From a virus, in IMG/VR virus record IMGVR_UViG_3300008952_000067, positions 1 to 53,158 of that record: 53,158 nucleotides of DNA; one strand, 5' to 3'. A model generated the notes under the pieces. The model was not told the DNA's origin. It did no database searches and saw nothing but the letters and a program-made list of their open reading frames with translations. Below, in pieces: positions 1-53,158 of this stretch. How positions within the stretch are numbered: the first letter of the stretch is position 1; each line of letters opens with the position of its first letter. The translations under genes and the position numbers were made by a program.

Positions 1-51
1 TTACGTAACACTATAAGGATAAATAGGTTGCTACCGCTATTTTCCGTCCAA

Positions 52-321
52 TTATAACAACCAACTGACACCGGTAACAGCGTGGAATTTCTCAGCTGCT
101 TTTCTTTTAGAGTCTAGGCGGGATGCCACGGTAGAAATTGTTGCCTTAGAATTATTAAGCTCTTCATATAAAGCTCGCGAGGCATGTAGGACACCTTGTG
201 TAGCCTGAATACGCTCGGCGGTACCCTTAAGAACCACATTCGACTTCTCACCTAAAATATAGGCCGCGGCGGCCGCGTGGAAGGTCTTAAATGTAGCAAC
301 TTCTTTCTTTACATTATCCAT
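52..321 (-). CDS. Hypothetical small protein (89 aa)
   Basis: I do not recognise a function. The 89-residue product has no membrane segment or signal peptide. Its centre looks helical and Ala-rich (AAAAAYILGEK, then ALYEELNNSKATIS), and it ends in an aromatic VSWLL. The ATG is preceded by an AGAGGTGAT ribosome-binding site and by ATAATTAAATAG, a variant of an AT-rich motif seen upstream of other genes here. It lies 29 bases after the stop of the preceding 102-residue gene, in the same operon direction as the baseplate gene. From memory, small proteins of this kind occur near gp26-like genes in marine T4-like viruses, which would suggest a tail or baseplate assembly role, but this is a guess. 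Confidence 0.6.
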   Translation of the reverse strand: MDNVKKEVATFKTFHAAAAAYILGEKSNVVLKGTAERIQATQGVLHASRALYEELNNSKATISTVASRLDSKRKAAEKFHAVTGVSWLL

Positions 322-350
322 ATCATCACCTCTCTATTTAATTATGGCGC

Positions 351-659
351 TCAAGAAAAACGTCTTAATCTAGCCGGTGGTGCTGGCCGATGTTTTCCTG
401 TTAATTCTCTAGCAACTGGATCATTATGATGTGCAGCCCTAGATGGAACATCACCTTGTTTAGAGGCACGCTTAATCTCAGCGCCCATCCTCTTGATAAA
501 CCATATCCTCTGCCAAACCGGTATTCCATATGCTTCCATATAGGTGAAACCCATATAGTACATTAATAAAAAGATCTGCTCTAGATAGACCTCTTTATCA
601 TTCGGCGTCAGGCCAAAAAAACGAGGCACCCATCGGGAGCCGTACCTCCGATTGCTCAA
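351..659 (-). CDS. Small protein following gp26-like gene; possible assembly factor
   Basis: A 102-residue protein with an aromatic first half (RFFGLTPNDKEVYLEQIF, then LLMYYMGFTY and GIPVWQRIWFIKRM) and a basic, Pro/Arg-rich tail. The first half resembles short proteins that, from memory, directly follow gp26-type baseplate genes in T4-like phages. No catalytic motif is visible. Its 5' end overlaps the 3' end of the gp26-like gene by about 60 bases. The start is uncertain. TTG at 659 is the longest choice. GTG at 629 (VPRFFGL) is an alternative with a GGAGG 15 bases upstream, and neither has ideal spacing. A role in baseplate hub or tail assembly is inferred from position only. Confidence 0.6.
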   Translation of the reverse strand: MSNRRYGSRWVPRFFGLTPNDKEVYLEQIFLLMYYMGFTYMEAYGIPVWQRIWFIKRMGAEIKRASKQGDVPSRAAHHNDPVARELTGKHRPAPPARLRRFS

Positions 660-1473
660 GGCATGCCGGGCAATCCATCCAAGATTTCATATCAATCCCG
701 GGTTCATGCTTATCGATATAGCGCCGAAGCTCTAGAGAATCACGGGCAGGCATATTCCGAATAAACATCTGAATCTTTGTCTTATCAGCTATGCCCTCAA
801 TCGATTCAATTGCATACTGAAGGCGTGTTGTTACCAGGTTCTCGCCTGTCATACCAGACTTCTTCCGGCGTTCCGCCATTACCATAATATCCTGCTCATC
901 AGAACCTGTCAAGAACTTAAAGCGAACCTTCTTCTTCGTTATGGGAAGCTTAAACTCAAAGACATTAGATCCTAAAGCCACAGGATCAATCTCTAACCGC
1001 TTGATTGGAAGTGTGGTCAAATCAAATGACTGTTTAGATCGTTCACTGCAGGAAGGACAATCAACTTCTACCTTATAGTCGCCACCATAGCCCGTAATTC
1101 TTAATGCTGTCATAATGGCATTTCGATCACCTGCCAACATTTGATCTGGGTTTATTGAACGATCAGTTAAGCATGATTTTAGAAGATGCGAAATAACCGT
1201 ACCCTTCTTAATCAAGGCCTTGGAAGTTAAAATATCTTCTTCCCTTGCCGTCATTGCCTTAATGTCTACAGTCTCTCTTCCATGAAGGCCTTCTTCAACA
1301 GGATAGGTAACCCCTCTCGATGGTAAAGGTACTGTCTCTACAGGTACCTCAAATCCAAAATCATCCCGCATGACATTGCGAGTTGGCATGCCAGGTTGGA
1401 CATTAGGTCGTCCCTCACCAGGGCCCTGGGAAAATATTTCATTTTTCTCTGAGCGTGTTTTGTCTTCAGCCAC
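598..1473 (-). CDS. T4 gp26-like baseplate hub protein
   Basis: A 291-residue protein resembling the T4 gp26-type baseplate family. Early in the protein come the block VPLPSRGVTYP and then KAMTAREEDILTS; this pairing is what I recognise in the family. A zinc-binding arrangement is likely from CPSC in the middle and CPAC near the C-terminus. T4 gp26 is about 208 residues, so this version is longer. It should act in baseplate hub assembly. The start is GTG with GGGAG 7 bases upstream; no better ATG is available. It follows the tail tube gene after a terminator, so it probably has its own promoter in the 174-base gap. The family call is fairly sure; the exact role in this virus is inferred. Confidence 0.7.
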   Translation of the reverse strand: MAEDKTRSEKNEIFSQGPGEGRPNVQPGMPTRNVMRDDFGFEVPVETVPLPSRGVTYPVEEGLHGRETVDIKAMTAREEDILTSKALIKKGTVISHLLKSCLTDRSINPDQMLAGDRNAIMTALRITGYGGDYKVEVDCPSCSERSKQSFDLTTLPIKRLEIDPVALGSNVFEFKLPITKKKVRFKFLTGSDEQDIMVMAERRKKSGMTGENLVTTRLQYAIESIEGIADKTKIQMFIRNMPARDSLELRRYIDKHEPGIDMKSWMDCPACLEQSEVRLPMGASFFWPDAE

Positions 1474-1583
1474 GTTTAACTCCCTCTTTATGATATGCTA
1501 ATATAAGCACACATCGCTTATGCATACTAACTATCATACTTTCAGAATTTGTTGTAAAACATTTTTGCAGAGCTCAGAAATGA

Positions 1584-1610
1584 CAAAAGCCGCCCAAAGG
1601 GCGGCTTTTG
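1584..1610 (-). terminator. Terminator after tail tube gene
   Basis: A perfect 12-base inverted repeat (CAAAAGCCGCCC / GGGCGGCTTTTG) with a 3-base loop. It starts 37 bases beyond the tail tube stop codon. The stem ends in a run of four T on either strand, so it could work in both directions. It separates the sheath/tube genes from the baseplate gene. Confidence 0.85.
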
Positions 1611-1647
1611 AATATTAAACCGATATACTATTATGTCTTGAGTAGTA

Positions 1648-2136
1648 TTAGTACTGAAGGACGCAGTTATCGAAACGAATCGAAAGCGAAATCTCTGATG
1701 GATCCTCTGCACCATAGTCCAGGTCGCCGAAGCCGGCAGACTCAAGAAAACAGCCCTTAAGGTCCCAGAGCTCAACGACGGTACCTACAGGATCAAGCAA
1801 CTTAAGTTGACAATCACGCTTGTAGAAATCAGCATAACCAGCTCGGCCAGAGACAGACTCAAAGTGAGTCCGGACCCACTCCATCACCTGTTGTGCTCCA
1901 GAAGGTGCAATTGGATCATGTAGTGTGCAACTGATCGCGTCAAACTTGGTTTTACCGGCAATCCAACGAGTCGAATTCATGTAAGGGATTTCCATCCCTG
2001 CAGTGTTGACCGTTGGGCGAGCCGCAGTCTTCATCAGAAATGCGTCAATACCCTCTATAGCAAATACCCATCTAAACTTGCGCTTAGGCTCAAACTTATT
2101 GGGTAGCATATCAGTGACGGAAAGTGTTTCAGCCAT
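1648..2136 (-). CDS. 19: Tail tube protein (T4 gp19-like)
   Basis: A 162-residue protein, close to the 163 residues of T4 gp19. It would form the stacked hexamer rings of the inner tail tube through which DNA passes. Family-like features are the N-terminal MLPNKFEPKRKFRWVFAIEG, the central EIPYMNSTRWIAGKTKFD, and the C-terminal beta region ending EISLSIRFDNCVLQY. It follows two sheath paralogues directly, the T4 order 18-19. The ATG has a TAGGAG site 11 bases upstream. A candidate extended -10 promoter and an AT-rich motif lie within the 52-base gap, and a strong terminator follows. This fits separate high-level expression of an abundant virion protein. Confidence 0.92.
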   Translation of the reverse strand: MAETLSVTDMLPNKFEPKRKFRWVFAIEGIDAFLMKTAARPTVNTAGMEIPYMNSTRWIAGKTKFDAISCTLHDPIAPSGAQQVMEWVRTHFESVSGRAGYADFYKRDCQLKLLDPVGTVVELWDLKGCFLESAGFGDLDYGAEDPSEISLSIRFDNCVLQY

Positions 2137-2187
2137 TTTTAGTAACTCCTATTATCTTCACGATTATAATTATTCCGCTACTGCAGA

Positions 2188-2195
2188 ATTATACC
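2188..2195 (-). promoter_or_regulatory. Candidate extended -10 promoter upstream of tail tube gene
   Basis: On the minus strand, GGTATAATTCTGC contains a consensus TATAAT and overlaps the sheath stop codon, about 52 bases before the tube ATG. It shares GGTATAATTC with a second site at 22251-22259. No convincing -35 was found, so this is a sequence-only proposal. Confidence 0.35.
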
Positions 2196-5100
2196 TCCAT
2201 CCCAGCATTTGTAACAACAAAATCAAGTGAGATGAATTCGACAGTCCTGGTCGGCTGCAAGAATATCTTGCCCCTAACAGTATTATTCTCAATATCTGCC
2301 TGCGTAGTGGTTGTGGTATCAATGATCACCTTGAACTTATCAAGACCCTGTTGTGCTTGGATTCTTTGTAGGATCGGATTGACCGATGCTGAGAACCTGC
2401 CCAACGTTTCTGCCCTGTTTGGCTCAAAGAGAAGATTATTACCAACTCGACGGACCTCGCGACGAATCTCAATGAGAAGTCGTCTAACATTAACTCTATC
2501 TAGTGCGCTCTTAGCCTGTTGCAGCGTCTTCTGACCCCATACCACCACCCCAGGGGTATGTGGGAAGGCCGCCAGAGGATTCATATCAGATTCATATAGT
2601 GTATCCAGGTTCACTCTACTCAGCTTCACCTGCGTCTCGACAACACTCTTAAGTGCGCCGCGGGTAAATCCTGCGGGTGCGAACCAGGGATGAGCAACAG
2701 AATCATTTAATGAGAATGCACCAAGTACCGCAACCGATGGTGGGCATTGGACATTCGACTGTGTCGCCGGATCCGTTATAACAACATCAGGGAAGTAGGC
2801 CGCGGCAAAAGAGGAATCGATATTTCTACCAGAGAAATTCTCAACCGTCAAATTAACACCTGGCTTCTGAGTCGAATAATCTAGCATTAGCTCATTGCTA
2901 ACTGATCTTTCTTCTACGTCCATGATGTACATGGCATCAAAGCGGGACTCTACTGCATCAATTGCGTAATCAGTTACTGCCTCAACTCGGAGACCCGGGA
3001 TGGCAAGGAGCTTAATATCAACATCGGCTTTTTCAGCCATGACGTCAATAGCCTTCCTATATGCAGCAACTGTGTTACCAGATGTACCACCCTGGCCTGC
3101 AACATCTCCCATCTCCCAATTTGCAGCTTCATTTAAGAGTTGATCTTTTTCCTTTCGGAAAATGCTTGTTCCATCGAACCCACCCTGCATAAAGAATGAG
3201 AACTTAGCAAATCGCCGAATGGCAGGATCAATTAAGTCTGTTTTGGGATCAAGGAATCTGGATCCCACTGTAGCATCACCTGAGTCTAGAACATCCGCGT
3301 GGGCGGTATCTACGCTTCCATCAAAGATGTTTAATCCCTCGAGTGTCTTGATACCAGCGCTTAGTACACCATCGCGGCGGTACTCTGCGACGGCCCATTG
3401 TTTTCCATCAACCTTACCGTATACACTTGGATTCTTTGAACTCGGTGTAAGCGGATACTTGGTGACAACCTGAACTCGTTCAAGGCTGAACATATTATTA
3501 TTAAAGCGGTCTGCATCAAGTACCGAACCATAGAGGTCAGTTGCACCCTCATTGTCTCCAATCCAAGGATTAAGACTAGAAGAATGATACATCGGAAAAT
3601 ACTTACCGTAAGAAAGTATAGATGCGTTGAACTTAAGGTTCTTATTCGGCTCGTCCTGGTCATCATCTACCTGGAACATTGTACCCCAGTATAGTCCTGA
3701 GTCGGGACGTCTCTTTGCAAGGGTTCCTTGTGCGAGGTGGCGCCTCATTGGTACCGGTGGTACCTTAGCCCGACATAGGGGGGATACGCCGGCGACCTGG
3801 GGAAGACTATCATACGCTACGTTTTCAAGTAACGCTGAAACAACTCCTGCTTCGGAAGCCGCTGCAGTAGCATGTGCGTCCGTCCAGAGGTGCCAATAAC
3901 CGCGATAGCCCATAGGTAATGCTTCTGCAGCAACTGTCCCTGCATTAACCTCAGGATCCATCTCGACCCTAATATACTTAGAGCGGTTAGGGTGGATTCC
4001 ATCTATGACTAGTTTTTGAGATCCTTCTCGTTTATCAAAGTCATACCAGGCGTGTTGATCACCAATTACCCGAGCGATATATCGTTCAGAGGATGGGTTA
4101 AGATCCAGTCCAAAGAATTTCTCATAAGCTACTACATTAGTATCATCATCATCGATCGCTCGAACCAGTAAGTCAAATGTACCATACCCAGCGCTCGAAT
4201 CCATCATGACACCCTCAATTGAGAGCTTAAACTTACCGCTGCCAGCAACACCATCATCTAGTGCATGGAGGCGGAAGAGATTCTTTGGCTTTCCACCGAA
4301 GAGTTGTGATATTACCCAGGGTGAGCGTGCAGTGCGGTAGCGGTCTTCATGAGACTCATAATCAACAACATCTGCTTGGACTCCAGCCTCAAGTACCTGT
4401 GCATCGCGGTGGACGTCGGTTACACCGTGGAGTAGGAAGGCTGCTTCTAGCATATTTCTTCCGTCTGGTGCCGCTGCAGCCACCGGGCCAAGGCCCTCTG
4501 CATCAACAGTTGCATATGACTGGTACACATTATAGTGTGTGTGGACATAATGGCCTGCCTTCTCAATGCATGCTGCATCGTGATTGAAGACATTCATAAA
4601 GTAGTCAGGTGCTTGTGGATCCATGGATGCGGTCAAAATATTCGGATATTCCGGAGTAGCAGTATGACCGTTCAACAGGAGGGTAAATCGCTCTTGGGTA
4701 CCGTCTACTACGACTGAGCCGAACCGGGCGCCGGCCGGTCCAGTTGCAGCGGCAACATTAGCAAAATCATTCTGTGTAACTGTAGCCGTTGGTGTTTGAA
4801 CCGCGCGGAGGTCGGAGCCCCCTGCGGTGTCGGCTTGGGCACCAACCAGCGATGGACGTACACCTTGAGGGGCATACATGACCGCTCTAATAATTGGCCA
4901 AGCGCCGCCAAGGGGCCCAGTTACGCTAGTATCAATACCAGCATCTGCCCAAGCTCCATGTTCTGGGGTTGGATCCTCGCCGGTATCTCCACCGCCTGTG
5001 AAATCGACTGGTGTTATATTAGTCGGTACCGACCCGCCTCCGCCAGGCTCTGCGCCGGCGGCACCTGCTCTAGCTTCAGCGCTTGGGTTCTGATCTTCGG

Positions 5101-7162
5101 TAACCACCACAAATGATGTGGTATTGGCATTTTGTATGGTAACGGCCCCTGCAGTCTTTTGTACAACATGTAGACCTGCAGCACCATCATCAGTAACGGT
5201 AACATCCAAAAGCCCGATTGCCGCAGCAAGTTCCCCTGCTAGCGCGGGGCTCGTCGTTTGAGTGTGGCCATCTTCAGATGAGTCGACTGTTGCGTCATCC
5301 GTTCCGTTGATTTCAACATTACCAGGATTTAAGACCACGCGTGGGCTGACTGCCGATAAGACGGTCTCAGTTTGAGTTATTGTCAATGGATCACCACCAT
5401 CGTGGGCGACGGTTAGGGACAGGCCGATACATTGATCTAAAGCGTCTGCTAACTTTGCGGCCGGAGTAGCAAGGGCGGTGAGTGTTGCATGGTCGAGGTC
5501 GACAGTAACATCTTGTCCAGCACCGGCTGTATAGTCAGCGCCGGCGCCACCATCTTCAACAAAAGATATAGTAGCTGTTTGACTCAAGGCCCCGGTGGCA
5601 TCAACAGTTTGAATTTGTACAGAGTCTCCAGCATGCCATTCAGCCGCAGGATTATCAAATGTTATAATATCAGTTGCTGCTACCGAAGGTGCAGTACCAA
5701 TCTGGCTAGCTACGCCAGCTGAAACGGATATTGCGCTCGTTCTATCAGTTGTTAAGTTAATCACATGGGTTGTTCCAGCATGATCCTCTATTGTAATTGA
5801 TGTAGTTTCACCAACACCAGGTAGTGCGCCGACAGCGATAGTTGCCTCATCGATAGCCCAGTCCCAAGTAATAGAAGCATTACCAGCATCACCATCAGCA
5901 ACATCGTTACCGTCGATCCCGGTTGTACCTTGGGTTACCGTCAAGACGCCCGCATCACTTGTGAAGACGAGGTCTGCAGTAACTCCGGAGCGTGCTGTCG
6001 CAGTAACAATCGCTGCTGCCAGAGCTGTCTCATCAAGTTCAAGGCCTCCGCCAATATTGGTCGAACCATCAGGAGCAACCACGGTAACACCCCCACTAAT
6101 TAGCGCGCCGCCATCAGGCTCATCGTCATTATTACCAAACTCGGTAAGTGTTAGTGGAAGGGTTCCGTCACCAGGATCGGCACCGACCTCGATACCGATA
6201 GCTGGGACAGCAGTAACAGAATCTAATATACACGTTCTAAGCTCTGCAGCAATACCTGCCGGAGTACCAGACACAGTATTAACTTGGCCAGGAGTAGATG
6301 CATCAGCCATAGCAGAGGTTCCTACACCAGACTCAAACTTAGCCAGGAACTTGTCGCCGCCCTGGTCAGTTAACTCAATATATGTACCTTCAAGAGCAGC
6401 AACATCAGCAATCGTAAGAGTTGCTACCCCGCGGTTTCCAACAGAAACCATGGTATTACTAGCGTCTTCATAAGCAGCTAAATCATTTGCTCCTGCAACA
6501 TTGCCGTGAGTCGTCCTATCATCAGGCCCTTCATGGAGCCATAAATAGTGATCAAGGCCTGCAGAGTCTGTTAATTTAACCCCTTCACCGGTGCCGGCAG
6601 CAAAATCAGCCACTGTTAATGGCGTTACAAATGTGAGTGTGGCCGTCGCGGCAACTCCACCTTCATCACCATAGGCTTCTCTCATCAAAGCGCCAAGGAA
6701 GTATGTTCGACCTGGGCACTGAGGTTGCTCAACACCTGCGCTCCAGACTACATCCCCGCCGTTAACGCCGGCATATGGGTTATTTCCAAGGATACCAGGT
6801 CCAGAGGGATCGTCCGTTGCTTGAGGAAGCGAACTACCAACTACGAAGCCGGCATTTGTAACCTCACCATCGGTACCTCTCTTCTTAGCATTACCAGCGC
6901 CTAAGACGCGGACGAAGGTACCAGCTCTGGCATTCTTCATCCACTCATTCATTGCTAGCGGGGCAAACTTCTTTCCATCGGTCCCCCCGAATTCTGCAAC
7001 GAAATCTTGGTATGTAGCTACTGTGACCGGTACAAACGCCGGGCCCTTTTGAGAAGTACCAACGACTCCGGCCGGAATCCCCTGCGGCTTTACGGCAGTG
7101 GGTCCGCTGAGGTCTATTTCTCTAGTGCTTACTCCAGCACTCTTAAATGTAAGTTCAGCCAT
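2189..7162 (-). CDS. 18: Giant tail sheath protein (gp18-like), copy with large insertion
   Basis: A 1657-residue contractile tail sheath paralogue; T4 gp18 has 659 residues. The N-terminus (REIDLSGPTA, GTSQKGPAFVPVTVATYQDF, FVRVLGAG) and C-terminus (HPWFAPAGFTRGAL, KSALDRVNVRRLLIEIRREV, PTRTVEFISLDFVV) align with the next gene upstream and carry the sheath core and the tube-facing and handshake regions. Roughly residues 164-750 are an Ala/Asp/Gly/Thr-rich insertion absent from the paralogue. It contains at least four loosely repeated modules with the pattern helix, then LTVT-DG-LTITQ. The core resumes near WPIIRAVMY (about residue 755). The ATG has GGAG 10 bases upstream. The insertion probably projects from the tail surface, an inference from its position between conserved sheath segments. 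Confidence 0.9.
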   Translation of the reverse strand: MAELTFKSAGVSTREIDLSGPTAVKPQGIPAGVVGTSQKGPAFVPVTVATYQDFVAEFGGTDGKKFAPLAMNEWMKNARAGTFVRVLGAGNAKKRGTDGEVTNAGFVVGSSLPQATDDPSGPGILGNNPYAGVNGGDVVWSAGVEQPQCPGRTYFLGALMREAYGDEGGVAATATLTFVTPLTVADFAAGTGEGVKLTDSAGLDHYLWLHEGPDDRTTHGNVAGANDLAAYEDASNTMVSVGNRGVATLTIADVAALEGTYIELTDQGGDKFLAKFESGVGTSAMADASTPGQVNTVSGTPAGIAAELRTCILDSVTAVPAIGIEVGADPGDGTLPLTLTEFGNNDDEPDGGALISGGVTVVAPDGSTNIGGGLELDETALAAAIVTATARSGVTADLVFTSDAGVLTVTQGTTGIDGNDVADGDAGNASITWDWAIDEATIAVGALPGVGETTSITIEDHAGTTHVINLTTDRTSAISVSAGVASQIGTAPSVAATDIITFDNPAAEWHAGDSVQIQTVDATGALSQTATISFVEDGGAGADYTAGAGQDVTVDLDHATLTALATPAAKLADALDQCIGLSLTVAHDGGDPLTITQTETVLSAVSPRVVLNPGNVEINGTDDATVDSSEDGHTQTTSPALAGELAAAIGLLDVTVTDDGAAGLHVVQKTAGAVTIQNANTTSFVVVTEDQNPSAEARAGAAGAEPGGGGSVPTNITPVDFTGGGDTGEDPTPEHGAWADAGIDTSVTGPLGGAWPIIRAVMYAPQGVRPSLVGAQADTAGGSDLRAVQTPTATVTQNDFANVAAATGPAGARFGSVVVDGTQERFTLLLNGHTATPEYPNILTASMDPQAPDYFMNVFNHDAACIEKAGHYVHTHYNVYQSYATVDAEGLGPVAAAAPDGRNMLEAAFLLHGVTDVHRDAQVLEAGVQADVVDYESHEDRYRTARSPWVISQLFGGKPKNLFRLHALDDGVAGSGKFKLSIEGVMMDSSAGYGTFDLLVRAIDDDDTNVVAYEKFFGLDLNPSSERYIARVIGDQHAWYDFDKREGSQKLVIDGIHPNRSKYIRVEMDPEVNAGTVAAEALPMGYRGYWHLWTDAHATAAASEAGVVSALLENVAYDSLPQVAGVSPLCRAKVPPVPMRRHLAQGTLAKRRPDSGLYWGTMFQVDDDQDEPNKNLKFNASILSYGKYFPMYHSSSLNPWIGDNEGATDLYGSVLDADRFNNNMFSLERVQVVTKYPLTPSSKNPSVYGKVDGKQWAVAEYRRDGVLSAGIKTLEGLNIFDGSVDTAHADVLDSGDATVGSRFLDPKTDLIDPAIRRFAKFSFFMQGGFDGTSIFRKEKDQLLNEAANWEMGDVAGQGGTSGNTVAAYRKAIDVMAEKADVDIKLLAIPGLRVEAVTDYAIDAVESRFDAMYIMDVEERSVSNELMLDYSTQKPGVNLTVENFSGRNIDSSFAAAYFPDVVITDPATQSNVQCPPSVAVLGAFSLNDSVAHPWFAPAGFTRGALKSVVETQVKLSRVNLDTLYESDMNPLAAFPHTPGVVVWGQKTLQQAKSALDRVNVRRLLIEIRREVRRVGNNLLFEPNRAETLGRFSASVNPILQRIQAQQGLDKFKVIIDTTTTTQADIENNTVRGKIFLQPTRTVEFISLDFVVTNAGMEV

Positions 7163-7210
7163 TGTATTTTGCTCCTACCTGTTCAAAAGCTTTTCTAATA
7201 TAGGTATTCA

Positions 7211-10200
7211 TTATTCGAACATTACCCCGCTCTTTGTGATGATAAAGTCGATTGCGATAAACTCGATTGCCCGAGTTGGTACCACAACGATTCTACCATT
7301 CAACCGATTATTGTCATAATCTTCAATCGTATTGTTCGTATCATCCATAACAACCTGGAATGACTCAACACCAGCTTGTGCCTGTACTAAAGCCAAAAGT
7401 GGCTGTACAGCGCCAATAAATCGAGCTCTTGTTTGTGGGGTGTTCGGTTCGAAAAGAATGTTATTAGCGACAGAAACAATTAGTCTCTTTACCTCTAAAA
7501 GCATTCGTCGAACATTAACTCTATCCAAAGCAGACTTCTTCATCTGCATTGTTTTTTGCCCGAAGATTACGAATCCAGCATTGGGGAAAACCGCAATTGG
7601 ATTAATACGCGAGTCATAGAGGTTATCTCTATCACCAGCGGTCAATCTAGTTGTTACATTCGAAACCATGTCAAGCGCTCCGCGATTAAAACCAGCCGGT
7701 GCAAACCATGGATAAGCTACCTTATCGTTGTATGCCAGTGATGCCAGCGCTGCAATAGAGGCCGGGACGCGTACCTTAAGGTTATTCAGTGGATCGTCGA
7801 TGTAAACATCGGGGAAGTATGTTGCGCTATAGTTATTATCGAGCGCTCTACTTTCGAAAGCCTCTGCTGTCTCCCTAACATCTGGCTTAAGAAGCGAGTG
7901 GGAAGGAGTACCAGCAAAAAGTCTTGTATTGTCCTCAGTAAAGTATGGAATATCCATCAAGTAAATTGCCTTGCTGTACGCCTTTGTGCGATCAGCAGCA
8001 TGAGATGTAACATACGCATCGCGGATACCTGGGATACAAAGAATATTGGTGTTCACAGTCATCGCGTCTGTCATCATATTTACAGCCTTACGATAAGATG
8101 CAACGATATTATTCTCTCTACCAGCGCCGGAAGTGTTATTCGGCTCTACTGGATCAGTATCAGGCTCGGTCATATCTTTTGCATGTAAGAGACCATCATC
8201 GAGGAAATCGGAGCGCGCTTTTCCATCATCATCAGATGAGCTAGCACGATCGTTCATTCTAGAGATATCGTAATCAAGAGTATTTACTCCATCATGACCA
8301 CCGTAGAAAATTGTGGTGAACTTACAATACTCGCTAAATCGATTGAACTTTATCTTGTTATTATGTACCAGCGTCGCTAGCGTCATTCTGGGTCTCACTG
8401 CTGGAGATGAATCTAAGAGAAGAGCATCTTCAATACAGTAAGTTGACGAATCAACGACACCATTTCGGATATACGCAGCCTCTAACATATGGGCACCAAC
8501 AGAGCCGGTTATTTCTGCTTCAATAGCACCGGCATCACCCTGTAGATCTCTTAATGTACCATCTGCTTCGCTAATGGGATTCGAGAAAGCGACCCGGGCG
8601 AGGGTGAACTTATTATTATTAAGATCATCAGCACCGGAACCAGTTGTGACATTGTCCAGTTTAGCAATACCCTGGAACCTTGTGTATGCAGCTACCAGTG
8701 GGTTAGCCTTTGAGCTAACGTTGGCATTTAATGCAGCATTACTCATACTACCAGTCTCAGGAGTTCTTGTGGTCTTAACACCCCAGTAAAATCTGGAGTC
8801 TGCACGCTCATTATCGCCTGGGTGACCGATGAAACTATGATCGCCACCTCCATTACGAGTTGCGTCTAGATCAGCCTCTTCACCAGCATAAACAGAACCG
8901 CGGGAACACTTAAACCTAAAAGGTAGAGGTGGAACGATCGCAGATACTAGGCCTGTTTCCGTTTGATCATCTCCGCCAGCCAAGGCAGTATCGCCAGCAG
9001 CGTTATCCGGATCATGGCCAAATAGTCTCCAGCCTGTACCGGCTCCGTTACCAGCTTCCGCGACGGCGACTGCGGCGGCATCAGCATGGAGAAGGGCGGA
9101 TGGGTTTGCATGAGCATCAGTCCCATCAGAAAGTAACTGATTCGTCTTAAGGGCAGGTACTCCGCGGAACCCGAAGGGTAACATATCCTTGGGAAGACAT
9201 GCATCACCGCTATCAACGAGATCATTCATTAAGACTCGTACAACAGAAGATCTATTGGGGTACTTACCACTGATTACCATACGACGTTCTTCATCGTCCT
9301 CAGCATCAAAATCAAATAGGACCTTATAATCACCAATTTGGCGAGCTATGTATCGGTCACTCTGAGGGTCGAGGTTACATTCAGGATAACTCTCAAGTAC
9401 TTCTTTTTGTAGGTCAGTATCGCTAAACTTACGAATCTGGACTTCAAATGTTCCATACTCATATGCCGGATCCGTTGAAGCACGGAGATTTGCAATCGAT
9501 ACTTTTAGTTTATCATTTGCCCATGCACCATCAGAGAGGGACTCAAATCGGAATAACTCATATTCAGTACCCCCGTACGGCTGCGATATGATCCAGGAAG
9601 TTGTTGGAGTTGTATATCTCGTGTCGAACCGTCCAAAAGACTGGAGGTACTCTCTCTGACCTGCAGCCTGGGTGTCACCATCACGGTCTGAGTAGTTCGC
9701 TTTATGGCCTCTAAGAAGTGCAACGGAGTGTGTTGTCTCATCAACAGAAGCCAACTCAGCCTCAACAGCATAGTCACACCAAAGAAGATGCTCATGCTCT
9801 TGGAACTTATCAGGATCTGTATTTAGAATTTTTCCGATATATGACACGTTCGACGGATCAAGGGATGCTGTCATAACTCGTAAGCCAGGCACTCCTTCAT
9901 CTCGACCATAATCAACACCGGTTGAAGATGAGAGGATCAGTTTAAACGTTCCTCGGTCGGATGTGCTAGCATCATGTGCAACAATTGTTGCATAATCATT
10001 AGGCGCAGTAGACGCCCAGGCAACAGCCGACAAATCTTGATCACCATCTGCGATCAAAAGCCTAGTGCCGGATGATACCATAATGGAGGCGCGGACTAGG
10101 TTAACCATGTTATCATCGGCGCCGTCAGAATCCATACTATCATTGTCAGTAAAGACTGGGAACCCTTCGGATTCCATAACTTTCACCTCATGGCGGGCTA

Positions 10201-10684
10201 CAATAAATTGCATACCGCCCTGTAGACGGGAGTCATTGGTATGGGTGGTAATAGCGGTGTCATCTGCATCGGTGAGGGCCCCGCCGACGTGTTCTGGTAA
10301 CCGTGGAAGACCACTATATTCGTTATCGCTGCCGTCATTGCTAACGACGGAAAATCCAGCATTCTTCACGATACCGTGGGTGCTGGTGTTACTTATATCG
10401 GTAAGCGATTCATTTGCACCCGCCCCCAATACTCTCATATATGTGACCGCTTTTCGGTGCTTCAAAAATTCTCGAACTGCATACGGGCCAAACCTGTGAG
10501 GGTCGAGGCTACCGAATGTCGTCTCAAAGTCCGCAAACGAACCAACTGTCACTGGTACGAAGGCCGGTCCCTTTACTGCGGTACCGATAATACCCCCAGG
10601 GGTGCCAGTAGGCGATTGCTTACGTGCTGATAGATCAATTTCCTGTTCAAAAAATCCAGGCGATCGGAATGTCTGTTCTGCCAT
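7211..10684 (-). CDS. 18: Tail sheath protein (gp18-like), first copy
   Basis: A 1157-residue tail sheath paralogue, larger than T4 gp18. It begins MAEQTFRSPGFFEQEIDLSA and has GTAVKGPAFVPVTVGSFADF and TYMRVLGAG near the N-terminus. The C-terminal core includes AYPWFAPAGFNRGALD, KSALDRVNVRRMLLEVKR and PTRAIEFIAIDFII. I chose the ATG at 10684 because GGAG lies 9 bases upstream and the paralogue starts at the matching residue; an in-frame ATG lies 57 bases upstream. It lacks the 585-residue insert of its neighbour but is still about 500 residues longer than T4 gp18, with extra material between the N-terminal and C-terminal core segments. The two genes are 48 bases apart and in the same direction, consistent with ancient tandem duplication. 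Confidence 0.9.
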   Translation of the reverse strand: MAEQTFRSPGFFEQEIDLSARKQSPTGTPGGIIGTAVKGPAFVPVTVGSFADFETTFGSLDPHRFGPYAVREFLKHRKAVTYMRVLGAGANESLTDISNTSTHGIVKNAGFSVVSNDGSDNEYSGLPRLPEHVGGALTDADDTAITTHTNDSRLQGGMQFIVARHEVKVMESEGFPVFTDNDSMDSDGADDNMVNLVRASIMVSSGTRLLIADGDQDLSAVAWASTAPNDYATIVAHDASTSDRGTFKLILSSSTGVDYGRDEGVPGLRVMTASLDPSNVSYIGKILNTDPDKFQEHEHLLWCDYAVEAELASVDETTHSVALLRGHKANYSDRDGDTQAAGQREYLQSFGRFDTRYTTPTTSWIISQPYGGTEYELFRFESLSDGAWANDKLKVSIANLRASTDPAYEYGTFEVQIRKFSDTDLQKEVLESYPECNLDPQSDRYIARQIGDYKVLFDFDAEDDEERRMVISGKYPNRSSVVRVLMNDLVDSGDACLPKDMLPFGFRGVPALKTNQLLSDGTDAHANPSALLHADAAAVAVAEAGNGAGTGWRLFGHDPDNAAGDTALAGGDDQTETGLVSAIVPPLPFRFKCSRGSVYAGEEADLDATRNGGGDHSFIGHPGDNERADSRFYWGVKTTRTPETGSMSNAALNANVSSKANPLVAAYTRFQGIAKLDNVTTGSGADDLNNNKFTLARVAFSNPISEADGTLRDLQGDAGAIEAEITGSVGAHMLEAAYIRNGVVDSSTYCIEDALLLDSSPAVRPRMTLATLVHNNKIKFNRFSEYCKFTTIFYGGHDGVNTLDYDISRMNDRASSSDDDGKARSDFLDDGLLHAKDMTEPDTDPVEPNNTSGAGRENNIVASYRKAVNMMTDAMTVNTNILCIPGIRDAYVTSHAADRTKAYSKAIYLMDIPYFTEDNTRLFAGTPSHSLLKPDVRETAEAFESRALDNNYSATYFPDVYIDDPLNNLKVRVPASIAALASLAYNDKVAYPWFAPAGFNRGALDMVSNVTTRLTAGDRDNLYDSRINPIAVFPNAGFVIFGQKTMQMKKSALDRVNVRRMLLEVKRLIVSVANNILFEPNTPQTRARFIGAVQPLLALVQAQAGVESFQVVMDDTNNTIEDYDNNRLNGRIVVVPTRAIEFIAIDFIITKSGVMFE

Positions 10685-10731
10685 TAGAAGATTCTCCTTG
10701 GACTCATGTCGCTCTTTACTAAGTATTGGGT

Positions 10732-10740
10732 ATAATACCA
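10732..10740 (-). promoter_or_regulatory. Candidate extended -10 promoter upstream of sheath genes
   Basis: TGGTATTAT on the minus strand matches the extended -10 pattern TGnTATAAT at all but one position. It lies in the 85-base gap between the gp15-like and sheath genes, about 48 bases before the sheath ATG. The surrounding GGTATTATACC is also a small inverted repeat. No clear -35 was found. Confidence 0.3.
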
Positions 10741-10769
10741 AACTTCTTGTTTACTATGCTCTCTAAACA

Positions 10770-12128
10770 TTATATTTCCCCCAAATCTGAGGATAGGCCT
10801 TCACGATAGACGGTTTCTCCCTTTCTTTGGTTTCTCGTTTTAACTCTAACAATCTTGGTCACTTTCTCTCCAGTAAATGGATCATAACTAATCCGTAGGG
10901 TTTGCTGTACAGCATCGCTAGCTGTATATCCCCCAAGCGAGGCCTGAATCTTTTCTGGCGACTTCGCTCCTACGGATGATTTATATGACGCAGCTCGATT
11001 ATCGGCTGCAGCAATACTAGCGCCACGCTCATCAACTCCCGCTTGCCGAAGGGTTGATGCCGGCCCAGATGTCCCGATTCCCTGTCCGGGCAATGGAGAA
11101 TCCTTCACGGCAAAATCATGTAATATATATGCATTTACGTTGCTAGACTGTATCCCTGCTGGGACTGGATTAACTGGAACACCCCCAGGGCTATTGGACG
11201 CAAAGGCAGTTTCTGGTGCAGAGACATATTTTCGGAGCGCATTAGATGATCCAGGATAATCAGGCATTATAAGATAACCAGGTACGCTGACATTAAAGCT
11301 ATACTTTACTAGTCTCTCATCATCACTAAAATCTTCATAGTTACTAGCCGGGGAAACTGATGCATCGAAATATGCAACAAACCAATATCCCTTGTCAGAC
11401 TCGATTCGGTAACTACGGGCCCGTGAATCATGATAAGTTGTCATTACTGCAGACAATAAATCATTCATTTGCTGTGTATACTGCGCCCAAAATGTAACCT
11501 CATACTCTACTTGGAAAAACTTTGCAGGGGGCATCGTTATAATCTCGAACATATTTGCACCGTCGAGATGAGCCTTTACCCATTTTCCAGATCTAGTATC
11601 TTCATTAGGACTAACGTCAATTCTTCTAGAGGCTATCTCACCGGGCTCAGTCCCAGCACCATCGTCCGAACCTATTTTATGCTTTGTATGATCAGCACTC
11701 GCTTGATTCTTAAGGCCCCGCTTATTAAGCAATCTTTGATACCGAGGATCATCTTTACTAAGCTTTTTCTTAATAACACTCGGTCCACCCTGACCTGGAC
11801 CCATTCCGCGCTCTGGACTTTGATTTATCTCTGTACGCATGATCGAAACCAGTGGCAATATTAAGGCTCCCGCCTTATCTCGCAGTGGTTGTCTTCGGCG
11901 GAGGATGGCGAACCTTTCCCCAGTTGCAAAGATGACAGGTGCCCTTTTAGAGGCCCCCTCAAATATATGAAATAAGGGGATATCGTTGTTGAAAAGGTTA
12001 AATAGCGCTCGGTCAACATCTTCCAATGTACACGGCGGAAGATACTCATCTGTCGCGACATTTTGGCCTTCATACCCGGTCGGCTTTGAAACACCATCTA
12101 ACGTTGTTTTATCTAGTCTAGTTCCCAT
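10770..12128 (-). CDS. 15: Tail sheath stabiliser/terminator (gp15-like)
   Basis: A 452-residue protein resembling T4 gp15 (272 residues), which caps the sheath and joins tail to neck. Three segments correspond to what I recall of gp15: an early strand region around FAILRRRQPLRDKAGALILP, the block MPPAKFFQVEYEVTFWAQYT followed by QQMNDLLSAVMTTYH, and RLVKYSFNVSVPGYLIMPD. The C-terminal 150 residues are low-complexity and have no counterpart that I recall. It sits between the gp14-like neck gene (8 bases) and the sheath genes, as expected from T4 order 13-14-15-18. The start is ATG with AGGAGG 5 bases upstream. The call rests on both sequence pattern and synteny. Confidence 0.75.
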   Translation of the reverse strand: MGTRLDKTTLDGVSKPTGYEGQNVATDEYLPPCTLEDVDRALFNLFNNDIPLFHIFEGASKRAPVIFATGERFAILRRRQPLRDKAGALILPLVSIMRTEINQSPERGMGPGQGGPSVIKKKLSKDDPRYQRLLNKRGLKNQASADHTKHKIGSDDGAGTEPGEIASRRIDVSPNEDTRSGKWVKAHLDGANMFEIITMPPAKFFQVEYEVTFWAQYTQQMNDLLSAVMTTYHDSRARSYRIESDKGYWFVAYFDASVSPASNYEDFSDDERLVKYSFNVSVPGYLIMPDYPGSSNALRKYVSAPETAFASNSPGGVPVNPVPAGIQSSNVNAYILHDFAVKDSPLPGQGIGTSGPASTLRQAGVDERGASIAAADNRAASYKSSVGAKSPEKIQASLGGYTASDAVQQTLRISYDPFTGEKVTKIVRVKTRNQRKGETVYREGLSSDLGEI

Positions 12129-12136
12129 AATACCTC

Positions 12137-12802
12137 CTACTCATCACCGTAAAATGATGAATCAGTGGTACCTATGTTGGCCTTTGTAGATACCTCATGG
12201 GGACCTGAAATAGGCGCTTCCAGCTTACCATCTTCCTGTAATTGGCGTACATCGCCTGTTTTGCCTTCGCTATTTTCTTCAACGCCTCGCTGTTGTACAA
12301 ATGTATCTTGCACGGCGTCGGCATCGGTATTTTCTTCCGATGTAGGACCGATAGGCTTAAAGTTAATTTGTGCTTTCCGGGCCTGCTTACCGGTTATTTT
12401 ATAACCAGTTTGATGCTCAACCTGGCCGTAGACGTTTTTATCAACAATAGCAGAGATTATCTCAAAGAATAATTGTCCATAGCTAAAGTAATCTCCGGTC
12501 TGGACCTTTATGTCCTTATTTAGTAAGTCACGCGCATGAAGAAATACATCAATCGTAGCAGTCTCTTCCGCACCAAACCGAGTGGTCTTGAAAGACCCGG
12601 GTTGCCACTCAACTAGAGCGTCAATCTCGATTGGAGGGTCGAATACCTTCTCCATTGCTTCTTCATATACTGCGTGCACTTTTGTTAGATCCTCTCTAAT
12701 TCTGTAATAAAATATTTTCTGTCCAATAACATCCTTCGTGATTTCCTTCGTTAAATCTGAGATATAATCGATCTCACGTGGTGTTACAAAAAGCCTGGCC
12801 AT
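12137..12802 (-). CDS. 14: Neck protein (gp14-like)
   Basis: A 221-residue candidate for the T4 gp14 neck protein (256 residues in T4), which with gp13 seals the filled head and docks the tail. The central region VEWQPGSFKTTRFGAEETA, then FLHARDLLNKDIKVQTGDYF and QLFFEI, fits the gp14 pattern of a beta domain ending in a GDxxxF and LFEI signature. The C-terminal third is Glu/Gly-rich and probably flexible. It lies between the gp13-like and gp15-like genes with gaps of 10 and 8 bases, and its ATG has a TAGGAG site. The identification relies partly on synteny. Confidence 0.7.
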   Translation of the reverse strand: MARLFVTPREIDYISDLTKEITKDVIGQKIFYYRIREDLTKVHAVYEEAMEKVFDPPIEIDALVEWQPGSFKTTRFGAEETATIDVFLHARDLLNKDIKVQTGDYFSYGQLFFEIISAIVDKNVYGQVEHQTGYKITGKQARKAQINFKPIGPTSEENTDADAVQDTFVQQRGVEENSEGKTGDVRQLQEDGKLEAPISGPHEVSTKANIGTTDSSFYGDE

Positions 12803-12812
12803 AATTCATCTC

Positions 12813-14048
12813 CTACCCGACAATAATTGCTTTGCCTCCGGGAGGTGGCATATGACTTAAAATTTTGCGCATATTCTCTACAGTTCCAGCTTCATCCTCG
12901 ATCATTTTACTATATGTTAACTCAGTTAGAGTCTCACGTAGCTTCGTTGATAGATTCTCTTTCTCTTCACGGCCCTGCGTCACTAAGTCCGCACCGTTGA
13001 GCTGTAGTTCACCTCCCGGAATTGGGACAGAACCAAACTTTGATCTTATTAAACCTAATAATTCTTTACTTAGCGCTAACGTCATCTGGCGCATCCACTG
13101 TCGGCCCATGGAGTTGATTTTTCCAAACTCAAGATTACCGTATGGGATATTAGACAGATTGCTTACGCCATAAATTGTATCATCTTGATACGACGCGTTG
13201 AACGGATCGGGACTATACGCAACTCTTATCCATAGCTTCTTAGGATCATCGGCCGTAGGCTTCGGAAAAATTCGAATCTTAGTGCCTGATGTCCTATAAG
13301 AATAATTCGAACGGCGGACTCTATTGGAAATATCCATCTGGCCTGCGCGCAGGATGTCTTCGAAGACCGGTAATACATAGAAAACCGTCTCCGGTGTAAA
13401 TGACTCGAATGAAAACTCATTATTCAAATAATTGATTGCCGAGGAAGTATCAAAGAAACGATACGCCGCAGAGGGGGAGAAGTGCATGATCTCCATGATC
13501 TTCATCTTCGTCTTAAAGCTCCCCTGGAGGTCGAATATCTTATTATCATCCTCATCGACCAGATCATTATAGATATCGTAGTCCTGTTGATCCTTAACTA
13601 GCTGGATTGACCCAGACACAGAGTCGTATGATCCACCCATTCCCACATCGTGAGCATAAGGTGAGGCACGATGGAGCATGAACTCAAGGTTCTCCAGAGG
13701 ATACGTTTGCTCTTTGCCTGACGGACCCGTGTATAACGTCCTGTCTCTTGCATCGCCAGGTTGACCTTGCACAACTTGAGTAAAAGTGTCTACACTACCG
13801 GTGGGGATGCCAAGTAAATTCATTAACTGTGATTGCGCTTGGAACTCGTTTATGATGCTACCATACTCAAGGAACGATTCTTCAAAACAAGCCCAAACTT
13901 GCTTCTTTGTTAGTTCAACACTGAGGATATCATCACCGAGCTTTCTCTTAACAAAGGTCACCATTGCATCAGCCTCTTGCTGATATGCAACGTCTGCATC
14001 AAAAAATCCAAATGGAGTTGGATTAAGTGTCTGTGCAAATGTGGCCAT
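12813..14048 (-). CDS. 13: Neck protein (gp13-like)
   Basis: A 411-residue candidate for T4 gp13 (309 residues). The N-terminal FVKRKLGDDILSVELTKKQV and FEESFLEYGSIINEF resemble the gp13 opening, which has a basic residue cluster, LG, VEL and a helix. The C-terminal stretch (GRQWMRQMTLALSKELLGL, then SVPIPGGELQLNG, QGREEKENL) resembles the gp13 C-terminal helix followed by an LPGG-like turn. A middle segment of about 150 residues appears specific to this lineage. It is the first gene of the neck/tail block after a terminator, and an AATAATTAGATAG motif lies 28-40 bases upstream of the ATG, which has a TAGGAG site. The role at the head-tail joint is inferred from the family. Confidence 0.65.
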   Translation of the reverse strand: MATFAQTLNPTPFGFFDADVAYQQEADAMVTFVKRKLGDDILSVELTKKQVWACFEESFLEYGSIINEFQAQSQLMNLLGIPTGSVDTFTQVVQGQPGDARDRTLYTGPSGKEQTYPLENLEFMLHRASPYAHDVGMGGSYDSVSGSIQLVKDQQDYDIYNDLVDEDDNKIFDLQGSFKTKMKIMEIMHFSPSAAYRFFDTSSAINYLNNEFSFESFTPETVFYVLPVFEDILRAGQMDISNRVRRSNYSYRTSGTKIRIFPKPTADDPKKLWIRVAYSPDPFNASYQDDTIYGVSNLSNIPYGNLEFGKINSMGRQWMRQMTLALSKELLGLIRSKFGSVPIPGGELQLNGADLVTQGREEKENLSTKLRETLTELTYSKMIEDEAGTVENMRKILSHMPPPGGKAIIVG

Positions 14049-14075
14049 TGTTACTCCTATTAGGTGCGCCGCTCA

Positions 14076-14088
14076 CTATCTAATTATT
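14076..14088 (-). promoter_or_regulatory. Promoter-like motif AATAATTAGATAG (copy 1)
   Basis: This 13-base sequence is identical to that at 29338-29350 and nearly matches 334-345. It lies just downstream of a terminator and 28 bases before the gp13-like ATG. A late-promoter role is proposed because ATTAGATA/ATTAAATA resembles the T4 late -10 TATAAATA; this is inference. Confidence 0.3.
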
Positions 14089-14195
14089 CAGCGACACTGC
14101 CGATATTCCAGAGCAGCAGTTATAACAGCTTGAGAGATGACGGGACCTGTGCGGCGTTTACACACCCGCTCTCAGAAAAAAAATGAAAAAAAATG

Positions 14196-14220
14196 AAAAA
14201 GGCGGGCATTGCTGCCCGCC
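14196..14220 (-). terminator. Terminator with GCAA loop
   Basis: The minus strand has GGCGGGCA-GCAA-TGCCCGCC followed by TTTTT and a further T-rich tract. The 8-base GC-rich stem with a GNRA tetraloop lies 26 bases after the stop of the 282-residue gene and ends the unit of tandem paralogues downstream of the capsid gene. Confidence 0.9.
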
Positions 14221-14246
14221 TTATAAGTTGTGGACCCTAATTGTTA

Positions 14247-15095
14247 TTAGGCAACAACAACACCGGCACCCGGTGCCTTGCCGAATACCATCCAACCGTT
14301 ACCATCCCATACAAGGGCTAATAACATTGTTCGGTCAGCACTGTATGCAAAGGTAGCTGTCACGCTAGCAAGGCCGTCGTCAGATGCCGATACATAACCA
14401 GTGTATGTGACCGTCTGGTTCTGCCCTTCGGTATCACTGCGTGTAATGACCTTTACTGCACCGACGTGAGAACCGGCACCTAAAGTATATGCGGTAGCTG
14501 CCTCCATCTCACCTAACTGAGTACAGTCAAGAATTGATACACCATGAGTCTCTAATGCAAATGACTCTGAGTCGCCAGCACCGGCAAAACTCTGTGTTAC
14601 GGCACCTGTCATATTACCATTATCAGCAGTACCTGCTGCCTCATATGGCGTTGAGCCCTCGATTGCAAATGAACCGTCAGCATGAGCAGTCGCGTCGAGA
14701 TCAGCACCATCATTAACCGTAAGGCCGATATCGGCAGCCTCAAGAGCCACCTCTAGTGCAGCTGCCACAGCAGCGACTGCTGTTGCATCAACAACCTCAA
14801 CCATAACATACTCAATTGTATCCTCCACAGTTGGTCGTGTGGCGGGATCGGCATTATCAGAGGAGGTGAACCAAATGGTTACTTTCCCATTCGCGTTATA
14901 AACACTAAAGTATGTGCCATTCATATCGCTACCAGAGCCATCACTCCCATCCTGGGCACCATCAAGGACGGCAACTTGGACGACTTGTACTCCTAACGTT
15001 TTAATGGAAGGCTGGATCGCAACGCCCGTAACCTCGAATCCGCTTCCAGAATCCTGATATAATCCTTTTGCGGCTGTATAATTTACTTTTGGCAT
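14247..15095 (-). CDS. Virion-type protein, second of a tandem pair (282 aa)
   Basis: The product is a 282-residue acidic, Ala/Gly/Thr-rich paralogue of the gene immediately upstream. Both begin MPKVNYTAAKGLYQDSGSGF and share the order of an N-terminal beta region (VTIWFTSSDN), an Ala-rich helix, and a C-terminal domain of about 100 residues (HGVSILDCTQL, AYTLGAGSHVGAVKVITR, LALVWDGNGWMVFGKAPGAG). At the DNA level the two share an exact 39-base block (14610-14648 and 15463-15501). Placement just after the major capsid gene and a strong AAGGAG site suggest an abundant head decoration or head-associated protein; this is inference. It has no catalytic motif. It is likely co-transcribed with its partner, 10 bases away, and closed by a terminator. 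Confidence 0.7.
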   Translation of the reverse strand: MPKVNYTAAKGLYQDSGSGFEVTGVAIQPSIKTLGVQVVQVAVLDGAQDGSDGSGSDMNGTYFSVYNANGKVTIWFTSSDNADPATRPTVEDTIEYVMVEVVDATAVAAVAAALEVALEAADIGLTVNDGADLDATAHADGSFAIEGSTPYEAAGTADNGNMTGAVTQSFAGAGDSESFALETHGVSILDCTQLGEMEAATAYTLGAGSHVGAVKVITRSDTEGQNQTVTYTGYVSASDDGLASVTATFAYSADRTMLLALVWDGNGWMVFGKAPGAGVVVA

Positions 15096-15105
15096 GATTC
15101 GCTCC

Positions 15106-15936
15106 TTATGCTACTGATACGCCGGCACCCATTTTAACGATAACCCAACCATTCCCGTCCCAACAGAGAACGAGAGTTCGAGAATCCGTATCAGTGTCGC
15201 CACCAAATGTGAATGTTCGAGCTGCGAGTGTAGTATCATTAGCAAGAAAGCCTGTACAGGTTAAAGTGTTGTCAGTATTTTCGGTATCATCGCGTGTAAT
15301 GACTTTGAATGCACCAACGTGGGCGCCTGATGCAAGGGTGAATGCGGTAGCTGCCTCAAGGGAAGCTAACGATGAAAGATCAAGGACTGAAACACCATGG
15401 GGCTCCAGCGCAAATGTTCTCTCATCACCGGCACCTGCTGCGGTCTGTGTTACGGTACCATCCATATTACCATTATCAGCAGTACCTGCTGCCTCATATG
15501 GTGTGGCACCCTCAATTATGAAAGAACCATCACCGGCACCATCGTTAACCTCAAGGGCCGAGCATGCTGCTTCAATGGCCACCTCGGCCGCGGCTGCATT
15601 AGCAGCGATAACATCAGCGTCCGCGACGGTAACCTGGACATATATGTCAGTACCCTCGACCGATGGTACGGTAGCAGGTGAGGTATTGTCTGAGGACGTG
15701 AACCAGACAGTGACCTTATTTGTATGATCATAAACACTAAAATACAATCCGTTTACGTCTGCACCTGTTCCATTACCGAGCTCACCACCATTGGTGGTGC
15801 CGTCTAATGCTGCGACTGTTACAATTTGGCGTCCGAGTGACTTAACGGAGGGCTGGATTGCGACGCCGGCAACCGAAAACCCACTTCCAGAATCCTGGTA
15901 CAACCCCTTTGCGGCTGTGTAATTTACTTTTGGCAT
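15106..15936 (-). CDS. Virion-type protein, first of a tandem pair (276 aa)
   Basis: A 276-residue paralogue of the next gene, sharing MPKVNYTAAKGLYQDSGSGF at the start, WFTSSDN in the middle and a C-terminal domain ending LCWDGNGWVIVKMGAGV. Its Ala-rich central helix is followed by TPYEAAGTADNGNM, the same as in the partner. It is the first gene after the capsid terminator. The 161-base leader contains a candidate extended -10 promoter and an inverted repeat. The ATG has AGAAGGAG at good distance. A structural role, perhaps capsid decoration, is inferred from location and composition; the family is not recognised. Confidence 0.7.
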   Translation of the reverse strand: MPKVNYTAAKGLYQDSGSGFSVAGVAIQPSVKSLGRQIVTVAALDGTTNGGELGNGTGADVNGLYFSVYDHTNKVTVWFTSSDNTSPATVPSVEGTDIYVQVTVADADVIAANAAAAEVAIEAACSALEVNDGAGDGSFIIEGATPYEAAGTADNGNMDGTVTQTAAGAGDERTFALEPHGVSVLDLSSLASLEAATAFTLASGAHVGAFKVITRDDTENTDNTLTCTGFLANDTTLAARTFTFGGDTDTDSRTLVLCWDGNGWVIVKMGAGVSVA

Positions 15937-16063
15937 AATTTTTCTCCTTCTAATCTAGAGTTATAGCCCATATGCTTCCGGTGCGATGTATGGGTTCCAT
16001 CATTATGCTCGCTCCGGAACTATCATATACATATGGAACCAGAACGCAAACTGATCCATGTAT

Positions 16064-16072
16064 ATTGTACCA
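16064..16072 (-). promoter_or_regulatory. Candidate extended -10 promoter after capsid terminator
   Basis: TGGTACAAT on the minus strand lies about 26 bases downstream of the capsid-gene terminator and 128 bases before the next ATG. It matches the TGnTATAAT extended -10 with one change. It would restart transcription for the tandem 276/282-residue genes. Confidence 0.35.
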
Positions 16073-16097
16073 CATACACATGAGATTTGCACGAGAC

Positions 16098-16129
16098 AAA
16101 AAAAAGGGGGCAGTCCGAAGACTGCCCCC
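16098..16129 (-). terminator. Major capsid gene terminator with UUCG loop
   Basis: The minus strand reads GGGGGCAGTC-TTCG-GACTGCCCCC followed by eight T. The perfect 10-base stem with the very stable UUCG tetraloop begins 22 bases after the capsid stop codon. It is a textbook intrinsic terminator and could also stabilise the capsid mRNA 3' end. Confidence 0.95.
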
Positions 16130-16151
16130 AAGGTTTTAACCCGTTCTAAGA

Positions 16152-18089
16152 TTAGATGACGTTCATATCCAGTACGGTAACAGTACCGTAGAAGTCGGAA
16201 CGAACCATCTTCTTACCGTAGCGAGTCATGACACCCTTACGTGGGGTGAAGTCCTCAGGCTGGAAGATAGTAGGGGTAACAATGAGGGGCACGTACGGAG
16301 CGTAAACGTAACCGGTCTCAAGGTAGCTACCACCCTTGTATCCAACAAGGATTCTATTACGCGGGAAGTATGGGTCCTTGTAAACCGTAAAACGATTACT
16401 AAGGGTACCAGCCTTATCCGCGCCGATTGTCATCGGAGCACCAACCTGACCCTCGCCATCAAGGCTATAGGAAGGTCGATACATGACTGAAGACTCAAGG
16501 ATTGTTGCAACATCAGGTCCAACGACGATGAAGTTAGCGCTACCCCGAAGAGTCTTACGGTGAATTGTATTAGCAGCATCGATAATGGTCTCGATCAAAG
16601 TCTCGTACCATTCCCGAACTGTTCCAGTGAAGGCAGGCCCGCCAGCAAGGGACGAAGAAGCAGTTGCCTCAGCGCCAGTTTCCTTGTTGAGGAACTTACC
16701 AGGTGCACGGGACCAGTAAAGGTTCGCGCCATTTGCCTGTGTGAGGAGATCATTAAGAATCTCTCGGTCAATCTCTAGAGCGACCTGCTCGGACAGGATC
16801 TGGGTAAGCTCTACCTCAGCGTCGAGGCTGTGATAGGCATTCAGGTCCTGTGCAAGCTCTGGGGACCACTTGGCCTTGAGCTTACGAGACTGTGCAGTAA
16901 CTGCGACCGATTCAATCTTGATATCAATCTCTGGCATTGCAGCAGCACCTGCGGTTGTTGTACCAAGGAGGTCACCCTCAAAGGAAGGAACCACAAGAGT
17001 CGAACCATCATCATCCGTATCAAGGACTGAAGCCGCTGGGCCTTGTAGATCAATACTGGCCAGTGAGCTAGTATCAATAGCAACCCCTGTGCCGGACTTT
17101 CTTACAATTACCTTAAGCACTGCGTCTGTGTCCGTAGCGGCAATTAATGGATTCGCAGTAAAGGTACTACCATCCCATGTACCTAGCTCATTTAGACGCA
17201 GTACGTTCACAGCGTTAGAATTACCTTGTACTTCCTCCAATAAACCACTTGCGTGCATGCCACCACGATTGCCATCAGTATCACCCTCGATAAGAGCCAA
17301 CTGATTGACAAGGGAAAGGTCCATATTGGTGAAGATGTCGGCTGTGCCGGCCCCGTCGCGAAGATCGATGAACATTGCACTGTAGTAAGAAGTACCTTCA
17401 TCGATATGCTTGGAAATCTGCGGATCGAACATAATCAGTCGACCATCAGCGCCAGTATTGGCAAGATCATTCGTATCAGTGAATGTGCCACCTGCGAAGG
17501 CGCCACATGCATCATCTACGCCAGCAAGAGTACCAGCTGCGGCCGCACGGGTTGCATTATGGTCTAACACCTCACCCTCGTGGGTGTTTGTACGACGGGA
17601 GTAAGCAGTACCACCGAGGTCGTACATACCACCAACACCAAGGGAGCCAGAGCGAATGCCCTTACCACCTGGGCTGCTGTAAATGGACTCGCCCTCGTTC
17701 TGCCCACCGGCACCATCACTACCATATGTGTAATCCAGATAGAAAAGCAGTCCAGAAGGAAGGCTCATTGGCTGGATGCTAACAAGATCGTTAGCGATTA
17801 GTCCACCAAATACTCGGCGAACGATTGGGAAAGCCACATTCGAGAAGCCTCGAATATCGCCTGTTCCACTAGGATAACCTGTGCTACCACCGAGAGTATT
17901 CATCTCGCGGAGGAGCTGGCTAGCCTGATTCTCTAGCATACATGCCATGTTCTCGCGATTTACACCTCCGAGACCACGTAGAAGCCCTGTTCGGCTCCAC
18001 TTCTCAACCAAGCGTCGGTTTTGAGTGCCGAGATGGCGAGCACGAATGCCCTCCGTCAGCTGATTGAGAGAAAAACTTGAATTTGACAT
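16152..18089 (-). CDS. 23: Major capsid protein (gp23-like)
   Basis: A 645-residue homologue of T4 gp23 (521 residues), the shell-forming HK97-fold protein. The most diagnostic block is FPIVRRVFGGLIANDLVSIQ and PMSLPSGLLFYLDYTYG around residues 85-125. Further on are KLKAKWSPELAQDLNAYHSL with DAEVELTQILSEQVALEIDR, and a C-terminal GYKGGSYLETGYVYAPYVPL with TRYGKKMVR. The extra length is mostly between residues 125 and 390, a Gly/Asp/Thr-rich region that may form a surface-exposed insertion domain. The ATG has AAGGAG 6 bases upstream. N-terminal processing by the gp21-like protease is expected from the family, but I could not fix the cleavage site. A strong terminator follows. Confidence 0.95.
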   Translation of the reverse strand: MSNSSFSLNQLTEGIRARHLGTQNRRLVEKWSRTGLLRGLGGVNRENMACMLENQASQLLREMNTLGGSTGYPSGTGDIRGFSNVAFPIVRRVFGGLIANDLVSIQPMSLPSGLLFYLDYTYGSDGAGGQNEGESIYSSPGGKGIRSGSLGVGGMYDLGGTAYSRRTNTHEGEVLDHNATRAAAAGTLAGVDDACGAFAGGTFTDTNDLANTGADGRLIMFDPQISKHIDEGTSYYSAMFIDLRDGAGTADIFTNMDLSLVNQLALIEGDTDGNRGGMHASGLLEEVQGNSNAVNVLRLNELGTWDGSTFTANPLIAATDTDAVLKVIVRKSGTGVAIDTSSLASIDLQGPAASVLDTDDDGSTLVVPSFEGDLLGTTTAGAAAMPEIDIKIESVAVTAQSRKLKAKWSPELAQDLNAYHSLDAEVELTQILSEQVALEIDREILNDLLTQANGANLYWSRAPGKFLNKETGAEATASSSLAGGPAFTGTVREWYETLIETIIDAANTIHRKTLRGSANFIVVGPDVATILESSVMYRPSYSLDGEGQVGAPMTIGADKAGTLSNRFTVYKDPYFPRNRILVGYKGGSYLETGYVYAPYVPLIVTPTIFQPEDFTPRKGVMTRYGKKMVRSDFYGTVTVLDMNVI

Positions 18090-18144
18090 TTTTATCTCCT
18101 TATTGATTAATATCGTTAGTCAAAATAGTTAACGCAAGTTCCAA

Positions 18145-19944
18145 TTACTTGATACCTGCAAGAACTGCCCAACGATCTACCTCAACGCCACTCTTGACCC
18201 CTGCGGATCGGGTTGATTTGGAAGACGAGCCTCGTGTAATTACACGCCCTTCTCTAAGGGAACGCTTGGCGCCCTTATTGAGGGAAGCAGTTAAGCTCTG
18301 ATATAACAACTTTGCTTCTCTAAGCGTCTTGGCCTTATCAAGGGCCTCAACGATGGCACGCTGTTGCTTTGGCGTGACATTTCTGTTCTGCATAAGCTTG
18401 TTTGCATATAGCAACTTAGCATTAAACAGGTTCATCTCAGTTAGTTGAGTGCGGAGAGAACCAACCGCCTTCTTGTATTCAACCAACTGTCGGCCGAGAG
18501 CTCGTGTCTTGCGGCTCTCATTTACCTTATTAGTATTTCTGCGTGTGCGGGCTACACGGGCTGCGCGACGACGTCGCTCTGCAATCCGACGTGCACGACG
18601 ACGACGACTTTCTGGCATCGCATCTCCACCCTTCGGCTGTGGGCCGACATCGGGGAGTGGTGCATCACCAAGCTCATCCTCAAGCGCATTCAAGAGATCA
18701 TCTTCAGTAAAGTCGACAAATGGCTCTTCGCCAGCATCGCCTCCACCGAATGAGGAATCACCCGAGCCATCGACTGGGTCATTCTCTTGGAGGCGTCGCA
18801 TTCTGCGGAGTTCCCGACGTAGCATGTTCTCATCAATTTCAACAACTTCGTCTTCTTCCGAGCTGTCGACAACGATTACATCGCTTTCGCCATAGCCTTC
18901 AAGCTCCATCTCGCCACCGAGATCTTCTTCTTCACCACCTTCTTCAGCGCCGGCATCTTCTTCGCCTTCGCCTTCTTCGGTTTCAATTTCAAACTCGATT
19001 GCAAGGTCACCGAGAAGGTCTTCGACCTCTGTAGCTTCATCCTCGTCAGCGGGTTCGAGCGTTAAAACAGCATCGAGCTCATCAAGCTCTTGCTTCTCAT
19101 CTTCTTTTTGCTCTTCATCGCCCTCGAATAAAGTTCTGAAGAGACCTCTTCTCTGATTATAAGCCATTAGCTTTATCTCCTTAAATATCAGTCGTGTGCG
19201 TCTTCGGAGCCCATCATTACCAGACTCTCCTTCACTAAGTATTGCGTCATTGTATAAACTGAATGCCTCACGGTATAATTTCATGTATTTATTACGCACC
19301 AGCGCTCGCTGTGAGGTGGTCAACTTAGATTCATCCAGTCTGCCTAAGACCCTCTTAAACTTCCTGAACTTGCTTTCTAAACGCTTTACTCTATTCCGCT
19401 TCGTCGAGGACTTTCTCTCATTCTTAAGAAGCCGGGTTAGGGCCTCCGCCATTTCCTGACTTAATAAGAGGTCGTCTTCTCCTTCCGCAGATTCACCTTC
19501 ACCAACGTGCACGTCGACTGCACCTGTGTCTACCACAACGCTTCCGTCAGCTCCAATTTCCACATCTACATCCGCACCGGCAGGCACGTTAATAGAAGGG
19601 CCGGTTGAGCCGTCCATCGGAAGCTCACCGGCCAGATCTGGTTCTGCCGCGGCTGGAGGGGCTGCATCAAAGGCAGCAGGCTCAACAGCCATGGCATCTA
19701 AATCGATTGTCATAGGTGCACCATCCGCAGCAGGCGGGGCCTCGGAGGGCTCACCCTCGGGCTCTAGTGCAGCCAGTTCATCATCAACTGGCAATTCATC
19801 CTCTTCCCCTAAAAGTTCTCGCTCAATAAGATTGCGGATTCGGGGGGTGACCGCATCAATAATCTTGTTTTTTGCATTTTGCTCAGCCATCTCTCTAAGT
19901 TGCCTGGCTTCTGCAATTGCTTCTTGATATAGATTTGTTGACAT
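18145..19944 (-). CDS. Candidate prohead core/scaffolding protein (gp22 position)
   Basis: A 599-residue, highly charged, low-complexity protein encoded immediately before the capsid gene, where T4 has its gp22 scaffold. The N-terminal 60 residues are helical (YQEAIAEARQLREMAEQ). Residues about 55-170 are Glu/Pro/Ala-rich, followed by basic helices (KRNRVKRLESKFRKFKRVLG). Next comes a long Glu run (about residues 290-370), another basic segment (RRRRARRIAERRRRAARVAR), and a helical C-terminus. This composition fits an assembly core degraded by the prohead protease. T4 gp22 has 269 residues, so this is more than double. I chose the ATG at 19944 because AAGGTGAG precedes it; a GTG lies four codons upstream. 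Function is inferred from place and composition. Confidence 0.7.
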   Translation of the reverse strand: MSTNLYQEAIAEARQLREMAEQNAKNKIIDAVTPRIRNLIERELLGEEDELPVDDELAALEPEGEPSEAPPAADGAPMTIDLDAMAVEPAAFDAAPPAAAEPDLAGELPMDGSTGPSINVPAGADVDVEIGADGSVVVDTGAVDVHVGEGESAEGEDDLLLSQEMAEALTRLLKNERKSSTKRNRVKRLESKFRKFKRVLGRLDESKLTTSQRALVRNKYMKLYREAFSLYNDAILSEGESGNDGLRRRTRLIFKEIKLMAYNQRRGLFRTLFEGDEEQKEDEKQELDELDAVLTLEPADEDEATEVEDLLGDLAIEFEIETEEGEGEEDAGAEEGGEEEDLGGEMELEGYGESDVIVVDSSEEDEVVEIDENMLRRELRRMRRLQENDPVDGSGDSSFGGGDAGEEPFVDFTEDDLLNALEDELGDAPLPDVGPQPKGGDAMPESRRRRARRIAERRRRAARVARTRRNTNKVNESRKTRALGRQLVEYKKAVGSLRTQLTEMNLFNAKLLYANKLMQNRNVTPKQQRAIVEALDKAKTLREAKLLYQSLTASLNKGAKRSLREGRVITRGSSSKSTRSAGVKSGVEVDRWAVLAGIK

Positions 19945-20024
19945 ACTATAACTCACCTTGAAATGCTACTTCATAAATATTACGTCACGGGCAAAAGTTA
20001 CATACCGGTGACCATTAAATCGTA

Positions 20025-20243
20025 TCATCTTTTTTGATTTCTTAAATTCTTTAACATCCTGGACCGCCCCTCTCGCTTCTTGCGACGACGTTTCTGGGCC
20101 TTTGTCTCGAAAACTAATGATTGCTTGTACTCCCTAACAATATTCTCCTTTTTACAAAGTTTGTTAAACTTTCTTATCAATTGTTCGGTTGTACGAACCC
20201 TTCCGCCAAGCTCTACGCTGACGTTTGTCGGTTTTCTACCCAT
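20025..20243 (-). CDS. bS21-like ribosomal protein homologue
   Basis: A 72-residue very basic protein matching the architecture of bacterial ribosomal protein bS21. It has an N-terminal strand (NVSVELGGRVR) and a helix with TTEQLIRKFNKLCKKENIV, comparable with the S21 pattern of RRFKR-CEKAGVL. Next are REYKQSLVFETKAQKRRRKK, comparable with REVRRREFYEKPTTERKRAK, and a basic helical tail. bS21 binds near the 3' end of 16S rRNA on the small subunit and assists initiation; some marine phages are known to carry it. The start ATG overlaps the previous stop (TGATG), with AGGA 8 bases upstream. It is embedded in the head operon just before the scaffold candidate, so it is presumably expressed late with virion genes. 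An RNA- or DNA-binding virion protein is the alternative. Confidence 0.75.
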   Translation of the reverse strand: MGRKPTNVSVELGGRVRTTEQLIRKFNKLCKKENIVREYKQSLVFETKAQKRRRKKREGRSRMLKNLRNQKR

Positions 20244-20839
20244 CAAGTTAGTCCTGTTGCAAGCTCCTGTTCTTGATATATAGCTGCTATCAGCTTTCTT
20301 AGATCAATTACATTCTTTGCATCTTCTTCTTCTTGAGACAACATGTCTTCAAGACGATATATTGGATCCTCAGCAACACCCGTATCCACAATCGGTGGTG
20401 CACCAGCCCATCCGGCAGTATCACCGGTATGGACTTGGCCGGAAGACCTCGACGGCATCGCTGCATTGGTCTGCGCTGGGCCGGAAGTTCCTCCTAATAC
20501 TCCATCCATATTTTTGTATAAATCAGGCTTCGGTACCAGGTTATTTCTCATTACTGCATCCGTAAGCTTATCGTTACCAGCAACAAAGTAATGAGGATCA
20601 TTCTTCTTATCACTCATAAAGTCAGTTATATGATATCCCATATTAACTTTTTGGACAAACGCGTCGATGTCATCAACGTTAATAACGTCTTCTTCGGCCT
20701 CATGCTCATCCGGAGTGATATATGGAAATTCATTATGTGCTGTTTTCGGCACATGATAAGATGGATCTAGCTGCCCATACCCTAGGCCCTTTCTATCATC
20801 ATAGAATGGTCGGTTGTTTCCTGCGTTGCCTCGATCCAC
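20243..20839 (-). CDS. Hypothetical head-operon protein (198 aa)
   Basis: No family recognised. The 198-residue product is hydrophilic, without membrane segments, and rich in Asp, Asn and Gly. Its order is a disordered N-terminus (NNRPFYDDRKGLGYGQLDPS), an acidic stretch (EHEAEEDVINVDDIDAFVQK), and a C-terminal acidic helix (RLEDMLSQEEEDAKNVIDLR). The start is GTG with AGAGG 7 bases upstream, and the stop overlaps the bS21-like ATG by one base, implying translational coupling. Position in the head-assembly operon suggests a minor capsid or core protein, which is inference. Confidence 0.6.
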   Translation of the reverse strand: MDRGNAGNNRPFYDDRKGLGYGQLDPSYHVPKTAHNEFPYITPDEHEAEEDVINVDDIDAFVQKVNMGYHITDFMSDKKNDPHYFVAGNDKLTDAVMRNNLVPKPDLYKNMDGVLGGTSGPAQTNAAMPSRSSGQVHTGDTAGWAGAPPIVDTGVAEDPIYRLEDMLSQEEEDAKNVIDLRKLIAAIYQEQELATGLT

Positions 20840-20849
20840 GAACTGCCTC

Positions 20850-21392
20850 TTACTTAGACTTATTATAAGCGCCTACAGATGTAGGAGTACTTTTTCCTAG
20901 AATATAATTCTTAAGTTTGTGGCCTGATTGTTTCTTGGATGATGTAGCAGGATCTAGATCGGTCCCTTCCCCAATAAAGGGTGGGCGAGAGGTCTTATTT
21001 TTTTCCATATCATCAGGCGGATCTGGCTGATCGCTTGCATCCATGCTACCCACACCTGGGCTGGCTGGGTTTGGCATATGAGGTCCACCAGGCAATCCGC
21101 CACCCCCAGACTCTACATCTGCAATTTTAGGGGGCTTCTCACCGTCGGCACCTTTATTATAGTCACGATTGAACTTTGAAAAACAAAAGCCGTCCAGGAC
21201 TTGACCGTCCATGGCCAGCTTTTGATATTGCGCTTGGACATTTTCCCTGGTCAACGTTCCGTCATGGATTGGTGAGCCAGGGAAAGATGCCTTAAGCGAT
21301 TCCGTATTAGACCTAGATAACTCCTTCACACCTCCGAGCGCGCCTGTTCCACCTTCTGGGATATCGACAGTACTCTGATTGTGTGATGGCAT
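20850..21392 (-). CDS. Hypothetical protein, second of a paralogous pair (180 aa)
   Basis: Related to the gene immediately upstream (21407-21883). Both start MPSH-Q-TV and share the sequential motifs SPIH, QYQ-LA-DG-V, NRDY, DVE(T)GGGGLP, PNP-SPG-GS, DASDQPDPPDD or its equivalent, and a C-terminal LGKS. The protein is Gly/Pro/Ser-rich and probably largely disordered. No catalytic motif. It lies 14 bases from its paralogue in the head operon. A head-core or minor virion role is plausible but unproven. Confidence 0.6.
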   Translation of the reverse strand: MPSHNQSTVDIPEGGTGALGGVKELSRSNTESLKASFPGSPIHDGTLTRENVQAQYQKLAMDGQVLDGFCFSKFNRDYNKGADGEKPPKIADVESGGGGLPGGPHMPNPASPGVGSMDASDQPDPPDDMEKNKTSRPPFIGEGTDLDPATSSKKQSGHKLKNYILGKSTPTSVGAYNKSK

Positions 21393-21406
21393 TCTCTAAA
21401 TTCCTA

Positions 21407-21883
21407 TTAGGACGGCGATGATTTGCCAAGACCATAGTCACCAAGTGTTTGGCTCGATAGAGCTTCAGATGATTTCTTTGGACTTAACTGCGAACCTACG
21501 CCTGATCCCCATGTATCGCCGGCTTTTGAACCGTAATTGTCTGGTGGATCGGCCTGGTCGGCTGCATTTTGACTTCCGTCGCCGGGAGATACTGGGTTTG
21601 GTACCCAGGCGCTAGCCGGAAGACCTCCGCCTCCGGTCTCAACGTCCCCATAATCAGGGGCATCAACGTAATCACGATTTAGAACACCAAATGTATGTCC
21701 TTGATCATTAACCTCCCCGTCTAGGGCGAGCTCTTGATACTGTCCGGAAACTCCATGCGCGGTTAAGTCAGACGTATGAATAGGAGACTTATTAAATATA
21801 GCGCTTAAAGCGGACGAATCGGCCTTTCCCTTATCGCGGGTTGTTACAACGGCTTCAACTGTTACTTGCTTATGTGATGGCAT
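21407..21883 (-). CDS. Hypothetical protein, first of a paralogous pair (158 aa)
   Basis: A 158-residue paralogue of 20850-21392. Shared ordered motifs are MPSH at the start, SPIH, QYQELALDGEV, LNRDY, DVETGGGGLP, PNPVSPGDGS, AADQADPPD and a C-terminal GLGKSSPS. The pairing argues that both are real, selected genes despite low complexity. The ATG has AAGGAG 7 bases upstream. Function not recognised; context is between the small helical protein gene and the bS21-like gene in the head operon. Confidence 0.6.
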   Translation of the reverse strand: MPSHKQVTVEAVVTTRDKGKADSSALSAIFNKSPIHTSDLTAHGVSGQYQELALDGEVNDQGHTFGVLNRDYVDAPDYGDVETGGGGLPASAWVPNPVSPGDGSQNAADQADPPDNYGSKAGDTWGSGVGSQLSPKKSSEALSSQTLGDYGLGKSSPS

Positions 21884-21901
21884 GTGTAACTCCTTATGAA
21901 A

Positions 21902-22192
21902 CTATCGGCGTGCTTTTCTTACAATGCGTCGCTTTAGTTTTCTTTTTGCTTCATTTACTCTACGCAACTTTTTCTTTAACTTTGTTTCCTCAATCTTAAG
22001 CGCGGCTACAAAATCGATATCCTTAGAAATCGAATCTGCCTCCTCACCTGCCTCAGTTTCCTCAGCGTCAACCTTGGCGACATCTTCAATAGCTGCCTCA
22101 ATTGGATCAGACTCTCTCAACATCCGAGCCTTTTCTTCTAATACCAACCGCCGTAGCATGTTGGGTGTAAGTCTCTTAATTCGTCTTGACAT
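21902..22192 (-). CDS. Small charged helical protein (96 aa)
   Basis: A 96-residue, highly charged and probably all-helical protein. The basic N-terminus is MSRRIKRLTPNMLRRLVLEE, an acidic middle follows (KVDAEETEAGEEADSISK), then a basic coiled-coil-like tail (IEETKLKKKLRRVNEAKRKL). I chose the ATG at 22192 because GGAG lies 7 bases upstream; an in-frame ATG 42 bases earlier has no such site. The N-terminal LT--LRRLV-EE helix resembles that of the preceding 132-residue gene, possibly a shared core-targeting helix. A candidate consensus promoter lies about 60 bases upstream. Function unknown. Confidence 0.6.
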   Translation of the reverse strand: MSRRIKRLTPNMLRRLVLEEKARMLRESDPIEAAIEDVAKVDAEETEAGEEADSISKDIDFVAALKIEETKLKKKLRRVNEAKRKLKRRIVRKARR

Positions 22193-22250
22193 GTTTTTTC
22201 TCCTATTCACAATAAAAGCGAATCCTTTATACATATTTCGTTGGTGCGGA

Positions 22251-22259
22251 ATTATACCA
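22251..22259 (-). promoter_or_regulatory. Candidate extended -10 promoter (TGGTATAAT)
   Basis: The minus strand has TGGTATAAT, a perfect TGnTATAAT extended -10, immediately after the stop codon of the 132-residue gene and 59 bases before the 96-residue gene. The longer GGTATAATTC also occurs before the tail tube gene. No strong -35 is visible, as usual for extended -10 promoters. Confidence 0.45.
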
Positions 22260-22263
22260 ATAC

Positions 22264-22662
22264 TTACTCAGTTCCTGGAGCTTTTTCCGCAAAAGCTAAA
22301 GAAGCCCACCGATTAGCAGCATCTCCAAAAACCTCATCCGGATCGCTACCAGCCATTTGTCGGGTTGCACTATCACCTCCAGAGATCATTGGGCCACCCT
22401 TTTCTGCACCTAATTGTTCTTGCAATGTTGTTCGTGCAGTATCGGCAAAGATATCTGCCATTACAGGGTTATCAGTTAACCCTTGAACGGACTCATTAAT
22501 TGCAGTATCAAAATTCTCATTTCTTGCCGGCTCAACACTCCGCTTTCGTGTGCGTCGTGGGGAACTAGCTTGTGTCGTCTCAGCTAATAGACCCTCTGAA
22601 AGGATTTCCATTAGGCATTCTTTTACTAGACCCTTAAGTTGATTTCTATTTAATTTAGCCAT
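22264..22662 (-). CDS. Hypothetical head-operon protein (132 aa)
   Basis: Not recognised. The N-terminal helix LNRNQLKGLVKECLMEILSE is followed by a basic linker (SSPRRTRKRSVE) and a hydrophilic C-terminus (FGDAANRWASLAFAEKAPGT). The N-terminal helix aligns loosely with that of the 96-residue protein downstream. It lies 10 bases after the 213-residue virion-type gene, in the head operon. A prohead core or internal head protein is possible. Confidence 0.55.
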   Translation of the reverse strand: MAKLNRNQLKGLVKECLMEILSEGLLAETTQASSPRRTRKRSVEPARNENFDTAINESVQGLTDNPVMADIFADTARTTLQEQLGAEKGGPMISGGDSATRQMAGSDPDEVFGDAANRWASLAFAEKAPGTE

Positions 22663-22672
22663 TTCGAAATCC

Positions 22673-23314
22673 TTAGCTTAATGAAGTGCCGGCAGTCCCA
22701 TCAGAAATTCCAACAATTCCTCTATAATCACAATTATATTGATTATCTATATTTGTTAATTCAGCAAAAAGACTCACGGGGCTGGCACCAACGCCTGTTA
22801 CATATACTCGTTTGCACTTTACGTCAATTTTTACTGACTCGCCGTCTGGTATAATCCAGTATGTACCGTTCTCTTTTACAGCAGATGTTGGACGATTATC
22901 AGTAACACCAGTAAAGTATGCATTTAACTCAGCATCTGTGACTTTGTCTCCTCTTGATATAACATCTACGGCAACACCGGTAGCATCAATATCGGCGCCG
23001 GCGCCATCAGAGCCAAGTTCACTTGGCACCCTTAGAGAACAAAAATACACTTGTACATTATTGCCAGAATCATTCTTTAATTGAATACTTTTTGCTAAAA
23101 ATGGAAACTCTATAACAGCATCATCATCATCAATAATATTACTGTCTGCAAAATACTCAGATGTTGCATCACCATCATTACCGGGATCTGGTAGTGTAAA
23201 CGTCTTAACCCAGGGCCGGCCGGAGGCTTGGTATTCTCCAACCGAACTAAGGCCTGGCTTAGCCCAGCCTAAGTTTCCTGCATTCGTTGTTCTATCTTTA
23301 TCAAAATAAGACAT
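22673..23314 (-). CDS. Virion-type protein, second of a paralogous pair (213 aa)
   Basis: A paralogue of the 163-residue gene just upstream. Both open MSYFDKDRT-AGNLGWAKPG, then VGE(Y/F)QASGRP-VK, and later share FPFL-K-I-(L/V), F/YFCSL, NG-YW, VKC--(V/I)Y(I/V), and a final FAE(I/L)TNI---YN. The shared beta-rich layout suggests a small virion protein such as a capsid decoration or vertex protein. The ATG overlaps the previous stop codon (TAATG). It contains a stretch of about 50 extra residues compared with its partner. Function is inferred from location between the protease and capsid genes. Confidence 0.65.
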   Translation of the reverse strand: MSYFDKDRTTNAGNLGWAKPGLSSVGEYQASGRPWVKTFTLPDPGNDGDATSEYFADSNIIDDDDAVIEFPFLAKSIQLKNDSGNNVQVYFCSLRVPSELGSDGAGADIDATGVAVDVISRGDKVTDAELNAYFTGVTDNRPTSAVKENGTYWIIPDGESVKIDVKCKRVYVTGVGASPVSLFAELTNIDNQYNCDYRGIVGISDGTAGTSLS

Positions 23315-23805
23315 TAACCTGAGATTCCTTCAATGTCATCAACATCTAGATTATACTCAGCAGCAATATTTGTAATCTCTGCAAAGACCTGAACATCTGC
23401 GCCGGCGCCGTTATCACCGTTTATATAGATTGAATGACACTTTACGTTAGCATCAAGCTCATCGTTTTGTGATAATCTCCAATAATTTCCATTTGCTAGT
23501 ACCGCAGAATCGCCGGCACTATCTGCATCTTCAACATTCAGACTACAAAAAGAAACAATTACGTCTTGAACACCCTTATTAACTACCTTTATTCTCTTTG
23601 AAAGAAATGGGAAGCTTACCTTATTAGCGGCATCATCAAAGACTGTGACAGTGCCACCGGTGATATTACCTGCATCAGCTGGAGCAATTCCACACTTTAC
23701 AAAGGGTCGGCCTGAGGCTTGAAACTCGCCAACAGCATTAATACCGGGCTTGGCCCAGCCTAAATTTCCTGCTGTGACTGTTCTATCTTTATCAAAATAA
23801 GACAC
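23314..23805 (-). CDS. Virion-type protein, first of a paralogous pair (163 aa)
   Basis: A 163-residue beta-rich protein paralogous to 22673-23314, beginning MSYFDKDRTVTAGNLGWAKP and ending FAEITNIAAEYNLDVDDIEG. It begins two bases after the stop of the protease gene, and its own stop overlaps the next start. No enzymatic motif. Tight coupling with the protease and the downstream head genes supports a structural or decoration role, but this is not demonstrated by the sequence alone. Confidence 0.65.
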   Translation of the reverse strand: MSYFDKDRTVTAGNLGWAKPGINAVGEFQASGRPFVKCGIAPADAGNITGGTVTVFDDAANKVSFPFLSKRIKVVNKGVQDVIVSFCSLNVEDADSAGDSAVLANGNYWRLSQNDELDANVKCHSIYINGDNGAGADVQVFAEITNIAAEYNLDVDDIEGISG

Positions 23806-23807
23806 CT

Positions 23808-24410
23808 TTATTCCTCCCAGTCAAGAATATCGTTAAAAAGACGATCAATCCGGTCAGACTTCTTAAAGTGCTTACGTAAGTCCCTAGAGGAAATCTCCTT
23901 TCCTTCAGCCATCATAAAAGCCCCTGGCGTCGAGGGCTCTGAAACGAAATCCCAACATATTAACTGAAAGTCATCTTGTACCACCTGATTATCACCATCA
24001 TCGCGGGTCGACCCGACTCCACGAGATGATATCCCTAAGGTCACACCGGACTCAACAAGGGACTGGAGTATCTTTCCGCATGGGGTATCCAATAATTCCA
24101 CATTGCCATAACACACGCCACCATCCATGTAGGCTTCCCTAACAATATGTGAAACGTTCTTAAGCTCAACGACAGAAGAGTCGGGGTGATCACACTCACC
24201 TAATGCTCGATTCTCTCGAATAAACTTTTGATAATTTCGAACTTCTCTTTCCAGAATTGGTAACGGATATATTCGGCCATTCTGGTTTAAGGTATCTGCT
24301 TTTTGCAGAATCCCATTCATAATAATCTTTCCATTATTCTTTTCTCTGGACTCTTTGATCATATCTTTCGTATACTCAAATGGAGTCCAGCTTGTAAGCA
24401 ACTTACTCAT
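23808..24410 (-). CDS. 21: Prohead core protease (gp21-like)
   Basis: A 200-residue serine protease of the T4 gp21 type (212 residues in T4), which cleaves the scaffold, capsid and internal proteins during prohead maturation. Recognisable are NGILQKADTLNQNGRIYP, the likely catalytic His in ALGECDHPD (about residue 75) and the likely catalytic Ser in LGISSRGVGS (about residue 128), followed by FVSEPSTPGAFM. I chose the third in-frame start at 24410 because GGAGG lies exactly 6 bases upstream. It overlaps the preceding gene by 8 bases. Order portal, unknown, protease, then scaffold and capsid matches the T4 head cluster. Confidence 0.93.
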   Translation of the reverse strand: MSKLLTSWTPFEYTKDMIKESREKNNGKIIMNGILQKADTLNQNGRIYPLPILEREVRNYQKFIRENRALGECDHPDSSVVELKNVSHIVREAYMDGGVCYGNVELLDTPCGKILQSLVESGVTLGISSRGVGSTRDDGDNQVVQDDFQLICWDFVSEPSTPGAFMMAEGKEISSRDLRKHFKKSDRIDRLFNDILDWEE

Positions 24411-25257
24411 CATCACCCTCCAAAAGCTCTGATTTTAACTGAGAGACTACCAGGAATCTAGAAATAGCTTCATCATCCACCGTCGTATGATCCAACTCTA
24501 GAATAACTTCTTTTACCCTATTCATCTTTTCATTCAAAACCTGATTGTCACAATCGTCTGAATACACACAAAGTTCTGCGTACAGGCTATTTTTCAGTTC
24601 TCCGAGATAAGACTTAAATTGATTTGTCTTTCCGCTGGATTTGCTAAACACATATTCCTTTATTAGCTCTTGTTGGTTGGTGTTGAGTGTATTACCGTAT
24701 TTACTATTAAATTTCTCTCGCATTATCTTAACAGACAGGTTACTAACTCCATCGTCCTTTAAGGTACCCAGGGTATCATCGGCCTTCTCTTTCATTAGCC
24801 ATCCGCAGACCTTATTCTCATAACTTGCTATCCGCGTGAGATCCGCATCTGTGCCGCGGCGCCAGTCATTTAATAACGTCTGGATTGTTGCATATGACCT
24901 ATACTCATCAATTCGTTGATTATAAAAAGATGCGTCATCAAAGGTATGGTTGATCTCCTTTATGAGTTGGGCCTTTTCTTTTCTAAGTTGTGTGCTGTCA
25001 GAATCGACGGCGGCCTTATGCGCTTCATTTAAGATTCTAGTAGCTAAAGCATCAGTACTGACGGTTGTTTTTACCAGCGCATTAAAAAGACGAAACTCTT
25101 TATAGAGCTGAGAACCTTTTGCGAAATTATTTCTTAGTATTGTCAGTGCATTATTGTATTTTTCTTGATCGTTATCAATAAGAGATTGAGCCATCGTACG
25201 TAACAATTGCTCATAAATAATCCCGACGTTTCTTTTCTTATTATGAGATTTACTCAT
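24403..25257 (-). CDS. Hypothetical head-cluster protein between portal and protease (284 aa)
   Basis: Unrecognised family. The 284-residue product is hydrophilic and apparently all-helical, opening with a basic SHNKKRNVGIIYEQLLRTMA and continuing with charged helices (ILRNNFAKGSQLYKEF, QLRKEKAQLIKEINHTF, ELIKEYVFSKSSGKTNQFKS). I chose the ATG at 25257, which overlaps the portal stop as ATGAGTAA; an upstream in-frame start would reach further into the portal gene. The stop overlaps the protease start. T4 has small core genes (67, 68) between portal and protease, so a prohead core component is a reasonable but unproven guess. Confidence 0.65.
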   Translation of the reverse strand: MSKSHNKKRNVGIIYEQLLRTMAQSLIDNDQEKYNNALTILRNNFAKGSQLYKEFRLFNALVKTTVSTDALATRILNEAHKAAVDSDSTQLRKEKAQLIKEINHTFDDASFYNQRIDEYRSYATIQTLLNDWRRGTDADLTRIASYENKVCGWLMKEKADDTLGTLKDDGVSNLSVKIMREKFNSKYGNTLNTNQQELIKEYVFSKSSGKTNQFKSYLGELKNSLYAELCVYSDDCDNQVLNEKMNRVKEVILELDHTTVDDEAISRFLVVSQLKSELLEGDDE

Positions 25258-27283
25258 TATCTTCGGTATCCTCTTCATCACCAAGCATGATCTCTATGTC
25301 TAAATCGTCATCAAGACCATCATCACTCTCAGAAATTAATCTTTTCCTTGGAATATTTATGGCGTTGGCCAGCTTACCTAAGGTAGATTCTACTTCACGA
25401 GTCATCTTTGCATGTTGAACAATCTTATCATCTAAATATTGTCCGAGGCTTGGGCTACGTAGTACTGTATTCTCCTTGAATGGATCTTTAAAGAAGTTGT
25501 CATCAAAAGGCTTATTAAGCGAATCTTGATTCCGGCCTGCGCGGCCGACTGATGTCATCTTAACAAAATCCGGCATATGAGTTGATCCAGGACCAGCGTG
25601 AGTTTTTCGCTGTTTTCTTACGGGCTCATTAAAGATATTACGGATTTGCTTTTGGGCTTTAGCAGGAGCATCATCATCATTGATTGACAAGATTTGAACG
25701 TCATCGTCTTCTTCATCGTCTTCTTCATCGTCTTCTTCCCCTGGTCGAAGTGATGTTAAAAGTTTCTCATCATCTTCTGCCTTCATATCCCCGGCAAATA
25801 ATCCGCCACCTTCATCGCCGCCGGCATCATCACCGCCCATATCGCCACCGGCATCACCACCGGCATCGCCACCACCTTCAGCAGTCGCACCTTCGACTTC
25901 CATATCCTTAATTTTATCAGCGAGGCGACCCTCTTCAATTCTTGTAATTTGTTCATCCGTCAAGCCAAGAACCTGTTTTCGGATATATTCTTTGTCAACC
26001 ATACCCTCAGGCGCAGTTCCAGCAATTTCGAAACGTGCTCTAATTAATTCCAGCTTTTGCTGCTGTGCAACCGACGACGGATTTGACAACATAAGCTCAA
26101 AATCTAACAACGCCTCACCATCGTAACCGTGGGAGTATAGATGGATCATGGCTAATTTATTAAGCTCTGCTAAGACTGTTTTTTGAATCCTTTGGATCGT
26201 ACGGGAAAAACGGATATCCTCTTGAGCCAAAGTTGCCTTTGATCCAATCTCTTCATCATATCCTAGATATGCTCGAGGAATTTTAAGGGCGGCAAAAAGC
26301 TTTTTCTGAATGTATTCAACGTCTTCGATGGCAGAGGTATTTGATCCACCTGCCAGCGTCTCAATGCTAGTACCAGAATCAGCACCCCGGACCGGAAGAA
26401 AGTAATCTTCATCAACAGAAAGTGGATTATATCTAAGATCAACCTGGCCAGTAGTCTTATCAACTACAGCGTTTCTTTTAAGCGATGACTGGGCCTGCTC
26501 AAGGTACTCTGCAACATTTTCTGGTGGGACGTTTCCAACATCAATCTTAAAAACGCGGCGTTCCGGAGCACGAATGATGCGATAAACTAACATTGCATCT
26601 TCGATAAGAATAAGCTGGCGCCAGATTCTCCTTGCCGGCTCTAGAACAGATGAACCATATGGCAAAAATGCATCATTACCCAATAACCTAAAATGTGACA
26701 CCTGCCAATTCTCTAAGATCTGGTTACCTTGTGTAACCCATCTAAATCGTACCGCGGATGGATCTTCTGGATCAAACCCTTCCTCTCTCTCTATTTCAGA
26801 GATAGGAATTGGGAACATGTTGATTACACCAAACTCAGGTGAAACATCATTGAATAAGAAAAAGTCGCCGTACTTGCAGAGGTTCCTAATCCACATAACA
26901 AGGTTAAACTCAACATTTAGAGTATCATAAAACAATGTCTCCAAAAGCTCTCTAATCTTTCGGTTTTCTGAGTATATGTGGAGTACTATTCCTCCCTCAT
27001 CAGGAGAAGACGTCTCCTCTGAATATATGTCCAAGGCCGCAGATATTTCGGGCGTCGCCTCCATCTCAGAGAAATCACTATAGCGTGACATCCGGTCGAA
27101 CGAGCCATATGAGCTTAAAGTGTTGTTATATATGTCGTTATACGCACGGGTGAATGTCTCAACAGCAGAAGACGCAGACTTAGCTACATCAACTCCCTTA
27201 ATGCGTCTTTTAACCTGCGGACCTGACCTAAAAAGTGTAGTCAGGCGCTGGAATAAATTCTGATTTTTCGCTTTAGGAGCCAT
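25250..27283 (-). CDS. 20: Portal protein (gp20-like)
   Basis: A 677-residue homologue of T4 gp20 (524 residues), the dodecameric portal through which DNA enters. Family-typical segments are YSDFSEMEATPEISAALDIY (about residue 65), EFNLVMWIRNLCKYGDFFLF, RIIRAPERRVFKIDVGNVPP, EDVEYIQKKLFAALKIPRAY with LGYDEE, and ATLAQEDIRFSRTIQRIQK. After the conserved part the protein gains an acidic extension containing GGDAGGDAGG-like repeats and a run of Asp/Glu (about residues 465-545). It then ends with a basic-acidic tail. The gene follows the terminase after 53 bases, and its stop overlaps the next start. Confidence 0.94.
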   Translation of the reverse strand: MAPKAKNQNLFQRLTTLFRSGPQVKRRIKGVDVAKSASSAVETFTRAYNDIYNNTLSSYGSFDRMSRYSDFSEMEATPEISAALDIYSEETSSPDEGGIVLHIYSENRKIRELLETLFYDTLNVEFNLVMWIRNLCKYGDFFLFNDVSPEFGVINMFPIPISEIEREEGFDPEDPSAVRFRWVTQGNQILENWQVSHFRLLGNDAFLPYGSSVLEPARRIWRQLILIEDAMLVYRIIRAPERRVFKIDVGNVPPENVAEYLEQAQSSLKRNAVVDKTTGQVDLRYNPLSVDEDYFLPVRGADSGTSIETLAGGSNTSAIEDVEYIQKKLFAALKIPRAYLGYDEEIGSKATLAQEDIRFSRTIQRIQKTVLAELNKLAMIHLYSHGYDGEALLDFELMLSNPSSVAQQQKLELIRARFEIAGTAPEGMVDKEYIRKQVLGLTDEQITRIEEGRLADKIKDMEVEGATAEGGGDAGGDAGGDMGGDDAGGDEGGGLFAGDMKAEDDEKLLTSLRPGEEDDEEDDEEDDDVQILSINDDDAPAKAQKQIRNIFNEPVRKQRKTHAGPGSTHMPDFVKMTSVGRAGRNQDSLNKPFDDNFFKDPFKENTVLRSPSLGQYLDDKIVQHAKMTREVESTLGKLANAINIPRKRLISESDDGLDDDLDIEIMLGDEEDTEDNE

Positions 27284-27336
27284 TGATACCTCTTTTCACT
27301 ATAGAATATACAGTAATACTACTCAAAATAAATTGC

Positions 27337-28938
27337 CTAATCTAGTAACCATGATAAATCCAGGTTCGGATCATCTTCATCAGCCTGCGTTGGTTCGGCC
27401 GCATTTAGAAGTCGCGGTTTATACGGGTTATGCGCAAATACATTAGCATCTGGTACTACAGAATCCTTCGCAGTATTTCTATTTACTCCAAATGCCTTTA
27501 ACATTGCAGCATTTAAGTCTACGGTTTGCCTATTGTGCCCGGGGGACGTATCATACAACCACACGCCAATTGCCAAGGCTAAAACTAGATCATCATTTTG
27601 CCCCTTTTGGGCTTGAGCCTTACTTCCCTTCCAGATAAACGTTTTAAGCTCGTTATATAGCCGGTCAGAGTATAATGTTATATGATCATTCCTTAAGACT
27701 TCTTCTAATTTTGTTAGAATTTGCGCACGGGATTGCCCTGATGTCGTAAATCCTGCCTTATGAATATGACTCTCACCAGAATACATTGCAGCGTACTTAT
27801 CCTTTTCTTTCTTATAGTAAAGATTAGGGTACTTAAGTTCAAGTAGCTTCATCACTACGGCATATCCGTATGTATTATTCTCTGGACACAATAGCGCTTT
27901 TCCATATCTCATACCGGCCTCATTGAGTAATATTGCAAATTGATCAGGGGGTATTTTTCCCTTATACTCTGCAACAATCTCTGATTCGTTTGTGTCAATA
28001 ACATGGAACGCGCTATAGTCACCGGCATCTCCACGGGCAACATCAGCAGATATAATATACTTGTGATCAGTGAGCGGATACTTCCAGACCCAAACTCCCA
28101 TTTCGGGGCCCCACTTCTCCAGAGGATGACGCACCTGAGTTCTAATTCTCTCAATATGTTCAGCGGATAGGAATGTTTCACCAGACGCTGCAAAGTCACA
28201 TAGAAGCTCTTGAGCAATCTGTTGCTGTGTCAAGTTTTTGCATTCATTCTCAAACCAATCATCACTACGCTCAGGGTGCACATCCCATGGGAGCTTAATC
28301 GGATTGAACTCACTTTCCCCAGCTGCGGCCTTCATATATAAGTCATAGTATTGGCCACCGACACCATTGGGTGTTGACAAGACAATCGCACGACCACCTG
28401 TCGATAGCGTAGGATATAGGCCCATCCAAAGCTCATCAAAATTTCTAACAAATGCAGCCTCATCAACGATTAGCAGGGTTAGCGCCTCGGAGCGACCTGC
28501 GTCATCTGATGTAGGGATTGCCTTTATAGTCGATCCATTCGTAAATTCAACCGACTGCTTATTATTAGTACTAAGCTCAGGAAGTATTAGCCACGGTGGA
28601 ATATGCTTAAGGGCAACCTTTACCTTTTTTATAAAGTTCATCGCCACACTCAATTTGGTCGCAATGACAAGGATATTTTTATCCTTATAGAAAATAGCTA
28701 ACCAAACAGCGTATGCAGCACTAAGGGTAGATATACCTAACTGCCGAGACTTCAAGATAACATTATATCGATGATTAACGAAATCATTAATACAATCATC
28801 CTGAAACTGGAAGGTGGCAAACGGAATCAGTCCACGTGTTGGGTGCTGGATCTTGACATATTTGTTGAAAAAATATCTCGGGTCTTTTCCGCACCTGACT
28901 ATTTCTCTAACCTGCCTTTGTTTATTGACAGTGGCCAT
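27337..28938 (-). CDS. 17: Terminase large subunit (gp17-like)
   Basis: A 533-residue ATPase-nuclease that packages DNA into the prohead through the portal. The Walker A-like motif is LKSRQLGIST (residues 62-71), Walker B with catalytic Glu is LTLLIVDE (153-160), and the coupling motif is LSTPNG (187-192). The RNase H-like nuclease contributes ISADVARGDAGD (Asp 299), CPENNTYG (Glu 353) and NDDLVLALAIG (Asp 449/450). The length is close to the family (610 in T4). The ATG is 3 bases after the preceding stop, with AAGAG upstream. No small terminase was recognised; the upstream 124-residue gene occupies a plausible place but shows no supporting motif. Confidence 0.95.
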   Translation of the reverse strand: MATVNKQRQVREIVRCGKDPRYFFNKYVKIQHPTRGLIPFATFQFQDDCINDFVNHRYNVILKSRQLGISTLSAAYAVWLAIFYKDKNILVIATKLSVAMNFIKKVKVALKHIPPWLILPELSTNNKQSVEFTNGSTIKAIPTSDDAGRSEALTLLIVDEAAFVRNFDELWMGLYPTLSTGGRAIVLSTPNGVGGQYYDLYMKAAAGESEFNPIKLPWDVHPERSDDWFENECKNLTQQQIAQELLCDFAASGETFLSAEHIERIRTQVRHPLEKWGPEMGVWVWKYPLTDHKYIISADVARGDAGDYSAFHVIDTNESEIVAEYKGKIPPDQFAILLNEAGMRYGKALLCPENNTYGYAVVMKLLELKYPNLYYKKEKDKYAAMYSGESHIHKAGFTTSGQSRAQILTKLEEVLRNDHITLYSDRLYNELKTFIWKGSKAQAQKGQNDDLVLALAIGVWLYDTSPGHNRQTVDLNAAMLKAFGVNRNTAKDSVVPDANVFAHNPYKPRLLNAAEPTQADEDDPNLDLSWLLD

Positions 28939-28941
28939 ACT

Positions 28942-29316
28942 TTACTGCACTCTTAAAATACAATTCCGTCTATAGATCGCAATCTTTCGTGGATTGTGAT
29001 TTGTAGCTGATACCATCTCTAGACTATCCGAGTTTGATACCTCTTCAAGCTTGAGTGTAGAACCGGCTACTTCCTTATATTGGGCTTTTGTGTGATCAAG
29101 CTTTCCAGCAATTACCTGGATTGATTCTTCAACCAGTCTATCGACCTGCTGCTTTAATGCATACTCTGACGCAAAGTGAACGACTGTCGCATACTTTATG
29201 ACCATTTCATCGTGCTGCAACGCGCACGTTAAAGATCTGGTGCCGTCGCCGCTGCTCTTTCCCCAGGTGTAGTTAACTACATCGCTAAGTTGATTTAATT
29301 CGTCTTTTGAAATCAT
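28942..29316 (-). CDS. Hypothetical protein upstream of terminase (124 aa)
   Basis: Function not recognised. The 124-residue product has an N-terminal helix (SKDELNQLSDVVNYTW), a Gly/Ser turn (GKSSGDGTRSLTCALQHDEM), a central amphipathic helix (YALKQQVDRLVEESIQVIAG), and a final basic strand (NPRKIAIYRRNCILRVQ). It is directly upstream of the large terminase with a 3-base gap. A small-terminase role is therefore possible but unsupported by a helix-turn-helix. An exact AATAATTAGATAG motif lies 22-34 bases upstream of the ATG. Confidence 0.6.
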   Translation of the reverse strand: MISKDELNQLSDVVNYTWGKSSGDGTRSLTCALQHDEMVIKYATVVHFASEYALKQQVDRLVEESIQVIAGKLDHTKAQYKEVAGSTLKLEEVSNSDSLEMVSATNHNPRKIAIYRRNCILRVQ

Positions 29317-29337
29317 GACTATCTCCTAGATGCCTCC

Positions 29338-29350
29338 CTATCTAATTATT
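29338..29350 (-). promoter_or_regulatory. Promoter-like motif AATAATTAGATAG (copy 2)
   Basis: Exact 13-base match to 14076-14088 in the gap upstream of the gene that precedes the terminase. Its similar spacing to a start codon suggests a promoter or regulatory element; proposed from repetition only. Confidence 0.3.
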
Positions 29351-29361
29351 CTGGTGACTGA

Positions 29362-29670
29362 CTATTTGACCTGATAGATGAAGGAGGGCAAACAATTTCT
29401 TCTTTCTACTTCTTTTGTTATCTCTTCCTGCTGTGGGCGCCAACCGTCTATCCACTGCCTAGAATTAGGTTGCGCCCACTTAACTGAACAATTGTAACAA
29501 CAACTATACCTCTTGTGTTCAACCAAGTCTGTAAAATCTTTCATTAGAGACCCACAAACATTGCACTCTACTGGAATAACGTCTGGATATTGCTCAGGAA
29601 TAATTATCAAGAACCCGGCCGGATGCTCAGTCATTTTTCTATCATTGGCCATCTTCTTCCAATCAGCCAT
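29362..29670 (-). CDS. Zinc-ribbon protein (102 aa)
   Basis: A small protein with two Cys pairs: CNVC (in VIPVECNVCGSLMKDF) and CCYNC about 20 residues later, followed by SVKWAQPNSRQWIDGWRPQQ. This is a treble-clef or ribbon-like zinc site. No catalytic residues. The start is within the 3' end of the Mre11-Rad50 fusion gene; I chose the second of two adjacent ATGs because GAGAGG lies 6 bases upstream. From memory, similar CxxC proteins with a W-Q-P-W-GWRP tail occur near terminase genes of marine phages, but no function is known to me. A nucleic-acid-binding or transcription role is only a guess. Confidence 0.65.
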   Translation of the reverse strand: MADWKKMANDRKMTEHPAGFLIIIPEQYPDVIPVECNVCGSLMKDFTDLVEHKRYSCCYNCSVKWAQPNSRQWIDGWRPQQEEITKEVERRNCLPSFIYQVK

Positions 29671-32600
29671 CATTTGCCTCTCTGCCGTTACAATATACTT
29701 TGGAATCCTTTCCCTTTTTAGAGATGTCGATTACATTATCAACGATATCCTTTACTCCGTCCACATGCGAAATAACGATAATGTTTCGGAACCATCTCTT
29801 AAGAGACTTAAGCAATCGGTTACAAGACTCAACATTCATGTCATCTAGGGCGCCGAATCCTTCATCAATAATTAGCAAATCTGTCTTCGGGAGGGATGAT
29901 ACGTTAATAAGCGCTACCCTAATTGCTAGTGAAGACATCATCTTTTCCATGCCTGAGGCACACTCTATAATTCTTCTGGAGTCCCCATAATTGATGTATA
30001 TATCCATTGTATTGCTATTGCTGTCTGCCTCAAGCTCGACTGTAAATCCAACAACATCCTGTAGAATCTTTGATATCTCTGCATTAATTGCTGGAAGCTG
30101 TGATGTTATAATCTGGAGTGGGATTCCCTTCTTCGAGACGGCTGTCATAAATAAATCATACACACGCCACTCCGCCATAAGCTCTTTATACTCATCACGT
30201 TGAGATTGAAGCTGCTCAATTTCGCTAGTCAGCAGGCCTACGGATTCTGAAAGTGACATCCTTCGAATGTCCAATGTATTAATACTAGAGACCAGGTCGT
30301 TAATTTTACCCTTAAGGCTGCTAACCTCTAACGCGTCGTCGCCGTCAGACACCCGGAGCCGCATGCTGGCAAGATCCCTTTTTGCATCTTCTAGTATCGT
30401 CGCTAATGAAGTTTTTGCCGTTTGCTTTTCATGAAGCTTGACAGTGTTCTTCGAAATCTTAACCTTCAACTGGGATTCTTGTTGTATTAGTCCCTCATAT
30501 TTTTCTAACTTCGTTTGTAGGTCTTCCTTTTGTAGGACCTTTAATGACTTCTTAGCAGCACGAATTTGATCAAGGAGGCCAGCAACCACATCAGCCTGCT
30601 CAACTGCTAACTTTTTATTTTTATGGGACTCTTTGATGTACTTACACATGGGAAATGTGTCGCCACAAGGTACCTCTTCAAGCTTAGCAATCGACTTCTT
30701 TTGGGACTTTAATAATGTTTTTTCGCTTGAATGATTGTGCTCAAGGCCGACTAGGTTTCTTTCAAGATCCTGTTGTGCCTCGAAACGTTCCCTTAGATCA
30801 TCGATAGGAAACATCTCTTTTACAGACTTAATCTTATTCAGTTTTTCCTGCATCGCCGTAATATTCGTTGAGATTTCCATGGCACCCAGGACCATTGTAT
30901 CCAGCTTATGACTATCCTCAAGAATGTTCTGTTCTTGCGTCTCAATATCAGCTGTGGTAACAAGATCCTTATCTTTGTGGGTTGCCAAAATAATCTTAAG
31001 GTCTTCATGCTTACGACGAGATGATGTTAACTTATCATCAACCGCTTCTCTATCTTTTGTCTTTCTATCTCGTTCTATAGTCTTCTCAAGAATTATTGTA
31101 TCCCATTCTCGGTCCGGAGCTTTCTTAAGGGTTGCAGATATACCGGCTGACTCATCCTTTGCAATCGACAACATTTCTTCAAAAATATTAAGATCAAGAA
31201 AATTTGTAAGAATCTCCTTTCGCTTTGTTGCCCTATGCTTGATAAAGTTGTTCATCTCTCCCTGGCTGGCAAGCGAGGTCATTAAAAAATCATCAGAAGT
31301 ACCGATAAGGCGTCGGACCACCTTTTCAGTTTCTCGGCGTTGCTCACCGCTAAGGTCCTGTATGACATTTCCATCATCATCAATCATAAATAAATTTAGA
31401 TGAGTTACGGCATGTTGTATGCCACGTTTTGTTTCATGTTTTGTTGATTGTCTCTCGACCCTATACAATCGCCCATTGACAGATATGTCGAGATTAACTC
31501 TACAAAATCCCTTTCGGGCATTAATAATATGAAGATTCTTAATTGGGCCACGGTCAGTTGTATTGTATAGCCCGTACATAATTGCGCCGGGAATAGAAGA
31601 CTTACCAGTCCTATTTGGGCCAAAAAGACCAGTGATGCCACTTAGCTCTGAGAAGTCTACAACATTGCCCTTCCCATAGCAGAACATATTGTCGAACTCC
31701 ACCCGGCGCACCGACCACTTCGTGTTTCTTGCAGAATCTCCATGTGCAATCTGATTCACAAATCTTAATGTTAGATTATCTAAAGATGTCCATTCATCAT
31801 CTGAGAGTTCTAAGTCTTTATAGTATTCTCTCATTAACTTGCAGTGCGTTCTCGAATCCCTAAGATCATCCTTAAATAAACTTGTGCCGTTAGTACTAAT
31901 AACTGACAAATCTGTGTCATAGTCATTCTTGTACACAATCTCAGCAGCTTCCTTAAACTCCTTAAGGGCACTATGCAATTGCTTAATCTCGGCCTGGGGC
32001 ATTAACTTATTTGTTCGGATTCTAAAACGTGAGCCATCAGGAGCTTCTTCCGCGAGATCTAAAGTCGATGCAATATCACCTGTCCAGTCGATTGTTACAA
32101 ACGGCATTGTATGAGGAATTTCATAGAATGTAGAGTTATATTCATCCCTTGATTTAATATCCCAAAACAAGAAACCCTTTCCAGGATCCTCACCATAATT
32201 CTGCTGAATCGTAGAACCGGGATATGCGATGCGTTTTTCTTCATCAAGATACTGTAGCTTGTGAATATCTCCCAAAAATGTAAAGTCCCAATCGCTAAAG
32301 AATCCTACGTCAACTTCACCCTCAATATTCCAATTAATATCAGTTGTTGATCCCTCTACACCACCATGAAATGTTGCAATGTTAATCTCACCGGGTACTG
32401 GCTTGACATCTTTCCAACCCTCAGTATCAAAGCATGAAAAAATACCCCAATTGTACCCGGGTACACCGGTCGGATATGTACCAGACTTCTTATATAGATG
32501 TAAGTTTGGATTATTTATGGCGGTGATAATAGGACTAATGGCGTCTTGCCTATCCTTATTCAACATTAGGCCGTCATGATTTCCTAAAATAATATGAGTA

Positions 32601-32824
32601 GGAGCGACATCTGCCAGACTTGAAAACCACCAGTTCAAAAGATCAATTAGCTCAGGTGAAATACCTTGGGTCTTTGAGTGAACAATATCACCACCCACAA
32701 AAATAACATCGGGCTTAAGCTCGCTAGCTATCTTAAAAAAATGAGTAAACGATTCACGATACTCATCATGTCTAGTCAGACCTCTAAAATGAATGTCAGA
32801 GATATGCACACACTTAAAACTCAT
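29663..32824 (-). CDS. Fused Mre11-Rad50 (gp47-gp46/SbcD-SbcC) nuclease-ATPase
   Basis: A single 1053-residue chain joins two T4 recombination proteins normally made separately. The N-terminal phosphoesterase shows DIH (10-12), GGDIVHS (44-50), GNHDG (81-85), HGG (153-155) and GDIHK (185-189). From about residue 373 comes the SMC-like ATPase: Walker A GPNRTGKSS (402-410), Q-loop SLASQGEMNNF, long coiled coils with C720-x6-C727 at their middle, signature SGMEKMM (957-963), and Walker B LLIIDEGFGALD (983-994). It would resect DNA ends for recombination-dependent replication. I chose the ATG at 32824 because GGAG lies 8 bases upstream. The hook CxxC normally seen in Rad50 is replaced by C-x6-C. 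It lies between primase and a zinc-ribbon gene. Confidence 0.93.
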   Translation of the reverse strand: MSFKCVHISDIHFRGLTRHDEYRESFTHFFKIASELKPDVIFVGGDIVHSKTQGISPELIDLLNWWFSSLADVAPTHIILGNHDGLMLNKDRQDAISPIITAINNPNLHLYKKSGTYPTGVPGYNWGIFSCFDTEGWKDVKPVPGEINIATFHGGVEGSTTDINWNIEGEVDVGFFSDWDFTFLGDIHKLQYLDEEKRIAYPGSTIQQNYGEDPGKGFLFWDIKSRDEYNSTFYEIPHTMPFVTIDWTGDIASTLDLAEEAPDGSRFRIRTNKLMPQAEIKQLHSALKEFKEAAEIVYKNDYDTDLSVISTNGTSLFKDDLRDSRTHCKLMREYYKDLELSDDEWTSLDNLTLRFVNQIAHGDSARNTKWSVRRVEFDNMFCYGKGNVVDFSELSGITGLFGPNRTGKSSIPGAIMYGLYNTTDRGPIKNLHIINARKGFCRVNLDISVNGRLYRVERQSTKHETKRGIQHAVTHLNLFMIDDDGNVIQDLSGEQRRETEKVVRRLIGTSDDFLMTSLASQGEMNNFIKHRATKRKEILTNFLDLNIFEEMLSIAKDESAGISATLKKAPDREWDTIILEKTIERDRKTKDREAVDDKLTSSRRKHEDLKIILATHKDKDLVTTADIETQEQNILEDSHKLDTMVLGAMEISTNITAMQEKLNKIKSVKEMFPIDDLRERFEAQQDLERNLVGLEHNHSSEKTLLKSQKKSIAKLEEVPCGDTFPMCKYIKESHKNKKLAVEQADVVAGLLDQIRAAKKSLKVLQKEDLQTKLEKYEGLIQQESQLKVKISKNTVKLHEKQTAKTSLATILEDAKRDLASMRLRVSDGDDALEVSSLKGKINDLVSSINTLDIRRMSLSESVGLLTSEIEQLQSQRDEYKELMAEWRVYDLFMTAVSKKGIPLQIITSQLPAINAEISKILQDVVGFTVELEADSNSNTMDIYINYGDSRRIIECASGMEKMMSSLAIRVALINVSSLPKTDLLIIDEGFGALDDMNVESCNRLLKSLKRWFRNIIVISHVDGVKDIVDNVIDISKKGKDSKVYCNGREANDG

Positions 32825-32845
32825 ATAAATTTCTCCGGGCAAGTT

Positions 32846-33823
32846 CTAAAATAACGAGCCACTCTTTATAGAGCCTATTAAGTGGTATAATCGGTCTTTC
32901 GAACTCCACTTTTTGGCCCTGCTCTTTGCTGACAAAAATTCAACTTTTGTCATTTCGCCAACATCACTATACGGACCTAAGTCTAAGATCCTTACATCAA
33001 TGCCATATGATGATAATTTTTTAGCGTATTCCTGGGCCTTAAGGGTCATATCGGCATCCATTGCCAATAAAACGTTTGTTCCGCTTTTAATAATCTTCTG
33101 GAACAAGCTATAATCTTCAGAAAAGTGCGAACCCAATAAGCATGTCGAATTACTATCACATTTTGTTAGATCAAATGGACCCTCGACTAAGGTTAGTTCC
33201 CTATTCCAATCAATGTTAATTTCATTAAAGATAACATTCTTTTTCGGCACCTTGGCATTGATGTATTTCATTTTTTTGTCATCTTGATCAATCGTTCTAG
33301 CGACAAAGTAATTAATATCACCAACTTCATCAAATGAAGGCATAATTACGCGGCGACGGTATCGGCCGGTCGTACAAGTTCCAAACTTAAAATACCATAA
33401 ATCACGATTTGTCAATCCACGAGATCTTACATATCGTATGGTATCCTTTATATCTGGATCTTTTGAGTCTAAGCTGGTTGCTAATAACCTAAATCCTTTA
33501 GGCACGACCACCGGAATTTCAACAGTTTGCTCTGGAAGAATTAACTTATTCTTCTTTGAATAAAACTTTTCTTGATACTCTGCTAAGAAATGGGGGAAAT
33601 GTGACCGAAGAAGGTATACGAGGTCGCGACCCTTTATGTCACATACCAAACAATGATAATGATCAGAGTCGATTCGAATTACCAACTTTTTCTTCGAAAC
33701 GCTACCATATGAGCCACATTTCGTGTTTGGACAACAAACGGCAACATTTAAGCCATCTGTCCCAATAACACATGTTCCAAATATACGATTAAAAAACGTT
33801 ATTTTTTCACTTACAGTAGACAT
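32846..33823 (-). CDS. DnaG-type DNA primase
   Basis: A 325-residue primase that would make RNA primers for lagging-strand synthesis. The N-terminal zinc-binding domain has CCPNTKC (30-36) and HYHCLVC (55-61). The Toprim catalytic core has LVEGPFD (212-218) and AMDADM (254-259), the metal-binding acidic residues of the family, and VARTIDQDDKKMKYINA preceding it. T4 gp61 is 342 residues. No helicase domain is fused and none is in the window. The ATG at 33823 has GGAGG unusually far upstream (16 bases), so the start is moderately certain. It follows the RuvC-like gene and precedes the Mre11-Rad50 fusion. Confidence 0.88.
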   Translation of the reverse strand: MSTVSEKITFFNRIFGTCVIGTDGLNVAVCCPNTKCGSYGSVSKKKLVIRIDSDHYHCLVCDIKGRDLVYLLRSHFPHFLAEYQEKFYSKKNKLILPEQTVEIPVVVPKGFRLLATSLDSKDPDIKDTIRYVRSRGLTNRDLWYFKFGTCTTGRYRRRVIMPSFDEVGDINYFVARTIDQDDKKMKYINAKVPKKNVIFNEINIDWNRELTLVEGPFDLTKCDSNSTCLLGSHFSEDYSLFQKIIKSGTNVLLAMDADMTLKAQEYAKKLSSYGIDVRILDLGPYSDVGEMTKVEFLSAKSRAKKWSSKDRLYHLIGSIKSGSLF

Positions 33824-33873
33824 CTTGTTATAATATACACCTCCGGACCGAAAGTGTTCATTTTGATCAGGTC

Positions 33874-34434
33874 TTAATCTTCGACGGGTCGACTTAATGA
33901 ACCGGCCATGGCTATAACATACGCATCAGCTACGTCATAACATCCTGGTTCGAATATCTCTACCCCTTTCCGGGGTCCTGACTTGAGTATCTTTTTGGGC
34001 CAAGCATATTTGACACGCTGGCTAACCCATTCAAGTACCTGTTCCTTTGTGGGTGCACCGCCTTTGCGTTTCGAAATGATCTTAAGGCCGACAGCCTTTC
34101 GGGCGGCCTGTACGTTTATAAATTCAGGTTGACAAAAGAATTCTTCTTGTGCTATATAACTTACGACGCCGTTAAATCTGGCTAAAGTCAATAGCGTTTT
34201 TGCAGATGATAAACCGGGACGAAATGCCTGCAGGTTTTCTTCAATATATACTTTGTCAATATCATGGTGGATATGGAGTCCAGATAGCTCATCCCGAACC
34301 CTACGAGCCTTGTGGTAGGCAGAATTGCAGTCAGACAGGGGAATATACCCCATCTCAACAAGGCCTCCACCAGGGCCAACTATGCACCACCCAGTGCAAC
34401 TAGTTGAAATGTCTAATCCAAGGCTACTGCCCAT
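33874..34434 (-). CDS. RuvC-like Holliday junction resolvase (RNase H fold)
   Basis: A 186-residue endonuclease candidate with the RuvC layout. The first strand is SSLGLDISTSCTGWCIVG (first catalytic Asp at residue 7), the second acidic residue is in KVYIEENL, and the C-terminal acidic pair is in GCYDVADAYVIAMA. Between them is NVQAARKAVGLKIISKRKGG, typical of the substrate-binding region. It would resolve branched DNA before or during packaging, as endonuclease VII does in T4 by an unrelated fold. Its ATG overlaps the stop of the 1734-residue gene by one base (TAATG). Family is fairly sure; in vivo role inferred. Confidence 0.85.
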   Translation of the reverse strand: MGSSLGLDISTSCTGWCIVGPGGGLVEMGYIPLSDCNSAYHKARRVRDELSGLHIHHDIDKVYIEENLQAFRPGLSSAKTLLTLARFNGVVSYIAQEEFFCQPEFINVQAARKAVGLKIISKRKGGAPTKEQVLEWVSQRVKYAWPKKILKSGPRKGVEIFEPGCYDVADAYVIAMAGSLSRPVED

Positions 34435-37400
34435 TAAAAGTCTACCTTAACTCGAAATACCATCTCATCCTTATCTCTCTTGACAACAGGTTGAGCTAGA
34501 TTTGTCCTTGCTATAATATTAAGGTTCTCATCATGGAAGTTCAAGCCGGTGATATAGACGATATCAGCATCCTCGTCGCTAGCAGCTAAAGATGCAGATA
34601 GTGGTTCAAATCGAGGATTTGAAGATGAATTAACCTGGCCGCCCTCACATGGAACAAATATTTCCATAATATGCAGGTTCTGATGACCGGCCATGTTGAC
34701 CTGGAATTGTTCTTTTCCAAATAAGGGTATACAAGGATTATGGACTACGGCAACACCTTCTTCATAAATAACATTACCAACGCTAGCCCACTCAGGATGA
34801 GGAGTCTCTGCGTCAGAACGGTATAGTGTTCCATGACCATTATCTGATAGTGATATTTTTACCTTGCCGCCAGAGCCTGTCACATCATGATCAATCAACT
34901 CGTATGTTCTTTGCTGGATCTTCTTACCGTAAAATAGGTTTGAGGCATCAAAAAATACGACTTGATTCGATGAGTTATCCCTAGTACGCTGGAAGATTGT
35001 TAATACCGAACCCGGGGCGACACCGGGATTTTCCGGAGCTGCACCGGCCACTTCGGCTAAAAGACTGGTCTCAGATGTGTCTTCACCCCCATCGGAGTCC
35101 ACAGCAATTAAGCCGGGGTATAGTGAGGAGGTTGGAACTAAATTGTTAAGGGTTACCAGGCTGTAATCGATTGTACCAAAGTCATTAACGAACTTACAAG
35201 ATGCATGACCCTCTGGCGGCTTCACTTCAAAACTACCGGTTGATAGAAATGTAAAGTCTGGCTTGAACTTGCCGTTATCACAGGGCAGAATTGTTAGGTT
35301 TCTCTTTCGGATAGACGCCGTAGCAAACAAATACTCATTTGCCTCGCGAGGTTCCTGTGCAGTTATATCAATTGAAGAGCCAGTAAGGTTTAATAATAAT
35401 GGATATGAACCAGATACGAACTCACGACAGAAATTCTCCAGATTCAATAAGTGGCCGCCGACGCCAAATGACATTGCCACATTGAAGGGGTCATCAGTAG
35501 TCGTTGCCATAGTCTGAAACGGTGTTATTAGGACTTCCCGCTCGGGGGATTCTCGTACAAAGTAAGGAGGTAAGTAAAATAATAGATTATCTTCTACTTC
35601 GGCCGATCCTGTTGCCATAGAAGACCATAACTGTGGTAATGTCCTATACTCATCCCAGATTTTGACCTCATGGATCTCTGCATTGAGTGGGTGCCTTAGA
35701 AAGTAGGTATTCGGTTCTAGCGGATCAGGATCATCAGCAGTCCAACCGGACTCAGAATCGACATCATCAATTCTACTCCACGGTACACCATGCATCTCAT
35801 TAGCCTCATAGCTAAAGAATGCCGCGGCATACTGTGTTGCATCAGAATCTATAGATACTACCTCATTATATACAAGGTCTCCACCGAACTCAGTTTGTAG
35901 GTCGGCTAAATTGAAGGCCAGCGTCGATGATAAAACCGGTGTATAGTCAAGCTCACTAACGGTATCGGCAATATATGCCGCATCATAAGCGGCTTTAGCA
36001 GCAGCGGGGTCAGCATATGGTATGTTTGCCAGCGTTACATATTCGGTTACGCCTGAAATTAGCCTATCAGTTACCCAGTCGCCGTTCCACTTTGCAATTA
36101 CACCATTTTGATTTACCCACATTGGTAAGTCATTATCATCTGTCTCTTGTACGTACCATGCACTCTTATAAGAAACTGCCTCATGCTCAAATGTTGGGTT
36201 ACCATCGGCATCTAACCATTGAGACGTCTGCTCATATACCGACCCGTTGAATCCTTCGAAATAATTGCCTACAAAAAGTACGGAGGGATCTGCTTCAATT
36301 ATCATATTTGCTGGATCGTCGGTCACACGAGGTGTATCATCTCCGAACTCAGTCGGAATACATGAGCCTGATGGTATGTCAAGCTCAGAATCGATCACAC
36401 CGTCAATTAAGATCTGTGCCTTGCCGTCGTCGACCAGGTGTGTGCCCCATCTTATGGCGATATGATGCCAATGATTTTTAGTAAGTGAGTTATCTGATGA
36501 TAAGAATATAAGGTTTGACCCTTCAACTTGATCATCAGACGCGTCGCGTACGCCATCAGGCTCGACAGGACCCTCTGGATCTGTATCTGATAATTCCCAT
36601 TTAGTAGTGTCATAGTCGTAGTATTTGTATGTTCCATACTGGCCGTTTTCCAAATATGGAATATTAGACGGCGGAATGTCAGCACTACTACTAAGTTGTA
36701 CCATTATTCTATATGTGTCCGGATGACCTTCTTTATCAATATGACTGCCGGTAACCAAACTTATGGCGTAACTGGATGACATATGGAGGATTGTTCCAGC
36801 TTTAAATGGGTGGGATTGCGTGCGGTCCACAACTACATGATCTCTACCACCCTCGAGGTGAAAACCGGTAATATCAATACCATCTGCTGGATCATCTAGA
36901 TCAATATCAGAACCTATGGTGTATACACCGGCAGCATCATTCCATTCGTATGCGTCGCCTTGCTTATCGGCAAAGGCTTCCCTGGCATCCTCGTCTACGC
37001 CAGCTGTATTCTCAATATGTTCGACCCAAGACCAGTTACCAGCACCGTCGTCTTCCCAGGCCCACCATGTAAACTGAGTTTGGCGTGTAGTTACAATTGA
37101 ATATGCGCCACCGTTACCATCCCAACCAGGAATCTTTGTCTGGAAGTGAACAATTCCGTTTACCTCCGTACACTCATATGTCAGGACCGGCTCATAACTT
37201 TGGCCAAGGGCCCAAGCTATTAATTCATCATCTGTCGGTACTGCGGGGACAACAGCATATGTGTGATATACTGGGACATATCCTTGAGCTGTCATATAAT
37301 CTGTCTCAACAGGGGTCAGCGTATAATTACCTGGTGGGTCGACAGCGGATCCATCGGCATAGACAGCGCTATACCCATGTGCTTCAGCCCATGCTGCCTC

Positions 37401-39638
37401 AGTCCACTCGATAGCGCCCTCTTGATCCGACGTGACATTTCCACCTATCTCAGAATCCGTATATCCGGTATAATTTTTAGAATCATCCCCTGTGTTGCTG
37501 GCAATCACTGTGGTATCTAGATCATCATCACTCCACCGCAGGCCGCCATCATCGACCTGTTCTGGATACCCTATATCTTCTGCGGTCGTTTCATCTTCCA
37601 GAAGTGTGCCGCCAACAGGCATCCATATCAAATACCCATCAGAAGTCTTCTGATAGTTGTTTATGTCATCAACCTCATCCTTAACTATAGCTTCCTGCCA
37701 GGTGTACTCGTTTAGCCCGTTGTCATCTGTCCATAGTGGTAACTCGGCTTCGTTGATTTTCTGCTGGCCGTTTTCATCATATACCTCTAGTTTCTCTGCC
37801 CAGGCAGTCCAATTTTCATGACCGTTGATAACATTTGCAAGGTTTTCAGCAGTTACGTAGTTATCAAAATCCCCAAGCTCATTTTTGCCGACGGACCACT
37901 GCCTGTAATCCTGAATGTTTTTTGGGCCCACTAGAGGGAACTCGTCGTCTGCGGCGACTCCATTATTTAGTACTATCTTAACATCCTTAGCAATAAACTC
38001 GCCAGTGCGGAAGTCGTAATCCGGAGATTCATCACCTTTATCGGTAATAAGATTTGCAGTTTTGCCTATATACCCACGTGATGTTGCCCATGCAAACTCA
38101 GGCCAAGAACCATAAGTCGCTGGATCATCTGGAAGACCGTCACCATTAGGATCTGCAACCTCAGCAGAGACATCAACTGTATCATCAGCCAATAAATAAA
38201 ACCCCGTATATCCTAATACGGAAGGTACTTTCCAGTTATCAGGGTCAGACGGAATAGAGTACATTCTATCTGTAAGGACTGGAAGCTCAGTGCCACCTCG
38301 GCCACCTTGATAGAAGTCTATAAAAAGCTTTTCCCAATCGACTATGGCGAATGAACCGGTTGCGTATGAGTCTACATCATCAATTGTATACCTGGGGTTG
38401 ATATAGAACTCGAATGTAAATGAGCCAGACGGAATATACGGAATTACACTTGGGCTAACTGTCTCATCTGTAAATGAAGGGTACAATAATGCAGAATCTT
38501 CTGGAACTAATGAAGACGTAAAGAAGTTCAATGTATTATAGTTCGAAAATGCCCAATGCAAGGATGGATGCTTTGTCCTGTAGTATGGAAAGAGAACATC
38601 CTTTATAACGTTCTTACGTAAGCTATCGCTTGTCAGCTTAAATGAAGGTTCAAACCTAGTAACCTTGACAGTCGTTTGTTTTCGAGATGAAACCTCAGAA
38701 TCATTAACGAAGCTAAGGTACTTATCCATCATAGCGTTAATAGACGTAGCAGCACCTGATGTTACTACTTCAAGATCCATAATGTCATATGGAAATGTTG
38801 GTAATATTTGATCACCTACACCGTCACCATCGAGATCATCATCTAGAATTGGATCACCGGTAATAGGGTGTGTGATGACCCCCGTTACGGGTTCTATGCA
38901 TGCGCCGTATTGTGTATTTTCTATGTCGATAGTTGCAGATGTATTACCAGAACTAAATGTAGCCTCAAAAGCCGAGACGCTAGAAATCGCAGCAACGGTA
39001 GCACTAGCTACTGCCTCTAAAGCTCCAGAAACGTCATAATTCGCCGGCGGTAAGCTTGAATCTCCAACAGCAGAGAGATGTTGCAGGTCTATCATATGAA
39101 GAGTGCCGGTGGGCGGTGGCGGTGGCGCCGGATAATCGCGTGATGAGGGCTCCATTAAATGACCGGACTGGGTCGAATTAGAAAAATAAAACCTGCGGAT
39201 TGCGCCCCAGGGCTCAGCTAAGTCGAAATATGCAAACTGAGCGTAGTTATGATGAGAATGACCTATAAGATCTCTATAGTCAAAGGCCCCAGACGTGCCG
39301 TAGCCAGCACCAATCTTAGCTATTGGAGACTCAGTCTTAAATGTCACCCGGGTTACTTGTTTAATCTGTACCGGTTCTGTTATCGATGCAGTAAAGATTA
39401 AATCTTGGCGATACCCTTCGACTGTATCATCACCATATGAGTCATCTACATTATCATCAAAGGCCTGAAGCTTCTGGGCTTCTTTTTCGAACTTGGAGCG
39501 CTCTGCAAATACGTATACAGAGCCTTCTTCCCCCGTGGGACGGATGCTCTCATTAGACGCGGAAGTATACGTCCTTCTCGGATGTGTTTCTAGAGTAAGG
39601 TGCTCAAAATAATCTTTTGTTAGTCCGAATATCGCCAT
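34434..39638 (-). CDS. Giant virion/tail-associated protein with ConA-like segments (1734 aa)
   Basis: A 1734-residue, acidic, beta-rich protein, probably a tail fibre or baseplate-associated virion component. A concanavalin/LamG-like fold appears split. A first strand (GSFTFEFYINPRY, about residue 405) is separated by some 530 residues from FKAGTILHMSSSYAISLVTG (about 945) and from NHWHHIAIRWGTHLVDDGKA with QILIDGVID (about 1060). The insert contains repeated helix-GY-V units (for example WTEAAWAEAHGYSAVYADGS and TAQGYVPVYHTYA). Asp-rich loops such as DDDLDGDGVGD look like calcium-binding sites. The C-terminal 35 residues match those of the next gene upstream. Its stop overlaps the RuvC-like start, and an 18-bp palindrome lies 39 bases before the ATG. 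Confidence 0.7.
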   Translation of the reverse strand: MAIFGLTKDYFEHLTLETHPRRTYTSASNESIRPTGEEGSVYVFAERSKFEKEAQKLQAFDDNVDDSYGDDTVEGYRQDLIFTASITEPVQIKQVTRVTFKTESPIAKIGAGYGTSGAFDYRDLIGHSHHNYAQFAYFDLAEPWGAIRRFYFSNSTQSGHLMEPSSRDYPAPPPPPTGTLHMIDLQHLSAVGDSSLPPANYDVSGALEAVASATVAAISSVSAFEATFSSGNTSATIDIENTQYGACIEPVTGVITHPITGDPILDDDLDGDGVGDQILPTFPYDIMDLEVVTSGAATSINAMMDKYLSFVNDSEVSSRKQTTVKVTRFEPSFKLTSDSLRKNVIKDVLFPYYRTKHPSLHWAFSNYNTLNFFTSSLVPEDSALLYPSFTDETVSPSVIPYIPSGSFTFEFYINPRYTIDDVDSYATGSFAIVDWEKLFIDFYQGGRGGTELPVLTDRMYSIPSDPDNWKVPSVLGYTGFYLLADDTVDVSAEVADPNGDGLPDDPATYGSWPEFAWATSRGYIGKTANLITDKGDESPDYDFRTGEFIAKDVKIVLNNGVAADDEFPLVGPKNIQDYRQWSVGKNELGDFDNYVTAENLANVINGHENWTAWAEKLEVYDENGQQKINEAELPLWTDDNGLNEYTWQEAIVKDEVDDINNYQKTSDGYLIWMPVGGTLLEDETTAEDIGYPEQVDDGGLRWSDDDLDTTVIASNTGDDSKNYTGYTDSEIGGNVTSDQEGAIEWTEAAWAEAHGYSAVYADGSAVDPPGNYTLTPVETDYMTAQGYVPVYHTYAVVPAVPTDDELIAWALGQSYEPVLTYECTEVNGIVHFQTKIPGWDGNGGAYSIVTTRQTQFTWWAWEDDGAGNWSWVEHIENTAGVDEDAREAFADKQGDAYEWNDAAGVYTIGSDIDLDDPADGIDITGFHLEGGRDHVVVDRTQSHPFKAGTILHMSSSYAISLVTGSHIDKEGHPDTYRIMVQLSSSADIPPSNIPYLENGQYGTYKYYDYDTTKWELSDTDPEGPVEPDGVRDASDDQVEGSNLIFLSSDNSLTKNHWHHIAIRWGTHLVDDGKAQILIDGVIDSELDIPSGSCIPTEFGDDTPRVTDDPANMIIEADPSVLFVGNYFEGFNGSVYEQTSQWLDADGNPTFEHEAVSYKSAWYVQETDDNDLPMWVNQNGVIAKWNGDWVTDRLISGVTEYVTLANIPYADPAAAKAAYDAAYIADTVSELDYTPVLSSTLAFNLADLQTEFGGDLVYNEVVSIDSDATQYAAAFFSYEANEMHGVPWSRIDDVDSESGWTADDPDPLEPNTYFLRHPLNAEIHEVKIWDEYRTLPQLWSSMATGSAEVEDNLLFYLPPYFVRESPEREVLITPFQTMATTTDDPFNVAMSFGVGGHLLNLENFCREFVSGSYPLLLNLTGSSIDITAQEPREANEYLFATASIRKRNLTILPCDNGKFKPDFTFLSTGSFEVKPPEGHASCKFVNDFGTIDYSLVTLNNLVPTSSLYPGLIAVDSDGGEDTSETSLLAEVAGAAPENPGVAPGSVLTIFQRTRDNSSNQVVFFDASNLFYGKKIQQRTYELIDHDVTGSGGKVKISLSDNGHGTLYRSDAETPHPEWASVGNVIYEEGVAVVHNPCIPLFGKEQFQVNMAGHQNLHIMEIFVPCEGGQVNSSSNPRFEPLSASLAASDEDADIVYITGLNFHDENLNIIARTNLAQPVVKRDKDEMVFRVKVDF

Positions 39639-39676
39639 TTGTCCACGCCTGAGATATTATCCTCATTCAACCCATG

Positions 39677-39694
39677 ATAGTTAATATTAACTAT
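39677..39694. repeat. 18-bp perfect palindrome in intergenic gap
   Basis: ATAGTTAATATTAACTAT is its own reverse complement and sits in the 110-base gap between two virion genes, 39 bases upstream of the 1734-residue gene. The shape fits a dimeric regulator operator or a small hairpin; its neighbours give no decisive clue. Confidence 0.6.
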
Positions 39695-39748
39695 TTGGTT
39701 GTTGTCTTTTGAAGATATTAGTAATTGAGCCAACATCGACGGCCCACC

Positions 39749-41350
39749 TTAGAAGTCTAATCTAACGCGAATCGTTATGTCCTTCTCATCATTCTTCTCA
39801 ATTGGCCTGGAGAGTTTGGCTACGGCTAAAAGATTATCATTGGCATCATACATCCCGACCGTGGTCGCGAACGTGAATGATCTCTGGGTATCTTCTTGGC
39901 CTTCATCAATTACTCTTACCCTATTCTCTTCATCAATATATGTCGGATTTGATGAGTAATTAAACTCATCGGCAGTTGTTCTACAGAAAATAAGTGTCGA
40001 ATTAATCGTTGTAACATTCTGAAACGTTATTGCAGTTAAAGAACCTGACTGGAATCGACATGTTGAAAAATGATCAACAATATTATCAATTGACCCTGAC
40101 ACTAGAAAGTCTGGAACAAACCTTGCGTACGGATTACCGGCACCATAATTGTCACCGGTACCATCCATATACCCTGGGTTGGCATCATCATCATCATTCG
40201 AGTCTAGAGCAGCGTTTGAGTACTCAGAAAGTGTTCCGGTAACCGGATGCCCTTGCCAGCCATATCCTATTCCTACCTGCCCGTTTGATACTGATACGAC
40301 ATATGCCTTGTCAGAAGATCCGGCGGGCATTGCGCTAAGCGACTGTACAATATCATCAGAATCGATGTCATTTCCATCGGGCTCTGGATTGCCTTCTTCA
40401 TTATTTGCATAGCTAATCCACGCGCAGCTCGATGTGACCTGTGTTACCGTCTCAGCATTCATTCCATCAATTATGCCCATTACAGCTTGATCAGGATCAA
40501 TAATTCTATCAATATTAAATACTGCTACACCGGCATCATAAAACAACAATCCTACCTTTGTTGACGTGTCAGCAGAATCAACGATGTCCGCAACCTCACC
40601 ACCGAATGTTGTTCTCTTACTAGTGGCAGCACCAATATCTGTAAAGATTGCCACGCTGCCTGTGGACGAAACGTTTAAGTTCGGTGTAATACCATCCGCC
40701 CAATAAGGTGGGGGGTCTACAATATGATTACCATCGGCATCAAGCTCAAGTTCTGGATTTCCAATGGCAATAAGCTCGCGTTCCGTAAGATCCGCCTCAC
40801 GTCGGCATCGATAACTATTACCGGCCAGCGAAGCAGACTGATAAAACCTCATTGCGAAAGTTTCTCTTTTGATCTTGTCTCTTGCAAATAGTCTCTTAAA
40901 GCATACGAAGAATGCATTATCAATTCTGTCACTTTCTTCATCAGACCCAAAGGGAGTCGTAAAGTAAGCATCTGCATCACCTAATAGGGTAGCAGCAAAT
41001 TGCTTGTAGACATCAACCTTTTCTCTCATCATTAAAGATTCAGACGGAAAAAGAAGCTTCCCAGAAGCATCCTCTGAAACTAGTGAATCTTGAACTGTCG
41101 AGCCACTAAAGTAGAGGCCGACAGTCATATCCATAACCGCATTAGCACTTTGTAGTGTATGATCCTGATCGTATATCGTCTGGAACAGGGAAGATGTAAC
41201 ACCTTGGCCGATTCCGCCTGTAACGAAGACCTGGAACTGGCGTCTGGTATCAGAGCCTGAAATGTCCTCTTGTATAATATCGACTAGCTGATTCAGCGCT
41301 GAGCGGCTGGTTTTGATATCAGCGGCCGAAATTTCTTTAAACGTTGCCAT
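39749..41350 (-). CDS. Virion structural protein (533 aa)
   Basis: A 533-residue protein with a helical N-terminus (FKEISAADIKTSRSALNQLV, then DIIQEDISGSDTRRQF) followed by VTGGIGQGVTSSLFQTIYDQ. From memory, proteins opening this way are common in the structural modules of uncultured marine T4-like viruses. A helical block (KVDVYKQFAATLLGDADAYF) precedes a long Asp-rich beta region. The last 35 residues (MYDANDNLLAVAKLSRPIEK, then ITIRVRLDF) correspond to the end of the 1734-residue neighbour (NIIARTNLAQPV, then FRVKVDF). This suggests a shared attachment or assembly module. Precise function unknown; likely tail or baseplate. Confidence 0.65.
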   Translation of the reverse strand: MATFKEISAADIKTSRSALNQLVDIIQEDISGSDTRRQFQVFVTGGIGQGVTSSLFQTIYDQDHTLQSANAVMDMTVGLYFSGSTVQDSLVSEDASGKLLFPSESLMMREKVDVYKQFAATLLGDADAYFTTPFGSDEESDRIDNAFFVCFKRLFARDKIKRETFAMRFYQSASLAGNSYRCRREADLTERELIAIGNPELELDADGNHIVDPPPYWADGITPNLNVSSTGSVAIFTDIGAATSKRTTFGGEVADIVDSADTSTKVGLLFYDAGVAVFNIDRIIDPDQAVMGIIDGMNAETVTQVTSSCAWISYANNEEGNPEPDGNDIDSDDIVQSLSAMPAGSSDKAYVVSVSNGQVGIGYGWQGHPVTGTLSEYSNAALDSNDDDDANPGYMDGTGDNYGAGNPYARFVPDFLVSGSIDNIVDHFSTCRFQSGSLTAITFQNVTTINSTLIFCRTTADEFNYSSNPTYIDEENRVRVIDEGQEDTQRSFTFATTVGMYDANDNLLAVAKLSRPIEKNDEKDITIRVRLDF

Positions 41351-41367
41351 AGGTAACTATCCTCTTT

Positions 41368-42081
41368 CTAATCCTTGCTGACTTGTACTTCGAACTCTTT
41401 AACGGCGCCAGACTGTACGCCACCGATGCTAATCACAGATGAAATTACACTCTTATCGCTAGCATTTCCGTAAATTAAGAATTGAGCGTCTGTTAAAGAT
41501 TTCGTTTCCACTTCAAATGTTAATCTTGAACCGCCAGTAGAGGTTGTTGTTGGATCACGGGTAACAATATATGTTGCAATGTTATCTGCATCAACATTGT
41601 CTGGTGTAAGACCCTTTAATTGCAAAAATCTGCTTGGTACCTTTACCAAAAACACCTGATCTCTTAACTCAACGTCAATACTGCTTTCGTTCTGAATCTC
41701 TTGCGTTATCGTTAACGTCCTACTAGAGCCGGCACCGGAGCGACTCATTGATAATGTTGTTCCAGATGAATCAATACCCTCGCCTGTCAAAATTAAATTA
41801 GGCAATCTAATTAAATTGGGATTCGAAACACTAATCATCTTGTATTTCAACGCCAGATTGCCGCTAGTTTGGGCTTCAAAAACAGGGGTATTTTTTTCAA
41901 TTTTTTCTTTCCCGACTGTCCTCCCAAACTTCTCAATTATTGTATAATCAACCTCATCATCACCCAGGGCAAATTTTACGATAGAAAATGAACCATCATT
42001 CCTTGCTAGGAATGCACGGCCGGTGTCTGTCAAAACTGCGTCTACAATGATGTTATTAGTTGAATGATCTAGAAAACCCAT
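41368..42081 (-). CDS. Virion-type protein with conserved N-terminal module (237 aa)
   Basis: A 237-residue protein opening MGFLDHSTNNIIVDAVLTDT, then GRAFLARNDGSFSIVKFALG and DDEVDYTII. This N-terminal module resembles that of the 323-residue gene at 51502-52473. The remainder is beta-rich, with no catalytic motif. It is 17 bases before the 533-residue gene and 27 bases after the 626-residue gene, inside the large structural block. I recall similar proteins in marine phage structural modules but no experimentally assigned role. A baseplate or tail-fibre attachment role is plausible. Confidence 0.65.
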   Translation of the reverse strand: MGFLDHSTNNIIVDAVLTDTGRAFLARNDGSFSIVKFALGDDEVDYTIIEKFGRTVGKEKIEKNTPVFEAQTSGNLALKYKMISVSNPNLIRLPNLILTGEGIDSSGTTLSMSRSGAGSSRTLTITQEIQNESSIDVELRDQVFLVKVPSRFLQLKGLTPDNVDADNIATYIVTRDPTTTSTGGSRLTFEVETKSLTDAQFLIYGNASDKSVISSVISIGGVQSGAVKEFEVQVSKD

Positions 42082-42108
42082 CTATATGCTCCTCAGATAA
42101 ATATATCG

Positions 42109-43989
42109 TTACTTCCAAGACCGTAAATCTTCTATTTCGATATCAACTACTTGACTCTGTTGTCTATCGCAATTTATGATCTGTAACTTGTATGATCCTT
42201 TTGTTTCTTTAGTTGCTAATAATTCGAGATCCTCTCCATCATCATTAACAATAGATAAGTATTCCGGATCGAAGAATACCTGCAATGAATGATGCCTACT
42301 ATCTTTAATACAATCCGATGTTAGGTTTACGTCTTGCATTCCTGGAATCAATCCTTCCACTAAGTAAAAATTAGGATATGGCTTGGGCGCGCCGGATGGA
42401 GATATTAATTGTTTCCTTAGCCGGTTTTTAATCTTGTCGTACCAGACTACATATTGTGCTGAGTAATTTGATGAAAAATCATGTGCATCAATACTACACA
42501 AACTATAAATGGCGGCTGTATCTCGCGTAAACTCATAATCATGATATGTCGTTAATGGCGAACTCATTTCTTTAACTCGAGACTTTCGTGGGTACTCGCT
42601 ACGTGGGTCGGGTATCACGCTATCATCAAAGTCATATTCTACTTGAAGCTCAAATGGAGCCTCTATACCCGGGCGGCGGAATACCTGGAACCTCTTTATG
42701 TCCCTCTGGCTAACTACGGGGAAACTCCACATTACGACTAAACATTCATCCTCATAGTCCCAAACGAAGTTTATATCACCAGGAGGTGGGGGGGCTCTAA
42801 ACTCTTTACATGTAACAATCGTTTCCGGAGAGGGCCTGGAACACAATAAACCTGATACTGCATATACCTGTGACGTTTCTTCATCAACTGCGGTGAACTG
42901 TACTAGTGCGATGGAGCGGACAGAGTATGCATATTTGCCCCCGTACTTTATCTTTGAGTCTACGCCACTACCGGTTGTAGCACCGGCAATTACAATGGAG
43001 GGCTTTTTATACCTCCACCCCCAAGAGCTATATTCGAACTTATCGATTAGATATCCAATAATTTTTGCTGCTGTTCCGATTTTATTGGGATCTACCCGTT
43101 TTACGCTGATCGGAATGATGTTTGGTAAATACTCATAATCCCCAATCACACCTGGGCGATTGTGCTTCCGTTCCTCTTCCTGTAGCTGGTTTGCTTCTTC
43201 AAGCTGCAATGAAAACTCATCGCCGAATGGGCCCATAGGATCAGCTACTGAGCGTGCTAAAATTGTATGAATAAACTTGTTGTTGACCTGCGCGTAGGTT
43301 CCATGCTTGGTGAAACGATGAAACATAGGTGGCTTGCGGCGTCTTATGTTATATGAAAACTTTCGAGCTTTTCCCTTATAAGTCCAGGAAAATGTCCTTT
43401 TCTGTAGGTACGTGGAATTTTGATACATTTCCCCAAACGCATGCATAAGCCACCTAGACGTAATGTGTTTCGAGGTAATTTCATTTAATAATTTGGCTTG
43501 TTCTGATCTGGTCTGCATCCTTTTAAGTAGCTTCCAATTATCTTTTGGATCAGGCCATTTTGCCCGGCCACGAGTCGTAAGCGTGTGGTGGACTAATTTT
43601 CTGGCCTTTGTATCTAAGCTACTATCTTGTAGCTTTAACGCAGTATAGCCCTTTTGTGCCACGTCAGATTCATTCTGAATCTTCGTAAGGTTTCGGCGAA
43701 TTAAGTTTTCAACATCTTGTGGGCGAGATATTCTGGCTACAAACTCATTATCAACAGCAGCATTTGTCCTAGTATCTACAGGTGAAAATGAAAAATCAAT
43801 CCATCGAGGGATTCTCTTGGCTAACTCTTTTTCTTCCTCATCATCAGAAGCTCCTTGAAGACGCCGATCTCCTCTATCATTAACCTTTTCGTCAGGGACA
43901 AAGAAGTTATATCTAAATGATGCATGAAAATCAAGAACTTCCGGAACATCTAGTACTGTTATAACTTTCGAGGGAAACGTAATCGCCAT
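42109..43989 (-). CDS. Virion-type protein with FN3-like domain (626 aa)
   Basis: A 626-residue protein with a basic central region (TYLQKRTFSWTYKGKARKFS, then YNIRRRKPPMF) and a fibronectin-III-like segment at about residues 398-510 (INFVWDYEDECLVVMWSFPV, RDIKRFQVFRR, YSLCSIDAHDFSSNYS). The C-terminal domain of about 80 residues starts after DKIKNRLRKQLISPSG and contains HHSLQVFFDPEYLSIVNDDG. Its ATG overlaps the stop of the 1627-residue gene (TAATG), so the two are translationally coupled. It resembles the 873-residue neighbour in combining basic stretches with FN3 domains. Probably part of the baseplate or a tail appendage. Confidence 0.6.
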   Translation of the reverse strand: MAITFPSKVITVLDVPEVLDFHASFRYNFFVPDEKVNDRGDRRLQGASDDEEEKELAKRIPRWIDFSFSPVDTRTNAAVDNEFVARISRPQDVENLIRRNLTKIQNESDVAQKGYTALKLQDSSLDTKARKLVHHTLTTRGRAKWPDPKDNWKLLKRMQTRSEQAKLLNEITSKHITSRWLMHAFGEMYQNSTYLQKRTFSWTYKGKARKFSYNIRRRKPPMFHRFTKHGTYAQVNNKFIHTILARSVADPMGPFGDEFSLQLEEANQLQEEERKHNRPGVIGDYEYLPNIIPISVKRVDPNKIGTAAKIIGYLIDKFEYSSWGWRYKKPSIVIAGATTGSGVDSKIKYGGKYAYSVRSIALVQFTAVDEETSQVYAVSGLLCSRPSPETIVTCKEFRAPPPPGDINFVWDYEDECLVVMWSFPVVSQRDIKRFQVFRRPGIEAPFELQVEYDFDDSVIPDPRSEYPRKSRVKEMSSPLTTYHDYEFTRDTAAIYSLCSIDAHDFSSNYSAQYVVWYDKIKNRLRKQLISPSGAPKPYPNFYLVEGLIPGMQDVNLTSDCIKDSRHHSLQVFFDPEYLSIVNDDGEDLELLATKETKGSYKLQIINCDRQQSQVVDIEIEDLRSWK

Positions 43990-46900
43990 TATTTTTTCTC
44001 CTCATGTGTGATTGTTGATATAGTAACATAAAAATCGTTAAATGAACTATAATTTTCACTACGATGACGGGGTTTTAGCTTTCTAGTCTTTTGACCATCC
44101 TTAAGTGTAACTTCTTCTGTCATTTTTAGAAACTCATCTTTTTCAAATGTTTCTTTTCCATCTAGGATCTCAAGAGTAGCGTCCATATCAATCTCAAAAT
44201 CATCTGGATCAACCGGTAACATCATAACTCGATCAAATTGGCGTGCTGCAATAATTTGATTCGTCATGACAATCGGACTAAATATTCTACCAGCTGTTAT
44301 CATTCGAAAGCTTTGTAATTGTTCCCTAGTACATCTGGGTGCGCTTCGAAAGAACCTTCTTACAAATTGATTCCTGGCATCACTCTCATGCTTACGATGA
44401 GCTCTATTGTGTGTTAGGCGCGCCTGGTTAACCTCATCGCCCCAGTCAATATACTCTTTTTGTGATGTAGTTGTTAAGTTAAACCAAGAATAAGGTCGGG
44501 TGATGGTCTTATAAGACGTCGTCGTCTGTGTTACGTTTTTAGACCCCTTACCTCTATTCTTGTTTTTCTTTTTCTTCTTTTTCTTTCCCCATGTGGTAGG
44601 ATTCCACCATGCAGGAATTCGATGCATATCCCTTACCAGCACTCTGACACTGGAAGCACCCGTCCATTCTAGTTGCGGGTTGGCACCACGTCGGCCAAAG
44701 TTACCAGAGCCTGCGTGATATATTTGTGTCCTGGTGCCGACAGTTGATATATTTCCTGATTGATATTTACCGTTTTTATATGTGTTCGTTGTCTTATACG
44801 TTTCTGAATGCATGCCTGACTGATACGAATAATTTGTAATTCCTAAAGAGCGTGCACGAGATGTAGTATCGAATGTATCAACGTACGTTTTTCTTGTACG
44901 AGATCTTTTCTTAGTACCAGCCCCACCTCGAATCCAGCCAGTGCTAGTCGTAGTAGTTGTATCAGTCGTCTCAATTGTCTTACGGTATGGTTGCTCCGGA
45001 CCGACAATTCTTTCGGTAGCATCTCTTGCAAAACTAGCAATCGATTCATATGAGGGTCTCGTAAATATCTCAGAATCCTGATAATTTCCAACTCGTAAGC
45101 GAGTACCGGATGTATGATCCCATTCAATATTTGTCTCAATAAGGATATTCATCGCCGGTACGGTACCGGTATTAAGCCAGTAAAATGTATTATCATTTAG
45201 CTGGGCCATTTGTAGCATCGTGGCAGCGTCCCTATCAACAAATAAATCACCCCAACCATCATTTACTAAAAATGTATTTTCATCCATGTGCAAGCCAGAA
45301 AGCAGTCTGTAATACAGGTGGAGAAGCCTATTCGATACATGATTTTGTATCATGCTTATTCTTTGATCTGCTGAAAGAAAGTTATATTCAGTCGAGTTAT
45401 ATATGTCCATGGCAGACATATTTCTAAGGCCACCTAACGTAGCGTTTGTGAACTCCACCGTTTTTGCTAGCGCATCAAAATTGCTCTTTGTCTTTACATT
45501 CTTAAACGCTTCTGACAGTAAGAACATTGATCGATCAAACACGAACTTCTTAGGCTTGAAAACGACGTCCTCCCATTCAAGATCTCTCTTATGGACATGA
45601 ATCTCAAAAACATCTTTCATAACTGGTAGCTCAGAATTAATTCTGGCCCCCATAATATAAGGTGGATTTTGGAGTATCTCTAATGTCTCAGCTGGGATCC
45701 CAACGGTCAGTACTCGAATATTGTCGCCGGTCATTCCTTTCATGGCAGGATGATTTAAGAATGCCTTAATAGCATTAAGCTCTTCAATCTCGATAATCAT
45801 ATCAGCCGGTAACCAGGTTTCATCATCCTTTCGCCGGCCAAACTTCTCTGCGGCAACCATATTCAACGCTAAACTATGTTCCGTTAGTGTACGTAGAATA
45901 TCCCTTCCGAATTTACTTGAAGCTTTAAATGCTAAATATCTTCGGATTTGTTCATGTTGGTGCTTGCTAAGGTTGGACTCTTGGAATTTTGCCATACCGT
46001 CAGGTGATATATCAATATCCTGCGTCTTAAAATAACGGTTAATAGAATTACTTTGGTGAACCAGTGATTCCCCTATGCCATCAAGAATACTAAGCATATG
46101 ATAGATAATCTCTCCTTCTTTATCATACGCATTTAGAAATCCGTAAATATCGGCGAAAACTGCATCATCATAGTCATCATTTGTAACAGACTGTAGTGCC
46201 GCTGAGGTTGATAACTTACCTTCGGCCATATCTTTAATCATCGCACTTGTACGGACATCGACATCTTCAGATAGTCTTTCTTCGGCTTGGGCAGTACGTG
46301 ACGCCTCGCTTCTATTTCTAGAGATCTTTAAGACATCTGTGATAGCTTCATGGACCTTATCATTTTTCTGTGCATTATACTTCACATAGAGATCTCTGTT
46401 CTTTCTCGCAAACTCAGCATTAACATACCGAGAATACAACAAGGTAAAGACCTCAAAGACAACTGCAATTAAAGTGTTCTCATCCCAGCCATTATACTTG
46501 GTTAACTTCCCATCAGACATAAATGAAGCAGAATCATCACGGCGATCAGCAAGATCATCAGCCTTATCCTGAATTTCTCTAGCAATATCAATAATCATTG
46601 CAACCGGTAAGTGATGGGCATGCCTGGACAATGAATGTCGTAATGCCGCTACCACACCACCCTTGCGGACATTTAGGATGGATCGATCACCAATCTGTCT
46701 TGGTACCTCAGCCTGTGTGTCCATTAATTTTCTAGCCTTGACAGCTATTCGAATTGCACTATCTTGCCATCTACTAGCTAACGAAAATAACTTTTTCCTA
46801 GTCGGCTTTGTTACATTTGCTTTAACCATTAACGAATTAAATGCTGACATATTACGAGTCTGGCTTAAAAGAGTTGCCGCGGCTCCTGATGAAACTCCAA

Positions 46901-48872
46901 AATTAGACTGCACATACCTGGGTGTTATCCCGGGATGCTGTGCAAAAGTGCCTACCGATGATAGCCTGAAATTTGGGGTTTTTCGCTTCTTCCTCTTTGG
47001 ACTATCGGCATCAGCCTCGAGTACGTCTCTTAAACTGGTCTCAGTTTCTATAGCATCGTGACTATCTCGTACCTCCAAAATAAATCGTAACATCATGTGC
47101 CGTAATGATGCGTCTTCTCTAGCCAGATTCATCAATGCACCAAAGATTATTTGGTGATCATTCTTTCTATTATCGTTGATAAGGCCGTTGAGAACCCATC
47201 GAAACTTCCTTAGTATTGTTACGTAGATTGTTCTGGCATGTAAGCGGAGGTTTGGGTCATCTAGATTTAATAAAGACTCGATATATTCAACAACATCATC
47301 AGCAGTCTTATTATAACTTTCCGCAAACTTAGTATACGGACCTGTATTTAGGCCCCTGGATACGCCTCCGAAGCGGAGGATATTATCAACTAGCGCCACA
47401 TTTCCTGGAATTGCTGTCCGACCCTTTTTATCACTAAATGTTCTTGTTTCAAACGGGAGAATTAATCGACCGGAATTATCATTCATTAATATAAAAGATG
47501 CAAGGCTTCCCTCCAGGACGCGTTCCTCCATGATATCAGACCGAGGATATCCCAGCGCACCCCTGAACGGTCCGCGGGAGCTGGTCACCCTAAATCTCTT
47601 GCCTAATGAACTTCCACGTAGGTACCCAATACCAGCAGAAACTCTGAATTCCTTGCTAAGAGTATTCACTAGAACCTTTATTTTGTCTGCATCGTCAACA
47701 GGAAGGGAGGATAAAAATTTCGAATAATCCTTAAAATCCGTTGCGTCAAACTGACTGCTAGCTACTTTACCATCTTTTTCTTGACGACGATTACCAACTG
47801 TACCTGCCCTAAATCGGTACTTTTTCTCGTTAGGGATAAATCTACGATTAATATTAGTAGAATTCATATCCTTTGATCTTAAAGATCCCTTCACTGGTAA
47901 AAATACCGGAGAATGATGATAGCAAATGTAGTTTAAGTCATTTAATAACTGGCCCATGACTTTGCTGTTGGAAAACTTTGAATATCCTTCTTCAGAAAAT
48001 CCCAGGCTATTTATAAACAGTGCCTCTATAGAGGGATCATCAATCGAAATACCAGAAGGGCGCGCATCGGAATATCTGGATAGTGTACCCTTAGCAAATC
48101 CCAGGTATCCATTATCTGCATCTTTAATATCTAGCGCTGCGCGAGATGAGCGAAGTACCCTTAAGATAATCCTTCGCCAGTTCACCCATTTTTTCTCTTG
48201 CCCGACGTACCAATCATACTGCTGTTCAAGGTCGCTAAAAATGCTACCGACATCTTCCTCTTTTAGCTTTTTCATTGTCTCTTCGACATTTTCGATCTGA
48301 AGTTGGCGCATTATCCACCTAAATTCAAGAAAATGATCTAGATCACTTAAGTCACCACCCCATGTTTTTTGTACTGGGACCCAGTCAAAAGAAGCAATTA
48401 ATTCAGGCCGCATATTGGTCAATGAATGCTCACGTAAGAACCGATCGGAACCATGCATGCTGCCCAATACTACTTCACTGCTACTAGAGCTAGCCGGAAC
48501 ATCTCGCGGTGGGGGTTTCGGTGTATAGAGCCTAATTGAGCTCCATGCAGAAAGGGTGTTTGCAGCCAGCAAGTGAGACGCAACTGTTTTCGAGAAAGCA
48601 GCTGTCGGAATCATGTTCATAACGCTAAAATATTTTCTCTTTCCTTGCCTACTCTTAGATTTAGAGCGCCGTTTTGTTCCGCCGCCACCGGTCCGCCACC
48701 ACCCGCGATCACCAAGAGGGTTTTTTCTATACCTAGTGCTTGAATCGCGACTTGATAAAGTAACTCTATTAGTTTTTGCCTTAGGCTTCACAACTCGGTA
48801 ATGGTTACCGTGATTGGTGGGTGATGATTGGATATTCCAGAATGATGCCCATGCCTTATTCTTAATTGCCAT
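43989..48872 (-). CDS. Very large virion-type protein with basic segments (1627 aa)
   Basis: Not recognised. The 1627-residue product is mostly helical and charged. The N-terminus has a basic Gly-rich segment (GGGTKRRSKSKSRQGKRKYF, about residues 60-80). The middle has long helices (MIIDIAREIQDKADDLADRR, RYLAFKASSKFGRDILRTL). Near residue 1430 comes a notable lysine run (TTWGKKKKKKKNKNRGKG) followed by Thr/Tyr-rich sequence. The size and position might suggest a tape measure protein, but the composition and lack of clear membrane segments do not support this strongly. The start is 1 base after the previous stop, with AGGGA upstream; the stop overlaps the next start. A structural or internal role is likely. 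Confidence 0.55.
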   Translation of the reverse strand: MAIKNKAWASFWNIQSSPTNHGNHYRVVKPKAKTNRVTLSSRDSSTRYRKNPLGDRGWWRTGGGGTKRRSKSKSRQGKRKYFSVMNMIPTAAFSKTVASHLLAANTLSAWSSIRLYTPKPPPRDVPASSSSSEVVLGSMHGSDRFLREHSLTNMRPELIASFDWVPVQKTWGGDLSDLDHFLEFRWIMRQLQIENVEETMKKLKEEDVGSIFSDLEQQYDWYVGQEKKWVNWRRIILRVLRSSRAALDIKDADNGYLGFAKGTLSRYSDARPSGISIDDPSIEALFINSLGFSEEGYSKFSNSKVMGQLLNDLNYICYHHSPVFLPVKGSLRSKDMNSTNINRRFIPNEKKYRFRAGTVGNRRQEKDGKVASSQFDATDFKDYSKFLSSLPVDDADKIKVLVNTLSKEFRVSAGIGYLRGSSLGKRFRVTSSRGPFRGALGYPRSDIMEERVLEGSLASFILMNDNSGRLILPFETRTFSDKKGRTAIPGNVALVDNILRFGGVSRGLNTGPYTKFAESYNKTADDVVEYIESLLNLDDPNLRLHARTIYVTILRKFRWVLNGLINDNRKNDHQIIFGALMNLAREDASLRHMMLRFILEVRDSHDAIETETSLRDVLEADADSPKRKKRKTPNFRLSSVGTFAQHPGITPRYVQSNFGVSSGAAATLLSQTRNMSAFNSLMVKANVTKPTRKKLFSLASRWQDSAIRIAVKARKLMDTQAEVPRQIGDRSILNVRKGGVVAALRHSLSRHAHHLPVAMIIDIAREIQDKADDLADRRDDSASFMSDGKLTKYNGWDENTLIAVVFEVFTLLYSRYVNAEFARKNRDLYVKYNAQKNDKVHEAITDVLKISRNRSEASRTAQAEERLSEDVDVRTSAMIKDMAEGKLSTSAALQSVTNDDYDDAVFADIYGFLNAYDKEGEIIYHMLSILDGIGESLVHQSNSINRYFKTQDIDISPDGMAKFQESNLSKHQHEQIRRYLAFKASSKFGRDILRTLTEHSLALNMVAAEKFGRRKDDETWLPADMIIEIEELNAIKAFLNHPAMKGMTGDNIRVLTVGIPAETLEILQNPPYIMGARINSELPVMKDVFEIHVHKRDLEWEDVVFKPKKFVFDRSMFLLSEAFKNVKTKSNFDALAKTVEFTNATLGGLRNMSAMDIYNSTEYNFLSADQRISMIQNHVSNRLLHLYYRLLSGLHMDENTFLVNDGWGDLFVDRDAATMLQMAQLNDNTFYWLNTGTVPAMNILIETNIEWDHTSGTRLRVGNYQDSEIFTRPSYESIASFARDATERIVGPEQPYRKTIETTDTTTTTSTGWIRGGAGTKKRSRTRKTYVDTFDTTSRARSLGITNYSYQSGMHSETYKTTNTYKNGKYQSGNISTVGTRTQIYHAGSGNFGRRGANPQLEWTGASSVRVLVRDMHRIPAWWNPTTWGKKKKKKKNKNRGKGSKNVTQTTTSYKTITRPYSWFNLTTTSQKEYIDWGDEVNQARLTHNRAHRKHESDARNQFVRRFFRSAPRCTREQLQSFRMITAGRIFSPIVMTNQIIAARQFDRVMMLPVDPDDFEIDMDATLEILDGKETFEKDEFLKMTEEVTLKDGQKTRKLKPRHRSENYSSFNDFYVTISTITHEEKK

Positions 48873-48873
48873 C

Positions 48874-51495
48874 TTATGTCCCTACCGTAAATGAAGGTTC
48901 TGGTTCTTCTAACGTTACGGCTTCAGCATCAACCTCAGTCCCGTATGTATAATCAGAATAAACAGGAATCACAGAATACTCTACTGTACCTGGTTCATTA
49001 TATAGCTCGTGATCATAAAACCAATACCGGCCGGAGCTAGAAAAATTGTGTACAGATCCGACTGTTGATGTTACTCCGTAGAAATCAGCCCTAACAATGA
49101 AATGATCAATATCATTTTGATCTCCGGAAACTGTCCAATTAACCTTAACCCTTTGAGGATTAATCCTCTCTGCAACAACGTTATCAATGGTCGCACGCTG
49201 CGCGGGTATATCTACATCGATTGCCGCTTCGATTCCCGTTCTACCTTCTAGAAATTTATCTTGTAACTTCATTCTTGACCGAGGGTTTTTACCAAAAGCC
49301 TGGCCTGTCGATGGTAGTGTACCTGTTCTTAGTGTCGTTGGGTTCATGAATTTCGAAATCTTTACCTTGAATCTTCTTGCTGTTTCCAGATCAACCTCAT
49401 CGCTAATCGCGGTATCGAATAGTCCTTCTGCACTTCTCATTAATACTCGTACAATGTATCTATACGTTCTACCGGCTGAAAGTGGGGATACACCACGGGC
49501 TCTCCGAACTGATATGTCATCTGCAAAAAGGCCAGCATTAAATATTCCCATTGACTCAGTCTCGCCAGAAACGCTGTCTTGTCGCTGGACTAAAAATGCC
49601 AAAAGATCATTTAATTTTGACCGATCGCTCTTAACTTCGGAAAGAAAGTTTTGATTAGTGCCGGCAGACTCTAATGCATTTACTATAGTTTCCATTCCGG
49701 TGTCTGTAAACGTGGGCTCAATCTCAAAAGTGACCGCGCTGTTACCATCATCATCAAAATATAGATTCATATCATTTAAGTCGACGACGATCTTACTTTC
49801 AACTCCAATCTCTTTATGAAATTCATGAACCTCAGTTATCATAGACTGCTGCTCTTTACCACTGGGATATATCATCACACATCGATACTCATATATATGA
49901 CCATGCTGGACCTGGGTATCTTCAAATGAAACCTCAGTAGTTGTTTCATTGATTGGTTGAATCTGTTCGGTTGCCTCAGTTCCAACGATACGTGTAGTAT
50001 CACCATGACTTCTGGCCTGGGGTTTTACAGATAAATCTTCTGCAGTCACATATAAAGCACATGGCCCTTCCGGCACATTTGTAACCCTTACAAGCACCTT
50101 ATCATCTACCGTTTGGGCAAATATAGATACATGCACTAACTCATCATCAGACCTCTTAGAGAAGTTTGTATGCCTTCTATAGGGCCGACATATAGTATTC
50201 CGGAACTGGGACGATACCTTGCGTCGCGGGCCAACTGCTACAGCCCTGTATACGCATAAGTTAGAGTTAGGAGCCCGATCGACAATTCTCATATAACGAT
50301 CGCGTCTTGACAGCTTAACCTTCTTTATTAACTTATAACGATTAGATATGCGAGGGGACCTAAGATTTAAGACTTTTCTATATATCCATACCTCTCTTGC
50401 GACCCTATCAATCTGGCGTACAATAATATAGTTCTTACCCGGCCGGCGGGCCCAAGCAGATATTTTAGGTGCATAATCTGGTGTCAGAAAGTCTTCCATC
50501 TCTGCATCATGATCAACAATCCGGTTAATTACATCTACAACGTTACGCCTGTGGTCAAGGAGTTCAATTAAAAAATATAGCTTTGAAGCACCACGTATTC
50601 TTCTTTGGCTAATTCTTATCTCTTCCTTGATATGAACCCATGCTATCTTTCTTCTTCTCATAACAACGTGGGTTTTAATGGGAAGTGATGATGCATCCGA
50701 GCGGTTTCTATATGCACGACTCCGAAGTTTATTTCTAAGAATTCCGCCCCAGCGACTTTTTTTGAATGTGTAGTTAGATCTACTTTGTCTAGACTTTGAA
50801 TTTCTAAGATTCGTCCAGGCACGAGATTTTCTTTTTCGTTTAGCAAAGCTATAGTGCCTTGAGCTAGCACCGCGCCGGCGAACACCTTGCATTGATGCAG
50901 CAATTGTATTAATCGGAAAGCTAGCTTCACCAGCAGCAGAAGGACATACTCCGTGGGCAAAAATTGATTTAAGGGCAGCACGGCGGTGGGAAACATTTTT
51001 AGAACGATACCCTCGTTTTACCGTAGAGTAACTATAGTTTGCTGTTTTCTTTGAGCGCCCGTCGAGATGCTTCGAGGACTTTACAACCACATACCTCTTT
51101 TCAGTCCTTAGGTATCTCCACGCATTCTTAGGATCACGATATATTTTCCTTGCTACTGAGTTACTGATGTACGCTGATATATCTGAGTACTTTACTGCCA
51201 CCGGCCTGGCGCGCGCGGAACGTACCTTATTCTTTCTTTTTCCTTCATAGTATGACAATGCTTGAACAGCCTGCTCAGGTGTCTTTACACCATCAAACAT
51301 ATCGGTTTTGACAATCGGGTTCTTATTATAGACAGAAATACGTACTGTTACTGTTCTATTTCGAATAGAATTTGGAATGCTAGCCCAATAGTCAACATCA
51401 TACATGATCCTGCCATAGCGATCAATCCCGTCGATCTCTGTAAAGTCCGACGGAATTCTTATAATGCCTTTAACACGCCTACCAGTGAATTTCAT
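48874..51495 (-). CDS. Large virion-type protein, basic N-half and FN3 C-half (873 aa)
   Basis: The first 300 residues are strikingly basic (RRAALKSIFAHG, YSFAKRKRKSRAWTNLRNSK, RWGGILRNKLRSRAYRNRSD). The second half is beta-rich with FN3-like domains. The clearest is at about residues 770-860 (RINPQRVKVNWTVSGDQNDI, DHFIVRADFYG, YWFYDHELYNEPGTVEYSVI). No catalytic motif. The gene begins 6 bases after the 323-residue gene and ends 1 base before the 1627-residue gene. FN3 domains in phages generally sit on surface-exposed virion proteins; the basic half could contact nucleic acid or an acidic partner. Both roles are inference. Confidence 0.6.
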   Translation of the reverse strand: MKFTGRRVKGIIRIPSDFTEIDGIDRYGRIMYDVDYWASIPNSIRNRTVTVRISVYNKNPIVKTDMFDGVKTPEQAVQALSYYEGKRKNKVRSARARPVAVKYSDISAYISNSVARKIYRDPKNAWRYLRTEKRYVVVKSSKHLDGRSKKTANYSYSTVKRGYRSKNVSHRRAALKSIFAHGVCPSAAGEASFPINTIAASMQGVRRRGASSRHYSFAKRKRKSRAWTNLRNSKSRQSRSNYTFKKSRWGGILRNKLRSRAYRNRSDASSLPIKTHVVMRRRKIAWVHIKEEIRISQRRIRGASKLYFLIELLDHRRNVVDVINRIVDHDAEMEDFLTPDYAPKISAWARRPGKNYIIVRQIDRVAREVWIYRKVLNLRSPRISNRYKLIKKVKLSRRDRYMRIVDRAPNSNLCVYRAVAVGPRRKVSSQFRNTICRPYRRHTNFSKRSDDELVHVSIFAQTVDDKVLVRVTNVPEGPCALYVTAEDLSVKPQARSHGDTTRIVGTEATEQIQPINETTTEVSFEDTQVQHGHIYEYRCVMIYPSGKEQQSMITEVHEFHKEIGVESKIVVDLNDMNLYFDDDGNSAVTFEIEPTFTDTGMETIVNALESAGTNQNFLSEVKSDRSKLNDLLAFLVQRQDSVSGETESMGIFNAGLFADDISVRRARGVSPLSAGRTYRYIVRVLMRSAEGLFDTAISDEVDLETARRFKVKISKFMNPTTLRTGTLPSTGQAFGKNPRSRMKLQDKFLEGRTGIEAAIDVDIPAQRATIDNVVAERINPQRVKVNWTVSGDQNDIDHFIVRADFYGVTSTVGSVHNFSSSGRYWFYDHELYNEPGTVEYSVIPVYSDYTYGTEVDAEAVTLEEPEPSFTVGT

Positions 51496-51501
51496 CGCTA
51501 T

Positions 51502-52473
51502 CTACCTAAAAACTAACATAAACATATTAACAAATGTTTTCATACCATTCTCATCTTCAAATATCTTACCAACGAAACATACCCGAGTAGAAGCCGAACC
51601 AGGATCACTACTTTCAGAGAACTCACCATAATCAATCATCGCTAATTTCTTTACAGCACCTGGTTTTACCTCAAGCATCTGAAATACGAGGTTATTATCA
51701 CGTGATGTATTAATATATTGTACCCTGAGCTTGTCCCTATATCGGACTCGGCGCATCAAGCTTTCTAAAGAAACTTCAGCATGCTGGGTTATACGAGAAT
51801 ATACACCTAATCGATCACCGGAAACGTATCCTGGCTTGGGCTTATTTACCGGTGGCAGATACTCAAAAAATGGTAGGTGTTGTAGCCTAAAATCCTGATG
51901 TAAGGATTCAACCTTTTCTACATTCGCTTTATGATGTTGGTATCGCTTAAATGGACGAGAATTTGTTATTCTAAATGTTGCAGAGGTAGGTGATATCTCA
52001 AATCCTGACTCTCCTGTGAATTGATCTCTAGAGCCTATAATCTGTTGATTCTTGAAATTATTAGCAGAAGATTGTAGCAGCTCGTCGGTAGCCTCTGCGA
52101 AGTCATCAGGAGGTATCTCGGAAAGAGTAACATTTTTAGACTTTGCATATGCCTGGGTGTATAGAGTTTCTATTCTTGACTTCCGAAACAGCCTTCCCCA
52201 CTTTACAACTACATCATCGCCATCAAAGGGAAGCATGTCACCTTCATCATCGGTCTCGAAAATAATCTGATCTTGTGGGCGACTAATCGCCTCAAAAAAG
52301 ATCCTATCATCCGCATCATCAGTGGCATCATCATCTTCCTGAGTATAAAACGTATGCCTATCAGTGAAGGTGACATAACGAATCCGCAGGTTGCCCTCCG
52401 CAATCTGTCGCCTGCCTTCTTTGGTGATGATGGTGTCCATCATCCTACTTTTTCCGTCTAAGATACCAGCCAT
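51502..52473 (-). CDS. Virion-type protein with conserved N-terminal module (323 aa)
   Basis: A 323-residue protein opening MAGILDGKSRMMDTIITKEG, then RRQIAEGNLRIRYVTFTDRH. This N-terminal module is shared with the 237-residue gene at 41368-42081 (LD, then DAVLTDTGR, then FSIVKF). Next come FFEAISRPQDQIIFETDDEG and DMLPFDGDDVVVKWGRLF. I recall similar proteins in marine phage structural modules. It is the first gene of the large virion block, 144 bases after a strong terminator, so a promoter is expected in that gap, although I could not define one. The ATG has AAGGA upstream. Likely a baseplate or fibre-attachment component. Confidence 0.65.
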   Translation of the reverse strand: MAGILDGKSRMMDTIITKEGRRQIAEGNLRIRYVTFTDRHTFYTQEDDDATDDADDRIFFEAISRPQDQIIFETDDEGDMLPFDGDDVVVKWGRLFRKSRIETLYTQAYAKSKNVTLSEIPPDDFAEATDELLQSSANNFKNQQIIGSRDQFTGESGFEISPTSATFRITNSRPFKRYQHHKANVEKVESLHQDFRLQHLPFFEYLPPVNKPKPGYVSGDRLGVYSRITQHAEVSLESLMRRVRYRDKLRVQYINTSRDNNLVFQMLEVKPGAVKKLAMIDYGEFSESSDPGSASTRVCFVGKIFEDENGMKTFVNMFMLVFR

Positions 52474-52538
52474 GCTTTATAACTATCCTTCTCACTGATT
52501 TTCATGGGGCAGGAAAGGCAAAGATTTCCGGTACACAT
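52458..52538 (-). CDS. Possible 26-residue Cys-containing small ORF
   Basis: ATG at 52538 encodes MCTGNLCLSCPMKISEKDSY plus six residues and overlaps the start of the 323-residue gene by 16 bases. AGGGG lies 7 bases upstream. Three cysteines (CLSC spacing) and the good ribosome-binding site make it worth noting, but such a short ORF may be chance or a leader peptide. Confidence 0.2.
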   Translation of the reverse strand: MCTGNLCLSCPMKISEKDSYKAWLVS

Positions 52539-52616
52539 AGACCTACCCCTAAATTGAAACACAAGTACAGGTAACTATAAACAGGGAATGGGCTCCGGTT
52601 AACTCGTGAGCAGCAC

Positions 52617-52645
52617 AAAAAAACCGCCGGGGTTGCCCCCGGCGG
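52617..52645 (-). terminator. Terminator with GCAA loop after fibre-like gene
   Basis: The minus strand has CCGCCGGGG-GCAA-CCCCGGCGG followed by seven T, 33 bases after the stop codon of the partial gene. The 9-base GC stem, GNRA loop and U tract make a strong intrinsic terminator that isolates the following virion block. Confidence 0.93.
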
Positions 52646-52677
52646 AAATAAAGATTTATTTTTTAGTTACTAAGATC

Positions 52678-53158
52678 TTATTTCTTAGATTTAAGAACAA
52701 CCACAGAATCACCCAAGGCTAATGCTGTCTCACCAAATGCACCATTTGCGAGAGTATTCCCTGGCGTCTTGGATGCTACCATAACACCATTGATCCATAC
52801 CTGCATGAAGCTGGAACCAGCATCGGCAGCAACCACATCTGCATGCGATAGGACATCACCAGAGGCGCTTGAATAAGATGCATCGACAGCAAAGGACAAT
52901 GATTTTTGTCCCTCAATCTCCGCCTCTAATGCCTCGAGGGCTGAACGGATGTCAAGCAGATTGCTCCCGCCTCCCCCACTAGCAACAGCCGCATCATAAA
53001 GAGGGGAACCAGCCCCACCGCTGAAGACGGTGTGGGCATATGCCGTCGACGAACTGGAGATACTACCCCCAACGACCGACCGCAGATTACCCATCTCCGT
53101 TTGAAGGGCGGTAATCTCACCATCATTTGCGATGATATCAGCGTCTAAGTCCACATCT
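52678..53158 (-). CDS. C-terminal part of a coiled-coil/fibre-like protein (5' truncated by window edge)
   Basis: The reading frame is open to the right edge of the window, so the true start is outside; the GTG at 53154 is probably just an internal Val. The visible 160 residues begin with coiled-coil-like heptads (DADIIANDGEITALQTEMGN) and continue through a Ser/Ala/Gly-rich stretch. A second coiled coil follows (LLDIRSALEALEAEIEGQKS), then a small beta domain ending LALGDSVVVLKSKK. This resembles tail-fibre or trimeric coiled-coil virion proteins. A strong terminator follows. Receptor binding is possible but cannot be shown here. Confidence 0.65.
   Translation of the reverse strand, partial: DVDLDADIIANDGEITALQTEMGNLRSVVGGSISSSSTAYAHTVFSGGAGSPLYDAAVASGGGGSNLLDIRSALEALEAEIEGQKSLSFAVDASYSSASGDVLSHADVVAADAGSSFMQVWINGVMVASKTPGNTLANGAFGETALALGDSVVVLKSKK

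Follow-up and report, generated by a model that had tools for sequence, protein, structure and literature searches.

A single-chain SbcD–SbcC (Mre11–Rad50) protein in a T4-type phage, from a new branch of a known kind of fusion

Fusions of Mre11 and Rad50 in one chain were described by Yoshida et al. in 2011 in Mimivirus (R555), a Bacillus phage, plasmids and eukaryotes, and those authors favored several fusion events (PMC3175470). Most of the fusions keep the capping and helix-loop-helix (HLH) regions and have about 9–12 extra residues ahead of Rad50; in the two-chain T. maritima complex, the C-terminus of Mre11 lies about 28 Å from the N-terminus of Rad50, a gap that needs 9–12 residues (PMC3175470). 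In R555, Asp242 occupies the place of the His206 ligand of Pfu Mre11 (PMC3175470). R555-like aquatic sequences were inferred to be viral and perhaps from phages, and marine ones were tied to viruses and to adjacent phage primase genes (Yoshida et al. 2011, PMC3175470). Here we analyze a fused gene in a 53,158-nucleotide stretch of viral DNA (IMG/VR record IMGVR_UViG_3300008952_000067), which is called the window. A preliminary description of this DNA had set the fusion against the two separate subunits of T4 and bacteria, a contrast that is not new given the fused forms described in 2011 (PMC3175470).

The reading frame on the minus strand spans 29663..32842, or 1059 codons counted from its first TTG. 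Its start codon is likely ATG 32824, which is preceded by GGAGAA at 32836–32831, and therefore the gene extent of 29663–32824 given in the preliminary description is correct. The same description had placed a gp47/SbcD phosphoesterase and a complete gp46/SbcC ATPase in a single frame; this was confirmed by matches to Metallophos (Pfam; residues 10–165, E 6e-11) and PHROG_77 SbcC (residues 281–1049, E 4e-55) and by the motifs on a 74-sequence alignment. Solved Rad50 and Mre11 chains were also matched, as were AAA_23, SMC_N and SbcC Walker B, all three under Pfam's own cut-offs. Matches to the TIGR models SbcC and SbcD fell under the curated cut-offs, which is expected because the phage protein is divergent. 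The chain runs from an SbcD/Mre11 phosphoesterase and cap through a Mre11-type HLH and an 8-residue linker to a complete SbcC/Rad50 ATPase, whose coiled coil bears an apical cysteine hook:

32846..33823, minus: DNA primase-like gene directly upstream (PHROG_47, E 6e-33; synteny in relatives)
32831..32836, minus: Shine-Dalgarno-like GGAGAA preceding ATG 32824 (direct reading)
29663..32824, minus: fused SbcD/Mre11–SbcC/Rad50 gene, 1053 aa plus stop, single intact ORF
31925..32824, minus: Mre11/SbcD nuclease and capping domains, residues 1–300 (Pfam; motifs in 74 sequences; SbcD fold match)
31745..31855, minus: Mre11 C-terminal HLH, helices 324–334 and 342–360 (AlphaFold2 position and secondary structure)
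31721..31744, minus: linker, residues 361–368 (AlphaFold2 model and family alignment)
31190..31720, minus: N-terminal half of the Rad50/SbcC ATPase, residues 369–545 (Walker A GPNRTGKSS, Q-loop Q521)
30674..31189, minus: ascending coiled coil, residues 546–717 (model helices)
30635..30673, minus: apical hook loop, residues 718–730, VPCGDTFPMCKYI, CX6C instead of CXXC
30137..30634, minus: descending coiled coil, residues 731–896 (model helices)
29687..30136, minus: C-terminal half of the Rad50/SbcC ATPase, residues 897–1046 (signature ASGMEK, Walker B LLIIDE, D-loop GALD, H-loop H1020)

In the ATPase half, a long coiled coil separates Walker A and the Q-loop from the signature, Walker B, D-loop and H-loop. 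G407-K408-S409, S957-G958-M959-E960, D987-E988 and D994 are invariant in the 74-sequence alignment, and Q521 and H1020 are kept in 73 of the 74. Compared with the heads of E. coli SbcCD, the ATPase parts matched 7yzo_D over 349 residues (Z 30.1, rmsd 3.2; VIA-align). The one unusual detail of the fused protein is its hook: the apical loop of the window protein has CX6C, and the CXXC zinc hook is absent from the coiled-coil apex. Across the family, CX6C (PCGDxFPxC) is found in 66/74 sequences, CXXC in 7/74 and neither in 1/74, while the hook is CXXC in all two-gene phage proteins checked. Judged by its other features, the protein is assigned to the wider SbcC/Rad50 ATPase family and to the fusion family, and not to the CXXC-hook form. 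We tentatively raise the possibility that a large group of uncultured phages has a single-chain Mre11–Rad50 with a structurally different putative hook (PCGDxFPxC, CX6C), one that might still join two molecules and differ from the CXXC zinc hook in metal affinity or tethering.

In the nuclease half, phosphoesterase motifs I–V are present with their metal ligands (D10, H12, D46, N82, H153, D186 and H188) and the catalytic histidine H83, and all eight residues are invariant across the alignment. The nuclease and cap fold matched SbcD 7dog_A over 276 residues (Z 25.9, rmsd 2.8; VIA-align), with SbcD matches at Z 25–26. The one substitution among the motifs is in motif V, where the first His is replaced by Asp (GDIH) in all fused proteins examined; among the phage pairs encoded by two genes that were tested, GHxH is found in all but Providencia phage PSTCR5 (GDLH). 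With an invariant D186 instead of the canonical metal-binding His of Mre11, activity or metal preference could differ. D186 and the CX6C hook could also be taken as signs of a degraded or repurposed homologue, in which the nuclease is inactive and the protein is retained for DNA tethering or structure. This is improbable: Mn can be bound by Asp, the same change is reported for Mimivirus R555 and occurs in the two-gene protein of PSTCR5, and across the 74 sequences none of the remaining nuclease ligands varies and almost every position of the ATPase motifs is invariant.

An AlphaFold2 model built from the 74-sequence alignment (mean pLDDT 86.3, pTM 0.50) placed the nuclease and cap at residues 1–300, followed by a low-confidence loop (303–315), the HLH, the linker (361–368) and the ATPase from a strand beginning at 369; the coiled coil then ascends to 717, turns at the 718–730 loop and descends to 896 ahead of the second ATPase half. 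With a pTM of 0.50, the relative placement of the domains is not confidently predicted. The capping fold match reaches residue 300 and the HLH, the presumed Rad50-binding element, is retained at 324–360. The linker has 8 residues (family range 7–11, usually 8 or 9), one below the 9–12 estimate, and this modeled length fits the ordinary Mre11–Rad50 arrangement. The preliminary description had proposed that fusion fixes a 1:1 stoichiometry and changes how the active sites are arranged. A covalent 1:1 ratio follows from the single chain, but the second proposal finds no support, as an HLH is retained where the Rad50-docking one normally lies and the linker is near what the ~28 Å gap requires.

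The working ratio would depart from 1:1 if internal initiation or proteolysis gave a free Rad50 part beside the full-length protein, and the fused gene does have GGAG 9 nt ahead of an ATG at codon 380. A start there, however, would delete the first ATPase strand (369–378). No conserved internal start was found at the joint: Shine-Dalgarno-like starts within residues 330–400 occur in 4 of 74 members, at four different sites, which is within the background of other stretches. Internal translation into separate subunits, an objection raised with the preliminary description, is thus not supported, and a free Rad50 product is regarded as unlikely.

That the single-chain protein is real was examined in relatives. 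Two scans of viral contigs gave 95 related loci, the second scan keeping the best 80 of at least 584 relatives (at least 600 candidates), and four phage records brought the loci examined to 99; one of the loci, a two-gene Bacillus phage, was taken in for comparison. With a single ORF defined as one spanning query residues ≤60 to ≥1000, both halves were covered by one ORF in 87 of the 99, which is not an unbiased rate, since selecting the best matches favors full-length fusions. The other 12 comprise nine loci at a contig end, the split Bacillus phage pair, one interrupted gene (L003) and one that ends early (L010). The closest relatives among the matches listed have 65–68% identity. In 12 relatives with contigs of 69–320 kb, a single SbcC-like match and a single SbcD-like match were found per contig, both being the fusion; no separate second SbcC or SbcD gene was found in these contigs, although genomes of these uncultured relatives might encode a separate subunit elsewhere, as the contigs may not be complete. 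One scan of bacterial genome contigs gave weak matches (~21–39% identity, best E 1e-18), many of them to the ATPase part alone.

These data also bear on whether a missed stop or an indel has merged two adjacent genes. Such an artefact has a precedent in Listeria phage LMTA-57 (KJ591605.1, 3417–6446), deposited with a 1009-aa SbcD–SbcC fusion; its sequence is one base off that of A511 in an A run and reads through the intergenic stretch, and this fusion is probably a sequencing artefact. For the window gene, a second IMG/VR contig matches window positions 26309–38824 (12.5 kb) at 100% identity, 87 of 99 loci have the single ORF, and independent fused orthologues at 39–68% identity already refute the artefact. 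The joint contains no intergenic DNA and can be aligned in 74 sequences with protein-like codon differences. In 15 close pairs, these differences numbered 71, 40 and 188 at codon positions 1, 2 and 3, with a third-position excess in every region, the joint included; although under weaker constraint than the catalytic domains, the joint is clearly coding. The identical contig and dozens of fused orthologues exclude the hidden stop against which the preliminary description had cautioned, and the chance that two genes were merged in error is negligible. Chance is not a serious explanation of the fused ORF.

Collectively, the fused protein is very probably a genuine single-chain SbcD–SbcC (Mre11–Rad50, gp47–gp46) nuclease-ATPase of a T4-type tailed phage, most likely acting as an M2R2-equivalent homodimer that resects DNA ends for recombination-dependent replication. 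Two chains would form an ordinary M2R2-type head, with the nuclease parts dimerizing and the two ATPase parts engaging upon binding ATP. Since a linker of 8 residues allows little more reach, each HLH would dock on the base of the coiled coil in its own chain. With ATP, the dimer would then bind DNA ends and resect them, and thereby serve recombination-dependent replication and phage genome repair. The proposed role in end resection and bridging is by analogy with T4 gp46/gp47, as summarized in PMC3175470. The fused protein does not overturn the current view of how Mre11–Rad50 works. A single chain of ~120 kDa could suit biochemistry and cryo-EM, with one gene, a fixed stoichiometry and mutations placed in one chain.

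Among known fusions, R555 and its mimivirus-group relatives (Tupanvirus, Klosneuvirus-group; BFVD) likewise have an N-terminal Mre11, an HLH, a short linker and a C-terminal Rad50, and the mimivirus-group proteins gave the best BFVD structural matches, near whole length, with Tupanvirus first (22% identity). The R555 type shares the Asp at the Pfu His206 position (D186 in the window protein, invariant in 74; Asp242 in R555), but the chains are longer (1351 aa in R555 and 1379 aa in Tupanvirus, against 1053 aa here) and the hosts differ. Microcystis phage Mel-JY01 has the same fusion as one ORF of 1066 aa (WWT39521.1) with GDIH and a primase-like gene just upstream, but differs in its ~30% identity and CXXC hook. 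A 735-kb huge phage (LR756501.1, 2986–6591) also has both parts and GDIH in one ORF, of 1202 aa, at ~23% identity and with a CXXC hook; it sits on a very long branch. The mimivirus-group matches and the Mel-JY01 fusion identify the window protein as a new, abundant branch of the fusion kind described in 2011, and not as a new architecture. Apart from the 2011 paper, the openly accessible literature searched yielded nothing on fused SbcCD, nor anything on altered hook spacing.

Folds and motifs are shared with bacterial SbcCD and archaeal/eukaryotic Mre11–Rad50, which have two subunits, a CXXC hook and a His metal ligand. T4 gp47/gp46 and the SPO1-like SbcD/SbcC pairs, the latter often clustered with a primase gene, contain the same enzyme parts but are encoded by two genes and differ in their motif V (GHxH) and hook (CXXC), and they fall on the opposite side of the tree. 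In that tree, built from 24 fused proteins and 8 concatenated proteins of two-gene phages, a 100/100 branch has all fused proteins to one side; sampling began from the window protein, some of the branches are long, and the tree lacks R555, 0305phi8-36 and the plasmid fusions, so a single origin is allowed but not proven.

The phage is T4-type by its portal, terminase, major head protein, head protease and tail sheath. Whole-length fusions occur in phage contigs, here near T4-type terminase, portal, capsid, protease and tail-sheath genes, and this supports the 2011 suggestion that the abundant aquatic R555-like sequences are partly from phages. The fused ORF's first TTG is 4 bases away from 32846, the annotated end of the primase gene, and the two genes are probably co-transcribed. 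The primase lies directly upstream of the fusion in 6 of 7 contigs checked, SbcD/SbcC/primase clusters are also seen in phages with the two-gene form, and farther upstream of the fusion there is a gene for a RuvC-like resolvase. A role in anti-phage defence was considered and rejected: the PADLOC LmuB and mad models match the Rad50-like ATPase part alone, and the neighbors are phage replication and virion genes.

Elsewhere in the window, 7211–10741 encodes a 1176-aa tail-sheath homologue whose best sheath-family stretch is residues 860–1175, so a large N-terminal extension may exist. Large ORFs (533–1734 aa) lie at 34434–39638 (1734 aa), 39749–41350, 42109–43989, 43989–48872 and 48874–51495; the four from 39749 to 51495 had no PHROGs match, and all five possibly encode virion or tail proteins. 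No Rfam match to an intron or RNA element was found in the window or in LR756508. In the latter, a 484-kb phage (L003, LR756508.1, 2935–7160), the fused gene is broken just past the nuclease motif GDIHKRQ; the interrupting ORF (305 aa) has a TnsA-like endonuclease domain and may be a homing element.
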